A DNA stretch of 64,000 nucleotides from Favolaschia claudopus. Its lineage: Eukaryota; Basidiomycota; Agaricomycetes; Agaricales; Mycenaceae. Positions 1-64,000 of this stretch are shown here, piece by piece. A model generated the notes under the pieces. That model was not told the DNA's origin. It was given only the letters and a program-made list of their open reading frames with translations, and made no database searches. The stretch's first letter is position 1. Each line of letters opens with the position of its first letter. The translations under genes and the position numbers were made by a program. The stretch covers positions 186,001 to 250,000 of the forward strand of contig JAWWNJ010000185.1 of the NCBI GenBank assembly GCA_037176885.1. Reading direction: 5' to 3'.

Positions 1-1106
1 AAGGAAGGATTACTGGGACAAGGTCCCAAAGCAAAAAGGCGGGGCCCGTACTACATACATGTGTCAGTTGTACGTCACAGATATGAAATGTTTATTTGTT
101 ATACTCAAGCTCACCTTCAATTTGCGTTCCAGATTTTCGTTTCAATTCCCGAATTGCGAGGTTGTTGATCCCAATCAAGTCGATTTGACTTGCGTTGAAT
201 CTGCAGTGAACCAAAGGTTCTCGATTTGGAAGTAAGCTTTCATGCTTCTCATTGCTTTCTTGTGCTGAAGCACCACTCACACCTCCTCGCGCGCCGTTCC
301 CGCATTTCCATATTCCTTTTCGCGACATGTAATCAACATGAATCAATGGCACGGCGGGTCAGTCGAGAGCTTTTCTGTTTCGTTCGATCTGCGTCAAAAT
401 TGAAAGAACTTGCTTAACTTTAGATTCTAGCGCATTTCGAGCAATTTGGTGCACACAGCACTGAAACGACATTATCGACGTCGTCGACGCTGACAGTGTC
501 TAGGACGTTGGGGACACCCTCGTCATCAGTGTGGCGACTAGTGCGTAGGTGTGGGGCTGAGGTTTGATTTGGGAGCGCATTGAGAGGGGGGAAGTGAGGG
601 AACGAACACAGCAGCGGTGGGTACAATTAAATGAGGGAAGATATTGAGGTGAAGTATTTTTTGTTTGTGAATAGTCAAAACTGAAATAACTCACTTGAAT
701 TTAAGTTTTCTAGCATGGGTTATAAAGCAGTTCCCATGCGGAGTGCTTAAAGAAAGCTACAAATACAAAGTTGGTAAGGTCGCACATTTTAACTTTTAAC
801 GGTGTTGAGTGGACACTAAATCCAATTGATATGCTGGAATACTCAACAATGAAAAGAGCCGCACGGATACAGAGACATGCCTAGGGTGAAGGCACACCTC
901 CCTGCGACAGCTGCGACATGAGAAACAGGGCTGAAGTCTGAAGAGTAGGACTCCGTTCGACCATAATTGTATGACAGGATGCTGCTTCCAATAAGAGAGA
1001 ACCAACGGGGCAAAGCCGTCTGAACCTACATTACCACATTACTGTTCCTTTTGATATACTCCCCGTTCATACAAAACCTGTATCCCAAGCTCGTGTCACG
1101 AACCGT
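1..1106. other. Host flank, no gene recognised
   Basis: Only short open frames under 90 codons with no recognisable protein are seen on either strand. The segment ends at the 4-bp target duplication CCGT (1103-1106) of the large retrotransposon. Removing that element joins it to the sequence starting at 21526. Confidence 0.6.
1103..1106. repeat. Target-site duplication CCGT (left)
   Basis: CCGT directly precedes the TG that begins the LTR and is repeated at 21522-21525. An A precedes CCGT on both sides, but on the right that A is the last base of the LTR (it is also present at 2916), so 4 bp is preferred over 5. Confidence 0.8.
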
Positions 1107-2916
1107 TGAAACGGTGCGTGTAGGTGTAGGCGTGAAATATACCGAAATATAAAATCACAAAATCTAATCCAATACGACGTGTGTGTGTGTGTGTTCGGGG
1201 TGGCGGGAGCACGTATCGTCCCTCAGAATACTTGTGCAAGCTTCAATCAATCAAGGTCGCTACGTTTGAGCGGGACGAACTACTAGATTGTCTAGCGAGA
1301 ACGTAGCGGGCAAAACGATTCGCAGCGGGAGAAGCGAAGAGTCACTCTTTCTGAGACTTCGAAATGAGAAATTCTGAGTCTAGCGGGGAGGGTCTCCGTG
1401 CCAATAGAAAAGCGTCGCCCGGTAGTGGATCGTCAACCGGCAAGAAGCTTTCTGGATGACAACCGGCGGGCAGAAGGCGCGGCTCAGCGGGACGGGGTTC
1501 TTATACGACCGGCGCGGCTCTGGCGAGAAGCGGGGCTCTTATGTCGATGGCGCGGACACTAACAGTGACCCGGGCAGTTACACCACTACGCGGCGGCGAG
1601 CTCGAACGGGGGTCTTGGTTATACCGCGGAACGGCTGGCACACGGGGCGTCGACGGCGCGGAATCAAGCTCGAACGGGGGTCTTGGTTATACCGCGGAAC
1701 AGCAAGAAACGGGGCTTCGTATTTCAGGAGGGCTCGGGCTCAAAGGCTGGCGGGGCTCTCAAAGTTCTGGCGGCTCGGTATGCCACAAGTCTTTCCGTAT
1801 CACTCGAGTCTCTCTCAGATATCAAGTCTAGTCTCTTTCAAAGTTCAATTCAAATTCTAGAGTCCGCTACAAACTGCCCTTGTCTACGGGTAGGTAATTG
1901 ACTGAGTAACAAAAAGTACACCGGGAGATTAAATACATGCAGCGGGAGCAGAAACAACCAAATAAAATCATGATGAGAGAGTGTCCAAGTTTGATGCCGC
2001 GCCCGCTGGGAACCAATGGTATATTCAGGATTGCGAGTCGTGAGTGAAAAGACTGCTTCCCGGAGAAAGTCCATGCGGGCGGGTGGGTATTGCGCCTTAT
2101 TGCAGTGCAATGGCGTGCTGGTTGCCATGTCCCCGGGAGGGGACACGAAATTCCTCCTTCATAATATGGTCCTGCCGCTGGTCGAGTTGAAGTCGAAAAG
2201 GCTTCCCGCTGAGTAGTTAGTCAACGGCTCGATAGCGGTCAAGTTCATCTCGTCTTCTATCTTCAGAACAGTCTAAGTTCCAGGGAAAATAGGGAGAGCC
2301 GAGTCGCGTTAGCGGCTCGCCACTCGCCGTTCGGGTTGTCCGCAATCAGCGGGAAATGCCCCCAGCAACTCGCCATGTCCTTCTCATCATTCTGACAGAG
2401 CCGTTGGCTGGATAGCCGCTGGCTCCGAGGTGCTCCCGCTGGCAGTCGGTTAAGTCCCGGCTGTCCGTAATCAGCCGGCGTGCTCGGATAGAGCCTGCCG
2501 GTGATCCTGTTCGTCGGTAGAGTGGCGGCCGTCCTGAATTCGAAGTTGAACTCAGTATGGTCCCCCGCTAGATCTTCTTCATGTTGGTCGGCGGGTGAAC
2601 GCCTAACCTCAGGGAGGTTGGTAGTTCCTCTTAGTCGCCTCCAGCACCTCGAGATAGTAGTTTCCCACTAAGTCCCTTGGCCCGGCAGTTTAGAAATAGT
2701 CAGCGGCAGAGTCTCGCACCCATGTTTAGGGAAACGTCGCTAAGCCGCTGCTACCCGTTGGTGTCCCGCCAGCTTGTCGGCTATCCACAGCAATAAGATA
2801 CTGCCCGCGAGGACGGGCATATCTTCTATTATCCTAGCCTCACTTCTCCCGCTGATAGGTCTCGAAAATCGATAAATTCCGGGCATTTCATGCCTAGCCG
2901 CTGAGCGGCCCTATCA
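1107..2916 (-). repeat. 3' LTR (1,810 bp)
   Basis: This copy matches 19712-21521 at a constant offset of 18,605 with no indel noticed. It contains a GT microsatellite near 1181, a 34-bp direct repeat (1599-1632 and 1667-1700, period 68), and about 13 copies of AGCGGG/CCCGCT in mixed orientation plus several AGCGGC variants. Open frames inside it are short and look non-coding. Confidence 0.95.
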
Positions 2917-2929
2917 TCTCCCCCTTTCT
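2917..2929 (-). other. Polypurine tract
   Basis: On the minus strand AGAAAGGGGGAGA directly abuts the TG that starts the 3' LTR, the expected plus-strand priming site. A closely similar tract with conserved downstream sequence recurs at 10533-10572. Confidence 0.8.
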
Positions 2930-3612
2930 AGATTTCAACTCTCCCGAGTTGACGACTTGGGATCGCCCGCTAGAGATCTTATCCATCTTCCGGGGAAGGG
3001 GACTTCAAGACAAAACTTTGCCTTGGAATAATTCATAGATAACGAACGGGCCGCCAGTGAGGCCCGGTTCCCGCTCGTCCCCTTTGGTATTTCATGAGAG
3101 AAAACCTTAACGAAAGACTCGTGGCGACCTAATTTTAGATTCCCACTCTACTTCCGTCGACAGCTTCTCGCCTTAACTTCTCGCCGCGGCCGGCGATGCC
3201 GTCATTTTCATTATGAGGCGTCACCATTGCCATTTTGGGAAGTACATCAATATAAGAAGCACTAGGGTCGAACTCTAACCCTGCGCTCTCTAAGGCCGTC
3301 GTATGTGGTCGCAATCTGGAATGGTTTGGATCAAAGAAGCCGCAGCGACCCCCCGCTTCTCTATTCAAATATTTCTCATGAAAATTTTCCAGAGAATCCC
3401 ATCAAACATTCAAACTCCGACCTCGAAAGGTATAAAGACTCGAGAGGTTTCTGGGTGGATTCCCCACCGATTCCCTGATTGGGCACCCCCTTGCCTTCTT
3501 CCCTCTGGCCCTCTTCATTCTATCTTTCTGCCCGGCGACGATTCTAAGTGCCTTGCACGGGGGATCACCTTCCAGCTCCCTGCGGTCCATTTCGTGACGT
3601 CCCACCCGCGAG
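2930..3612 (+). promoter_or_regulatory. Promoter/leader region of antisense gene A
   Basis: No gene is seen here. TATA-like boxes occur at 3251-3256 (TATAAGAAGCA context) and 3431-3437 (TATAAAG), the latter 176 bp before the ATG at 3613. The 3251 box context recurs at 10752 before gene C, so the two promoters look related. An ATG at 3303 opens a 127-codon frame that overlaps gene A in another frame; I regard it as an upstream frame rather than a gene. Confidence 0.45.
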
Positions 3613-6600
3613 ATGGAAGACGACAAGAAGACTCCCCGCCCTCGCCCGTCTGCTTCAGCCGCTCGTCCGGGTTCTCGTACCTCTAAGGCGTCCACCCGGG
3701 CTGTCTCTCCTTCCGTCTCCAACCCTGCCCCAGCGAGGACTCCCGCTGTTGCACCGTCGACGGCGTCGTCTTCCAAAGCCAAGACCAACCAGTCGCCGGT
3801 CAACTTGACCGAACGGATCGACTTCTGGTCTGCCTGGCGGGACAAGCCCAACAAGTTCAAGGCGGCGAAGAAACTCATCACCCCCGGCGTTGCAGACCAG
3901 ATGAAGCCCGAAGAAGTCAAGATTCTGATACGCAGCTTGGATAGCGAACTGGTGAGCCCCGCTATATTTTCTAGCGTCTTAGCTTCTCTAAAGAACCCTT
4001 AACAGAGAATCCACCGGGCGGGCCTCAATTTTGCCCGCGGGAGCGAAGAGTCTGTTCCTCCATACGCTACCGCCCTCTCGTACTATCTCGGCCGGCAGCT
4101 CAAGCGCATCGATCCCCAGCACGATCACCCGGAACTCTGGGGTCTGGCTTTGAGCAAGCCCGAGATGGAAAAGCTAAAGGCAAGCCGTATTCTTTTATTT
4201 CTTTCGCCGGCTACCGACTGACTTAGTCATTCAGCTCGCGCGGCCCCCCGAGCCAACGAAGGATGTGGCCAATTTCAGCCTCCCTGGTCGCCCGCCACCG
4301 CTGAGGCCTGAGGAGTTTAGACCGCTCAAGTCCCCGGTAAGTGACGACCCCGCGCTATTCCCTTTCTAATCGAGACTCATTCTTTAAAGAAGGGGACCGG
4401 TTCCGCCTCCGCAGCAGGCAAGTCGTCGAACCCCGCTGACGACAAGCCGAAGGGTCGCGACAAAGCCGCCGCGGGCTCCTCCAAGAAAGGCAAGAGCGGC
4501 GGCAAGCCTGCTGCCGACTCTGAGCAGCCCAGCAAGCCGGCCGCGCAGCCTAAAGTACGACTTCCCGCTGACCATCTTGGCTTTCGCTGATCCTCGTTCG
4601 TCTAGGACGAGGCCAAGCCGCGGGAACAGAAGCCATTCCCGAATTTCAAGAAGCTCGTAAGCTCGTTCTTTTTCTATCAAGTCTCTCCCCGCTAAGCTGC
4701 CTTGCCTTGTATCAGACCGACCAGCCCGCCGCCGAGGGCTCTAACCGAGTCCAAGTCATCAAGCGCAAAGTAACCGTCCCCGCCGACTCGCCTCTCGCCG
4801 CGTCCAGCGGTTCAAAACGCAAGGCATCCACCAACGCCGAAACTTCGCCGGCGAAGAAGATCAAGGAGGAGAAAGTGAAGGCGCCCGCCAGGCAGGAGGT
4901 AGTAGTTACCCGCTGTTGCCCCAAGTGTAAGGCCGACATAGAGTTGACTATAAATTTTTCGTAGACCCCCTCCATCGAATACGTTTCCGAATCCGAGGTG
5001 AAAGCCTCCAAGAAGCCCATCGTCTGTGAGTTATCCCTTTTGATTCTTCAAGTACGATCGAGCCGCTTAAACTATCTTTCTAGTAATCACAACGAAACCC
5101 CCGCCGACTGCCAAGGCTTCGACTTCAAAACCAACTCCCCGGGATCCGCACGAAGACGTCGCTATTGACGAAGTTCCTTCGATGCGGTACATCGTGCCCG
5201 ATTATTCCCATCGAATGATTCTCAGGAATCTGGGAATCAACCCGGTGAGCGGCTTTTATTCCTGTTCTGTCGAATTTCTCCGGTGAGACTGACTTCCCGC
5301 AGAGCCCACCGACCATCAAGAAGTCGAAGGAGGAGTTCAACATCCCCAGCAAGGAACTCTTCAGGAAGTTCCTCACCGGGTACCCTCACCCAGCGAGACG
5401 CCGGGACCTCCCAATCGACCCCGAGCAGGGCCTTTTTGCGTTGAGCTCCGACGGCTTCGTCTCGACGATGGAGCTCTTTCAAGCCCAGGTAAAGTTGAAC
5501 TCATCGGGCGACATCTTGTACTGATCATCCTGGCATAGTACGGCCCCCGCTGCATCCGTTGCATTCATAATGGTTCGGAATGCAAAGTCTCCGGCTTCCC
5601 CTCTGAGTGCACGGCCTGCGCCAGCCACAAGTCCAAGAAGGACTGCACATTCTTGGCTACCGGCGAGGAGTTGAGCCTTATGGGAACCGAGCTCAAGGAA
5701 TGGGTTTTCATGACTCGCCCGGGTAAGTTCTAGTTCTTTCGTATTTATTTCTTGCCCGCTAACCAGTTCAACAGAATGGTAAGACTTGAACGAGGACGTC
5801 AATCAGGCCAGCGCGACAGTCTTCGCCATCCAGAACTCGCTCGAGGCCGCCTATGTTCAACTGCGCCGGAAGATGTTCAAGATGCTTCACGCCATCCTGG
5901 TCACCCGCGGCCAAGTCAACTACGACGACTTCGTCGCTCGTTTCGACGGGGAGTCCTACGAGGAGAAGCAGAAGCACATGGAAATCATGCTCAGGATTGC
6001 CATGACCCAAGGGCTTCACGCCGGCTCGGACATCAACGAGGTTCGGGCCTGGCAATTCTTCCCTATGGAACTGCTGGACGAAGCGGACATCCCGATCTTT
6101 GATACCGCGTACAACTTCTACAAGGCTTACGACGCGAACGAGCGGGCTGCTCCGCTGGGATTCTTCTTGATCCCCTCCGACCCGGATGACGAACGCCCGC
6201 CGCAATGGGTGGAGGTCGAGGTAAGAAATCTTTCTAACTTTTTCATTCCCGCTCGCACTGAACTGTTTCTGATAGCCGGAAGACTGCTTCCACCTCCTGT
6301 TCGACGAGGAGGGCGTTGTAGGCTCATCGACCGGTCCCGACGGCTCGCTAGTTCGAGCTCGCGTTCAGGCTCGCGGCGACGGTCCCGAAGACTTGGACCC
6401 GCACGACTTCGATGGGAACCCCACGCCTTACAGCGCGAAGCACCGGAACGTTCCTGGCTTCTTCCGCGAATTGTACGCCCGGGGGAAATTTACTGTGTTG
6501 CCCGACGAGTCGGAGGTTAAGAAACCTAAACCTTCCCGCTCGCGTCGAAACGCAGGAAATTCGAAGAAGTCGAAGGTCAAGTCTGACCCGGTGGTGCACG

Positions 6601-7115
6601 AGGACGAGGACGCTCCCGAGGACGAGTTCCGCCCGCCCCCTTCTCCAACCGAGGAGGAGTCGGCCGACGACGGCCCACGCGATCGTAAGTCCTCCATCTT
6701 TCTTATTCTCTTTTCGAGCTCTAAGTCTGTTTCTCCCGCCACAGCGATGGACCTTGGTTCCCGCCCGCCAACGCCTGAGCCCAGAGCTCAATCCAAAGGC
6801 AAAGGCCGCGCAGCCGAGCCAATCGCCGACGACTACGCCAGCGACGCGGGGGAAGCCGAGGTGGGTGCTCCCGACCTACTGCAGGAGGACTTTTTGGCTC
6901 AAGCTTTTGCCTTCGAGGAGGTATCCAGCGGCGAGGAATCGGGCGAAGAGGGCAGCGAAGAGGAGGTCGCCGACAGCGTTCAAGAGCAGGTGGACGACCC
7001 TGACGCGTCGGACACCATGTCGGTCGAGGCCGGGGAAATCGAAGATGTCGACGCAGCGGGTGAGCTGGACGATACCGTCCATGCTCACATCTTCGACTTC
7101 GACGACTACGCGTGA
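3613..7115 (+). CDS. Cargo gene A: 940-aa acidic protein with Zn2Cys6-spaced cysteine cluster
   Basis: Thirteen exons: 3613-3951, 4006-4179, 4235-4336, 4390-4554, 4606-4656, 4716-4898, 4965-5025, 5084-5244, 5303-5488, 5539-5722, 5784-6220, 6276-6684, 6745-7115. The joined frame is 2,823 nt. Introns are 50-66 nt; intron 2 is GC-AG and intron 10 has an unusual AAG acceptor. The N-terminal half is rich in Lys, Pro, Ser and Ala. Exon 10 encodes Cys 479, 482, 489, 498, 501 and 510, spaced C-x2-C-x6-C-x8-C-x2-C-x8-C. This fits the fungal binuclear-zinc pattern, though the first loop is not very basic. A helical region (about 535-680) and long Asp/Glu-rich tracts follow. It lies inside the retrotransposon, antisense to gag-pol. 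No homologue is recognised; function unknown. Confidence 0.75.
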
Positions 7116-7902
7116 GCCGGTAAGTTCGACTTGAACCCTTTCTTTATTCCTCTGCTAACTCTCAACTCCAGACTTTCCTCGTGGGTGGGCGGGCGGCAAG
7201 TAAGCACTTGCCCTAGTTCTCGCTGTACCCGGCTCCCACTGACTTCTTTCTCAGAAATATTTTCTGTATTCATAATCGCGGGGGCCGAGCGGCCCCCAAA
7301 ATCATCAAAAGCTACGGGCACGGGTCCCATAACCCCGCTGGTTGCGAACGGTCATGGCCTGGTGGAATTCCACCCGCCATGACCCCCAAATAAAAATAAA
7401 TTGCCCCATAGTAGTAGAGCATCGTGTACCGGCCAAAGAGCCGATGAAACTAAAATTAAAAGCTTTTACGATGCTCTCTTTTCATGTGTGATCCAACTTC
7501 TAAGTTCTGTCTGAGTTCCAAAGTCAGAGTCCCCGGCTAGAGCCTCTATGTGATTTGTAAGAGTCTGAAGCGAGAGAATCTGGCTAAGTGCTGCGCCCGT
7601 CGGCCGAGTACGCCTTAGAGAGCGAGCTGGACGTTGAACTTTCGAGTTTTTCAACATGCCGAGCGGCAACGGTGCTCATCACCGGGGTTCATCAGATAGC
7701 GGGGGTTGCCCGCGGCATCTCATCCAACTGTCAGCGGCTGTCCTCGGACTCCACCGGGTGACTAGTTCCTCATTTCTCCCGTTGGTCTCGTAAGGGTGAT
7801 AACGTAGAGTAGAACTGGCCCGGCGGCCCGAGCCGCCCGCTACCGTACTTGTAGTCGATAGGGGTAGATAGCCAATCAAACCATCTTTTTCCTTCAATTG
7901 CC
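7116..7902 (+). other. Intergenic of cargo region (gene A 3' end to gene B1)
   Basis: Contains a perfect 7-bp-stem hairpin at 7280-7297 (GGGGGCC, loop GAGC, GGCCCCC), AATAAA-like sequence near 7388-7400, and a 10-bp inverted repeat AGAGCATCGT (7416-7425) / ACGATGCTCT (7468-7477). Several AGCGGG-type motifs occur. Plausibly the gene A terminator followed by the B1 promoter; no gene is seen. Confidence 0.4.
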
Positions 7903-8645
7903 ATGCCTCAGCCCGTAGGTGAAGTCTTAATCGACTACCATTTCTTCCCGGTGGTCAGTCAAGGCTTTGTGCGCAAGATCTATACCGTGGTAGGCTGTCC
8001 TCGACACATTTCTGCGCCAAGTCCAACCAGCCGCTAGCCGGATCTCGTCTGCACGCCTTGTAGTGACGCCGGCGAAGACTGTGAATTTCTTCACTGGGGC
8101 TCAAAGTGCACTCGGTGCCGGGAGGCGAAGGTTCCCAAATGCTTGTTCACCGGGGTGGATTGGTTCAAATATACCTATCCGTCTTCAGCCTTTCCGACAC
8201 TTTTCATCTATCGCAGCGGTAAGTCCTGCCGCTCTTCGAATTCTCATCTTTCTTATTCTATTCAGGCGGCACGTTGTACGACCTTGCATTCCTCGAACTC
8301 TGGTACCACTTGCGCCTCGGCGGCTTAAGCCCCGATATGTTTATAGGCTCGGTGGACGGTGAGCCCGCTGACTTCTTGCGTCGGCGGGAGGAATTTGCTG
8401 GCGACCTTCGTGACTGGGACATTGCTCACGACCTAAACCACGCCGCTCACTCCAGCCGGCGGCTGTATTTCTACAACATCCTATCTCGAGTTTTACGCGA
8501 GTGGCGTACCCAGGATCGCTCGATCCACGCCCAGTGCGACGTCGACGCGGCTATCCTGCTCCATGATATCAGGCGACGGGACTCTAATGTTCCGACCGTC
8601 GTGCCCTTGGCCCAAGGCACGCGCCGCCAGACCTTCGAGCGGTAA
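7903..8645 (+). CDS. Cargo gene B1: 215-aa cysteine-cluster protein
   Basis: Three exons, 7903-7989, 8038-8218 and 8266-8645 (648 nt joined), with introns of 48 and 47 nt. Exon 2 starts in phase 0, ends in phase 1, is 181 nt long, and encodes Cys 34, 37, 44, 53, 56 and 64 (C-x2-C-x6-C-x8-C-x2-C-x7-C), including a Trp-Gly pair before the fourth Cys. Exon 3 encodes a likely helical domain rich in Leu, Tyr, Trp and Arg. Intron positions and phases match B2 and B3, so the three are tandem paralogues despite low overall identity. Start chosen as the first ATG giving a continuous frame into the cluster. Function unknown; zinc binding is inferred from spacing only. Confidence 0.7.
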
Positions 8646-8817
8646 CCCAGGCTAGTAGCTTTTCCCCGTTAGGGTCAAATAAATCTCTTTGCCCGGTCGC
8701 AAGCCGTTATCGTGATGTCTGATTCCTTCTGAGCTTTTGGTCCGGCAGCCGGTGGTACTCACCCGTCGGCTATAGGTTTTACTTATAGCGGCCGGTGCCC
8801 AGTGAGTCCTTCAAGCG

Positions 8818-9489
8818 ATGCCCGCCTTTTCTTTGGCAGCGACTTTTTACTCAGAACGCTTTAGGAGCTTCACCGGTCCCTCAGAGTACCAGCTCGTACT
8901 TCAAGCTCAATTTGTGGGTCTTTCGTTCTTTCCTGGTGCTCTCCCGCTGACGGGTGCCTCTTCTTAGCCGGAGTACGAATGCCAGTGCTGCCTCAAGAAC
9001 TACCGCCATTGCATCTGGATTCAGTGGGGTGAAGCCTGCCTCAGCTGCATGTTCATAGGCCGCGCCGCCTTGTGCTGCTACACCAAGAAGTCCGTCTGGC
9101 AGGCCGAGAACAGCCGTCGTCGCGACACTCTCCTAGCCTCTCGGCCAGGTAAGTCTGCTTTCTATCTTTTTACCGCTCAGCGGGGGTCTTAGTGAATTTT
9201 AGCTCCTTCCGCCGGACGGATCGCTCAGTTTGACTGGTACGCCCGGGCTGCCGGTGCCCGACTCGACGAGAAGAGGTACATCGACGTGCGTACTTGCACC
9301 ATCCTCGCCGCCAGATCCATGCTCGGCACCCTTGGGTTTGGCCAGCTACGCTTCTTGTACGGACTGTGGTTTGACGCGAAGGGGGCGGGCGTACGAAAGG
9401 AAATTGTAGATCTCCTCCGGGATAGGTTAGACGCTGTAGCCCTCCAGTCCGGCGCAAGGCTCCCGCCCGTTATGTTCATCGGGCCGTAA
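8818..9489 (+). CDS. Cargo gene B2: 187-aa cysteine-cluster protein
   Basis: Three exons, 8818-8913, 8968-9148 and 9203-9489 (564 nt joined). The 181-nt exon 2 begins with a Pro-Glu-Tyr-Glu lead-in to Cys 37, 40, 47, 56, 59 and 68 (C-x2-C-x6-C-x8-C-x2-C-x8-C, with extra Cys at 39 and 69). Both introns (54 nt each) contain an AGCGGG/CCCGCT motif. The C-terminal exon is predicted helical. Paralogue of B1 and B3 by exon structure. No enzymatic motif is seen. Confidence 0.7.
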
Positions 9490-9772
9490 GCGTAGTAGGA
9501 AATATATTCCCACTGTCAAACGAACTTGCATCTTTAAAACTCTGTTTCAAGCTGCCCGATTAGGAAGGCTTCTTAGAAACCAAAGCTTCCTCGTGTTTTT
9601 GCCCAGCGGGGGCTCAGCACCTCGTTGGATATTCCACATGTATTGCGGATCTCCCGGGAGCGTCGGGTGCAATGAGTCCCGCTGTCGATCTCTCTGTTTT
9701 TGGGTCTCCCGCCAGGTCTCAGAGAGATATTTAAGCTGGCGGGAAGGTCCCATTTGCTTCAGTCGTCTACTC

Positions 9773-10401
9773 ATGTCTTTGCTGGAACATCCACTCTTTC
9801 CGAATGACCCCGTCGGCCCGCTCAGGGAGTACTATGTACGTTCCTGAACATTTTGCCTCGGGTAATTCCTCATCATTCGGCAGCCTGGCCGGGTATGCTC
9901 TGCGTGCCTCAACGCCCGTTCTCATTGCGAGTTTACTGAGTGGGGAGCGCCGTGCACCCGCTGTTACTTGCTGAAGCACAACTGCTCGTACACCCAGACC
10001 GCTGAGCTGGCCGATGAAATTGCTGCCCGCCGGCACCGTTTCAAAGAGGGTCCCGATCGTAAGTGACGACTTCTTTCTTATCTGTTGCGCCACAACTGAT
10101 TCCCCGCTCGCTTCTAGCGGCTACGAAGGAACAGCTAGCTGCTTGGGACGTCCTTCATGAGGGGACCCTGGCGCAGTTCCCATTCTGGCAACAATACCAT
10201 TCTGTAATCGTCGGGCGGAACGTCGCAGAGGCAGCCCAACGGCTGTCTTTTTACTTCGAGGCCCGCTTGGTTTTCCATCTTCTTCAGGAGGCCAAAACGG
10301 CTAATCTCCCGGCTGCGTATGTTGCTGTTATCCGCGAGCGGTTAGACGTTCTCGCCAATAATCTTTTCCTGGATCTTCCGGCTAGGATGCGGGCAGTGTA
10401 G
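9773..10401 (+). CDS. Cargo gene B3: 173-aa cysteine-cluster protein
   Basis: Three exons, 9773-9835, 9884-10058 and 10118-10401 (522 nt joined), introns 48 and 59 nt. Exon 2 (175 nt, phase 0 in, phase 1 out) encodes Cys 26, 29, 36, 45, 48 and 55, spaced C-x2-C-x6-C-x8-C-x2-C-x6-C, with the same Trp-Gly before the fourth Cys as in B1. A TATA-like GATATTTAA lies about 47 bp before the ATG. Exon 3 encodes an alpha-helical-looking domain. Third member of the tandem B family; function unknown. Confidence 0.7.
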
Positions 10402-10820
10402 ATACAGGCACATGTACTTTCGGATAGTTCGTTCCGATAACACACGCTCCCGCCCCATGTGAGGCCTTGGAAACATTTATTTCTTGGTAAAGATGTGCCC
10501 GCTGCCCTCAAATGACGTGCTAGGTGACCCACCTCTCCCCCTTTCAGAAATCTCAACTGTCCCCAGTTGATCGATCAGAGGAAATTCAGGTTCCCCGGCA
10601 GCAAATTTTTGTGCCACGGAACGATCGGGTGCGTTTGAAATAATTTTCTGCGCCACCGGCGGGTGCATCTACCATAAATGGTAATCCAAGTTCGGCCGTT
10701 GACCAAATTTCGTCCAAATTATCCTTACGGCGTTAATTACGGCCGCTCGAGTATAAGAAGCAGCGGGCGGACAGGTATACCCCCAGCCTCGTCTACTGTC
10801 TTTACTCTGCTTCCTCCAAA
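10402..10820 (+). promoter_or_regulatory. Promoter region of gene C with a second polypurine-like tract
   Basis: No gene is seen. 10533-10572 resembles the LTR-adjacent segment at 2917-2955: shared CTCCCCCTTTC, then a TCAACT...AGTTGA inverted pair. A TATAAGAAGCAG box at 10752 matches the context at 3251 and lies 69 bp before the gene C ATG. Gene C's promoter thus looks like a copy of the region beside the 3' LTR. Confidence 0.5.
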
Positions 10821-12061
10821 ATGTCTCAAAACGATTACAACACCGTCAAAGCCGATTTCCTCAAGGCTATGGACGTTGCCGCCAACCTCGTCAAGTATTC
10901 GCCGCCCGAGTCTCGTAAAAACCAGCTCAAGGACGTCGCCGAGATTCTCGTAAGAGCCGCCGGCTACATTGACCAGTCTCGTTTTGTTAACATTATTCTT
11001 TCGTTCGTAGGCGCGCCTTCCCCCGCTCATGCCTTTCATTTTGGAAGACAAGAGCGCGGTTCTTCGTGAGGCAATCTTCACCTCGCGTGAATATTACCAC
11101 TCCTTGTACGACCCGGATGGTAAACGGGACGTGACCTTCCCCGCTGGGTACGATGCCCTGCGGCGGATCACCAAGGCCATTCACGAAGACCGTTCCAAGA
11201 AGGCGATCCCGCCCGTCTCCACCGTTTCTTCTTCCAAGGGGACCCGGGTCGGTTTCACTAACTTTTATTGTCGTGCTCACCATTGACTCACAATCATCCC
11301 CCGCTAGAAGAGTACTCGCGGGCGGTCCCAGGGTGAACCTGAGTCTGAGGACGAGGACGAAGGCACCGTTCGTGCCCCATCGCCCGCTCTCACCACCCTT
11401 GGTGCTGACGAGGTTCGTTCTTTCGTTTAACAGCTGGCCTGTGTAGAGCTGACGATTGACACTTCTATCATCGCCGTTGGGTGTTTGTTCACCCAGATGC
11501 TCGTTGACGATGAGCATCTCCCCGCTCCCAAGGCTCCCCCTACCGGTCCCAAGGCTAAATCAGCCATGGCGGGCAAGAAGGGTGCGCGCGCTGTAAGTTG
11601 CACGTTATTTCTGCTTTAGCTTCTGTCATTCATTTCAATCTTTCAGCATAGCCCAGCCCCCGCTAAGAAGGGCAAAGGCAACAAGCGCGCTCGCATCGAC
11701 AACGTCCCGTTCCACGAGGACTCCTTCCTCACCAACGGTGAGTTTCCCGTCCATTGTCAGTGGTTTCCCGCTGAATGTTATTACAGCAACGGCTGAGTTT
11801 TACGCTTCGGCACCCGCTTCAGGTGCTGTTGTCGATGAGGCCGCTAGCGTCGTCGAGATGGGTACCGAGTTCATGAGCAACCACCTTGCCTTGCGCAAGC
11901 GGATGTATTTCATCATGGTCGAGCTGGCGGTCATCCACGAGAACCTTCGTAGCTCTCTGGCCCGGCGCGAGCAGCTCCTCGATGAAGGAGAGAAGATCTC
12001 GGCTCGCCTTCGCGACTTCCCCGAGTCCTCCTCTGCCGGCGTCGATGCTCATGTTCCCTGA
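10821..12061 (+). CDS. Cargo gene C: ~316-aa protein with helical C-terminus
   Basis: Best model: exons 10821-10949, 11011-11247, 11308-11367, 11434-11592, 11647-11737, 11787-12061 (951 nt, 316 aa). An alternative joins 11308-11412 to 11497-11592 (310 aa); both use a GTTCGT donor and keep frame, so the third intron is uncertain. The N-terminal part is globular-looking. The middle is rich in Lys, Ala, Pro, Gly and Glu/Asp with basic clusters that could act as nuclear localisation signals. The last ~70 residues look like an amphipathic helix or coiled coil. It lacks the cysteine cluster of A and B1-B3. It ends 222 bp from the end of pol, tail to tail. Function unknown. Confidence 0.6.
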
Positions 12062-12283
12062 CTCGTTCCTAAAGAGCTCCCCCAGCGGGTCCCCCTTTCT
12101 TCAGAATCCTCGGTACTGGCTCAATCGTTTCGGACACCTCACGGCTCATCCTTCTGCTGGCCGCCACACACTCCCCGGGTGCGCAACCTGTTCGCAGCGT
12201 ACTGGCGGGAGATGCAGACAATACAATTACTCAAGGACTTCGAATCCCGTTTCAAAATGTAACGTAGATATCGTAGCAGTAAT

Positions 12284-15200
12284 TCATTTCCGCGCAGCGG
12301 CTTTCGTGGCAGAACGAGTCTTCCGTTTGAAAGGCAGCGGCTCATCCGTGTCAGGTTCCTCTTCCTCTTCTTCTTCCTCGGGCAAGGCCTCCTGCAGAGC
12401 CGGCTCTTCGTCAGCCGTCCCGCTGGGGGTTAACCTCACATTCCCGAATTGGAAGTCATCTCCAGAATAACCGTCTTCCTCCTGGACCATCTTTTCTAGC
12501 GTCTCTGCCGAGAGGTCGATTAAGTCGTGAATGTCAGCGGGCAGCTTGATAGAGCGCCGCTGCTCGAAGGGGACCACTCTGAACTGAGCAATCTTCGATT
12601 GAAAGACAGAGCCGTCCATCTCCGCTACGATATAACTTCCACCTTTCGTACGCCGGATGATAATTACTGGTCCCAGGTATCTGGCGGCCATCTTCGTATT
12701 CAGCGATTTCTCAACGGTCGTATTCCTGATGAGCACCAAGTCTCCCGGCTCGAAATGGTAATCTTCGATAGTATGTTTATGCGCTATCTCGTACCGGCGC
12801 AGATTCGCTCGTTTCTCGTCGGTGACCCGTTCCCTCATCTGTTCGACGTGAGTGGCGTGCTTAGCCAGAGCCTGGGCTCGATAGCCGATTAACTCAGCGG
12901 TCGTTAGAGTCCTGCCGGGCAGATGCACTAGCCAAGTCGCTTCTTCTATATCCAGCGGGAGGATTGGATGTGCGCCCGTTACCATAAAGTAGGGTGAACA
13001 ACCCGTTCCTCGTCGAATAGTGACCCGGTCAGCCCACAACATCTGCGGGAAGAACCAGTACCACTTGCTGGGATTCCCGCCAGTGGCTTTCCATAAGGAT
13101 TGCCTCATCGAGAAGTGCCCATTTTCGACTTTCCCGTTGGCTTGAGAATTATACGGCGAAACTCTAATATTTCTTATGCCGTATTTAGACTCAAGGTAGG
13201 CCACGGCCGCTAGGAAGGCCGGCGCATTATCTGTCACCAGTTCCTCCGGGCAACCCCACCTACAAATCACATCTTCAAGTAAGAACAAGGCCAGCGTTCT
13301 GGCATTCTCGTTCTTTATCGGCCGCGCTTCTATGTAGCTGCTGAGAGAGCAGCGGGCGTCGACAATTTTATTGAAGCCGTTGGAAGGAGTACCAACGACC
13401 ATCACGTCGACGTGTACCACTTGGAAGAGCGAAGGGGTATGAGTGACAACGGGCGGGATCTTTAATAGAGTCCTTTGCCTCAATTGACACAATTCGCAAG
13501 TCTTAATGTACCAAGTGACATCCCGCTCCATCTCAGGCCACCAGAAGCGCATTTCTATCAAGGATTTGGTAGCAAAGACGCCGCGATGAGCTAGGCTATC
13601 ATGAGCCGCCCGCATCATATACATTCGGTGTTCTTTGTCCACCACCAACTGATGTGCGCTCCCCGTTGTGGATTTATGATAGAGTTTTCCATCTGCATCC
13701 TCGAAGAAGCCGGTGGCGAATCGCAGGAAGGCTTTATATTCTTTGTCGTTCATGCCATCCGGGCGAGCCAGGGTGTTCCGCCGCCATTCCTTCATGAGGA
13801 GCAGCCGCTCGTCCGCTAGCTTCGCCGCTACCGATCGTTGGTCTTCAGAATACGGTTCCCGCTTCGTCGGGTCGTACTTCAATTCGAGGTCAGGGATCAG
13901 CGGCTCGCCTGCTGGCTTGTCGTCCCCCTTTGACTGAGAGAAGACCTCGAAAATGTATTCTTTACTAAGGCGGGTGTAAGCCCACGCCTGTTCAGCGTCG
14001 TTTTCGAAGTCAGAGGCTGACTGAGCCTCATCTCCCGCCAATTCAGCTACCATATATCCACCTCGGGTGTCAATATCGTGCTTGAAATCCTCGAAATTCT
14101 TGAGAGGCGGCCAAGCACTACTTTCAGGATGAAGACCCGGCGGCTCGTTATTATCGAACTCGTCTTCTGGGTGATCATACTCTGGATCCCCCGGCTGAAT
14201 ACGCCGGCGGGAGAGTCCATCTGGCCCGAAAGTCTTGCCCGGTACATGCTTCAGAGTGAAATGAAACATTAAGATCTCCTCGATCCAGCGGTTGATCGTA
14301 GCGTTGGGTCCCATTCCCGGGTGATCCAACATGCCTTTGAGGTACTGAGCGTCGGTCTCGACGACCAGCTTACGGCAGCCCAACAGCCAGTATTGCATGT
14401 GGTCTAGCGCCCTCTTCAAGCCAAACAATTCCCGCTTGGGCTGAGAATACCTCGACTCCCGTTCATTCAAAGGTATGGAGCTGAAGCGGGCATAGTACCG
14501 CTTATTTAGGTCCAAAGGATCCCGCTGGTACACATGCACTCCAACTCCAAGGTACGACGTATCAACCGCCAGCACCACTTCGGTGTCCCATTCATATCTT
14601 ATAGGTCTAAGCGCGGGACATTCTCGCAAAGCCTTCTTCAAAACTTTCATGCAGGCGTCTTGGGGCGGGCCCCACTCGAATATGACTTCTTTCCGGGTGA
14701 GCTTCTGAATTGGTTCAGCTTTGACCGTGTAGTCTTGGATGAACATCCTCATAACGCCCACAGTTCCCAGAAAGGCTTTCACATCGTGGAAATCCTTCAG
14801 CGGGCCCCAACGCTCAATGACGCCGATTCTATCTTCATCCGGGCGCATGCCCTCGTATGAGCAGACATGGCCGACCACCTTAAAGGTTCCCCGGCAAATC
14901 TGCAACTTCTTCCCGCTTACAGTCGCCCCAGAATAGGCTAGCCGGGTAAGTACCCGGTTGCAGTCTACCAAGTGTAACCACACAAAGACCCTTATCAGCG
15001 GGTTCTCAGGGATGGTCTCGTACGTCCCGTCAGGCTTTTCGTATCGAGTGAAGCCGCCGGCGACAGGCACGTCATCTATATACGGCCGGGTAACCGCAGG
15101 AATTTCGTCTCGCAGGATGTAGGTTACGTCTTCGTGGAAGATCGGCACAGAGTTGGTCCAACCCTGCGGCAATCTTACCAATCGAAGCGCCCCAAACGGA

Positions 15201-16372
15201 GTTTGGAAGGTCGTGTAATCTCGAGATTCCGGGTCAATCAGCCGGTGGTTGTACCCAGAATAAAGATCAAACGTGGACCCACAAGCCCTTCCTGCGAAAT
15301 GTTCGGCTAGATCCGCGGCGCCGGGAGGCACCCCAGAGTGCGCGATGGTTACCGCGTTCAGCGGCTCCAACGAATGCACTAACCGAATTGACTTCTTATC
15401 ACTCTTCAGAACTCCAAAGTACTTCGTGCGGTACGAGCCGTTGGATGGTTCGTAGATATTGGCGTCGATACTCGCCCTAAGCACCTTGCAGACTTCTTCC
15501 AGTTGTCCCGGCGGGATGGGAATATTTCTTTCCACCCAGACCTTATGGTCTGCTTTCACCGGGAACTTGACTGGCGGGAAGAAATCCGTCCTGAAAGTTC
15601 CTCGTTCACTGTCATCCCATGCTACTGTATTTTCGTGTATAGATAACATGTGATGAACCAGCTTCATCTCTTCATCATTCAGGAACCCATCATTATGCAG
15701 TTCGTCCACTACCGCTTTCCTTTCCGCTGTGTACCTCCCTACGGGAACGAACTCTGGCGGGTGAGGGTCTAGCGGGACGAGATTCTGCAGCGGATCCCCA
15801 ATGATATTTCTTTCTATCCTGAACTCGGGAGGGAGCGGCTCGAGGACCGGCTTTACTTTCAGCGCTACCGGCTTATATTTCTTCGAGAACACCTCCTTCA
15901 CCTCGACTTCAGGCGGGTGATCCTCGGGAACGATTTCCTCCATCAACACCACTTTCGTTTCGTTGTGTTCGAACCCGGGCACCACCCAGTCGGCGTAGTC
16001 ACAGCACTGACAGCGCTCCCCTGCTGAATGCCGAGACCGCTCCTGTTTGAGCGACTCAACATCGGCACCGGCTGTCATGAACACAGCGGCTGGGTCCTTC
16101 AGTTTCTCTCTGACTTTATCCGTTATATTAGCTACGATGGCTACATAGGATTCGCCGACGTTCTTTCCTTCTGTCAGCTGCTCATTATATTCCTGAAATA
16201 GCTGAGCAGCGGGTTTGTCATCAACTTCTGGCATGGCAGCCGCTAGGTAGGCCATTTTCGTCTCGGCCATTGAAAACCCCTCTTCTCCAGATTTCATCAA
16301 AGCGCAAATTCTAGGAACATTATTCTCGTCCAGTTCTATCTGAACCGCTAACTCTCCTTGATGGTTAATCAA
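12284..16372 (-). CDS. pol: Pol: reverse transcriptase, RNase H, integrase
   Basis: A 1,362-codon open frame. An N-terminal linker (1-~210) contains CQCC at 121-124. RT follows, with FDL at 368-370 and the YIDD active site at 431-434. RNase H acidic residues lie near D603, E648, D674 and D718. The integrase zinc module has H924, H929, C959 and C962, and the DDE triad falls at about D989, D1048 and E1083. A GPY/F-like segment lies near 1250, and the C-terminus has a run of glutamates. No chromodomain is seen. The frame begins with TTG, not ATG, and lies -1 to the protease frame with a slippery heptamer in the overlap, so it is probably made as a frameshift fusion. No stops or gaps: potentially active. 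Confidence 0.93.
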   Translation of the reverse strand: MINHQGELAVQIELDENNVPRICALMKSGEEGFSMAETKMAYLAAAMPEVDDKPAAQLFQEYNEQLTEGKNVGESYVAIVANITDKVREKLKDPAAVFMTAGADVESLKQERSRHSAGERCQCCDYADWVVPGFEHNETKVVLMEEIVPEDHPPEVEVKEVFSKKYKPVALKVKPVLEPLPPEFRIERNIIGDPLQNLVPLDPHPPEFVPVGRYTAERKAVVDELHNDGFLNDEEMKLVHHMLSIHENTVAWDDSERGTFRTDFFPPVKFPVKADHKVWVERNIPIPPGQLEEVCKVLRASIDANIYEPSNGSYRTKYFGVLKSDKKSIRLVHSLEPLNAVTIAHSGVPPGAADLAEHFAGRACGSTFDLYSGYNHRLIDPESRDYTTFQTPFGALRLVRLPQGWTNSVPIFHEDVTYILRDEIPAVTRPYIDDVPVAGGFTRYEKPDGTYETIPENPLIRVFVWLHLVDCNRVLTRLAYSGATVSGKKLQICRGTFKVVGHVCSYEGMRPDEDRIGVIERWGPLKDFHDVKAFLGTVGVMRMFIQDYTVKAEPIQKLTRKEVIFEWGPPQDACMKVLKKALRECPALRPIRYEWDTEVVLAVDTSYLGVGVHVYQRDPLDLNKRYYARFSSIPLNERESRYSQPKRELFGLKRALDHMQYWLLGCRKLVVETDAQYLKGMLDHPGMGPNATINRWIEEILMFHFTLKHVPGKTFGPDGLSRRRIQPGDPEYDHPEDEFDNNEPPGLHPESSAWPPLKNFEDFKHDIDTRGGYMVAELAGDEAQSASDFENDAEQAWAYTRLSKEYIFEVFSQSKGDDKPAGEPLIPDLELKYDPTKREPYSEDQRSVAAKLADERLLLMKEWRRNTLARPDGMNDKEYKAFLRFATGFFEDADGKLYHKSTTGSAHQLVVDKEHRMYMMRAAHDSLAHRGVFATKSLIEMRFWWPEMERDVTWYIKTCELCQLRQRTLLKIPPVVTHTPSLFQVVHVDVMVVGTPSNGFNKIVDARCSLSSYIEARPIKNENARTLALFLLEDVICRWGCPEELVTDNAPAFLAAVAYLESKYGIRNIRVSPYNSQANGKVENGHFSMRQSLWKATGGNPSKWYWFFPQMLWADRVTIRRGTGCSPYFMVTGAHPILPLDIEEATWLVHLPGRTLTTAELIGYRAQALAKHATHVEQMRERVTDEKRANLRRYEIAHKHTIEDYHFEPGDLVLIRNTTVEKSLNTKMAARYLGPVIIIRRTKGGSYIVAEMDGSVFQSKIAQFRVVPFEQRRSIKLPADIHDLIDLSAETLEKMVQEEDGYSGDDFQFGNVRLTPSGTADEEPALQEALPEEEEEEEEPDTDEPLPFKRKTRSATKAAARK

Positions 16373-17355
16373 CTCCTCGAATTCTGAAAATTTTGTTCCT
16401 CTTCGCCACTCGCCTGCGCAGCCGGTGGCGCATCATTTTGAACGCGCCGTACCTGCCGCCGCTGACCCCTGGGGAAGGTAGGGACGACCACCCGCTTCGA
16501 AGTGGAGGGGTCGGTCAGAGTCAGGAACTGGTTCCCGTCAGAAGTATTTTTGATACCGCTGGCGGTCAGAATTTCGAAGGGCCGCCCCAGCAGCACTTTG
16601 TATGCCGGGTTCCGTATAACATGCACTTGTAGGTACACTGTCATATCGCCGAACCTGAAGGGGACGTTCCTCGCTAACCCGACTGACTTTTCGGTTTGCC
16701 CGTTGGCGCTCATCATGTGGATACAGTTATCGGGGTCCCAGCTGACTCCTAGCTCGGTGGCTACCGACAGGGCCATGGACACGATCTGTGATCCACCATC
16801 CAGAATGCATTCTACTTCGGCGGCTCCATGAATGAGCGGGAAGACCACTCTCAGGGCCGCTGATTCTCCAGCAGAAGCTTCGGAGATCGCGACGAAGATT
16901 TCTCTCACCGGCTCACCATCGGCTACCGACTGCCAATATTGCACTGCCGGGTCGACAGTGATGAGAGCTCCCGCTGGCATGAGTCCATCGGCCACAGTTG
17001 AGACCTGAACTAATGCTTCGTAAGGGAGGTCCTCCAAGGCTACGCTGGAGGACTCATCATCTTCGTCGGCTTCTTTCTCTGCGTGGCTAATCAATTGCTC
17101 GAGGGTGACTCGAACAGCGGGCGAGACTCTCTTCTTCGAGAGCAACGCCTTAGCCTGACGCAGCAACTTCGGGCTGAGGGCGAACAACCTCCCCAGCGGG
17201 AGCGCTATTTCCAGGCTTCCAAAGATCTCCTTTATCAAGGATTCGACCTCCTCATCTTCCTGGTCCTCTACGGGCGCCTTCAACTCGTAGTTCTTTTCGT
17301 TGGCCGCTGGCGGCGCATTTCCCGCCGGCCGAACTCTAGGTTCGTTGGGCCTTTA
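16369..17355 (-). CDS. Protease-coding frame (retropepsin-like)
   Basis: The frame is open from just after a stop near 17355 to the stop at 16369-16371; it has no early ATG. It contains a retropepsin-type active site LDGGSQ (Asp-Gly-Gly-Ser, where DTGS or DSGS is usual) and a downstream LLGRPF flap/second motif, about 100 residues apart as in retroviral-type aspartic proteases. It would cut the Gag-Pol polyprotein. Its N-terminal part is acidic. It is -1 relative to the preceding linker frame, with a ~75-bp overlap. Confidence 0.8.
16387..16393 (-). promoter_or_regulatory. Candidate -1 frameshift slippery site, PR to Pol
   Basis: In the protease frame the minus strand reads CAA AAT TTT CAG, containing A AAT TTT, which fits the X XXY YYZ rule for -1 slippage. 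It lies about 16 bases before the protease stop, and the Pol frame is exactly -1 and open through this point. Confidence 0.6.
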
Positions 17356-17617
17356 GCTGGCTTGACCGGGGGAACGTTCCTATACGGAAGTTCCGGCGGC
17401 TGAGTGCCATTTTGTTCTTCTGTCTCCTCCCGCTCCTTTTCCTTGGTCTCCACGATCGCCGGCTGCGCTTCGACAGCGGGCTTTCGTATCGTCCTCGGTT
17501 TATAGGGCAACTTCGGCATCACAACTTCCATTTTCTTTCCTGCGGGCGGGCGTGCTTGTCGGTTCTCCGGGGGCTTATCCGCAGTGGGTTTCCCCTTGGC
17601 CCCCTTCCTCGAACTCT
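17280..17617 (-). CDS. Gag-to-protease linker frame
   Basis: An open frame, -1 to Gag, continues past the Gag stop (17618-17620) to a TGA at 17280-17282. An ATG at 17531 gives 83 codons, rich in Lys, Pro and Glu. The Gag stop follows a run of five T (TTTTTAG), which could allow a -1 slip, but no full X XXY YYZ heptamer is seen there or at the next overlap. It could instead reflect an intron or a small indel. No domain is recognised. Confidence 0.5.
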
Positions 17618-19549
17618 CTAAAAATGCTCACCTTCGACGCTGTTCCCCGTTCGGGAAGGACCAGCCCCGTTGGAAGAGCGAGAGTTCGCTGAGACAGCCG
17701 CCAGCAGAATCGCAACAGCGTTGGCGTCGAATTGCGGCGGGGGAGATTGGCTTTGATGAGCCACAAGGGGTGGTTGAACACCCCCTGAACCATGCGACTG
17801 GAGTTGCGTCACTTGCCGCTGGAGGTTTACTTGCTCAGCTCGCAAGGAAACCAATTCTTCTTCTCTCGGGTCATAGTAGAATTCCTCGTTCTGGCTGAAC
17901 GCGGCTTGCGCGGCTTCCAGCTCCTGCTCGTCCATGTCAAGAACGGAGAGCTGAGCGAAGACAGACTGGTAGTTTTGCGCAGCGGCCGTGGGTTGGGCGG
18001 CCGGGCGGTACTCCTCTACCTGCTGCTTCTTGGACTTGTGCCCGTCTTTCGGGATTGGTATCCCATCGGGGAAACAGTCTCTGAACCCTACGACCTTCAT
18101 CTTTCCACTCCCTATGTGGGCTTGCCGGATGAGACACTTGTCTCTAAAATGCCCAAACTTGTCGCAATATAGACACCCCTGATCCGCCAGGTTCCCTTTG
18201 AATTGCACGGTTGGCATTCGCGGGAAAGACTGGGAGTCAGCGGCGCCTGGGACTCTGCCCGGTAGGGACTTATAGAAGGACTCTAATTCGGCCATCCTCT
18301 TCTTGGTCGCGGCGTCGATCTCTTTTAATTGGGAGGTCTGGTTATCCAGCCGCTCCATCATAGTGACGACCGACACCTTAATCGTCTCAAGAAGGGACTT
18401 GTTAGGGTCCTCTTCCTCTTTCTTTACCGTCACGTTTGGGTGAGGTAGTATGGATCGCCCGCTCGACGCCTTTCCAGACCCGCTGGAGGCCTTGGACTTG
18501 CTCGAGTAACCCCGGTCCGAGGCGCCAAAGAACTCAGAGTTAGCGGTCGAGCGTTTTGCGATCCTTTTGGCTTCAATCATGACCTCGGCCAGCGTCCATG
18601 TGCGGACCTCTGGCTCGTCAGCATCATCCCCGGCAGCGGGAGGTTTCCGCTCGAGGTTCTCCAGAATCCGTTCCTTGAACTCAGGACTCAATTTGGAGAA
18701 GAACATCGGGAGAGCCTCCCGGTGCGAAATTAATTTCGAATCGAGAAGCTTGTTCGCCTCGACGTTCATGACGCGCATTAGGCGCATGAGTTCGTCTTCA
18801 TCGTCCCGGTCGATCCCCTCTTCCGTGAACTTACGAAGCTGCCGGTGCAATTTCTGCACAGAGCCCTTCTTTTGGTCGACTACGGACGGGTAATTTTCCA
18901 GGATTTCTTTCTTAAAGTCGTCGAACTTCTTAGAATACGAGGCGAATTGCCGCCACTCCTCGGCGGTTGCCTGAGCAGTATAGCGGCAGACAAACTCGTT
19001 CTTCTTATCATCCGGCGTCTCATCTAATTCCATCATACGCTCCACATGGTCCAGGAAACGAACAAGCTCCTCCGGCTCTTCCTCTTTGAAGAGCGGGGCG
19101 TTCCTGTCCCATGGTTCCGGCGCGCGCTTCTTTCCTCGAACGACAGGGTTGTTGTTGCCGTCGTCAGCCATCGGATTATTTGAAGGGGTTGGTGAAGTGT
19201 TGAGTAGTGGTGAAGAGACAGACGAAAGAGTCGTTGACGACTGGGTAGCTGCACCGTCGGGCGTAACAGGTCTTGTGCCGGGCGGTTGAGTTGAGGTTTG
19301 TTGTTCCAGCGGAGCAGAGGGGCTCAACGACTGGGTTTGGCGGGTACGATAAGCGTGAGCTTGGGTTCGTCCGCGCAGAGAATAGAGTTCCCGGGCAAGA
19401 GCAACAGGCGGGCGGGAAGGATCGTCAGTCTCGAGATCGAGAGCAGCGGCAGCGGCACGTAGGCTAGTGTTGGTTGACCGAGGTTTTGGTGGTGGTGCTC
19501 TAGCGGATCGTCCTTCTGAAGCCACGTCTCCTCCGAAACTAAATGGCAA
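17618..19549 (-). CDS. gag: Gag capsid-nucleocapsid polyprotein
   Basis: 643 codons from ATG at 19549, 162 bp inside the 5' LTR. The N-terminal ~130 residues are low-complexity Ser/Thr/Pro. Residues ~145-305 form a retrotransposon Gag capsid domain (the APLF...ELVRFLDHVE start and helical repeats are typical of basidiomycete Gypsy Gag). A CCHC zinc knuckle lies at C459, C462, H467 and C472. The C-terminus is Gln-rich. It packages the genomic RNA. The frame is intact. Confidence 0.92.
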   Translation of the reverse strand: MPFSFGGDVASEGRSARAPPPKPRSTNTSLRAAAAALDLETDDPSRPPVALARELYSLRGRTQAHAYRTRQTQSLSPSAPLEQQTSTQPPGTRPVTPDGAATQSSTTLSSVSSPLLNTSPTPSNNPMADDGNNNPVVRGKKRAPEPWDRNAPLFKEEEPEELVRFLDHVERMMELDETPDDKKNEFVCRYTAQATAEEWRQFASYSKKFDDFKKEILENYPSVVDQKKGSVQKLHRQLRKFTEEGIDRDDEDELMRLMRVMNVEANKLLDSKLISHREALPMFFSKLSPEFKERILENLERKPPAAGDDADEPEVRTWTLAEVMIEAKRIAKRSTANSEFFGASDRGYSSKSKASSGSGKASSGRSILPHPNVTVKKEEEDPNKSLLETIKVSVVTMMERLDNQTSQLKEIDAATKKRMAELESFYKSLPGRVPGAADSQSFPRMPTVQFKGNLADQGCLYCDKFGHFRDKCLIRQAHIGSGKMKVVGFRDCFPDGIPIPKDGHKSKKQQVEEYRPAAQPTAAAQNYQSVFAQLSVLDMDEQELEAAQAAFSQNEEFYYDPREEELVSLRAEQVNLQRQVTQLQSHGSGGVQPPLVAHQSQSPPPQFDANAVAILLAAVSANSRSSNGAGPSRTGNSVEGEHF

Positions 19550-19691
19550 AATCTTCTATAGCGGGCCTGGAGCTAACGGCTCAACGGGCGGGTGTATATT
19601 CTATTCTCGAGTCAACCGGCGGATGGTTCGTGCTAGGTTATAGCAGCGTCCACAAGCGATTTCTTTCGACTTGACACAAATAATCTGTCAC

Positions 19692-19709
19692 CCCTCGCGG
19701 TGGGCTCCA
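19692..19709 (-). other. Primer-binding site
   Basis: Two bases inside the 5' LTR the minus strand reads TGGAGCCCACCGCGAGGG. It begins with TGG, as expected for pairing with the CCA end of a tRNA whose 3' end would be CCCTCGCGGTGGGCTCCA. I cannot assign the tRNA species from memory. Confidence 0.75.
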
Positions 19710-19711
19710 GA

Positions 19712-21521
19712 TGAAACGGTGCGTGTGGGTGTAGGCGTGAAATATACCGAAATATAAAATCACAAAATCTAATCCAATACGACGTGTGTGTGTGTGTGTT
19801 CGGGGTGGCGGGAGCACGTATCGTCCCTCAGAATACTTGTGCAAGCTTCAATCAATCAAGGTCGCTACGTTTGAGCGGGACGAACTACTAGATTGTCTAG
19901 CGAGAACGTAGCGGGCAAAACGATTCGCAGCGGGAGAAGCGAAGAGTCACTCTTTCTGAGACTTCGAAATGAGAAATTCTGAGTCTAGCGGGGAGGGTCT
20001 CCGTGCCAATAGAAAAGCGTCGCCCGGTAGTGGATCGTCAACCGGCAAGAAGCTTTCTGGATGACAACCGGCGGGCAGAAGGCGCGGCTCAGCGGGACGG
20101 GGTTCTTATACGACCGGCGCGGCTCTGGCGAGAAGCGGGGCTCTTATGTCGATGGCGCGGACACTAACAGTGACCCGGGCAGTTACACCACTACGCGGCG
20201 GCGAGCTCGAACGGGGGTCTTGGTTATACCGCGGAACGGCTGGCACACGGGGCGTCGACGGCGCGGAATCAAGCTCGAACGGGGGTCTTGGTTATACCGC
20301 GGAACAGCAAGAAACGGGGCTTCGTATTTCAGGAGGGCTCGGGCTCAAAGGCTGGCGGGGCTCTCAAAGTTCTGGCGGCTCGGTATGCCACAAGTCTTTC
20401 CGTATCACTCGAGTCTCTCTCAGATATCAAGTCTAGTCTCTTTCAAAGTTCAATTCAAATTCTAGAGTCCGCTACAAACTGCCCTTGTCTACGGGTAGGT
20501 AATTGACTGAGTAACAAAAAGTACACCGGGAGATTAAATACATGCAGCGGGAGCAGAAACAACCAAATAAAATCATGATGAGAGAGTGTCCAAGTTTGAT
20601 GCCGCGCCCGCTGGGAACCAATGGTATATTCAGGATTGCGAGTCGTGAGTGAAAAGACTGCTTCCCGGAGAAAGTCCATGCGGGCGGGTGGGTATTGCGC
20701 CTTATTGCAGTGCAATGGCGTGCTGGTTGCCATGTCCCCGGGAGGGGACACGAAATTCCTCCTTCATAATATGGTCCTGCCGCTGGTCGAGTTGAAGTCG
20801 AAAAGGCTTCCCGCTGAGTAGTTAGTCAACGGCTCGATAGCGGTCAAGTTCATCTCGTCTTCTATCTTCAGAACAGTCTAAGTTCCAGGGAAAATAGGGA
20901 GAGCCGAGTCGCGTTAGCGGCTCGCCACTCGCCGTTCGGGTTGTCCGCAATCAGCGGGAAATGCCCCCAGCAACTCGCCATGTCCTTCTCATCATTCTGA
21001 CAGAGCCGTTGGCTGGATAGCCGCTGGCTCCGAGGTGCTCCCGCTGGCAGTCGGTTAAGTCCCGGCTGTCCGTAATCAGCCGGCGTGCTCGGATAGAGCC
21101 TGCCGGTGATCCTGTTCGTCGGTAGAGTGGCGGCCGTCCTGAATTCGAAGTTGAACTCAGTATGGTCCCCCGCTAGATCTTCTTCATGTTGGTCGGCGGG
21201 TGAACGCCTAACCTCAGGGAGGTTGGTAGTTCCTCTTAGTCGCCTCCAGCACCTCGAGATAGTAGTTTCCCACTAAGTCCCTTGGCCCGGCAGTTTAGAA
21301 ATAGTCAGCGGCAGAGTCTCGCACCCATGTTTAGGGAAACGTCGCTAAGCCGCTGCTACCCGTTGGTGTCCCGCCAGCTTGTCGGCTATCCACAGCAATA
21401 AGATACTGCCCGCGAGGACGGGCATATCTTCTATTATCCTAGCCTCACTTCTCCCGCTGATAGGTCTCGAAAATCGATAAATTCCGGGCATTTCATGCCT
21501 AGCCGCTGAGCGGCCCTATCA
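19712..21521 (-). repeat. 5' LTR (1,810 bp)
   Basis: This copy is essentially identical to 1107-2916 (one difference noticed, at 19728). It lies upstream of gag on the minus strand and should contain the promoter for the genomic RNA. It carries the same dense set of AGCGGG/CCCGCT motifs. Confidence 0.95.
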
Positions 21522-21525
21522 CCGT
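21522..21525. repeat. Target-site duplication CCGT (right)
   Basis: This is the partner of 1103-1106. It directly follows the terminal CA of the right LTR. Confidence 0.8.
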
Positions 21526-23019
21526 GACATTGTGTGACGGTTCATGGAAGAGTCGGGTAATTCCTCAAGTTCAATGTGTGTATAGGGTGTGCCTGGGGGA
21601 GGGGCTTTGGTTTAGGTATAGAAATGATATTTATTCGTATACAATGCTTAGCTAGCCTTTCCTTACACTCTTCTGGCCCCCTCTTGTGGAAGATCAGTGT
21701 CACTACATCACATTTGTCACACTTGAATCACGAGACAATTGTGATGTTCAACTGGTTCAATTGAGCAATTGATCTTCTGTTCACTTGGGTAGAGCTAAGA
21801 TACCTTGAATTCTTTTAAAAAAATCCATTTACTGTACTATTTCGACCATAGATTCACCGTGTGTGACATGTTATTGTTTAGATTCAACTTTCCGATGATT
21901 CAAGTTTGATGAAATTCCCTTTTTGGGTGATTTTTCGCATTTTGCCGATCAATTCTGATGGGAAAACGGGCCAGAATTGCCTTGTGACGTGTTACGAAAA
22001 TTAAATAGCTTCAATTCAGAGGTCGTTGTGGTGCGTTACTTGAATCTATCGAAATAGTACAATATTCTGATTCCTGAAGACCTGTGCATATGGAAACTCA
22101 CCAGGATTCTACAAGAACCTGAGGGAGTAACACTAGATAGACGAAAGCGGAGGATCCAGACACAGAAATAGAACCAGAGTATATTCGTACAGCACAGAAA
22201 GTAGTGGTAAGAAGATAAGAAAAAGAGTAGCACTATGCGATGCGTGACAGTAAGTAAATCTATTGGGTTTACAGCATAAAACCAAAGAACCGCATTGAGA
22301 CAGCTGTTAAAAGCGACAAGGAATGCAACAGGGGATAATAGCTGTCGAGCAGCACCCAGAGGGGACAGCTCAACTAGCAGTTAAAAAAGCAAAAAGAAGA
22401 CCAGACCCCAGGGTTCGAACCCGTTCAAGTGGAATTCTCGTTAGGTAAGCAGACATTCTCACGGTCAGTAAAGCTGAAGAGCCTTCATAAAAGCTTACCT
22501 TAAGACGAAAGCCATTAGAAACTTTTGTAATGAACTTCACAAAAAAGTGTTGTTGGGAAAAAGGAACATGTTGGTCGAGAAACCGGGCTTAGGATATTAA
22601 AAGAACGATTACATAAGTACTCGTAATGTCCAGCGTTACTGACACTGGTTCCCATTCTTGAGCGCCCTTGACCAGAATCATTATCTACCCCGGGCCAAAG
22701 AAATCAGGTGAATTTTGGGATGCAGGTCAACGACATGAAAGCAGCATCTCATTCGAATCTGACAGCAAAAGGGCCATTAGAACAACGACTATGAGTGCGC
22801 TCGGTGAGAAAGGCGACGGATAGAAAACGGAAGCAAAAAGTCTTGATACTCGCATGGCAGAAATAGCCCGGCCTCATTCCAATGAGGAGAGGAGCGTCAA
22901 ATTCCCACTTCACTTCCAACCGTTCCGATATGTGTCACTGTTCCTGTTCTCACACACCGTCGGATCTGACTTTTCTCCCGTCGAGGATCTTCTCCCGTTA
23001 TCGAGGCTTCCGAACCCCA
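21526..23019. other. Gene-poor host sequence
   Basis: Only short frames are seen. A GGTTCGAACCC box near 22412 resembles a tRNA T-arm/B-box, but no cloverleaf could be built around it on either strand. Confidence 0.5.
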
Positions 23020-23027
23020 CTCTATGT
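23020..23027. repeat. 8-bp target duplication CTCTATGT (left)
   Basis: Repeated at 27165-27172, flanking the 4.1-kb hAT-like element. Confidence 0.75.
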
Positions 23028-26000
23028 CACCTAAGGCACCTACGTTTTGCTTAGGTAATGCCCCTCGGAGAAGGGTTTAATAGGACCCCCGACAACCACC
23101 TATGATGCCTGCCCGCGAAATTTTCAATTCGGATAAGACGTGCTCAAAATTCGCGCGTACCCTGCCCCAATTCGGATGAGAAATCAACTTTTCGGCGCCC
23201 AAGGCTGGTACAAAATTCGGATAAGGCATGGGTGGCCGCCGACAGGCCTGGCCGAAATTCGGATAACATGGGCTGCCGACGGCTTGGATGAGGATCGGCG
23301 GCTGAACATTGATGAATTTCGGTCAGTTGTCAACCAGATCATGGCAAATCAGCGAAATCTCATGTTAATATCGCGATTGTTGACCTTTTCAGGCAGTTGC
23401 GGGGATTTATATGGGACGCAACGCTTCGGCAGGGCCAATGCCACCTGGCAGAGCTGATACCCGAGTTGAAGGAAGCATTTTCACCGTCACCGAAAACCAA
23501 AGGAGCATCTGCAAGACCGTCCCAGCCGTAGGAGCAAAATTTTGATTTTCCCTTGATTTTAGGCGATTTTCTGAGGCCTGGTCAACAGTTCGGATAAAAC
23601 ATCGACCTGGCGGAGGCCTGGTATGAATTCGGATGAGATTTTCCCCATTAGGGGTGCGGATAAGACGTCCCAAAATCCAAAATTTCCCCGGCAGGCATCA
23701 TAGGTGGTTGTCGGGGGTCCTGGTTTAATCTTACACTAGAACCCCTCTCAGAGGTCTGGCCTCCGGCGAAGCCGTTACCTCAATCATGATCTGATTGACA
23801 GGTTCCCAAACGGGAAAGCATCCCGTGTCTCCTGCCAACCTCCATCAGCCTCCGTTTGGCCTCCGTCCCGACCTTTAAGCCCTCCCTTGGTCCTCCCGCG
23901 CTTCTTCCCACCTCCTAGACATGCCCGGCTTCGCTCTACCCTAACAGCCTCCATCTGCTCGAAGCTAGACCCCTTGCACTTCGGAATTTCACCACCTTCC
24001 CCAACAGTTCCGGCGGCTTCGCCCGTCCATTTACTAGCATTCTTAGCATACTTATGCCCCGAATATGTATGATCAGATCTCTGGGCGACTCGAGTGCATT
24101 ATCTGTCTACGCTGGCACACTACTACTTGCCAGATTGACTCAATTCTATGAGCGAGCAAATCAACATAGGCTCTGCAAACCTCCGCAACCTCGGGATTTC
24201 CGCCTCCCCTGCGCCTCTTGTTGCTCTATTAGCTCCCGTTATGTTGTGAACGCACAATCCCGGCAGACTGAGGTAATTTCAAGTGAAACGGATGTGATTT
24301 TTGGATCTGGTGGAGGCTTCACAATGGCCTCCGCAATGGCCTCCGCGACCTCTTTATGTCTTCCACGTGCCCGTCGGGTGCTTGATTGGCTTTCCCGATG
24401 TTATCAATACACACTCCGTTCTAACTGAGGCAATTGTGGGTTAAATTCATGTGATTTTCGGAATCGACGGAGGCTCCGTCATGGCCTCCGTGACCTTCTT
24501 TGCCTTCCAAAACCTCCAGATCTCTCGGCAATCGTTGTTCAATGCCTGTAATACTTCTCTGAACCATGTCTTGTAAACACCTGTTTCGTGTGGGACACTT
24601 TTTCTTGTCTCCAGTGGTAACCTAGTCCTTATATTGATTTGGCCTTCGTCTGACTTCAACCTCTGTTCAAGATTCTATAGATAAGCCTTTCAACCCTCCT
24701 TCAAGCAGCTTGTAGCTTCTGTAGAACACTTCAATACCTCCGCCTAATCCCTTGAAGCCTTCCTCAAACCCTTCGTAGCCTCCGCCCCAATATTTGCTGT
24801 TTCATTCCGGCGCGAGAATTGGAACCAACAAATTCAATTTCAATTCAGTCATAGACGTACTGCTTGGTTACATTGACTATGGATGTGATAAAGGCTGCAT
24901 AGTATCAAACCATTCACCTAGGGCTGCTACCTGTTTTGTGACTTCTAAAACAAGGTCAATGAATAAACTTGAATTGTGAAGATGCTCCCAGCCCACTATC
25001 TCAGGTCCACCTTGAATACGGATTGAACAGATAGTGTCAATTGATGGGACAGAAAATTGCGGAGGCTGAAACGGAGGCCCTCGCGGAGCCTATGTTGCTC
25101 GCAAGGAGTCTAGGACCTTCCCATCAAACATCACCACCGCAGCAGTTCCGAGTCCTGATCATCGAAATTGAACCGTGTGAACCCCAAGGCAACTGCCGGT
25201 CCTTCTTCTCCTCGGATTACCTCACTAATTCAGCCAATCGGAGGCATTATAACGGTCAGCTACTCGAAATGTTTTTTCTCCGACTTCATATCTTCCCCAA
25301 GTCATCTCGTTTCTACCGGAAACAACTCCGATACAATGCCCCATGAGCCCTGATTTTAAACCAAATTTTTAGATAGCTTTAAGAATCCGGTGCAGCAAAT
25401 CACCCAAAAGCCAGGTAAGTTCGCATTAGCTTCCTCGACTACACAATGGGTTGTATTTGAATTTTCTACTATAAATCGCGCCTTTTGATCAAACAAGCAT
25501 TCTTTGCTCTAGTACTCCAAACTCATTATTTCCCTGGCCCACATCCAACAATTTGAAGCCTCCTCTAGCCTGAATAATTCATAATGTTCAAGCATTGAAT
25601 TCGTTCTCCTGGACTCACCAGCTTGGAAGAACCGCCACCAGTGCGTATTTGAGATCATAACCCTCCTGATTATCACTGGTACGACAATTGCAAGACTCTC
25701 AAACGAGCAGGAAAAATACTACAACCAAGATGGATGCATTGGTGAGTAGATACGGAACACATGCTTGATTTGAAGGCTGGTGTTCCTCGCATACAATACA
25801 GATTGGCATGCATTTATTTGATTTGTTTGCGAGTTAATCTTTTGGGATTTACCAGGACAACATTGAAGAATATGCTGTACCTCGAGTACTTCAATCACTT
25901 TGGCATACTGTATGTAGAGATTCAGAAAAGATATCCTTCATTAAATAGCAAAGAGAGTAACATCTTCGACTGAATATTCCAGCAGAAGCTACAGGAAGAG

Positions 26001-27164
26001 GTCTGGGTGAGTTTCTCGAAGGCTTCGGTGGAGGCTCCGGAGGCTTCGACGGAGGCTCCGACAAAGGCTCCGAAGGCTTCATGTATGAGTAAAGAATGCA
26101 AACATAACTGCAGTCGGTAAGGGACACGAGAATAAGACTCAACATATTCCCCTGCACTGTGCCGATAGACAGTTTCGAAACCCATAGAGCGAAGAAATGT
26201 ACTTCTCAGGACTCTGAAAGGCAAACACCCCCTTTGAACACGCTGGCAAGCAGAAAAACATTGATCCTATGGCATTATCCAAGGAGGACAAGCATTGTAC
26301 AAGTGAGATGTATAATATGGAAGAGTCGATTGGCTAAAGGGAATCAAAGTGCCTGTAGTCGCCAAGATGTGCAAACGCCTGAGCGAATAGTTCCGTTGTG
26401 AAAGCAGAGAACAAAAGGAATTTGAACGAATTATAGATGTTGGCAGTAATAAATTCGAACATTCACTTTTGTAGCTCAGCAGAGCGCGAAGGAACGTGTG
26501 GAGGCTCCGGCGAATCAGGTGTAGATCAATTATCCAGATTCCGATAGCTCAGGCTGACAATGAAACACTGCCGGAAGCGTTGGAGGAACTGGAAAGGGTA
26601 GACTTTGAAGGACCAAGGAGAGGCAGCAGAGTGAACAAAGATTGGAATAAGTTTTCGGGAAGAGGAGAGCACGGAGGCTCCGGCGAAGGCTCCGTCAATT
26701 GCCTAAATCAATTTAATTCCGCCGCATTTGGACCAGGATTGCCTGAGGAACGACATTCTGCACACATAGATGGGTAGAGTTATCCAATGCAGTATGTCCA
26801 AGGACAAATTCAGCGCTCCACAGTAAGTAGGAATATAAGGAGACAGACTTCAGGTCGTACTTGAGGAGCCTGTGGATGATCTGCGGCGGAGCCGAGGCGG
26901 GGACCACATATGAGGAGGTTCTAACAACCAGTGGAGGGTCGCATTAAGGTCAATGACAACGTAGCAGTAAAAGCGAAGGCCGAGACGAAGGCGGGCGGAG
27001 GCTGGAGGAAGGCAAACGGCATTTCCCGTTTGGGAAGACGCCGATCAAATCGCGATTTAGGTAAAGCCTTGGCCAGAGGCCCGCTCTTTGAGAGGGGTTC
27101 TACTGTACGATTTAACCCTTCTCCGAGGGGCATTACCTAAGCAAAACGTAGGTGCCTTAGGTGC
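23028..27164. mobile_element. hAT-like DNA transposon, non-autonomous, ~4.1 kb
   Basis: The ends are inverted: CACCTAAGGCACC... at 23028 matches the reverse complement of the sequence ending at 27164. The match continues imperfectly for ~140 bp once the nested MITE is removed. An 8-bp direct repeat CTCTATGT flanks it (23020-23027 and 27165-27172), fitting hAT superfamily duplications. Inside I find no transposase: the longest frames are under 130 codons. GGAGGCTCCG/CCTCCG motifs are scattered near both ends. One extra G distinguishes the right end. Confidence 0.8.
23082..23721. mobile_element. 640-bp MITE nested in the left terminal repeat
   Basis: Perfect 32-bp terminal inverted repeats (23082-23113 and 23690-23721, beginning AGGACCCCCGAC) are flanked by an 8-bp direct repeat GGTTTAAT (23074-23081 and 23722-23729). 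It interrupts the terminal repeat of the 4.1-kb element, whose intact counterpart at ~27110 lacks it. About seven same-direction copies of a TTCGGATAAG-like motif lie inside. No coding capacity. Confidence 0.88.
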
Positions 27165-27172
27165 CTCTATGT
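27165..27172. repeat. 8-bp target duplication CTCTATGT (right)
   Basis: Partner of 23020-23027. Confidence 0.75.
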
Positions 27173-30100
27173 CGCGCAAGGACGACAAGGTCGGAAAAAG
27201 GCTGCCAGACGTCGAGTTCGGAGCGTGTGGCGAGATGTGTCGTTTCAAGATAAGGTGTGTTCACAAAGCTGGGGCAAATCTTCCGTATCTGTCAAAAATT
27301 GAAAACGTTGTAACGACTGGCCATTTTTGCGCGTTATATCTGGCTATTTTAAGTCAAGTGCGGCCCTAAACAACCCAACTACCCGCCACGACTATAGTCT
27401 TACTCGACTATCAATAGGAAGTCAGTACCTCTGTTGGTGACAATAAGGAGGGTCAAAGTGAGCTCCGAGCTGTTGACCGTAAAACCCATCACAGGAGAAA
27501 GGCATTATAATAATAGCCTACTGCAGTACTATGGATCTGTTCCATAACAGAACCCTCAGAAGAGTGACGAAGAGTCAAGTACTTGTGTACTACAGACTTA
27601 GACAAAGGTCTACAAGGATGTAGAAGGCGCCGCGGTGGACATCAGAGTCAAATGACAGATGCCGCGGGCTGCCGACTATAAATAGACGGCTGGAACAGCG
27701 GAAAGGGATCTCATACAGGAGATGCCGGCGCCAGGATCAAAAGGCAGAGTTATGGCAAGACATGAGGTCTTTGACAGGAGTGATGATGGTGTGATGCTGA
27801 AGCCAAACAAGTGCGGCAACTTCATTAGAAATCTATTTCTATATTGGAGTCAGCGCGGATGACTTGGTGGCTTGATAAATTGGACAACAGACGGGTCCGT
27901 GAAATCGCGAGTGAATTGGATTGTCCCAAGAATAGTCTTAGGAGTTATCAGAGGCGTTGATGGCACCACCGGAAGGGTTGCCGCCAGTAACAGATTGACG
28001 GGATCACCAATGATGGCGTTCCGCGGGCTTCCGCAATTCAGTGATTCAACCGTGAGAGTCATAATTGCTGACTTTCTACCGTTGGATCGACAAGCCAAGA
28101 GGCTGCCGAAGGTCCTCCGGGACACCCAAATACCAATATACCATCTCTCTACTCAATTGGATCGACATTGCTTACCCTGTACTATTTATGTGATGTATTT
28201 CTTGGCATTAGTATAAAAGGACCTGTATTTCTCGTTGAGCTGGAGGACATCGCGCTCAGTCTATTGGACAGCGTTGGTGAACTCAGGCAGCAACGTAGAG
28301 GCACATATAAAGATATTGTCTACTCGTTTGTCTTAATAGAAACTGTGTTGAAGTTCAAGTCAAGTGTGAATCCTAAGCATTTGTTTCGAGAGTGTTCACC
28401 CGCGGAGGCTTCGCCTTTGAGTAGCTTTGTCGTGGTACTAGTGTGCTAGGAACTGCCTGCCTCTATAACCCGCGGACTGTCTATTTCGATTGTGAGGATA
28501 CGTGTGCTCAAGAAGTGAACTAGTATCTCCCTGAGTCTGAAGAGAGTGGAACTGTCCATCTGCTAAAGCATTGCGTTGGAACTGCTGGCGTATAACCTGA
28601 AGAGATCTGATTAGTCCTCTTCTGAAAGACTTGTGCTATATAAAGGAGTGTCAAACGTTCCTGGAACTTGGAGGTTCAGGTCTATAGTACAACTGGTGCT
28701 ATAAGAATTGTACAGTCTGCCGCGGAAACTGTCTGTGGTCATACTTTCAATCTCGCCCTGATATTCAACTTTGTTGGTATCTTGTATCCTACTGTTTATA
28801 GTTTCCTATTCTTAGGAAAGGTCCGCGGACGGAATCACTTCCATCTGCGGTGTGTGAGAGCGTGTTTTGTGCAAGGTTCTGCTTGCAAGTCGACTTATAT
28901 CCTCGTCACTGAGACATCTGGATTTCGGATCGAACCCCACGAACTCTTCGAGAGACATTTGAGTGTATCTTGTTGAGATATTTGTGTTGTAGTGTTGTGT
29001 GTGTTGGTTGATTGTGTTATATATATATTTTGGTGGTAGATTCTCTGCTGCGCTATAATTAGCACTTCTGTCGATATATTCAAGTGTCAGCGTTACAATG
29101 TTCTACTGAAACGTTGTACTTAGAGTCTTCTCCCGGCAGAGAGTATTCCTCGACGCTAATAGGGGTAGCTGCTGCGACCGATATTCTCGGTGACCTTCTA
29201 CCGAATGCCCCCCCATTCGATCGGCACGTAGACTTACACTGTCTTTCACACCTCCGGTCGCTGCGGCTCTTTTATCTAGTCTTGTGTTTACTGCGGGGGT
29301 CTGATCGTGTAGCTACTGTATTAGGTAATATGATGTAAGCAGAGTTCGAGTCGCGTGAATATTCTCTCGAGAACGCGATTTCTGTGAGATTCTGGTGATA
29401 AGTACAATCCATTTGAATCAAACTATCATTCTGTCGCCTCAGAATTTTGAAAAGGGTGCCTCAATCTCTTGCGCACATCGCGCGTGTTTTCGGTGGTGTG
29501 CTTTCGGCCGAAGCGGACCCGACGGCGCAAGAACATGCGGAGAACCTGCTTTTCACCGAACTGCACTGTAGATATCTTAGAAATTGTTTCCACACACTAT
29601 ATGAGTCTTCATTAGAGTATATGAGGCTGTAACTATGGCTGTATTGGGAGGAGAGAATCGTTGGAACAAAATTCGGAACTTGCCGGCTTACATGATATTA
29701 GCTAATACAATCACTACACGATCAGACCCCCGCGGTAAACAACAGACTCTATGTAGCGAGGGCACCGAGCTCAAATACATAGAGCGTCTGTCTAGGAGAG
29801 ACTATCTTTTATCCAAGTCTTCCACCGAGATTTTCGTTCATTGAATTTTCCTTGCCATGCTTGACCGATTTCTCTATGAACTCAATCTCATCTGCCTGCG
29901 CGACACTGTGAGCGCTCGCCTTCTGAGTCGTTACTCGCGATGCATCAACTTCTGTCTTTCACAGCATCAGTTGGTTTATGTGTTCGGGCGTCAGTTTGTG
30001 AATCCAAATCCATGTTGAGAACCTCAAATCTAAGAATTGGCTGTTACCACTGCTGGTTCCAGAAATACCTCAATATGGCGGTCAATGTGCTGTTTTAATC

Positions 30101-30476
30101 AAAACCTGATATATCGTGATTTTGCGAGTATATAAAGTGAGTTGACGAAAAATATCCAGGGTGAGCAGAGACTAAGATCTGCTTTTGAAGGTCGGGTATC
30201 TATCTCGGACACGAAAAATATATCCCGAGGTGAAAGATATATCGAAAGTGAGGTGCGAGGCTGTGCTAACCCTAATGATCGCTGTCTCAATGCGGTTGTA
30301 CGCCGGCAAGACGCGGGCGCAATCTGATGTCACCCAAAAAACAAATTCAACTTGTTTTCTAAACTTTTCTTGCATATGCCCCGTTTAGTTTTTCAAGGTC
30401 AGACCTGCGCCAGTGGGTTGAGTAGGAGAGCTACTGGGACAAGGACAACTTCCCTACATTAAAATACCTGAGAATT
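27173..30476. other. Gene-free, probably repetitive sequence with CCGCGG cluster
   Basis: No gene is recognised. Eight CCGCGG sites lie at 27630, 27662, 28021, 28400, 28470, 28720, 28823 and 29730. TATA-like stretches occur (TATAAATAG at 27677, TATATAAAG near 28637). It may be a decayed transposable element, but I could not find its ends. Confidence 0.4.
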
Positions 30477-33400
30477 GACGAGGAAAGCATATGTAAATGA
30501 TGCATAGCGGAAGTGAAGTGAAGGGGTGATGGTTAGAGAGGCGGTGTGTGTGGGGAATATTAATGTGGAAATAGAGAGAAGAGAATGAAACTTGCCGAGG
30601 TGACGGTACGCGCGGAGGGGATAGGAGGGCGAAGCAGCACGCAGGAGAGCCAAACGAAGAGAGAGGGAAAAAAAGACGCAAACAAAAAGCAGAGCTTGAC
30701 CCCTATAATCCTCCACCAGGTCGAAGACCGCTCCTGGAAAATGTCGCGCGGGCGGAAACACCACGAGAAAGTGAAAGCCCGTCGCATGACCCATACAATT
30801 GCCTCGTCGATATCGATATCAGCCGCATTGAGCACCCATTGGCCCAGACGACGTCAAGGGGTTTGCGCGCGGGTCGACGTATGTTGGGGTATGTGTCACG
30901 AGCCGGTCTCCGTCGCACAAGGGGTCGTCAACATCGACGTCTCGTGTATGCGGAGGGGCTATATGACGTCGAAGGTGTCTGCCGCACACTACGAGTACTT
31001 GGTAGAAATCGATGCTTTACCGCCGACGTCGCTCTCCTCGGCATTCCACCGCCGCGTGTGATTGCAATAGTCAGTTTCGGTCGATACAGTGTCGGTATCG
31101 GCCCTCGGGCTACTTCCGCGTGAGCCGATACCGCCGCCTCTGTCTCGCTCATGTACGCGCTATGCTCGTCGTCGAGCGCATCACATCGTATCGTAAGCGC
31201 AGCCAGCCGGACGACGTCGACGTCGAAGTGGACGTATCACCTCTGTCTAGATCCATCTCCACCACTGGCGGGATTGGAAGTCCGATCCATCCGAATCTTA
31301 ACGCCATGACAAGCAAGCAAGCAAGTACACGGGTATCCGTGGAGCAGACGTAGGACGCCCTTTGGACTCGGAAAACGAGTTACCACGGTGCGATGGCTGG
31401 CGAAACAGCCGAATTTATTTATGTAGAGAATCTTGTTGGGGTTTGCAGATCGGCTTCGGTGGCTTCGTCTTCAGGTGACTGGTACTGCTATTGTTCGGTG
31501 CCGTGCCGTGCGCCGACGGGCTATTGCACTAGCGAAGAAAAGAGATGTCAGCCACGACGAATCGATGAGCAGATGAGAAAGACGAAAAGCGAGGCGGGCG
31601 GAGAAACACAAACGAGACCCATTCGTTTACGAGACAAAGGACGGGTAAGAGATGTCGATGAAGTGAGAAGGGAACACGAGCGAGGTAGGTGGACAGTGGA
31701 GAGTGGATGGATAGGTATGTAGGCGGATGTGCGTGGTACAAGCGGAAGAGCAAGAGAACGAGCAGGAACGTCGAAGAATACATACAAGTCGAGTGTATGC
31801 AATGAAAGAAGGAGAGAAAAGAATGAGGACGGGGACAGTGTAGCAGGGTGAGGTACGAGGAGAGTGTGTCGAGAATGGGCATGTACGTGAAGAGAGATAC
31901 TGTGTCGTTGGGAGGGGCAAGCCCAAGGGAACCGAGAGAGAGAGAGGGTTGGGGCGGGGTAGGAGGCGTATAGAGTAAAGGATGGAGAACGCACCGGTAA
32001 AAATCCCTCTGTTCCTCACTCTTGACGGCAAAGCCATGCTCGGCGCACGGCAATCCTTGAAATCCGCAACGTAATGTGTCGCGCCAATGGCCAACGACCT
32101 TGAAGTAGACGAAGCCGGCGGACAGGTAGGGCCGCCCTACCTATCACTAGGGCGAACTCAGGGAACGCAGTGACGAGGTCTGGAGAGTGGATGCCTCAGC
32201 GAGTGATCCATCATTGTCGGTATGAGTGCGTCTATAGAAAGAGATTTCAGCCTGGCGTAGTCGAAGACAAGAGAGGATGGGCAGAAGGAGGAACGGACGG
32301 CAAGTAACATTGGGGGGAGGTAAATCGAGTGGAGTGAAGCGGAGGTAGACTTATATCGTAGGGAGAAACGAGGGGATGGGTGTGAGGATGAGGGGGAAAG
32401 AAACCAACGAGGATGCGAAGGGCGAGGAAAGGGGGCAGGATGTGTATGATGTGAAAGAAGTGCGATAACGCACACATATATTGCGAACACGACCTTCCAC
32501 CTTCAGGTTTGTGCTTGTACCTCGCGCCAACGAGCAACTTGAAGCTTTTGAGATTGAAGTCAAGGGCAAGGCGGGACACGTCGAGAGCGATAGCGTGTAT
32601 TGTCGGGAGAAGATGCGCCGGAAAAGAAAGACGGCGCCTAAGTTGCAGCAGACAGCGAGCGCTTCCGAGTCGGTCGAGAGACGCGAGGAGCGGCGAGCAC
32701 TGCGGACTATGAGGATGAATATCAGCCTCGTTTGTCGACGAAACACAATTGGATCGGTATAAGATGAAAGAGATAACAAAGCGAGAAGGAGGGTGACGTA
32801 GTGAGCTTATCAAGTCGCGAGACACGAGAAGTGAGGGTGGATGAATCCAAGTTTAAGGAAGAAACGAGCCGTAGGAGAAAAACGGGTGGCGTAACATGTC
32901 GAAAGATAACAGAAGGAAGGGAAGGCCAGAAAATCAGAGGGATATGAAACCACCGTTGCGATCCCTTAGACCCAACTGTCTTACTTGGCCTCGTCGACCC
33001 TCGAGAGGCGGCCTACAGTCCTTGGCTAACTCGTGCGGATACTCATGTCCAGCGACGTTGGAGCAGAGGTTTGCAGTGCAGATTCAGTGACATTCTTGGA
33101 GCCGGGGAGGGGTCCCGCATAAGTAGACGTCGAGTGGCGGTGGCATTCAGCGGTGCCTGGGGTCGTCGCTTGAAGGTCTCTACACTGTATCAGGATTCAG
33201 CATCCTGCAGCACTCGACGAATGATTTGAAAACTCACCTGCTTAACTGTTACAAAGTTCAAACCTGCGATTCAGTGCGTGCAAAGACATTTTCGTCGCGG
33301 CGTTATAGACCAATGGCGCCAGTTTTTGTCGGCTGGGTTCAGGAGGCGTCAAGCAAAGCGTTGACTCGGTTGAGTGCAACGAGGAAAGAGAAGAGAACAC

Positions 33401-33490
33401 GGTAACGTGACTGATCAATATTCGGCCTTCGGGGCCGAGGCACACGCGCATTCGTACCCTCTTTTCCTGAATTTCATGCAGCTCCAGACC
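30477..33490. repeat. Diverged ~3-kb direct repeat, copy 1
   Basis: Blocks shared with 39795-42725 in the same order and strand. Near the start: GCATATGTA, then GAAGGGGTGATG, GTGTGTGGGGAAT and CGAGGTGACGGTACGCGCGG. In the middle: CTTCAGGTGACTGGT. At the end: GAACACGGTAACGTGAC and CTTCGG. The minus strand is CT-rich and shows long but unconvincing frames. No protein domain is seen. Confidence 0.7.
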
Positions 33491-34354
33491 CTTCCCAAAC
33501 CACGCCAGCCCAAAGACAGCATTCAATCGTGTTCCGACTCAAAAGTGCACGAAAACATTCGCCATGAACCAATTACTCCCAATGCCCTAACTGAACAGGT
33601 TACTTCTGCAAGCACCATTTTTGGCGTGAGCATATTTAGCTAGAGGCTAGATCTATCCACAACACACCGTAAAATTTTTGATTCACTATAAATATCCAAC
33701 AGATATAATTGATGGACCGTTTTTATCTGCTTGGGAGACCTTAACGGTGTTGTCTCTCGACATATCGAACAGGTTGAAAAAAAAGCTGAACTCTCATCCC
33801 ACGTCCCCAGTCCACTCCTGTAAAGTCCCAGCACATCCTCAAGGCAACTCGGTAAAAGAAAAATGTGCAATTACCTCAGCCGAGTGATGTCCAGCTCTGT
33901 CCTAATCCTCCCAAAGGAAAATTAACAAATGCAATTCCCTTCACACTGCATAGCCACTACACAAAAAACTCAACTCAAATCTTTTATCGATCCACACCCG
34001 CATTGAATAGCCAAGTTCAGGGTTGGCATAGCTATATGGCCATCCTACAAGGAGATGAATCCATTGTACTTCATCTCAGCTCCCAGTTTTCGATAAAAAG
34101 CTGGACCAATCTGAGGAGGAGCTTTGAGATTAACAAGTCCTAGCTGCAATGACATTAACTTGAACTGCTTTTGAAGTTTGTTTGAAGCATTGTTGGTAGA
34201 CTGTGCTACAAGTCTTGCAAGTGAATGACAGTTGAATAAATTATGATTCAATTCAATAGTGGCTCAGCATACATAGAAAATCTAGGCTATATATATTGTG
34301 AACACAGAAAGTAGACCCATATAGAATTTATCATACTAAAAGCTGAAATAATTC
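33491..34354. other. Intergenic, AT-rich
   Basis: Short frames only. It contains the presumed 3' untranslated region of the NLR-like gene. Confidence 0.4.
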
Positions 34355-37300
34355 CTACTCTACAGCACCTGTAACCTCATGTTCAATCTCAACTCCGGAC
34401 CTTTCGATCAAAGCAGAAACAATCTGCCCCGGAACTTGTAGGTTAACAAGTTTTTCCAAGGCATGTTGATTGTTCTCAGAATCTTTGAGACAAGTGAGCT
34501 GGGAGTCAACTACAGCTACACTTTTGGTCTGAGAAGATTGCTCGAACAATTGCCTAGCTTGTAACCAAAAGGTCTTGGCCTTAACCTGGTCTCCCTGTTT
34601 GTGTACCAGGTCACCAAGGCGTAGCATACACTCTGCACGATATTGATGGATGTCCATGAAAGTGAAGCCCTCTAAAGCCACAGTATATAGAGCCATTGCA
34701 GTGAGCTCATCTTCAGCCACAAGAATATCTCCCAAAAATAAGAGAGCTTTATGAACTTCAAGTTTTTGTTGACAGTGTATAGCATAGCTCAAGTAAACCA
34801 GGGTACTTATTGGCTGTCGCTCTGATGATGGCCAAAGTTTGGGATTGCCAAGTTTCTCAAGGCAATGAGGTTCAACTCTCCTATTGCTACCTCTAGCAGT
34901 GGAGAGAACTTTATCAAACTGAAGTCGTGCCAAGTTTATGTTGCCATGCTTCAGAGTTAATTCTGCTTCAATCATGTCGCAGACAAGTACATCTCTCCCT
35001 AGTCCACCAAGAATAGTTCTTGCAGTGCCCAACTTTTGGGCTGTATGGGATGTAACCTCATCTTTGGCAATCTCAATATACACTGAATTGATGAGTGCAT
35101 AGGCATAAGAATGATCATTGTTATCAGCAGATGTATTCTGTAAAACCTGATCAAAAATCATTTGTGCTTCAGTAAACTCTGATTTTTTCAAATGAATTTC
35201 TGCTTGGTGCGACAGTGCTATATAATGAAGATGTCCACCAGACAGGCCACAGATATGAATAGCTTGCTGTGATCTTTTGATCTCAGATATAGCCTCCTTG
35301 AAATCACCGGCATCTATCAATAAGTGTGCTTTGACAATACATGCTTGGGCTTCTTCATAGAAACTTCCTGATAAACGAGAAAGTTGTTGTGCTTTGGATG
35401 CATAGATATCTGCATCCTTATAATTTCCACAGGCCCAAGTTATAACACACATCTGCTCAAGAGCAGAGCATTGGGTGAGGGTGTTACCACTGGACTCAGA
35501 TAAATCATATGCTATTTGAAAATATTTTTTGGCCAGAACCAGAGTCAATTGGCGGTTCAAGAAATGGGTTCCTAGGCTGCCATAAAATTTGGCTAGAGCA
35601 GTATTCATTCAGATGATCATTAGAATGAATAACAAACATACCTTGAAGAGGGACATCACTTATCTGGTTAAAAACAGGAATCAAATTTTCTGCAATCCAC
35701 TCTTCTGAAAGGAGCCACTTGTGCCGATACGACAGCAAGTCTTCAACAAGGAAATTTGCCTCTATATGTTTGTCTGCCAGCATAGGTAACATAGATTCAA
35801 CCTGATCCATCAAGGGCATTGATTGCCTGCCAGTAATCCGATAGAAGGAGTTCAAATTGAGGACACAGTATATGACATCCTTGATGTTTGAAGAGACAGA
35901 GTTTAAACCTTGTTGCAGAATTTGTTGTAAATTCGCAAGATTGCGAGTTATCTGGTTGATCACATAGTGAAGCTCCTCCCCTTGGAAGCTGGTATACATC
36001 CGTGAAACAGAATAAAAATAAGCTTGAAGGCATTGTATCATTGCCTGAGAAGGAGGCATGTACTGTTGCATATATTCTTTCACTGGAACGAGAGACCTGA
36101 GTCGTTGTTTGTTGTCTTGATATGCCAGAGAAGTAGCAAGCAGTATAGACTTGCACTTCAAAACATGTATAATGGGTAGTTTGCTCTGCACTAGTTCAAC
36201 ATCAGAGAGTCCATCAGGAAGAATTGAGAGCAGGCTCAGTAGTTCTTTGCTTTGTGCTGTGACTCTTGGGCTAGACAGAGATAGGCCAATAGAGACATCA
36301 AGATTTGATCTTCGATCATAGCCCATAGCAAGAGCTGATGTGTGCTCTTCTTCCCAGCGAGTTGAGATTGTGGAAAGACCTTCATAGTCTACTAAGTTTG
36401 CCATAAGATCAACAGCCAGAGGCATGTAGTCTGTGAACTGAAGCACTCGATTTATCTCTTCAGTATCATAACTGTTGTCAGTGATATCCATAAATGTCTG
36501 TAGTGCAGCATCCTGAGAGAGAGGTTGTAGAGGAGGTAGAAATGGTCGAGTCCATTGAACTTTCTTTGGCCGCTCCACACCCCGCATTGTGATCTGCATG
36601 ATGTGAGTTAGAATTTTATGGCAATGAATGAAACATACAATCAAAGCAAGATGGGCAACATCATCTAGCATAGAGAGGAATTGTTCCACTGTATGTTGTG
36701 ATTCTGGTATGTCCCATATTGTTTCCAAGTTGTCCAGGACCAGAAGGCAGTCCTGAGTCTTCTGAAAGTAGTGGACAACAGAATTGGTAAGGTCAGGGGC
36801 TGGATCCAATCCAACATGCAGTCCAACCAGAGCAGCAAGGTCAATGCTGTTGCCCGCAGATTCAGCACTAACAAAGAACCTGTGTTTAAACTTGGCCAAC
36901 ATATATGGATGGTGAAGAACCACTCTTGCGAGGCTTGTTTTGCCCATTCCACCTCCTCCAAGGATTGCAATCCGTGGTAGCATCTTGTTTTCAAACATTT
37001 CCAGTATGATCTGCACCTCTGAGTCACGACCGTGAAACACTTTTGGAATAGGTGGTAGGAATGAAAAAGAATTTGAGCTAGAGGCTGGTCAATTCACGCC
37101 ATGTGAAGCCTGGGCTGTAAAGTACCTGTTTTTTGATAAATTCATACTCTTGTATACCTGCTTCTCAAAATCAGCTAAAACTCACACATTCTTACTGCAG
37201 CTCACAGATGACATGTCTGAAGTTGTAGTGGCAGCATCCGAGGATTCCTGTATTAATCTGAGTAATTCTTGATGCATGTTTTCCAGTCTTTCCTCCAGCT

Positions 37301-37950
37301 CTTGGCTGTTGGTTATGAGCTTGAGTGTAGTGTCAATCTAGATTGATGTTGCAAAAGATTAATGCAAGATGAATACACTGAATTGATTGACTCTGTTTCT
37401 ACCTTGAAAACTTCAACAGCTTGAGCTAGGCCAGCTTGACAGTCTTTCAATAAGTTATTGCCCTCAGCAAGACGGAACAATTGCTTGATTTTATTTCCAT
37501 CTTGCTGAGCTTCTAGAAAGACATATATTTTGCGGAGAGTTCTATGATGATGATTGAGTATCATGGCTCTCCTTCTAGATAATTTGGATTCACTCTACAA
37601 ATCTACCAATATGATTAAGAGTGTCCACTGGCAGAGAACCAGGGACCTCAGCCTTGATATGAAGGTTGACAATTTCACATATGATTTTATGAGTGGTTTC
37701 CATGAGTTCAATGCATTCGCTTTTGTTCTGTTTGACACCCTGAATGCTATAGTGAGCAAATCTGCATTGTAATTGACTTGAGGGCACTTACTCGGACAGC
37801 ATCAATCAAACCTTGAAGCACAGTGGACATTGGGTGAATAAATGGGGGACCAAGGGCATCATCAAGTGCATGCAAGATGGTCACAAGAGGCTTGAACAGG
37901 CTTGTCATGTTCTCGAGGCGCACATCAGCTAGGCTGGGTTGTCGAGGCAT
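34355..37950 (-). CDS. NLR-like protein: helical bundle, NB-ARC, TPR repeats (1,073 aa)
   Basis: Seven exons on the minus strand: 37950-37792, 37739-37594, 37541-37403, 37337-37196, 37084-36639, 36593-35642, 35592-34355. The joined frame is 3,222 nt. Residues 1-~190 match the four-helix (MLKL-N-like) region seen in many Agaricomycete NLRs. The nucleotide-binding domain starts with FHGRD; the Walker A GGGGMGKTS is at ~238-246 and the Walker B LLVLDN at ~309-314. TPR-type helical repeats fill the last ~415 residues. The 45-nt intron at 36594-36638 is in frame and could be missed; removing it restores the family-like LALI-ITMRG join. NLRs of this kind are thought to act as intracellular sensors and in fungal self/non-self or immune responses; the trigger here is unknown. 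Base composition is visibly more AT-rich than the neighbours. Confidence 0.88.
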
Positions 37951-39794
37951 CTTACAAGACAGGAAGGGGAGTGCATTACTGTTCGAATTACGCACTTTAT
38001 ATCACAACAAAGGCTGTGTGTGGTGCCACGATCAGGAATTTATCACCAAGACCAAAGATGTGCAATCACATCGCAAAATGAGAAATTTCTAGTTGACCAC
38101 TTTTTCTGCACCCAGTGGAAGGGAAAGTAAAGGAAAACCTTTCAGCATCACAGTAGGTGACTCCACAAGGCGGTGCTTTCCAGAGTACTCACTGGGGCAC
38201 AGAAAGTAAACCAGAAACAATAGCAATCTGCACCCGCAGAAAGCACTGACTCTCACAGAAGGCAATTCAGGAAATGATTGCACAGAAATCAGGTTTCTAC
38301 TCGGGGTTCTGCGCTGCAACTATAATTTGAAATTCCACAAAAGCGCCACGCCGACGTGATACATTCCGCCCACAATAGCCTTGGTGTGTGGCCTATGGGA
38401 GACCGGGATATGTATAGTGGACACACTCTCATCATTTGTATCAAGCACGGAGTGGGAGGTTATACAATTTGTCACGTACAGCATCGGCATGGTGTTCAGC
38501 GGTGAGAACGAGCTGGGAACAGGAACACTATCGGCCACATTGACTGTCAAAAGAAGAGAAACAAAGAAGAGTGGTATGCGCTCATCTTGAATTTAGAACA
38601 GATGGAAGGCTACGCAGAGACGGATTTGATATGGGGAGGTGTACCATCTGCCCGCGCATCCCTCTATATGACAAGAGAACTGAATCGGACTTAACACTAA
38701 ATGAAAACGACATCAATCCAACTGTCGCCTAACACCGGAGATCATAGCTGAAGACATCACCAGGTGAGATGCCCCACAACATCGCCCCACACCACACTTG
38801 AAACGGTTAGGTCTAGATCTGGAAGGGAAAAAAAGCTATGTCGGTATACAAAGTCGAGCACCAGCAGCAAGGAAACGGAATGGAAACGCGGAAGATTCCG
38901 GCAATCGGGACTACAAAAAAGCAAAGGATTTCGGGGTGGACGAGGGTACGGAGATCAGGCGTACGTACGGCGAGGAAAGGAAACGCAGGGGCGAAGAGCA
39001 GGTACAGTACGGCGTGGAGGAAGGAAGCGTGAAGGAGGGGTAGTAAGGCGAAAGCACCAGCGAGGAGAAAAGCACGCACCCGTAGATATATCCACTTGAA
39101 TCGAGTCTCCCCACTCACACGATCTAAGGCAATGCCGGAGTGTCTTGAGACCTGCCCGACGCGTCGGACGGCTTCCCACAAGCATATCCCGTGATGGCGT
39201 GAAGTGACGAGATGTCGATCCCCTTAGCACGCACGGCATCGGAGTGTCGAACATGGGATTCAAGGCGGCCACGGTGGCAGAGGCAACGTCGACGAGCTTC
39301 AAGATAGGCACGAGATGAAGCTGAGGACGAAGATAGTCAGCCCCGCAGATCAAGAAAACGGAAAGACAGACCGGAGGGTCTTTGCCAGACAGATGGAAAA
39401 GAACATTCAGGACAAAGAAACGCACATCCTTACCCACCAGGCGACATTCATAGCACGATACAGAACCTCTAAAGCTTTCATCGTGCGTCGGGGTAGAGTG
39501 GACGTCACTACACAAAAACGACACCCGACCATGCGCGATCCCTGCCGCCTCCCAGCACCCTCAATTCCACCGTGTCGCCGGAGCAAGCCACCAGTCTCGA
39601 CAGAGACACACGTCGGCGGAATCGAAGAGATCACCTGAACTTCCTTCCCGACCAATCAGCATCCGCACACCCTCCCACATCCTTCGACACAAAGCAGATA
39701 TGCATCGTATCGACCACTCTGCACATCGAGCGCAGATCCGATAGAGAAAGAAAGCGAATGGCGCCTCAAAGAGTAAATCAATCAAGCGAAGAAG
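37951..39794. other. Intergenic between NLR gene and repeat copy 2
   Basis: No gene is recognised. From ~38760 the sequence becomes GA-rich on the plus strand and resembles parts of the ~3-kb repeat. The region just above 37950 should hold the NLR promoter, but I see no clear box. Confidence 0.4.
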
Positions 39795-42725
39795 GCATAT
39801 GTACATGTAGAGGATGATTGGGATGTGTGGCGAAGTGATGTGAAGGGGTGATGATTAGAGGCGAGGAGTGTGTGGGGAATGTGGAACTAGAGAGAAGAGA
39901 ACGAAAGCCGAGGTGACGGTACGCGCGGGGCGGGTAGGAGGTCGGAGCAGCACGCAGGAGAGCCAAACCAAGAGAGGGAAAGAAGAGGCAAAGAAAAAGT
40001 GCTAGCAGAGCCAACGACCAGATACACCCTTTCCATATAGACCCCAAAGCATCGCCGTCGCCCAACTCAAGTCATCCTCCAGCCTTGCTCCAGCCACCCT
40101 CTGCGTCGAAGAAGGCTCCTGCAAAAATTCGCAGGCGGGCGCGAACATCATGCGAAAGTCAGAGCCTGTCACGTAACCCACAATATTGTCTCGTCAATAT
40201 CGATGTCAAACGCATCGAGCACCCATTGGGCCAGACGACGTCGAGGTTTGCGAGCGGATCAAGGCATGTATCACGAGCCATGCCCCGGCGTACAAGGCGT
40301 ACGATTATCCTCTTCGCCCAACCCAGGCATTCGCCAGCTACCAATCTCTGGGTCGAAGAACGCTCCTGCAAGACGATGCAGGCAGGCCGGGACACCACAC
40401 AGAAGACATCCACTGTCGTACGAGGCATATACCTTCCTGGTCGATATCGACCTCCTGCGTACCCGGATGGGACCATACAAGGTCGAGAACTCTGCGCATG
40501 CCTCTCAAGCAACCTCCACGTCTTACGCAACGTTTGCAAACCCCCGCGCACACCCAAGCATCCCATCCCACCCCGCGACGATGCTATCGACGCACCCGAA
40601 TACACATACCATTCCCCCTACCATTGCCGCCGCACCCCGTCGCCCAACACAGGCATCCTCCGGCCGAAGCATCGATCCTGCAAAACATCGCGGGCAGGCT
40701 GGGACACCACTCGAAAGCTAGTCCCCGTCGCATGGGGATTGTCCTCTCGAAGTCGACGTCCCGCGTATCGGGATGAGGCCATACAAGCTCGAGGGTGTCG
40801 CGCGTGCCTCTCAAGCAACCCCCACGTCTTACGCAAACCCTCGGGCACACCCCACACCCCATCCCGTAGCGACGATGCTGTCGACGCACCCGAATATCCT
40901 ACAAGTCCCACTGCGCCGCCCTCGCCCAACTCAAACCTCCGAGTCCTCCATCTCGACCATGCTCTAAAAGGTCGCGGGCAGGCGGAGACACCAAGGGAGT
41001 GAGTTCCGAGCGACTCGGAGTCACCGTCGGATGACGCCATGGGGAGCTGTCGATGGTCAATGATCAATATCGATGTCGACGACATCCAGGACCCCTGCCC
41101 CAGCCCTGATACGGTATCCTTCATACGCGCACCATGACGATCGACATCGAGTATCACCCCCATACGCGCACACCAGCGCCTGTGCACCCGAATCCGAATC
41201 TACGAACGACCGCTTGTCAGCCACGTCGATCCAGCAAGTGGAGGAGGGAAGAGGTCGAGACGGGTAGCGAGTACGAAGGGAGATAAGGTGGGTTGTATGT
41301 CGATGAAAGGGGAAACGAGCGGGGGATACACGTATGAAAGAAACAGTGCGGATGGTCCGCGGTGCGGACGCGCCCGGGAATAAGGTGACGGGCGGGGCTT
41401 GCAAGCAAGCAATGCGTGGTGATACACACCAGGAGACTTCGAATGAAACAAGACGGGAGGGAAAGAAACGCACCGTACCACCCGCCACCCACCATTCTAC
41501 TTCAATTCTCTAACCTCGGAAACAAAGAAACCCCAGCGCGATGCATAAAGCAGCGGAATCTCCGATACAGATATTCTCGGTTGAACCATCGGATTGGATT
41601 TGGCGCGGTCGCCTTCAGGTGACTGGTGCTGTTATCGTCAAGCGTCGAGCGTCGCCGGCCGGTGCGTACACTGAGAAAGAAAAGAGGTGTGAGCAAGGTT
41701 ATATGGATTGGCAGACAACACGACAGCAGGTAGCAGAAGCGAAAGATAGTCTATCCTCTGGATGTAACGCACGCCCGAGGCGTATTCCTATGCAAGGAAC
41801 GCCAAAATACAGAAAAAGACGGGGAAGGGGACAGAGACAGGGTACAATTCCAAAGGAAAAGGGAGGAAGCAGGAAAGCGGAACAAGGGGTGAAGAGGATG
41901 TATCGAGTAACAGTTATGTAGGCGTGTGTATGTGGCGAAGAAGAGTGAGGAGCAAGTTGTGTGGGTGGACGGAGGCAACAATATGACTACAGAAGGAACG
42001 GAGCCGCACAGACAAGGGAAAACAATGGGCGGCAACAAATGTGGAGATGTGGTGAGAATCAACGCACCGTACGAGCTACGCTGTTGCTCTTGTGCATCGG
42101 CAACGGTAGAGCCAGATCCACCGTTGATTCTCTGACAGTATTCCGCGCGTTGACATCAGCAGCCAGTCCAGCCTTCATGAAAGCATTGAAATCAAGGTCG
42201 ACGGAAACGACGGAACTGCTGTTAAAAGCCAACGACTGGGTTTCGAGAGCGAATGGCCGGCAGAAAGAAGCACGGCGCTGAGGTTTCAGCCAACAAGGAG
42301 CGATGCGCAATTGCTGGTACGAGGGCGTCTATGAGAAGAGGTGTGAGCCGGTGAGAAGCAGTCGTATCGGGCGGGGTATGCGGCTATCCGAGTGCATTGC
42401 TCCAAGTCGTGGCGCGAAGGTCTAGTATATCACCATGAACACCCTCTCAATACGTTTGCAAGTGACTCACCTGCAGCCTGGATAAAATGCCCTCAACGTC
42501 CAATCCTGCTACTTATATTATCCTGCGTGCGCAAAGAGATTGTCTAAGTGGTGGCATCGCATAGCGCCGGTCTTCATCGTCTACTGAGCAGGCAGCGTCG
42601 GGGCAACGTCGGGGGGGGCGAGGGAAGGGAAGGAAAAAGAACACGGTAACGTGACAGATCGCGACTCCGGCTTCGGGCCGATGCACTCGCACATTTCGGA
42701 CCCTTTCAACTTCATGCACTTGACC
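39795..42725. repeat. Diverged ~3-kb direct repeat, copy 2, with internal tandem units
   Basis: Counterpart of 30477-33490. It is expanded internally: units beginning with CGCCCAAC recur at about 40047, 40315, 40642 and 40924 (spacing 268, 327, 282 bp), sharing stretches such as TCAAGCAACC and ACGTCTTACGCAA. Frames up to 305 codons across it follow the repeat and are not considered genes. Confidence 0.7.
40047..41000. repeat. Tandem repeat, ~270-330-bp units, 3-4 copies
   Basis: The second (40315) and third (40642) units are the most alike: both contain GGCAGG-C-GGGACACCAC, CATACAAG-TCGAG, TCTCAAGCAACC and GACGATGCT-TCGACGCACCCGAATA. The outer units are partial. Copy 1 (30.7 kb) has only one such unit. 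Confidence 0.7.
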
Positions 42726-43283
42726 GAACGAAAAATGACCTGAGATGTGGAAGCCTTCCGGCAGTCCAGCTTGTCCAGCTGCTGCTGCTCTATTTATTTC
42801 GTAAAGGCTTGGCCCGGCGTGTCACGATGCCATTCTTTCAACCTCCCTTCGCTTCTCCCTTTCGCCCCGCCATCTGCAACAAGAACAAGTACCTCAACTC
42901 GCCCTGTACGCAGCACAAATTTACTCTCTAATTTTGCCTTGTACTGTTACAGAGCGCGCACGCGCTTGTCAAGATCTCCCGTGAAGGCGGCAGCATGTTG
43001 TGCCAGCAACAATGTGCAGGCAATAATAACGGGCAACGATAGCAGGCAACGATCAACAGCGGTTGGTGTAAGCGGCAGCCTAGCGTTGGTACTTTCAATT
43101 CTGTCATTGTCAATTGAATCATTCAATTATTTCCTATTCTCCGTTTCTCATGGATTAGCACCTGTACTTTACGTTGTGTTCTCTTGGCTATCATACAAAA
43201 CCCTCCTCGAATAAAGACGCAAATCAATATTGCAATCCGTTTCGAGCCACCCACTCGGCCAGCAAATCATACAGCCAATTAGC

Positions 43284-43642
43284 ATGCGTTTTGCACTTGC
43301 AACCTCTCTGCTCCTGCTCGTCACGAGCGCTCACGCTCTTCCTCTTCCTCTCGGCAAGCGCGGCGTCTGCCAAACCCGCCGAGGGAACGACGTCGGTGAC
43401 GGCTGCGTGCGTTTTCGAAACCAAGTAAAGTTACCGGCGCGATCTTGTACATCCTATCTTACAGATTTGGGGGAGTCGAAGCGTCGAGGATACCGGCGTT
43501 GCGCAACTAAAGAAACGCGAAGTCTGCCAGACCCGCCGTGGAAAGGAGGACGACGACTGCGTACGTTTATATTTGCTGACGCGTTCAAATCGTGATCAAT
43601 GGATTACTGACTGGATTTTTTTTGTAGATCTGGGGGGACTAA
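43284..43642 (+). CDS. Secreted Kex2-type repeat peptide precursor (77 aa, two units)
   Basis: Three exons, 43284-43406, 43465-43560 and 43628-43642 (234 nt). Residues 1-18 form a clear signal peptide (MRFALATSLLLL...AHA). Two units follow, each after Lys-Arg: the first begins GVCQTRRG, the second EVCQTRRG; each has a second Cys then IWG. Each unit is cut by a phase-0 intron directly after that second Cys codon, so the gene arose by exon duplication. Lys-Arg is the cleavage site of the Golgi protease Kex2, so short peptides with one Cys pair each are expected outside the cell. This layout is known from fungal repeat-peptide precursors, including some RiPP precursors; the core sequence here is not one I recognise. 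Function unknown. The next gene, a DUF6534 protein, converges on it. Confidence 0.75.
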
Positions 43643-43940
43643 TGTGACCTGTGGAAAGCTTTTCGTCCAAATTTAATCTTCGACACTTGCCGAGTGTATA
43701 CGTACTTTCTTAAACTTCGACATACGGTGTTCAGAATAACTAACTTACAGTGGAAAGGCTTGCGGTCGATGGTCGAACTCAAATTCAAATATTCCCTTTT
43801 GACTAATTAGATTCAAAATAAGTGGCATCTACATACATTTGACGAGCTTGGGATTTTTTTTGTAGTGTTGGATTGAACCAAACGAATATGGCAACCCACA
43901 CTCAATCTACTACACGTACCATCCATCAACCTTTCTCGAA

Positions 43941-45518
43941 CTATCGATCGTGGATCGCAAATGGGTGCCGCGGCGCCGACGAAGAGAGCTTATCGTCCCC
44001 GGTCTGCAATGTCTCGATTGTCTGCACCGTCGCAAGCGTGAGTCAATCAATCAAAATCACTTCACTTCAAAGCCCCAACGAGCAGCTTACCTCAGGTATA
44101 TTGCTCAACGAAACATCTCTGGGGTCATTCATCGAACGAAGGATCCCTCTTGAGTTGAGACTATCACGGCGAATGACAAATGAATCAGTAACACCAGTCC
44201 TAGGCATAGAGACAACTTACTTTGCAAGTAGTGTGTTCGAGTACACTACATCGGAAAACTAAGTTTCCCTCCTGAACGAAATGCATGATAGATCTAAGGC
44301 TCACTTCGCGAAACGATGACGAAGACCGCGAGCCAAATCACTGTGCGTCTAAATTCTGACGAGCTCATTCAGGTTCGGGCGAAGCAGACTCACATCTATG
44401 ACTCATGGTCAGATACTGTCGCAAGGTTAGTAATCAAACATTTGCAAAGCAATCGTCAAAGCTCACAAAGACCAGCATGAATATCGACGATGCACTGGGG
44501 TGGTGGGGTCAGCCTGCCGGACGCGTTCCACGCCGAGAATTTATACCTAGTCAACAACCCTGTCTCTATTTCGAGAGGTGAGAAATATAAATAATCGAGG
44601 CACGAATCGTCGCGAACCCACGGACCACAGGATAACTTTATCCATAACCGCAACCGTCCTGGATCAAATCACTCAGAACTCAGCAGGCCGCCCATCTAGA
44701 TGTCACCAAATACCGTTTCCTCATCCCCGCCCTCTGCGTATGGAGCAAATACACCAACGACCCAGTCGTCAAAAAATCATTCGCTACCCCAAGACTCCAC
44801 TGCATTATCGAAAGCCACCCCCAATGAGCGGTATAGCTCGCAAGCGAGGGAAGGTTCAGGGTGACTCCGAAGGTGACCATGGCGGCGATGAGGCGGATAG
44901 TGGTGACGGAGACGATGAGGAGCGGGATGGAAAGGTTTTCGGAGAGGGTGTAGATGCGGAAGGAGAAGAAGCCGAGGACTGATTCAAGGGATTCAGGAAA
45001 CCGAATATCAGGTTTCTGGAAACGGGACAGAAACGCACCTGCTTGCTCGATGAGAGCGCTGAAAAAGATGGCTGTGTCTAGAGAGAGCGGAAGACGATTT
45101 AAGAGACGGTCGGGTTGGCCGTAGTCGATTACAGTAAATTGATACAGCGAATGGGCAATACATATCGCATGGGCGATTTCGCAGATACTGTGGTGAACCT
45201 TAATCGATACCTTTGACCTGTGGAACTCCACATACCAGACAAAAGAAACCTGCAATCCGAAGCATCGCATGAGCAAAAGTGAGCGAAAGCGTGGTCTGGA
45301 GAGCGTACAAGGCACTTGAGGACGACGTGGTCGTCCGGAAACCGGGTGAAATAGAGGTAGGTTTGCGTTATGGTGATCCCAAGGAGCACGTAGGAAATCA
45401 GGACGCCGATTTCGTAGGCACCTGAGAATCTGCATTTTCAGAAGACAAACGGTTTGCGAGGAAGAACGATACCAATAGTCCCATTGACGTCGAAAGACGC
45501 GGCTATCCCAGAGCTCAT
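43941..45518 (-). CDS. DUF6534-family multi-pass membrane protein 1 (297 aa)
   Basis: Thirteen exons on minus: 45518-45473, 45421-45309, 45249-45236, 45187-45039, 44978-44714, 44658-44618, 44565-44547, 44494-44467, 44415-44394, 44340-44315, 44258-44221, 44160-44091, 44003-43941 (894 nt). The order of segments matches the family: GAYEIGVLISY, TQTYLYFTRFPDD, ICEIAHAICIAHSLY, FFSFRIYTLSE, WSVETGLLTS, YLTM...LIWLAVFV, and a terminal YSNTLLANLNSR. About seven hydrophobic segments are expected. The exon 10 donor (GTTTCG) is weak. Family function is unknown; it is heavily expanded in Agaricomycetes. Paralogue of the gene at 46906-48562. Confidence 0.82.
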
Positions 45519-46905
45519 TCGGTCGCGACTTGGGTGAGGAGGAGCGGACAGGTGTGGAGAGGTAAAAGAAGCCTAGGACTTTCATATAGCAACGACAGTT
45601 CTGAAAACTGATCGAGCCCTAAAATTGCGTTCGGCGTTGCAGATGACGGAAATGCTGATGATCAGAGAAGCGACAAGTCCACCGTGAAGTTTGCATTGGT
45701 TCTCGTTACTTTTCGTTCTACACCGCATCGAGGTGCGGTTTCTGGCACCGAACTTCCGAAGGGGAACAACGGGAGCTGATTTTTTCTCCGCCGCGATGGA
45801 TTCAACGGACTTGCACGGATAGATCGCCGCAGCCAATGGCCATCGGTGAATTCTACGCACTACCTATGAACGAATTTGTTATCTTCTCAAGACAAGACTG
45901 CCTGTTGGCAAGAGCGCCAGCAAAGCGTAAGGTGTTAATTTGGAGAACGAGAGATGAAGCAGAAATCACAGAGGGGACCGTAGAAGCCTTTCAGGTTGTT
46001 TCAGCGCCCACAAATAATGTCACGTATGCCGTCCTGTTCAAGGGACCCAGCTGAATCTTCAATTGTCAAGGATACCGGAGACTCGGAAGAAGGACCGCAG
46101 CCAAACCGCAGCAGATTTCTCCTGCAATGGGATTATTAAACCTTTGGTATGTTAGCGTGTACTACAGATCTTCGAGTAATTTGTACTCTGCGCACCTGCG
46201 GTGGCCGGAAACATAGCAGCGACTTGGCAGCGACATGGACCAACGAGGAGAAGAGAGAAGAAGAGCAGGCTGATTGAATCAATGATGCGGTCACCAGTTG
46301 GTGCACTGATATGCTACTCGTAGGCGCCATGGCCAAGTCCCACTGTTGCACTTGCTGTTGGAGCTTTTTACAGCGGTGCAACAGCGGTGTAACAATACCT
46401 CTCCCTATCCATCTCTACTGAGATGTGGTTAATCGAACTCACAAACCATTGCTCCCTTCAATTTACACAAGTACCCAGTGTTGCAATTGAGTTGCTCACT
46501 ATGGCCACAAAGTTAAAGTCAGCCTTAGAAGCCTGTTCAAATTTCTGTTCAAGAGACGGCCCGTATCTCAGCAAGTTTTCTTAACTTGTGCCGCACGATG
46601 GCAAACGAAGTCCGTTGCCCGCCGCTCATTGCCGATCCGCAACCCTGTCCCCCACCGAGAGATCCGGAGTACACGGCAACAGTCGCATCATAGGTGCCGC
46701 TCGGCTTGTTCAACCTGTGTACAAGAGACGGTGCCTGATGGAATGCAACTTCGATCCTTACTCGCGAGCTCGAGCCCCGACCCTACCGAACAACTAAGCC
46801 TCTACGGATACAACCTAGCCCTGACACCAACCCAACACATACAAGTTAACGTTTAGAAATAAATCAACTCCTCTCCCATCCTACATTCCTTTTGCGCCAT
46901 CACCA
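45519..46905. other. Intergenic between the DUF6534 genes
   Basis: No gene is recognised. One 72-codon plus-strand frame (45836-46054) has no recognisable feature. It includes the promoter of DUF6534 gene 1 on the left. Confidence 0.4.
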
Positions 46906-48562
46906 TCAAACGTCGCCTTCTCGGCTTCGAGAATACGCCGTTCCTTGAGCGAATTTGGTGCTGAACTCTAGCCCAACGCCGTTGCCGCTGCCAGTGGATG
47001 GGATGACGACCTGTTTCGATATTTCATTGAATCAAATTGGTTCGGGGAAGGACCAAGGAATGAAACGCACACCAGGGGCTGAGGGCATAGACTGAAGGGA
47101 TACTTCAACTCCGGCTTTCATTGAACGTAGCACTTGTCTGGAGTTCAAACTGAAGGGTAATTCGGTACCAAGATAAGTTAAAATCGAGTATTGCTATTCG
47201 ATACCGACCTCGCGAGAAGGGAATTCGAGTATACTGAAAACGGGGAGATTCGTGAGCTTCGCTATTGTAAAATAGCTAGTGACTTACACCGCGACGAGAT
47301 GACGAATGCTGCAAGCCAGATCACTTCAACCACAGTCAGTGAATCGACCGAATCATCGGGACGGGGTTGCAAACTCACTATTCTCCTTTTGAGTGATATA
47401 CTGGACCGAAAATGGGTTCAGAAGCTGAGTACTGTTGTCGAAAAGATACTCACAAGGGCAACCAAGGATGTCTGGAAGGCACTGAGCAGATGTGTGAGCC
47501 ACGCAGCATTTTGTACCAGACTGTATAAGGCTCACCAAGTCAACACTCCAGTCTCGACGGTCCACACTATGAGTTGATCGACGACTAGAGCGGTCCTGAA
47601 TGAAGCAAAGTAATTTGGCACCCGTAAATGATCCAAATCTCCTGCGAGTAGATATTGACAATACGAACCTCTGTTGAGCGCCCTTGCGTTGCATGTGAAG
47701 AACGACGCAAAGTGCGACCGTGGTAAGAAGATCTGTTGCACCGCCGACAACCCATAAGAATATCGAGAGCCAGCTCCATTGGACAAGGTAGCTGTCGAGC
47801 GAGGGGAGTCCAAGTGTCACTACGAATACAGCAATAGACAAGCCCTGGGACAGTAAATACTTCGATTCATTTCTCTCATGCACTTGGAGTTGAAATCAAC
47901 TGACCATACGCAGAGTGGCGAGGAACCAGATAAAGCAAGGAATCAACCACCGTTTTGAAACAACGTGAATGCGATAACTAAAGAATGACTGTACTGAATG
48001 TACAGCGTCAGTTTCAAGCATGCTGAGATGACGAAATTGAAAGGACGCGGCGACGCACCGGCGGTTTCGATTAAACCGGAGAAAAAGACGGCGGCATCTA
48101 TGGATTTCGGGAGACGGCCGATGAGGCGTTCGGGGTGGGTGAAATCCAGGATGGTGAATGAGTACAGGGTATGAGATATACAAATTGCGTGGGCGAGTTC
48201 CATAGACCTGGAAGCGAATATTTGGTGGAAGAAACGCAGCATTCAAGGCTAACATACAATACGAAAATCACCTGGGGAGAGATCGGTCATGACGAATGGC
48301 CGAAAGCGCAGAGGCGGAGAAACTCACCAACGCCTTGATTCTCTTCGAGTCATCAGGGAATCGAGTGTAGTACACATAGCATTGCATGACCTGAATCCCA
48401 AGCAGCAGGAAGGAGACGAGAACGCCGATTTGATATGCACCTGTAAACCATTTGAGCCAAGTATATGGTGAGTAGCTGCATAGATATCAGGAACTTGAGC
48501 TGACCTATGGTAGCATTGCCGTTGAATTCTGGCGCGGGTCCGCTGCCTGCTGAAGCATCCAT
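46906..48562 (-). CDS. DUF6534-family multi-pass membrane protein 2 (317 aa)
   Basis: Thirteen exons on minus: 48562-48505, 48440-48328, 48271-48258, 48207-48059, 47993-47905, 47844-47669, 47595-47536, 47481-47454, 47400-47379, 47323-47288, 47233-47209, 47149-47071, 47010-46906 (954 nt). Five exons have exactly the same lengths as in gene 1 (113, 14, 149, 28 and 22 nt), which shows tandem duplication. Family landmarks: GAYQIGVLVSF, YYTRFPDDSKR, ELAHAICISHTLY, WTVETGVLT, MIWLAAFVISSRLYSNSLLA, SLNSRQVLRSM. The tail is short and hydrophilic. Role unknown. Confidence 0.83.
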
Positions 48563-51500
48563 GGAGCGGAGCGAATTTCAGACGGCTGAAAGACAAGGAA
48601 GGGGATCCGGGAAGGGAAACGACCTCCGTGGGTTATGTGCCGGCGCGAAAAACTGAGAGGGGGTAGTGTCCGTAGATATAATAGGTGTACGTACCAAACC
48701 ATTGAAAGAAGGACGTAAGACAAGCATGAGAATTCAATAGCTTCAAAAGACCGAAACGATATCGGTTGATAGAACCGTCGAGCTGTGATGATCATGCACC
48801 TATAAAAGACCCAGCCGAGAGAGATGCAGACAACATGCAAGCGGAGAGGACGGAGTATAGAGCCAGGAAATCCATGAAAGGTGCTGGCGTGTACCGCATT
48901 GATTTTTTACCCCGCCCGAGTGGAGCTCATTGGGAGATATTCTGGACCTTGTCGACGCACCGCATGCCTGTCAATGGAATTTATTGTGGCCGCCATTGAA
49001 TTGCGTCCAGTCTTGACGGTGCGGGAGATTTCTTTTTTGCCATTCTTTTCAGTTACCACATCGCCGCGATATCCCGTATGAACCTAAGAGGAGAAGGTCA
49101 CAAATTTCGCGAGAATGCGTCAAGCGATAAAAACTCACGCATACCGGAGTTGGAACAGCTTGACGCGGTTGCCTTGGAAGATTCACTCCGCCCCATGGCA
49201 TCGAGTGCGAGGGAACGAGCTCCGTGAAGTATTGAAGTATTGATTTCTGCGGCACATTTTACCCTTCTCTTGCCCTTCTCCGTCCAGAAGTTCTGATGAA
49301 CAAAGTCCTTGATAGGGATAGAGATCTTGCAAGCAAGGCGGGTCTCAACAGAAGAGTCAACGCGAGGATCCCCGACTGGGGGGGAGACAAGAACCGGATC
49401 AGTCCAAGAAAAGTGCGGTCGGATTCGCACAGTGGGCAGATCAAGAAGTACAGTGTCGGAAAGTGGGTTAAAAAGTTCGGATGATCTGTACTCAGTACCT
49501 GAGTACTGAGTGACTGGTGTTCGTCGGTTTTCCGTCTGGAGAAAATACTCCACATGAATGAACGCAATATAGAAAGTCAAAGTTGACCACTGGCAGTACC
49601 GCAACCAAGTATTAAATTCGCCGCCTCCGACTTCCCAGGAATCAGAATGAAGAACCGTTAGTCCGGCCTAAGATATTGACTCTAACCGCAATCTTGAGCA
49701 AAATAGCTAGCGATCTCATAGCCTGCAACATGGGGAGAAGAGAGAGAAGAGAAAAAGCGTCGGAACAGTCGGACCGATGCCATGTCTCTTTCGGACCACT
49801 TTGCCTAACGCCGAACGCTGCCTCAGTGACACTAACGACTCCAAGGGGGATCCTTGCTGGCGCTAGCCAAGTACTCGCAACGGCCTACAAATGAACTTGG
49901 TTCCTTCACATTCCAACGTGGACTCTCCGCCTAAACTGGCCCTGATGCTCTCATGGATTCTGGAGGATATCGGCAGCTTTCTCTACATCGGCTCACAAAG
50001 CCACAAACGAGCTAGAGGCGTCGTAAGAGACCACCTACGATAAGGCGTTCTCATTGGAGAACTTCGTATTTCCAGGGAGCAATTTGGGGCCCACGGTGGG
50101 TAAATACTGGTGAGTCTTCAGGTCTTCGTCGCCTGGTTCTACTTGACGCTCAGGCCGTGCTCAACCAGCGATCAACGAGCAAGAATCCAAGAGGCATCTG
50201 TCTATAGACTCTGATAAATGTTTCTCTTACTGGGTCAGAACATACGGTATGCAGTCCTTCATTTTTTTCCGTTTTGTGTCTTTGGTAACTTCGCCCTTCA
50301 AGATCGACTTCATGGGAGGGTCTTGGCAGCTATTCGCCTTCCAGAAGTGCTCTGCGCGAGGTCATTGATTCTTCAGATTCTTTACCCGTCGCTGTATGGC
50401 ATTCTTCAAGTTGGGGTGCCTGGTGAGGTGAGATCCTCGTTCCGAGACAGTACAGCCCTAAAGTTAGCTATTTATTCAGGTCCTAGCTTTGTCTTTTCGG
50501 AGTCTATGATCAGCCCTAGCTGCACTCCGCCCTCGGCGTATCTGGCCGATGTTTCAAAACCCTCCGCCGATCCCTTGATACATACTTGCCCTTTTGAAGC
50601 GAAAGGAGAAATACTTGGTTTGCGCCACTGTCAAGCGGCCACACAACTGTTAGCCTTGTACCATCCTATCGTTCGCTTTTTCGGCTTACGCTCTGGCTGT
50701 CGCAGGTCCCCTCATCTGTCTCCCCAATATCTATGCAAATCGACTCCGGCCGTCACATCAACGTGCAAGCGCTCACCCGCCCCTCATGCTGGGTCCTGGG
50801 GATACCCTTCAATTACCCTGGTCTCCGTTAGTCTCCGTTCGGTCTCTGGAAGGCTCGATGTCAATGACGCCAACTGAAGAGGTACGTTATCCTTTCCGTC
50901 AATAAGGCACTCCTTCATCGTATGGACACAGGTTCTCGGGCGGAGGAACGGAACTTCAATGCACCGGCTCCGCAGGCGGCCGTATATCCTCACTCATCGA
51001 CCACACATCACGGTCTTCTCCCGGCTACACGCCGAAGATTATGGCGGACGGAAATTCCAGACAGCACGCCCATGATAGAGCTGCCGGTGCATCACCTTAC
51101 ATATCTGCGCGAAAGAGGCACATCAGGCTGGAAACTCTACGTGGTGTTGGCGCAGTGTAGCCGCTCATACCTCGTACCTCCTCTATTCCCTCTACCAATT
51201 CGGAATTCCAGGATCGCTACGCCGATCCTTCGTTTCCATTCCTTCTCGATGCGACATGCCCACTAAGCACCGAGCTCCGAAATACGTCGATTCAGCCTAA
51301 CGACAGCCATCTTTGCTGACTGTGGATCCACCGCACACCTCACAATTCAGTGGCGGGATGCCGTGATACCGATGATTCGGGTGCGTGGGGAGGGGAAGAC
51401 TCGAAGGGGTATAGGAAGGAGGAAGTGTAAAGCAAGTGTGAAGCCTCTTCAACTTGGTCTCATCAACGTGGGAGTAGCCCGACGAGTGCTTGTCAATGGG

Positions 51501-52540
51501 CGTGAAGATGGACTACATTCCAGCGGAACCTCATGCCAGTCGCGATGATCGTATATTCGACCATCATCTCGTATCGCTTCGCTGAATTGGCTGTCTGAAG
51601 TGCTGGAGCTACCCCGACGTGCGCCAGTGGCCCGCGGGACACGAATGTCATTCGGACGGTTGCGTGGGGCGAGAATCGAAAACTACGGCTGCAAAATCCC
51701 GACCACTCAAATGACCGAGGTCCTTTCCTGCTGGAGGTCGATTCGCGACAATGGAGAATGTGTACCCTGGTGCGGATACGGGACGGACGAAATGAAATAC
51801 TCTCCCAGGGGCTGACACCCTGCTGCGACATACTCGTCGAGGTCCATCGCCCGTTCTTTGCAGTTGCGCGCCTCGCGCCTCTGTACTTTCCCCCATACCC
51901 GCGTATGGGCTGCGTCGCAGTGCCGTGAAGAGTGTTCAGCGCAAAGTCTGCTACCGTGACCTTCCCGCGAGGGCCTCGTGTGCCGCCCGTACGTCGTGAC
52001 GAAGCATCACCCGGTGCAGAAAAGCGCCGCTGACGCCCAGGCACACTAGCGTCGTCGGGGGCTTTTTCCTCTAGCACGAGAGAGTCTCCTGTTACATTTC
52101 GCCCTTCAGCGCTGTCCTTGCGTATGTTCCTTGCCTCATAGTGCAGCGTTCCCGGACGTATCACACTGTCATCAGCCTCGTCCAGCACCATCCCGTCGCC
52201 TCTCCCGTCATGGTATTGGACCGATGCGGTCGCGCTATCCTGTGTAGGTGTGGGTCGACTGAAGCAATATGCATACTTGTCAGCCTCGCTTGCTTTTGGC
52301 AAGCTTTTGGTGTAGACATCCCTTATGATCTTTGGCAAACGTTTCCCTCCGCCTTCTTCACAATACAAGAACTGTCTGAGCAGTCTTAGTACTTTATAAT
52401 ACATATGACCCTCATCTACACTCCCTTCACACAAGGAACTTTCATTGTGCCAATGTGAGGTCGTGGCAGTCATGAGTCACGTTTTCCCACGCTTTCCTCT
52501 TTGTCTCTCCTCAGAGCTCTGCCAGTGCAAAGATCGCGAC
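48563..52540. other. 4-kb stretch without a recognised gene
   Basis: Frames of 219 codons (plus, 50218-50877) and 168 codons (minus, 49098-49604) show no domain, signal or repeat that I recognise. A perfect 9-bp-stem palindrome (ACTCAGTAC, loop CTGA, GTACTGAGT) lies at 49490-49511. A 326-codon minus frame at 51493-52473 is listed separately. Confidence 0.4.
51493..52473 (-). CDS. Unrecognised 326-codon open frame
   Basis: A continuous minus-strand frame, Ser/Arg/Gly-rich with no domain, membrane segment or repeat that I recognise. Its 5' end overlaps the leader of the plus-strand F-box gene (ATG 52541), so the two would be divergent. It might be the C-terminal exon of a longer gene, or chance: no splice-linked upstream exon was found. 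Confidence 0.25.
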   Translation of the reverse strand: MTATTSHWHNESSLCEGSVDEGHMYYKVLRLLRQFLYCEEGGGKRLPKIIRDVYTKSLPKASEADKYAYCFSRPTPTQDSATASVQYHDGRGDGMVLDEADDSVIRPGTLHYEARNIRKDSAEGRNVTGDSLVLEEKAPDDASVPGRQRRFSAPGDASSRRTGGTRGPRGKVTVADFALNTLHGTATQPIRGYGGKYRGARRATAKNGRWTSTSMSQQGVSPWESISFRPSRIRTRVHILHCRESTSSRKGPRSFEWSGFCSRSFRFSPHATVRMTFVSRGPLAHVGVAPALQTANSAKRYEMMVEYTIIATGMRFRWNVVHLHAH

Positions 52541-53739
52541 ATGGTGGTACCGGAGCTTCCCCAGGAGCTCATCGATGCCATCGTTGAAGAGGTCCCCGAA
52601 TCTAGTCTTGCTGCCTGCTCGCTCACCGCTACTTCATTCGTCGTATCAAGTCAAAGGCGAATTTTCAGCTCGATGACGCTGAGAGGGATTCGATCCTACG
52701 CGAAGGCTTCTCGTCTGCTCGCTGGATCTCCGCATCTGGGAAAATATGTTCGATATTTGGTGGTAGATCTTCGTGGCGTACCGGAGAATTATGCGGAAAT
52801 ACCCATCATCTTGGGTCCTTTGATCGAGATTGAATTTCTCGCGATTGAGGGCGAACCAACCTTTGTCGATCTCGCGCCTAAACTGGCTCAAAATCCTCGG
52901 GTGCTCGACCTCCTCTCCGTACCGACCCTCAGGTGTCTTGCCCTGGACCTGATAGACATACCGTCTTCCGCGATTTTGCGGGCCTTTTCGTCCCTCGAAC
53001 AAGTCATCATCAGCCGGTCAACAATCTCCCAGCCAGAGGAGCAATGTGAAATTACCGATGCTGGTAACATCTGGCACCTCAAGGTGTTGTCCGATGGATG
53101 GGACGGCGCTACGTATTCCTTTGTTTTCCAACCACGCTTTCATGCATTGCTGCAATATCTCGTACGATTCTCCATCGCGTATCCTCCGGTCCCAGAAGCC
53201 CTCTTACCTCATTTCTCGCAATTCCTCGCCGCTTGCTCGGAGTCACTCGAATATTTGGAGATTGAATTGGGTCTGTCTGTTCATTTCTCCTTCTACCCCG
53301 ATCTCATCTGAATCCCGCAGAAATTCCTCCGGCACTACCCACTCTTCCCACATTGGGCGTCCTCGAGTTACTCCTCGATGTCGAGTTGACTAAAACACCC
53401 GACAAGTTCTACTCCATCGTTTCCTCCGCCGTCTCCTCCACGCCAAATGTGGAACTCCTGATATTCGCCATCCTCGACCGTCCAGACGGCCCTCACCGCC
53501 CCGATCGCCAGCAATGGACTGAGCGCAACCCTGCCGAATGGGCAGCGCTGGACTCCACCTTGATGGACATGTCAGAGCTGGACGAGGTCGAATTTTCGTT
53601 GCGCAGCTTTGGGAACACCGATGAAGCGAGATTTACCGCGTTTATCGAGTACTTTGAGGCTCAACTTCCGAGGGTGGTGGAGGCTGGACTCTCGGGGTTC
53701 ATCTATCGCCCACACGGGCAGAATACTTTCGTGGAATAG
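52541..53739 (+). CDS. F-box-like protein (382 aa)
   Basis: Two exons, 52541-53270 and 53321-53739, with a 50-nt intron (1,149 nt joined). It opens MVVPELPQELIDAIVEEV, a typical basidiomycete F-box start (Pro-x-Glu-Leu-hydrophobic-x-x-Ile), followed by ACSLTATSFV. The rest is leucine-rich with no other motif, as in many fungal F-box proteins. F-box proteins usually bring substrates to SCF ubiquitin ligase; the target is unknown. Upstream in-frame ATGs exist (52445) but would put the F-box 32 residues in, so 52541 is preferred. Confidence 0.75.
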
Positions 53740-53973
53740 TAATTCAGACATCCGCTTCTGGCTCACAACTCAGTATAATCCATTCGAATATATAATCTTT
53801 TGTGTTTATATCAGATCATTGAAGAGCTCCAAGCTCTGTGGCAGCCGTACTTCTGATGACCAAGGAATTCTGAACACAGGGTCACACCAGCACAGTACGG
53901 AGTAGATGAGAGAAAAATTCACTCATCTTCAAATCAAAATCAAGTGGTTCCGCCCCTTTATCTGCTCGAACAG

Positions 53974-54007
53974 ATTATTTCCATAACGGGTCGAGAGCGG
54001 TTGTTTG
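53974..54007 (+). promoter_or_regulatory. Shared upstream motif, copy A
   Basis: ATTATTTCCATAACGGGTCG followed by AGAGCGGTTGTTTG, 252 bp before the ATG of OYE paralogue 1. Near-identical copies lie at 55752-55785 (plus) and 60824-60856 (minus). Confidence 0.55.
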
Positions 54008-54258
54008 TCGGTGCTTGACCGATTGATGAAAGATCTCTTTCCCGACCACATCGGCGAATCAAATGCCGACCTAAGAATCGGCCAGAAAACGTGCAAGTAA
54101 TAAGAGACTCCGTGGCCCGGTGGAGAATCGGCGGCTTTCAAAGCGTTTACAAAGAAAAGGGGACAGAAATGCATGGAATGGCGGCCAGCAGTGCTTATAA
54201 AAAGTCATTGGCGGAGGGTGTACCAATACCTCTCCCAAGATTTCCTCAAGTTCTATAG

Positions 54259-55594
54259 ATGTCTTCAGCTCAGCTCTTTCAACCCATCAAAATTGGCCCT
54301 CTGGAGCTCAAGCACCGCGTGGTGCTCGCACCATTAACGCGACTGAAAACTACCGCACAACTCGTCCCTCTGCTTCCTCTGGTGAAGGATTACTACACCC
54401 AGCGCGGTAGCACGCCGGGTACCCTCGTGATTGCGGAGTCTACTCTCATTGCTGCGAAAGCAGGGGGGTACCCGCACATGCCCGGTATATTCAGTCCTGA
54501 GCAAATCAGCGCCTGGAAGGAGGTAAATAAATGGCTTGAGTGCTCAAGTTCTTTTGCTGAATCGAGTCGTTCTTGATTCCCAGGTCGTAGAATCCGTACA
54601 CGCACAGGGATCGTTTATATTTCTCCAGCTACTGGCTCTCGGGCGTGGCGCTATGCCCGAGGTGCTGAGAGCCGTGGACCCCACCTTTCCTTTCATCTCT
54701 GCATCAGATGTTCCCATCGACCCTAATGCGGAGGAGCGACCGCGTCCGATGACGCTCGAGGAAATACAGGAATATGTCGGTCTTTACGCTCAGGCTGCGA
54801 AGATTGCTGTAGAAATAGGATTCGATGGGGTAGAAATTCATGGTGAGACGATCTAGAGAATATCTGTTTCATTCTCTGAAAATTTACGCGGTTAGCTTGC
54901 AACGGCTGTCTCATGGAGCAATTTATTCAAGACGTCACTAACGTTCGCTCGGACGCGTATGGCGGGAGTGTGGAAAAGCGCGCGCGGTTTCCCTTGGAAG
55001 TCGTCAAAGCAGTAGCGGACGCTGTCGGCGAATCCAGGACAGCCATCCGCCTCGGTCCTTGGAGTAAATTCCTTGGTCAGTTTTGTCTCGTTTGCCTAAC
55101 AAAAACTCATTCTCTTCTCTGCGACTAGGAATGGGCATGCAAGATCCTATCCCGACTTACACACACCTTGTTTCCGAACTCAAACGCCTCCACCCCAACC
55201 TCGCATTCCTTCATCTCATCGAGCCCCGGATCAACGCCGACGTCGCGGTGGAAGTTTCTCCATCGAACGCCGCTCAATCCAACGAGTTCATCAGTAAGAT
55301 TTGGGGCGACGACATACCTCTAATCCGAGCCGGCGGCTTCTCTCGTGAATCTGCGATTGAACTGACGGACAAAAGCCCGAATACATTGATTGCGTTTGGA
55401 CGGCATTTCATCGCCAACGTGTGTTTTGTTTACTTTCGCTCTTTGTCCTCATGCTGACGATAATGCAGCCTGACTTGCCCAAACGGCTCGAGAAGGATAT
55501 CCCACTACATCCTTACGATCGGTCGACATTTTATCTTGCGGGCGTTGATGAGCCGAGGGGGTATACCGATCAGCCATTTGCAGATAAGGAATAG
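54259..55594 (+). CDS. Old Yellow Enzyme-type NAD(P)H:flavin oxidoreductase 1 (372 aa)
   Basis: Five exons: 54259-54522, 54584-54842, 54896-55075, 55129-55418, 55469-55594 (1,119 nt). The family start LFQPIKIGPLELKHRVVLAP, the GTLVIAEST segment, the DGVEIH region before the ring, YGGSVEKR and AFGRHFIAN fit an FMN-dependent OYE barrel of usual length (~370-400). Such enzymes reduce activated C=C bonds with NADPH. Where most OYEs read HGANGY, this one reads HACNGC, so the active-site loop is altered; its paralogue shares this. Cytosolic, no signal peptide. The paralogue is at 59170-60534. Confidence 0.92.
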
Positions 55595-55751
55595 ATTTAC
55601 AGGGATCGCAATTGGATCGCAAGGACATAGATATCTAGACAAAGGATCAATTAATTATAATTCAGACTGAATACTATTCATGTGATAGCCCTCCCATATT
55701 GATTCGTTGATGAAACAAACTCGTATGCTAAGCTGAAGCTGTTCAATCTCG

Positions 55752-55785
55752 ATTATTACCATAACGGGTCAAGAGCGTTTGTTTG
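55752..55785 (+). promoter_or_regulatory. Shared upstream motif, copy B
   Basis: ATTATTACCATAACGGGTCA followed by AGAGCGTTTGTTTG, about 65 bp before the nucleoporin ATG and 160 bp after the OYE1 stop. It matches copies A and C. Confidence 0.55.
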
Positions 55786-55851
55786 TTCTTAATTGATTGA
55801 GAGGCCCTCACACTTATCGTCCACTACGTTGAGCTCGACTTGAGCTCGCCC

Positions 55852-57766
55852 ATGTCCCTCTTCGGCCAGCCTCAACAGCCTGCAGCTAATCTTTTTGGTG
55901 GAGGCGCCACTCAGCAGCCTCAACAGACAGGTGGACTCTTTGGGGCGTCGAGCACAACGACGCAGCCGACCTCGCTTTTTGGGGCGAATACAACTGCTGC
56001 AGCCCCCAATCCGGGCGCTAGTCTCTTCGGTAACACGAATACTCAAGGGACTGGACTATTTGGCCAGCAACAGCCGGCGGTGCAGCCCACTAATAGTCTA
56101 TTCGGGAACACTACGCAAAATCAGCCTGCTGGCGGCAGTCTTTTTGGCAATCCTCAGCAGCAACAAGGAACGCAAACGCAGCCAGCCGCGAGTGGCCTTT
56201 TTGGAAGCAACACCGGTGGCAACCTTTTCGGCCCCAAACCCGCTGGGGGACTTGCTCTACCCGCTTTGAATACCAATCTCACCGGTGGATCGTCTCTCTT
56301 TGGTGCGAGCGCACTAGGTGCCCAGCCAACTCAGCCCGCTTCCATCTTCGGGCAGCCAGCGCAGAATCAGCAGCAGCAGCAGCAACAACAACAACGGCCG
56401 GGGCTGTTTGGTACCAGCACAGGCAGCACCTCCAACATATTCGGCAATTCTACGGCCGCGAATAACAACGGCGCCCCGAAGGCTGCGTTTGGTACTTCGC
56501 TCGGATTTGGGCTGGGTGGACAGCAGCAGCAGCAACCTCAGAACCCGCTCGCTGCATCGACGCTGACCGCCAGTACTTTACGGCCACCAGGTGCTGGCCC
56601 GATGACGCAGTCGCAGCCGGATGCTCAGACGCAATTCACGCGACTGACAGCACGCATCGAGGGTATCGCTGCAGCGTGGAATTCCGCGTCACCGCAGTGT
56701 CAATTCCAGGTGCGCGTCGTCATAGCGCGGCAATCCACACTTGCTTATTCTATTTCCTATCAGTACATATTCTACAACCGCGTCGACCCCAATCAAGTCA
56801 ATTTATACGGCCGGCCACCAAATGCGACAAACGACGCGCTGTGGGCGAAGGCCGTGCGAGAGAATCCGGATCCTACTTGGTATGTCCGCCTTCCCTCGTC
56901 GTATCGCTATCTTATTCTCACCGCCCCGCAGCTTGGTACCCACCATCGCAGTAGGCTTCGACGACCTCCGTTCACGCGTCGACGCGCAGGGACAGCAAGC
57001 CTCAGCGCATCAGGAGCGACTGAAGGTGGGTACCCCCTTGACCATCTCCTCCTCTTCGTCGCTCACCGTCCTCGAGGACCTAAAAACCCGCATCAACACC
57101 CTCTCCTCGACACAACAACAAAACACCGCCCGGCTCTCCCGCCTCGCCGCCACTCAAACCCAACTCACACACCGGCTCCTCGCGCTGTCGGCGCATTTAC
57201 ACCTGCTCGTGCCGGCGTTGCGGTCGTCGGGGATACGCGTGGAAGAGGAGGAGCTGCGGGGGTGGTTGGAGGAGTTGAGGGAGGAGATTGGGGTGCGCGG
57301 GGGAGGGGGAGGGGGGGTGGGGAGGAGGAGGGGGTGGGGGTGGTGGAGGGGGAGGAGGGGGAGGGGCGGGGAGGATGAAAGGGAAGCTGGGGGAGCTGTG
57401 GGCGCTTGTGGGGGCTCTGGGGGCTGCGAGGGAGGCTGCGCAGGCGGGTGCGGGGGGGCATGGTGGCGAGTGGAAGGTCGTGGATGAGGAGGGGTTGGCG
57501 AGGATCGCGAGGGTACGTGTGGTGTTTCTGTTTCTCTCATTCCCGTTCTCATTCTCGTCCTCCTTCTCCTATTCCTCTCTGCCTCCCTCCTTGTGTATCG
57601 ACTCACTCGTTTACAGATCCTCGCCGAGCAGCAAGCTGGGCTGGTACACCTCATGAAGACGCTGAAGGCAGATCGCGCGGACATTGATGTCGTTTTGAAG
57701 GGCAGCGGGAAGAAGGGGGAGGAGGGGGATGCGGAGGAGATGTGGGGGTCGAGGCGGGCGAGGTAG
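55852..57766 (+). CDS. NUP57: FG-nucleoporin Nup57/Nup54 homologue, frame break in a poly-G tract
   Basis: Exons 55852-56709, 56764-56879, 56932-57025, then from 57077; the last exon starts at 57619. The N-terminal ~240 residues carry many GLFG/SLFG/NLFG repeats separated by Gln/Asn/Thr, the hallmark of central-channel nucleoporins. YIFYNRVDP, YGRPPNATNDALW and VGFDDLRSRVDAQ identify Nup54/Nup57, and a coiled-coil C-terminus follows. The frame into 57296 and the frame from about 57373 (MKGKLGELWALVG) differ by +1 across a G-rich tract at 57296-57372, so a sequencing error, indel or odd intron is likely there. Role: transport through the nuclear pore with Nsp1/Nup62 and Nup49/Nup58. Confidence 0.9.
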
Positions 57767-57951
57767 TGGCGGCTTCTTTTCGACTTGTTCGGCTGTCATC
57801 GATGGCGTTATCCGGCGCGGAGACGGTGACGGAGATGTGCCGCCATGCAGCTGGCCATGGTAATTAGAAAGCTTTCACGGAAACGAAGACATGAAGCCAA
57901 GAAGAAAACAAGCTGTGTGTACATTTGCTATCATATCATCTCAATTACTCG

Positions 57952-58473
57952 TCAAAATCGAAACTCCTCGATGGCGTCTGCGATGCGATGCTGTACAGCT
58001 GGACGAATCGACAGTGGCTTCAATTGGCGAGAACAGCGAGGATCAGCGACAGATAATATGGATATCCCGTCGGCTTGCGCGTGCTCGTGAGGGTCATCCG
58101 CAATCGTAATCATCACCTTCGAGTAAAGCATCGCGAACGAGTACGAATCGCGCCAACTCTTTCCGCGCGCCGCGAGCCAAACCCGCGGCGAAGGCTCGCT
58201 CCTGGGGTAGTCGAGCGAGGCATCAGGCGCGTGCGGGACCGGATTCCTCGACGGGGGAGGAGAATACAGTGTGTGGCCGTGGCATGTTTCCGAGGGGGCG
58301 GTTTGTCCGACGGTGGCCATGGAGTCCCAGGCGTAGACGGTGGTGGGATCTTGGGCGGGGTGGGTGGTGGCTCCGGCGAGATATTCGGCGGCGTGGAAGA
58401 GGGAGAAGGATGCGGAAGAGTTGTTCTTGATGACCATGGCCAGGGGATAGTCGGAGGTTAGGGCGGAAGACAT
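57952..58473 (-). CDS. Unrecognised conserved-looking protein (173 aa)
   Basis: A single open frame from ATG at 58473. The sequence looks like a folded domain (mixed hydrophobic pattern, WLAARGKSWRDSY, AMLYSKVMITIADD) with a clean stop, 185 bp from the end of the nucleoporin gene, tail to tail. A CTGCAG directly precedes the ATG, so it may follow a leader intron, or the gene may have upstream exons in 58474-58720. Family not recognised. Confidence 0.55.
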   Translation of the reverse strand: MSSALTSDYPLAMVIKNNSSASFSLFHAAEYLAGATTHPAQDPTTVYAWDSMATVGQTAPSETCHGHTLYSPPPSRNPVPHAPDASLDYPRSEPSPRVWLAARGKSWRDSYSFAMLYSKVMITIADDPHEHAQADGISILSVADPRCSRQLKPLSIRPAVQHRIADAIEEFRF

Positions 58474-59169
58474 CTGCAGGAGAATTTGAGAGATTGTCTG
58501 GAGGTCTTAAGCAAGGAGCGGGCGGGATTCACCTTCTGCTTTCAATGAATCTGTCCCTCGGTCGAAGGGTAAGCACGGAGGCTCCCGTGTTCGATATCCA
58601 GGCTGTTTATGGAGGAAGATGATCAAACATACTAGATAGCGGGATGAAGGTCGCCCTGGCGGGCATTCATAACATTGCAGACGTCGGTAGTTCGCACAAT
58701 GCCAGGCGACCTTCACTTAGAACTATGGACGAAGTGAGGATTGCGCCGGAAACACAAATCAAATGTATGCACACACCTCGAGTGTGGAAAAGAGACGTTC
58801 ATGCCAGCTCGTCAAACGTGCTTATTTTGCTATTCACTGAGAGTCTGAGACAATGGTCAAGATAAGAAATTTGTAAGGCTGACTCGCCGGAGGTCATCCG
58901 ACAGTCCATTGACACAAATTGACACTCGACCGTTCCGAGACTCTCCAGGCATTATTCGTTCTGGCTCATACTCCAGTCCTTCTTTTACAGTGCGCTTGTC
59001 AAACCAGTGTTTGCGTTGTTGGTAGTCGGGATTTAGAATCTTCCTAAAATTATGCACATCAGGCAATTCCGGCGCAGGCATGAGTAATGTATTTTACAAT
59101 TCAAAATCGCGATACTATAACCTCTGGTTGGAGTAGGTAATACTTTTTCTCCCTCTGCTTCAAATCCAT
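58474..59169. other. Intergenic
   Basis: Short frames only (a 74-codon minus frame at 58857-59081 shows no domain). It should contain the promoter of the 173-aa gene at its left end and the 3' end of OYE2 on the right. Confidence 0.4.
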
Positions 59170-60534
59170 TCATGCCCGTGTTGCAAATGGCTGATCTGTG
59201 TACCCCCTCGGCTCATCCACGCCAGCGAGATAGAACGTTGAGCGATCGTAAGGATGCAGTGCGATATTCTTCTCCAGCCGTACGGGAAGGTCGGGCTGCG
59301 ATATATATCGTTATCTCTCCGCGAAAGCGAACAAAAGACAGGATTAAACAACGCACATTAGCAATGAAATGCCGACCGAACGCAACCAATGTATTAGCGC
59401 TTCTGCTTGTCAACTCGATAGCCGAATCGCGAGAAAAGCCGCCCGCTCGGATGAGAGGTTTGTCGGGGCCCCAGATCTCGCAGATGGGTTCGTTGGATTG
59501 GGCAGCGTTCGACGCGGAGACGTCTACCGCGGTGTCAGAGTTTATGCGCGGTTCGATGAGGTGCAGGTATGCAAGACTCGGGTAGCGCCGTTTGAGTTCT
59601 GACACGAGGTGGGTGTATGTAGGGATGGGGTCTGTCATGCCCATTCCTGTGAGAAGTATGCGATTGAGTGAGTCTTTTGAACGGGAACGAAACACCAAGA
59701 GACATCGACTGACCTAAAAATGGACTCCAAGGACTGAAACGGATGGCTGTTCGGGATTCGCCGATCGCGTCGGCGATGGCTTTGACGACTTCCAAGGGGA
59801 ATTTGGCGCGGTTTTCGACGCTGCCGCCGTATTTATCGGTACGTATATTGGAAACGTCCTGGATGAATTGTTCTACGAGGCAACCATTGCATGCTAGTCG
59901 AGTCTATCAGCAGCAGCAAATAAAACCGATACCCGATTTAGGATTCACCATGGACTTCGACCCCGTCGAAACCAATCTTAACAGCGGTCTTCGCAGCTTG
60001 AGCAAAAAGGTCGGTGTACTCTTGAATTTCTTCAAGAGTGAGTGGACGCGGCTTTTCCGACGCATTTGGATCGGCGGGAATGTCCGAGGCAGAGACCAAC
60101 GGTAATGTGGAGTCGTCGGCTCTCAGCACGTCGGGCATCGCTGCACGCCCAAGAGCCACCAGCTGCATGAAGATGAACGATCCTTGTGCGTGCACGGAAT
60201 CTACGACCTGGACGAATTAGTTCAGCAAAAATGTTCAACACAAAACGTGGCCACATAAACCAACCTCCTTCCAAGCGTCAATCTGGTCCTGTGTGAAGAT
60301 GCCGGGCATGTGGGGAAACCCTGCTGCCCGCGCAGCAATGAGGGTGGACTCTGTGATTACAAGGGTACCAGGTGTGCTTGCGCGCTGGGTGTAAAAATCT
60401 TTCACGAGAGGAAGAAAGGGGACCAATTTTGGCGTCGTTTTGAATCGAGTCATAGGCGCGAGGACTACACGGTGCTTCAAGGACACAGGACCAACATTAA
60501 TGGGCTGGAAAAGCTGAGCAGAGGTGGAAGACAT
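59170..60534 (-). CDS. Old Yellow Enzyme-type NAD(P)H:flavin oxidoreductase 2 (374 aa)
   Basis: Five exons on minus: 60534-60265, 60207-59949, 59893-59714, 59646-59357, 59295-59170 (1,125 nt). Exons 2-5 are exactly as long as those of OYE1 (259, 180, 290 and 126 nt) and the proteins are clearly similar throughout, including the shared HACNGC loop, YGGSVENR and LAGVDEPRGYTDQPFA. Same predicted FMN-dependent reductase role. It faces OYE1 across 3.6 kb, an inverted duplication with two unrelated genes in between. Confidence 0.92.
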
Positions 60535-61258
60535 TTTGCGGGACGCGTTTAGTTGGCGAGCGGGAGGTCCCCATTTCCTCCTAGAGCTTTATCATCGTCG
60601 TTTCTTGACTCCGAGTCATTTCTGGTGACTTGGCCGGCATTTTCGGAAGTACAAGTCGAAAGTCGGGTCCTGTCCTGCTTACTAATTCTCCTAATCTCCG
60701 TTGCCTTGATGTAGTGGGACAAATGAGCGAGGTCATAAATTCGCCTGTCGCGCCAATTCGAGTCAATTTTTCTTTTTTGCTGATCGCCTGATCGGACTGA
60801 CGCTGATCAAAATGAAGCATTGACAAACAACCGCTCTCGACCCGATATGGTAATTATCGCACCAGGAATCCACGTATGACGCGAAAGATGTGAGTCTCGC
60901 GTAGCTGTTACTTTGGAATGCTGTCTTTCGGTGCGTCGCAGGATTTGAGGATCTTCAATCCTCAACCACGTGCCAACGGTGCGATCTAGATACCGCAATG
61001 AGAAATGAAACTAGAGCGAACGGTAAAGACGAGACTAGAAGAGAAAAAATGGAATAGAAGGAGGAAAACGTCGAGTCATGGAGGGAGACACGGGTCGTTC
61101 CAACAGCCGATTTACTCGTAGATGATAACCAGATGATTTGATTTTTCCTTTGGGATACATAATTACATTGTGGCAACAGCGCTTTGGTAGGTTCTTGTGG
61201 CTGTCAACACCAGACTCGTGAGCAAACGCCAGATGCGGGGGAAGAAAACACGCACAAT
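60535..61258. other. Intergenic, OYE2 promoter side
   Basis: No gene is recognised. It contains the shared motif copy C at 60824-60856. The rest shows only short frames. Confidence 0.45.
60824..60856 (-). promoter_or_regulatory. Shared upstream motif, copy C
   Basis: On minus: ATTACCATATCGGGTCGAGA followed by GCGGTTGTTTG, about 290 bp before the OYE2 ATG, in the same orientation to its gene as copies A and B. Confidence 0.55.
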
Positions 61259-61941
61259 CTAATCGATATGACCACCCGCCCTCAATTCTTGCAAAGCCTT
61301 CTCCCGCAAAATTTCGTCCTCCGTCATATCCGTGCTCTTGTTTTGGCTCGACTCAAACGACTGCCACTTCCACGAGCCATCCTCTTGCTCGCCCGCATCT
61401 TCGTCAACCCATTCCTCGAACCCCATATTGGCGATATCGAGATTGACGATCATAGAATGCGCCTCTTCATATGGGAGCCTGCAAGCACGAAACTCGCCTG
61501 TAAGACCACCCGCATCATCTTCATCTTCATCCTCATCATCCCCTCCATCATACACCTGCTCGCATACAAGACACGTCGACGTCTCAAAGCCCTTCTGATC
61601 GATAATGAGCCAGTCGCCGGTCGAAATTTCGATTTTCTTCAATGCTTCCTCGTTCTCTCGGATGAAGGTGTTGATCTCGGCGAAGGACTTGGAAACGAAG
61701 TCGTTTTTATCACGGATGTCTTGCACGGGCAATTTTGTCGCGCCGGGTTCCGTCGATGGCAGGTCGGTCGAAGTGAGGAGTGTCCATTGGCTGTCGGCTG
61801 GGTACTCGCCGAACTCGAAGTCTTGGATGAGGAGGAGAGCACGGTTAAGAACCTGGTGTTATTCAAGACAGATTCTCAAAACGTAGATGATGTTGAGCTC
61901 GCCTTGGGCGGTGGAGTCCCTGTAACGAAGACTGCGAACAT
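61259..61941 (-). CDS. Unrecognised acidic protein (210 aa)
   Basis: Exons 61941-61903 and 61852-61259 (633 nt); the 50-nt intron has a GC donor (AAG|GCGAGC) and a CCAG acceptor. Without it the upstream frame stops, so the GC-AG intron decides the start. The protein has a CLVCEQVYD segment (one Cys pair), a run of Asp/Glu (~115-125), then GFEEW and a C-terminal DGSWKWQSFE. No domain is recognised. The plus-strand 271-codon frame over the same bases is a shadow. Confidence 0.6.
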
Positions 61942-62293
61942 GGAGGTTGTTGCTGAGATTGTCACGCTTTGTCACAATCCATCACGGAATCACCAATGAC
62001 GGCTGTCGGACCGGCATCCCGGAAGTTCCAAAAAGTTTCTTCAGGTCAGATATGCTGCTGTGCGTTTATCTAGACACAGCTGACTATGTTTTAGCTGGTA
62101 TTCATAGTCGAGCCACCTCCCCATCTCTCAGTCAAATTTTGCAATCTTGATGAATCGAGCTAAGTGCGTCGCATATGCTGGCAGCTGCGGCTGCAAAGAT
62201 ACGTGCAACCGAGTTGAACATGCGATTCCGTCCAGTTAAATTGCGACTATCAAAATAATGGACACGCGCTGCACCCTGGAGTTTCGAATCAAA

Positions 62294-64000
62294 TTATTTG
62301 CAAATGATCCACGAGTAAATCGGCTGATGAATTTCAACCAGCGGCGGTTCCTTCGACGGCTCGAGTTTCTCCGAGTCCTCGGCCTGTTCCATCTTTTCTC
62401 CTTCAGTCGCCGTCACAACACTCGAGCTGGAAACCCGGAACGGACAACAAATAAACCTCCCGAAACCAGCATTCGCAATCCGCGCAATATGCAGTTGCAT
62501 CCTCCCACCACCACGAACGAGGCGAGTAACTTGGTGTGCCACTCGAGGGCCATCTTCTTCCGAGACCCGCGACGACATCAACTCTCCCACAGTTAACACC
62601 TCGAGTTTGAGCTCCCCGTCAATGTAATTGAATTCGGTGCATACAACCCTTTCCGGCTCAGCATCTGCGTGAAGGGTGTTAATCTCTTTCTTGCGGGAGA
62701 GATAGTCATGATGCACGAGATATCGAAGGAAGGCGCGTTCCCGGCTGGGAAGGTACGGTTTTTCGAGATCTATTGAATGTTTCTTTAAGTAATTGCTGCA
62801 AGAAAGTAGTGAGCAAGGTAACTGGCCTGGTTTCCACGAGCGTTGGCATACATCTCTATGGGCCCCCACCTTCCAATCCTGCTTCTGACAGAGAACAGAG
62901 CAATAGGAGACGCCGAAACAGCGGGAACATCTTCGGAAGGTGGTATATGCTCCCACTTGATCGCACTGCTCAAAACGATGAGGAGCATACTTTTCGTCAA
63001 CCAGAAATGAGACACACATCGAGATTGTCGCAGAATTTTACATTGCAGCGACTGTGTCGCTCTTCATCGAACTTCGCCTTGGTAGCGAGGCGCTCTTGAG
63101 CCAGCTGAATGAACGGCGTCCAAAGTACAGATACATCCGAATCCAGCAAGCTCGCAGTGAGACCTAGTTCGTCGATCCGCATCAACGCCTTTTCGACGCG
63201 CCACAGAACGGAGTAAAACGTCAAAGTCCCTGGTAAGATTCCAACCATGATATTCGTGATAGCACCCTCGTAGTGTCCGATTCCAACGATGCTATAACGA
63301 GCCAGGGCGACGAGCAACTGCGTGTCGATAGATTTTCGTAGGTTCGGGGACGTGTTCAGTTGCGTATCCACTAGGTGGAGACAACGGTTGAGCACCTGCG
63401 AGGCCATGGGTGTGAGCTGAGGGTCTTGGATCCGCCAAAGAGCAGTGATGAGGTTTTTGAGCGCGCCGAGGAGGTCGAATGCGACGAGAGATTCTCGCAT
63501 GTGGTGGGTAGGTATGTACCGGCGCAGAGCATCGACGAAAGACAAGTATTCTTCGAGGAAGCTTTCGTCGAGGTCTTCCAGCCTAGCCACCTCCGACGTG
63601 ATCATGTTGAGATGTTTCATGACCAGAGAGGCAAGATGAGTAAAATCGTAGTTCGCGGTTTGTAGCTCATCTCCAACAGTGGGATCATAGAAGAGTGCAG
63701 GGATTATCTGGCTGATATGCGTCTCTGATTCTGGCCCAACCCTCCACAAGTTGCTGTGATCCAGAAAGTGCCCCCACAATCGGGTAACACGATCCCATAA
63801 CCCGGGAGTGGATGCCACCACTGGGTTTATTCGCGATGTGGCTGAATCAATGAAGTAAACGCCGAGGTGATTGATGAGCGAGAGATGAACGGGGCAGATA
63901 TTCACGTTCAATGCATAGAGCTCGTCGAGATAGCGGATCTGGAGGTTGAAGCAGAACCAGATGCGCGGCCAGAGCTGGGGAAGGACGTCATCTGGGATGA
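62294..64000 (-). CDS. MYND zinc-finger protein, 5' end beyond the window
   Basis: Exons on minus: 64000(partial)-63018, 62965-62838, 62795-62294, introns 52 and 42 nt. The reading frame is open to the window edge, so the start lies outside. The N-terminal part is helical (HLSLINHLGVYF, RLWGHF, and repeats), typical of large basidiomycete MYND proteins. The MYND finger follows the first intron: FCDNLDC, then RRCSRC, YCSVLCQ, and W...H...C. MYND fingers bind proline-rich partners. The C-terminal ~165 residues have no known domain and end in an acidic/Lys-rich stretch. Confidence 0.82.

Follow-up and report, generated by a model that had tools for sequence, protein, structure and literature searches.

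What is a large block of intron-rich genes doing on the opposite strand of a retrotransposon, and does it belong to the element that carries it? This question is raised by a 64-kb stretch of DNA (hereafter the window, meaning the whole stretch that was analysed) from Favolaschia claudopus, a wood-rotting mushroom with an assembly of 265 Mb. The element is a Ty3-type LTR retrotransposon of 20.4 kb, which lies at 1107-21521 on the minus strand and has the following parts.

1103-1106, no strand: target-site duplication CCGT, 4 bp, with its partner at 21522-21525, at the outer LTR ends
1107-2916, minus strand: 3' LTR, 1810 bp, with 13 AGCGGG motifs vs 1.5 expected
2917-2932, minus strand: polypurine tract (PPT), abutting the 3' LTR and recovered also in a box search (2918)
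10535-10568, no strand: second PPT-like tract plus the box AACTGTCCCCAGTT, just upstream of the gene G5
12284-16432, minus strand: RT-RNaseH-integrase ORF, 1382 aa (Pfam RVT_1, RT_RNaseH, and Integrase_H2C2)
16369-17352, minus strand: aspartic protease ORF, 327 aa (PF13650, E=8e-6, above the cut-off)
17618-19555, minus strand: gag ORF, 645 aa
19712-21521, minus strand: 5' LTR, 1810 bp, with a single mismatch to the 3' LTR

The domain order, PR-RT-RNaseH-INT, is that of a Ty3/Gypsy-type LTR retrotransposon, and the end features of this type are all present: paired TG..CA LTRs, a target duplication, and a PPT. The two LTRs, both of which read TG...CA on the minus strand, differ by 1 mismatch in 1810 bp. 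In Pfam, RVT_1 scores just below its cut-off (27.9 vs 29.6 bits), while RNase H and H2C2 score above theirs. A Pfam scan of the gag ORF gave no match, and a scan of viral contigs with pol as the query found no relative. The only tandem repeats inside the element are a three-copy array in each LTR and, within pol, a run of 24 bp at 12356-12379.

Between pol and the PPT, at 2917-12283, lies an antisense block of 9.4 kb with five plus-strand genes and 23 introns (12+2+2+2+5 for G1 to G5). The extent of the block and its boundary at the PPT, which abuts the 3' LTR at 2917, are as the preliminary description had them. Its gene count and intron number also stand, but the clean stops that it saw do not hold for G1, which in this copy has a premature stop at 5780-5782.

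3613-7115, plus strand: G1, about 942 aa, 12 introns, Zn2Cys6-like exon at 5539-5722 (three borders off by 1-2 bases in the models used for copy counts)
7903-8645, plus strand: G2, 215 aa, 2 introns, Zn2Cys6-like exon at 8038-8218, intact in 20/20 copies with a model whose end is off by 1-2 bases, pN/pS 0.10
8818-9489, plus strand: G3, 187 aa, 2 introns, Zn2Cys6-like exon at 8968-9148, intact in 19/20, pN/pS 0.00
9773-10401, plus strand: G4, 173 aa, 2 introns, Zn2Cys6-like exon at 9884-10058, intact in 20/20, pN/pS 0.02
10821-12061, plus strand: G5, 310 aa, 5 introns, without a Zn cluster, intact in 18/20, pN/pS 0.09

The premature stop in G1 is found under a splice model backed by sibling copies and by P0001 (R3P38DRAFT_3240472), a database protein of F. 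claudopus. P0001 agrees with the G1 model up to residue 700 or so, over some 11 introns, and departs from it once, by 3 bases in an acceptor. G1 is intact in other copies. P0001 was the sole match in the protein database, both for a single-sequence query and for a three-class profile, and nothing was found there with G4 as the query. G5, modeled from its splice sites, had no match in a Pfam scan; by eye, it contains basic stretches. The gene finder was run with its branch-site requirement relaxed, as with it G1, G2, and G5 were not recovered. Finder models were unreliable for L020 and for parts of L015, L016, L018, L019, L021, L033, and L034; of these, only the exons in the G1 class comparison were counted.

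The proteins of the module are under purifying selection. In addition to the low pN/pS of G2-G5 across 20 copies, GT-AG is retained in all 220 copy-by-intron cases (11 introns of G2-G5 in 20 copies). A GC donor occurs in a single intron of G1. G1 occurs in four classes, A-D, whose identity falls to 46-52% and which show dN/dS of 0.10-0.44 in 12 comparisons.

That the cargo is part of the element had been proposed in the preliminary description, which suggested looking for the module at the same place in other copies and for target duplications inside the element. We scored 150 integrase places, of which 104, at 89-99% identity, make up Family I; three at 75-83% were excluded. Exon 3 of G4 pairs with at least 85 of the 104 Family I loci, on the expected side, on the opposite strand, and 2.9-4.9 kb away, a lower bound counted among the G4 matches listed, with the other 19 loci unpaired. 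The module is present in 19 of the 20 cargo regions examined, including one (L020) whose G1 holds a nested insertion. The remaining region (L032, C144) lost the stretch from within G1 to G5 by an internal deletion and is not an empty site. The target duplication lies at the outer LTR ends, and a search for direct repeats of at least 18 bases bracketing the block found none. Given this recurrence, the related genes in other families, and the absence of a bracketing repeat of at least 18 bases, we rejected a later insertion of the block. The module is resident in the element, which upholds the original proposal.

Two diverged families, II and III, with integrases at 67% and 61%, likewise have related genes on the antisense strand following pol. 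There are also relatives at 46-48%. In both Family II and Family III, counterparts resembling G5 come first after pol, and the Zn2Cys6-like exon of G1-G4 is also present. With a G5 probe of Family III, every one of 16 integrase loci was paired, and with a probe from the small Zn genes of Family II, 9 of 27. The box search found two tract/box pairs in the element (2918/2937 and 10535/10555), and boxes resembling AACTGTCCCCAGTT precede the G5 counterparts of Families II and III (L034rc 7984/8005; L035rc 1289/1309). The nested element in L020, which holds a gag relative (E=1e-9), proved unfit as a control, being another clan member with a word of its own, CCGCGGA.

The exon shared by G1-G4 encodes the pattern CX2CX6CX8CX2CX6-8C, in which the six cysteines are invariant in 9/9 aligned exon peptides from three families, two of the nine being classes of one gene. 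In six frames of the window the pattern occurs four times, each time in a G1-G4 exon. In the order, count, and spacing of its cysteines the exon agrees with fungal Zn(2)-Cys(6) proteins (PF00172), but it differs from them in scoring below the Pfam cut-off: 4/8 exon peptides match Zn_clus, all below the gathering score of 21 bits, the best at 17.3 bits (G4 exon alone, E=0.005). In a PDB profile search, HAP1/CYP1 clusters made up 4/5 matches, with E of 2-4.6 and ranked behind an unrelated protein; with a wider alignment, unrelated proteins rank first. Zn2Cys6 proteins usually have basic DNA-contact residues between Cys2 and Cys3. Such basic residues are found in the G1 exon of Family II and not in Family I G1 and G2. 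WG before Cys4 is common to G2-G4 and two small genes of Family III. Structure prediction without an alignment gave two exon products mean pLDDT of 61 and 47, which is low confidence.

Each family also has its own short word in the copies sampled: AGCGGG in Family I, TCCGCGGAA in Family II, and TTAGCY in Family III, where the evidence is weakest. In Family I, AGCGGG exceeds the shuffled mean in the LTR (13 vs 1.5), the cargo (38 vs 7.9), and gag-pol (26 vs 5.4), occurs in LTRs, introns, and pol, has 52 plus-strand and 38 minus-strand sites in the element, and forms no tandem array there. Outside the element, the adjoining 42 kb show no excess of it (13 against 18.3 expected). In pol, 14 words, on both strands and in several frames, compare with 3.5 under synonymous-codon shuffles, none of 1000 of which reaches 14; for pol, we could thus reject the word as a by-product of protein composition. 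Cargo exons mostly show no excess of the word over codon shuffles, and the shuffles for G1 and G1b say little because part of the G1 exon model is out of frame in them. CGCGGAA is slightly raised in the Family I LTR (3 vs 0.4).

The Family II word, TCCGCGGAA, is found 16 times in 8.5 kb vs a shuffled mean of 0.13, and its count is 0 in Families I and III. Genome-wide, TTCCGCGGAAG, used as a check on this word, occurs 498 times vs 110 for the reversed control. Three Family II loci fall on the contigs listed; those on C8 and C12 have 9 and 11 sites along their elements and that on C3 has none; the latter belongs to a subgroup without a match to the small-Zn probe. AGCGGG is slightly raised in Family II (8 vs 4.8; 19/200 shuffles). 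The Family III word, counted as RGCTAA, occurs 13 times vs 2.9 in 2 kb, and 10 vs 3.0 (1/500 shuffles) and 9 vs 3.1 (2/500) times in two stretches not used for its choice. By 6-mer z-score, only Family I is clearly above controls: Family II (9.4) lies near a 10-kb control with a score of 9.0 (CCTCCG, a stretch of the window without a gag-pol match), and Family III (4.8) is not above 2-kb controls (5.1, 5.6, and 5.1). A dense, family-specific short motif is thus clear for Family I and one Family II subgroup and weaker for Family III.

We consider it fairly probable that the module encodes DNA-binding proteins that recognize the word of their own family and keep its copies expressed or unsilenced, much as in VANDAL/VANC but in a retroelement. 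The block would be a resident regulatory module common to a clan of Ty3-type LTR retrotransposons, with G1-G4 as Zn2Cys6-like proteins and G5 as a charged partner. Since the module is antisense to gag-pol, its introns stay in the genomic RNA that is reverse transcribed. Its proteins would be made from promoters of their own and bind the short word accumulated throughout the element (AGCGGG in Family I); dense binding may then mark the element's own copies and, acting in trans on every copy of the family, counter host silencing by keeping them open or active. Protein set and word would have diverged together between families.

Other explanations have to be weighed against this. The strongest competitor, though unlikely, is that the module proteins bind the element's DNA or RNA to serve a different stage of its life cycle (nuclear import, packaging, the choice of integration sites, or self-limitation of copy number) rather than anti-silencing or activation. 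PMC7264820 and PMC11963269 regard the antisense or accessory products of plant elements as presumably regulatory or nuclear, and the basic stretches of G5 would suit such a role. RNA packaging, however, accounts less well than recognition of double-stranded element DNA in place for a word that falls on either strand (52 and 38 sites) and in LTRs, introns, and coding DNA. Slightly less likely still, the words could be sites for host factors that differ per family, with an unrelated cargo function. The match between cargo and word is itself inferred, the word stays constant while G1 classes A-D are exchanged, and a window stretch without a gag-pol match likewise has an over-used 6-mer; yet module and word differ together between the sampled families, and the flanking 42 kb show no such over-use of AGCGGG.

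We find it improbable that the function is antisense transcription itself, acting via double-stranded RNA, as has been proposed for plant elements with antisense ORFs (PMC7264820, in the part cited), because the proteins are under purifying selection and the splice sites are intact. A host gene cluster or other mobile element inserted by chance in one copy, which the large block and its host-like introns might suggest, is the least probable of all: recurrence at no fewer than 85 of the 104 loci refutes it, alongside the related genes in three families and the lack of direct repeats of at least 18 bases flanking the block.

Were recognition of a family's own word by the module to hold, several natural protein-word pairs in one genome would allow a direct test of protein/DNA coevolution in selfish elements. 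The continued activity of a 20-kb element with about a hundred copies, in an assembly of 265 Mb, would also become easier to understand. Coding on the antisense strand, where introns are kept, gives a retroelement one way to carry multi-intron genes. Searches of the open-licence literature turned up no LTR element of a fungus that carries a set of spliced antisense genes and, to our knowledge, plant DNA transposons are the only mobile elements known for sequence-specific anti-silencing.

Among known systems, HTLV-type retroviruses encode HBZ, a regulatory protein, antisense near the 3' LTR. The module resembles it in this position and putative role, and differs in that HBZ is a single gene of another type; we know of no family word for HBZ-type antisense genes. 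HTLV antisense genes are mentioned in the part of PMC11963269 cited here. Closer in kind are the plant Ty3 elements Retand, Grande, and RIRE2, which, in the portions of PMC11963269 and PMC7264820 relied on, share the Ty3 type, a long region between pol and the 3' LTR, antisense ORFs there for predicted DNA-binding or nuclear proteins, and family-specific repeats in that region. One feature of the Retand lineage, an antisense ORF between pol and the 3' LTR, is present in our element. The usual antisense product in the plants is, however, the TRP28 protein (57/104 antisense ORFs), and the term "intron" is absent from the main texts of both papers, whereas the module consists of five spliced genes with Zn2Cys6-like exons, and neither G1-G4 nor G5 matches the TRP28 domain (PF04195). 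About half of the elements of the Retand lineage have tandem arrays between pol and the 3' LTR; our element has none of this style there, its word being dispersed and present also in LTRs and gag-pol. Another parallel comes from fungi, whose DNA transposons with TET/JBP genes bring along a gene that may counteract silencing; they are, however, class II and enzyme-coding, and the sections of PMC12730594 cited mention no dispersed word.

The VANDAL/VANC system of Arabidopsis, as described in the part of PMC5735166 used here, differs in several respects. VANDALs are DNA transposons of MuDR type, whereas our element has LTRs, RT, and integrase; VANC is a different protein; VANDAL motifs sit in tandem repeats of non-coding DNA, whereas here they are dispersed and in coding DNA too; and in the VANDAL/VANC system the element's protein binds the motif and lowers DNA methylation, whereas here binding and anti-silencing are predicted. 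What the two have in common is a motif of their own that is dense in the element family, also in introns, and a motif and element-coded protein that vary between families and evolve fast. We tentatively extend the comparison to a clan-wide antisense self-recognition system, for which the case is finely balanced: several Zn-cluster proteins per element would read a family-specific word that has spread through the whole element, gag-pol codons included, and would protect or activate all copies in trans, with protein sets and words diverging as matched pairs and whole G1 genes swapped as cassettes between copies. Such a system would be the retroelement counterpart of VANDAL/VANC, independently evolved.

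In the window, the element is a Ty3-type LTR retrotransposon:

1107-21521, minus strand: LTR retrotransposon (LTR pair, target duplication, open reading frames in Ty3 order)

Its LTRs are 1810 bp long and differ by a single mismatch, which indicates a young insertion, and CCGT is present in both flanks. The open reading frames follow the order gag, protease, RT-RNaseH-integrase as in Ty3, and the plus strand between pol and the PPT carries a module of five genes (G1-G5) with 23 introns. Our model of G1 agrees with a deposited protein, P0001 (R3P38DRAFT_3240472, Favolaschia claudopus), up to about residue 700; the window G1 has one premature stop (5780-5782), and other copies with an intact G1 exist. 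A PPT-like tract followed by AACT-TCCC-AGTT occurs at two sites in the window, 2918-2950 (the 3' PPT) and 10535-10568 (directly upstream of G5), and similar boxes precede the G5 counterparts in two diverged families, II (locus L034) and III (locus L035). The tract and box upstream of G5 could represent either a central PPT or part of a promoter. Outside the element, NB-ARC/TPR-like open reading frames were recognized by eye on the minus strand at 34355-37088.

The preliminary description had placed this block within the element and argued that it belongs to it. Both the observation and this main inference are upheld, the module occupying the pol-to-PPT interval on the plus strand, and the phenomenon is larger than first described. 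Of 1267 candidate integrase places, we scored 150; sorted by identity, these gave 104 for Family I, the element's own (89-99%), 27 for Family II (67-68%) and 16 for Family III (60-61%); three places at 75-83% were excluded (two contain stops, one also weak). When other copies were checked for the module at the same place, G4 exon 3 was found on the expected side, on the opposite strand and 2.9-4.9 kb away, in at least 85 of the 104 Family I loci. Among the 19 without a paired G4, at least one, on contig C144, is an internal deletion. This copy (L032, C144:5991-15990) is deleted from G1 to G5, its core is ~100% identical to the window, and it perhaps moved in trans.

As for selection, we compared 20 copies, i.e., the window and 19 loci (L013-L031); L032, with its deletion, and L033, a partial copy, were excluded. 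G2 is intact in 20/20 copies, G3 in 19/20, G4 in 20/20 and G5 in 18/20, with pN/pS values of 0.10, 0.00, 0.02 and 0.09, respectively, while GT-AG is conserved in 220/220 cases. These antisense proteins are therefore under selection during multiplication of the element.

G1-G4 each contain a 175-184 nt exon, flanked by phase-0 and phase-1 introns, which encodes six cysteines in Zn2Cys6-type spacing. All six are conserved in 9/9 aligned exon peptides from three families (two being classes of G1), an alignment that excludes the small Family II gene, whose cluster shows no first half in L034. Zn_clus matched four of eight peptides (best E=0.005, G4 exon), every match scoring under the gathering score. 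HAP1/CYP1 made up four of the five matches in a first PDB search (E 2-4.6), ranked after an unrelated protein, and the top matches of a wider PDB profile search were unrelated proteins. Some clusters are without basic residues. Since profile scores are under the cut-offs, we call G1-G4 Zn2Cys6-like. G5 has no Pfam match.

G1 is swapped between copies as a cassette. Thirteen of the 19 copies fetched (L018, L019, L021-L031) share 96-98% identity with the window in the DNA to the right of G1, and the 12 of these for which a left match was listed share 89-92% on that side; G1 itself aligns at the DNA level only in a piece around the Zn exon. A G1 exon search (150 of 182 candidates scored) gave 157 matches, with identities from 100% to 33% among those listed, including a 100% match to a segment of P0001 on contig C193. 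G4 exon 3 shows 90-100% identity among the matches listed, with two longer ones at 83-85%. Across 12 comparisons of G1 classes A-D, dN/dS is 0.10-0.44, and the lowest protein identity is 52% and 46% in two segments. The likely route of the swapping is template switching between co-packaged RNAs. The G1 of the copy on C188 contains a nested LTR element with a diverged gag (L020, ~1-3200). It is kin by gag match (E=1e-9), and has CCGCGG 12 times versus 0.7 expected and a palindromic word of its own, TCCGCGGA.

Antisense genes also lie downstream of pol in Family II (L034) and Family III (L035, L037, L038). Judged by eye in the few copies fetched, these are small Zn genes plus genes that correspond in position, appearance and exon phase to G5 and G1; when Family I proteins were compared with L034, tblastn gave weak matches (best E=0.005). 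In the C92 copy in L034 the G1 Zn exon is frame-shifted, while the C8 copy has it open. With a Family III G5 probe, 16/16 loci show a match 2.3-2.5 kb away from integrase. A Family II small-Zn probe lies 3.5-3.65 kb away in 9/27, with no match at the other 18, a second subgroup that includes C3:2025880 and may carry a different module and word. A further 29 listed matches at 46-48% identity, three of them partial, probably represent additional families.

Each family sampled has its own candidate word, a short DNA motif. The Family I word, AGCGGG (CCCGCT on the other strand), has 90 sites within the 20.4-kb element versus 13 in the remaining 43.6 kb of the window, the shuffle expectation for the element being 15.8 (sd 4.0). 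It is spread on both strands over LTRs, introns and pol (LTR, 13 versus 1.5 expected; cargo, 38 versus 7.9; gag-pol, 26 versus 5.4). Within the cargo, its density is 8.5/kb in introns (11/23 contain it), 4.3 in intergenic DNA and 2.9 in exons. Pol has 14 versus 3.5 in synonymous-codon shuffles, 0/1000 of which reach 14, while the counts of PR (reached in 10/1000) and gag (14/1000) are suggestive; among cargo exon sets, only G4 is near an excess (33/1000), part of the G1 set being out of frame. The LTR also has CGCGGAA 3 times versus 0.4, partly due to a short tandem array. By eye, CCCGCTGAC frequently overlaps the likely branch site in cargo introns (e.g., 8914-8967).

In Family II, TCCGCGGAA occurs 16 times versus 0.13 expected in 8.5 kb of L034, the stretch on which it was chosen. 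As a check outside L034, there are 498 TTCCGCGGAAG genome-wide versus 110 for a reversed control. Among the sites listed for contigs up to C15, which together carry three Family II loci, TTCCGCGGAAG runs along the whole element, gag-pol included, on C8 (9 sites, 402080-418123) and C12 (11 sites, 2642872-2659604), and is absent from the C3 member of the second subgroup. AGCGGG numbers 8 versus 4.8 in this family (19/200 shuffles reach 8). The Family III word, RGCTAA (TTAGCY), occurs 13 times versus 2.9 in the 2 kb used for choosing it, and 10 versus 3.0 and 9 versus 3.1 in two other stretches of the same copy; AGCGGG numbers 0, 2 and 4 there versus 1.4, 1.2 and 1.5.

An over-used 6-mer is by itself no proof, since a control block has one too. 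Four 10-kb control blocks have z-scores of 9.0, 6.8, 6.0 and 6.4, and three of 2 kb have 5.1, 5.6 and 5.1. The 9.0 stems from CCTCCG clustered at 23611-28403 (17 GCCTCCG sites), a stretch in which nothing matches gag-pol up to an E of 0.05. Against these, it is Family I that stands out, with 11.1 in the cargo, 13.2 in gag-pol and 9.7 in the LTR; Family II scores 9.4, and Family III, at 4.8, is the weakest case.

The assembly holding the window is 264.6 Mb. For F. claudopus CIRM-BRFM 2984, the published genome measures 265 Mbp, and 86.8% of its BUSCO genes are duplicated (PMC10905254), so our copy counts probably include both nuclei. Several copies share an offset from the contig start (14061 in C19, C66, C121 and C420; 12255 in C64 and C73; 676 in C13 and C25), which might reflect repeat-induced assembly breaks, paired nuclei or chromosome-end copies.

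We thus find an antisense module that is resident in the element and has proteins under selection, a common cysteine-cluster exon and words that differ among the sampled families. The module proteins would read the family word on double-stranded element DNA and, once bound, would keep copies of their own family open or active. Several results count against this reading: the CGCGGAA sites of the Family I LTR, the variation of G1 class while the word stays constant, the Zn-cluster scores under cut-offs, the clusters without basic residues, and the small number of copies fetched for Families II and III. These elements form a clan whose protein sets and DNA words appear matched, and there is a real chance that they form a separate retroelement self-recognition system. 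The Favolaschia element belongs to neither of the systems it most resembles, since it is not a DNA transposon, is without TRP28 and has no tandem arrays of its word. In anatomy, it is closest to the plant Retand group (PMC11963269). In its proposed working, the closest parallel is with the VANDAL/VANC DNA transposons, in which each family's protein recognizes its own dense motif (PMC5735166).
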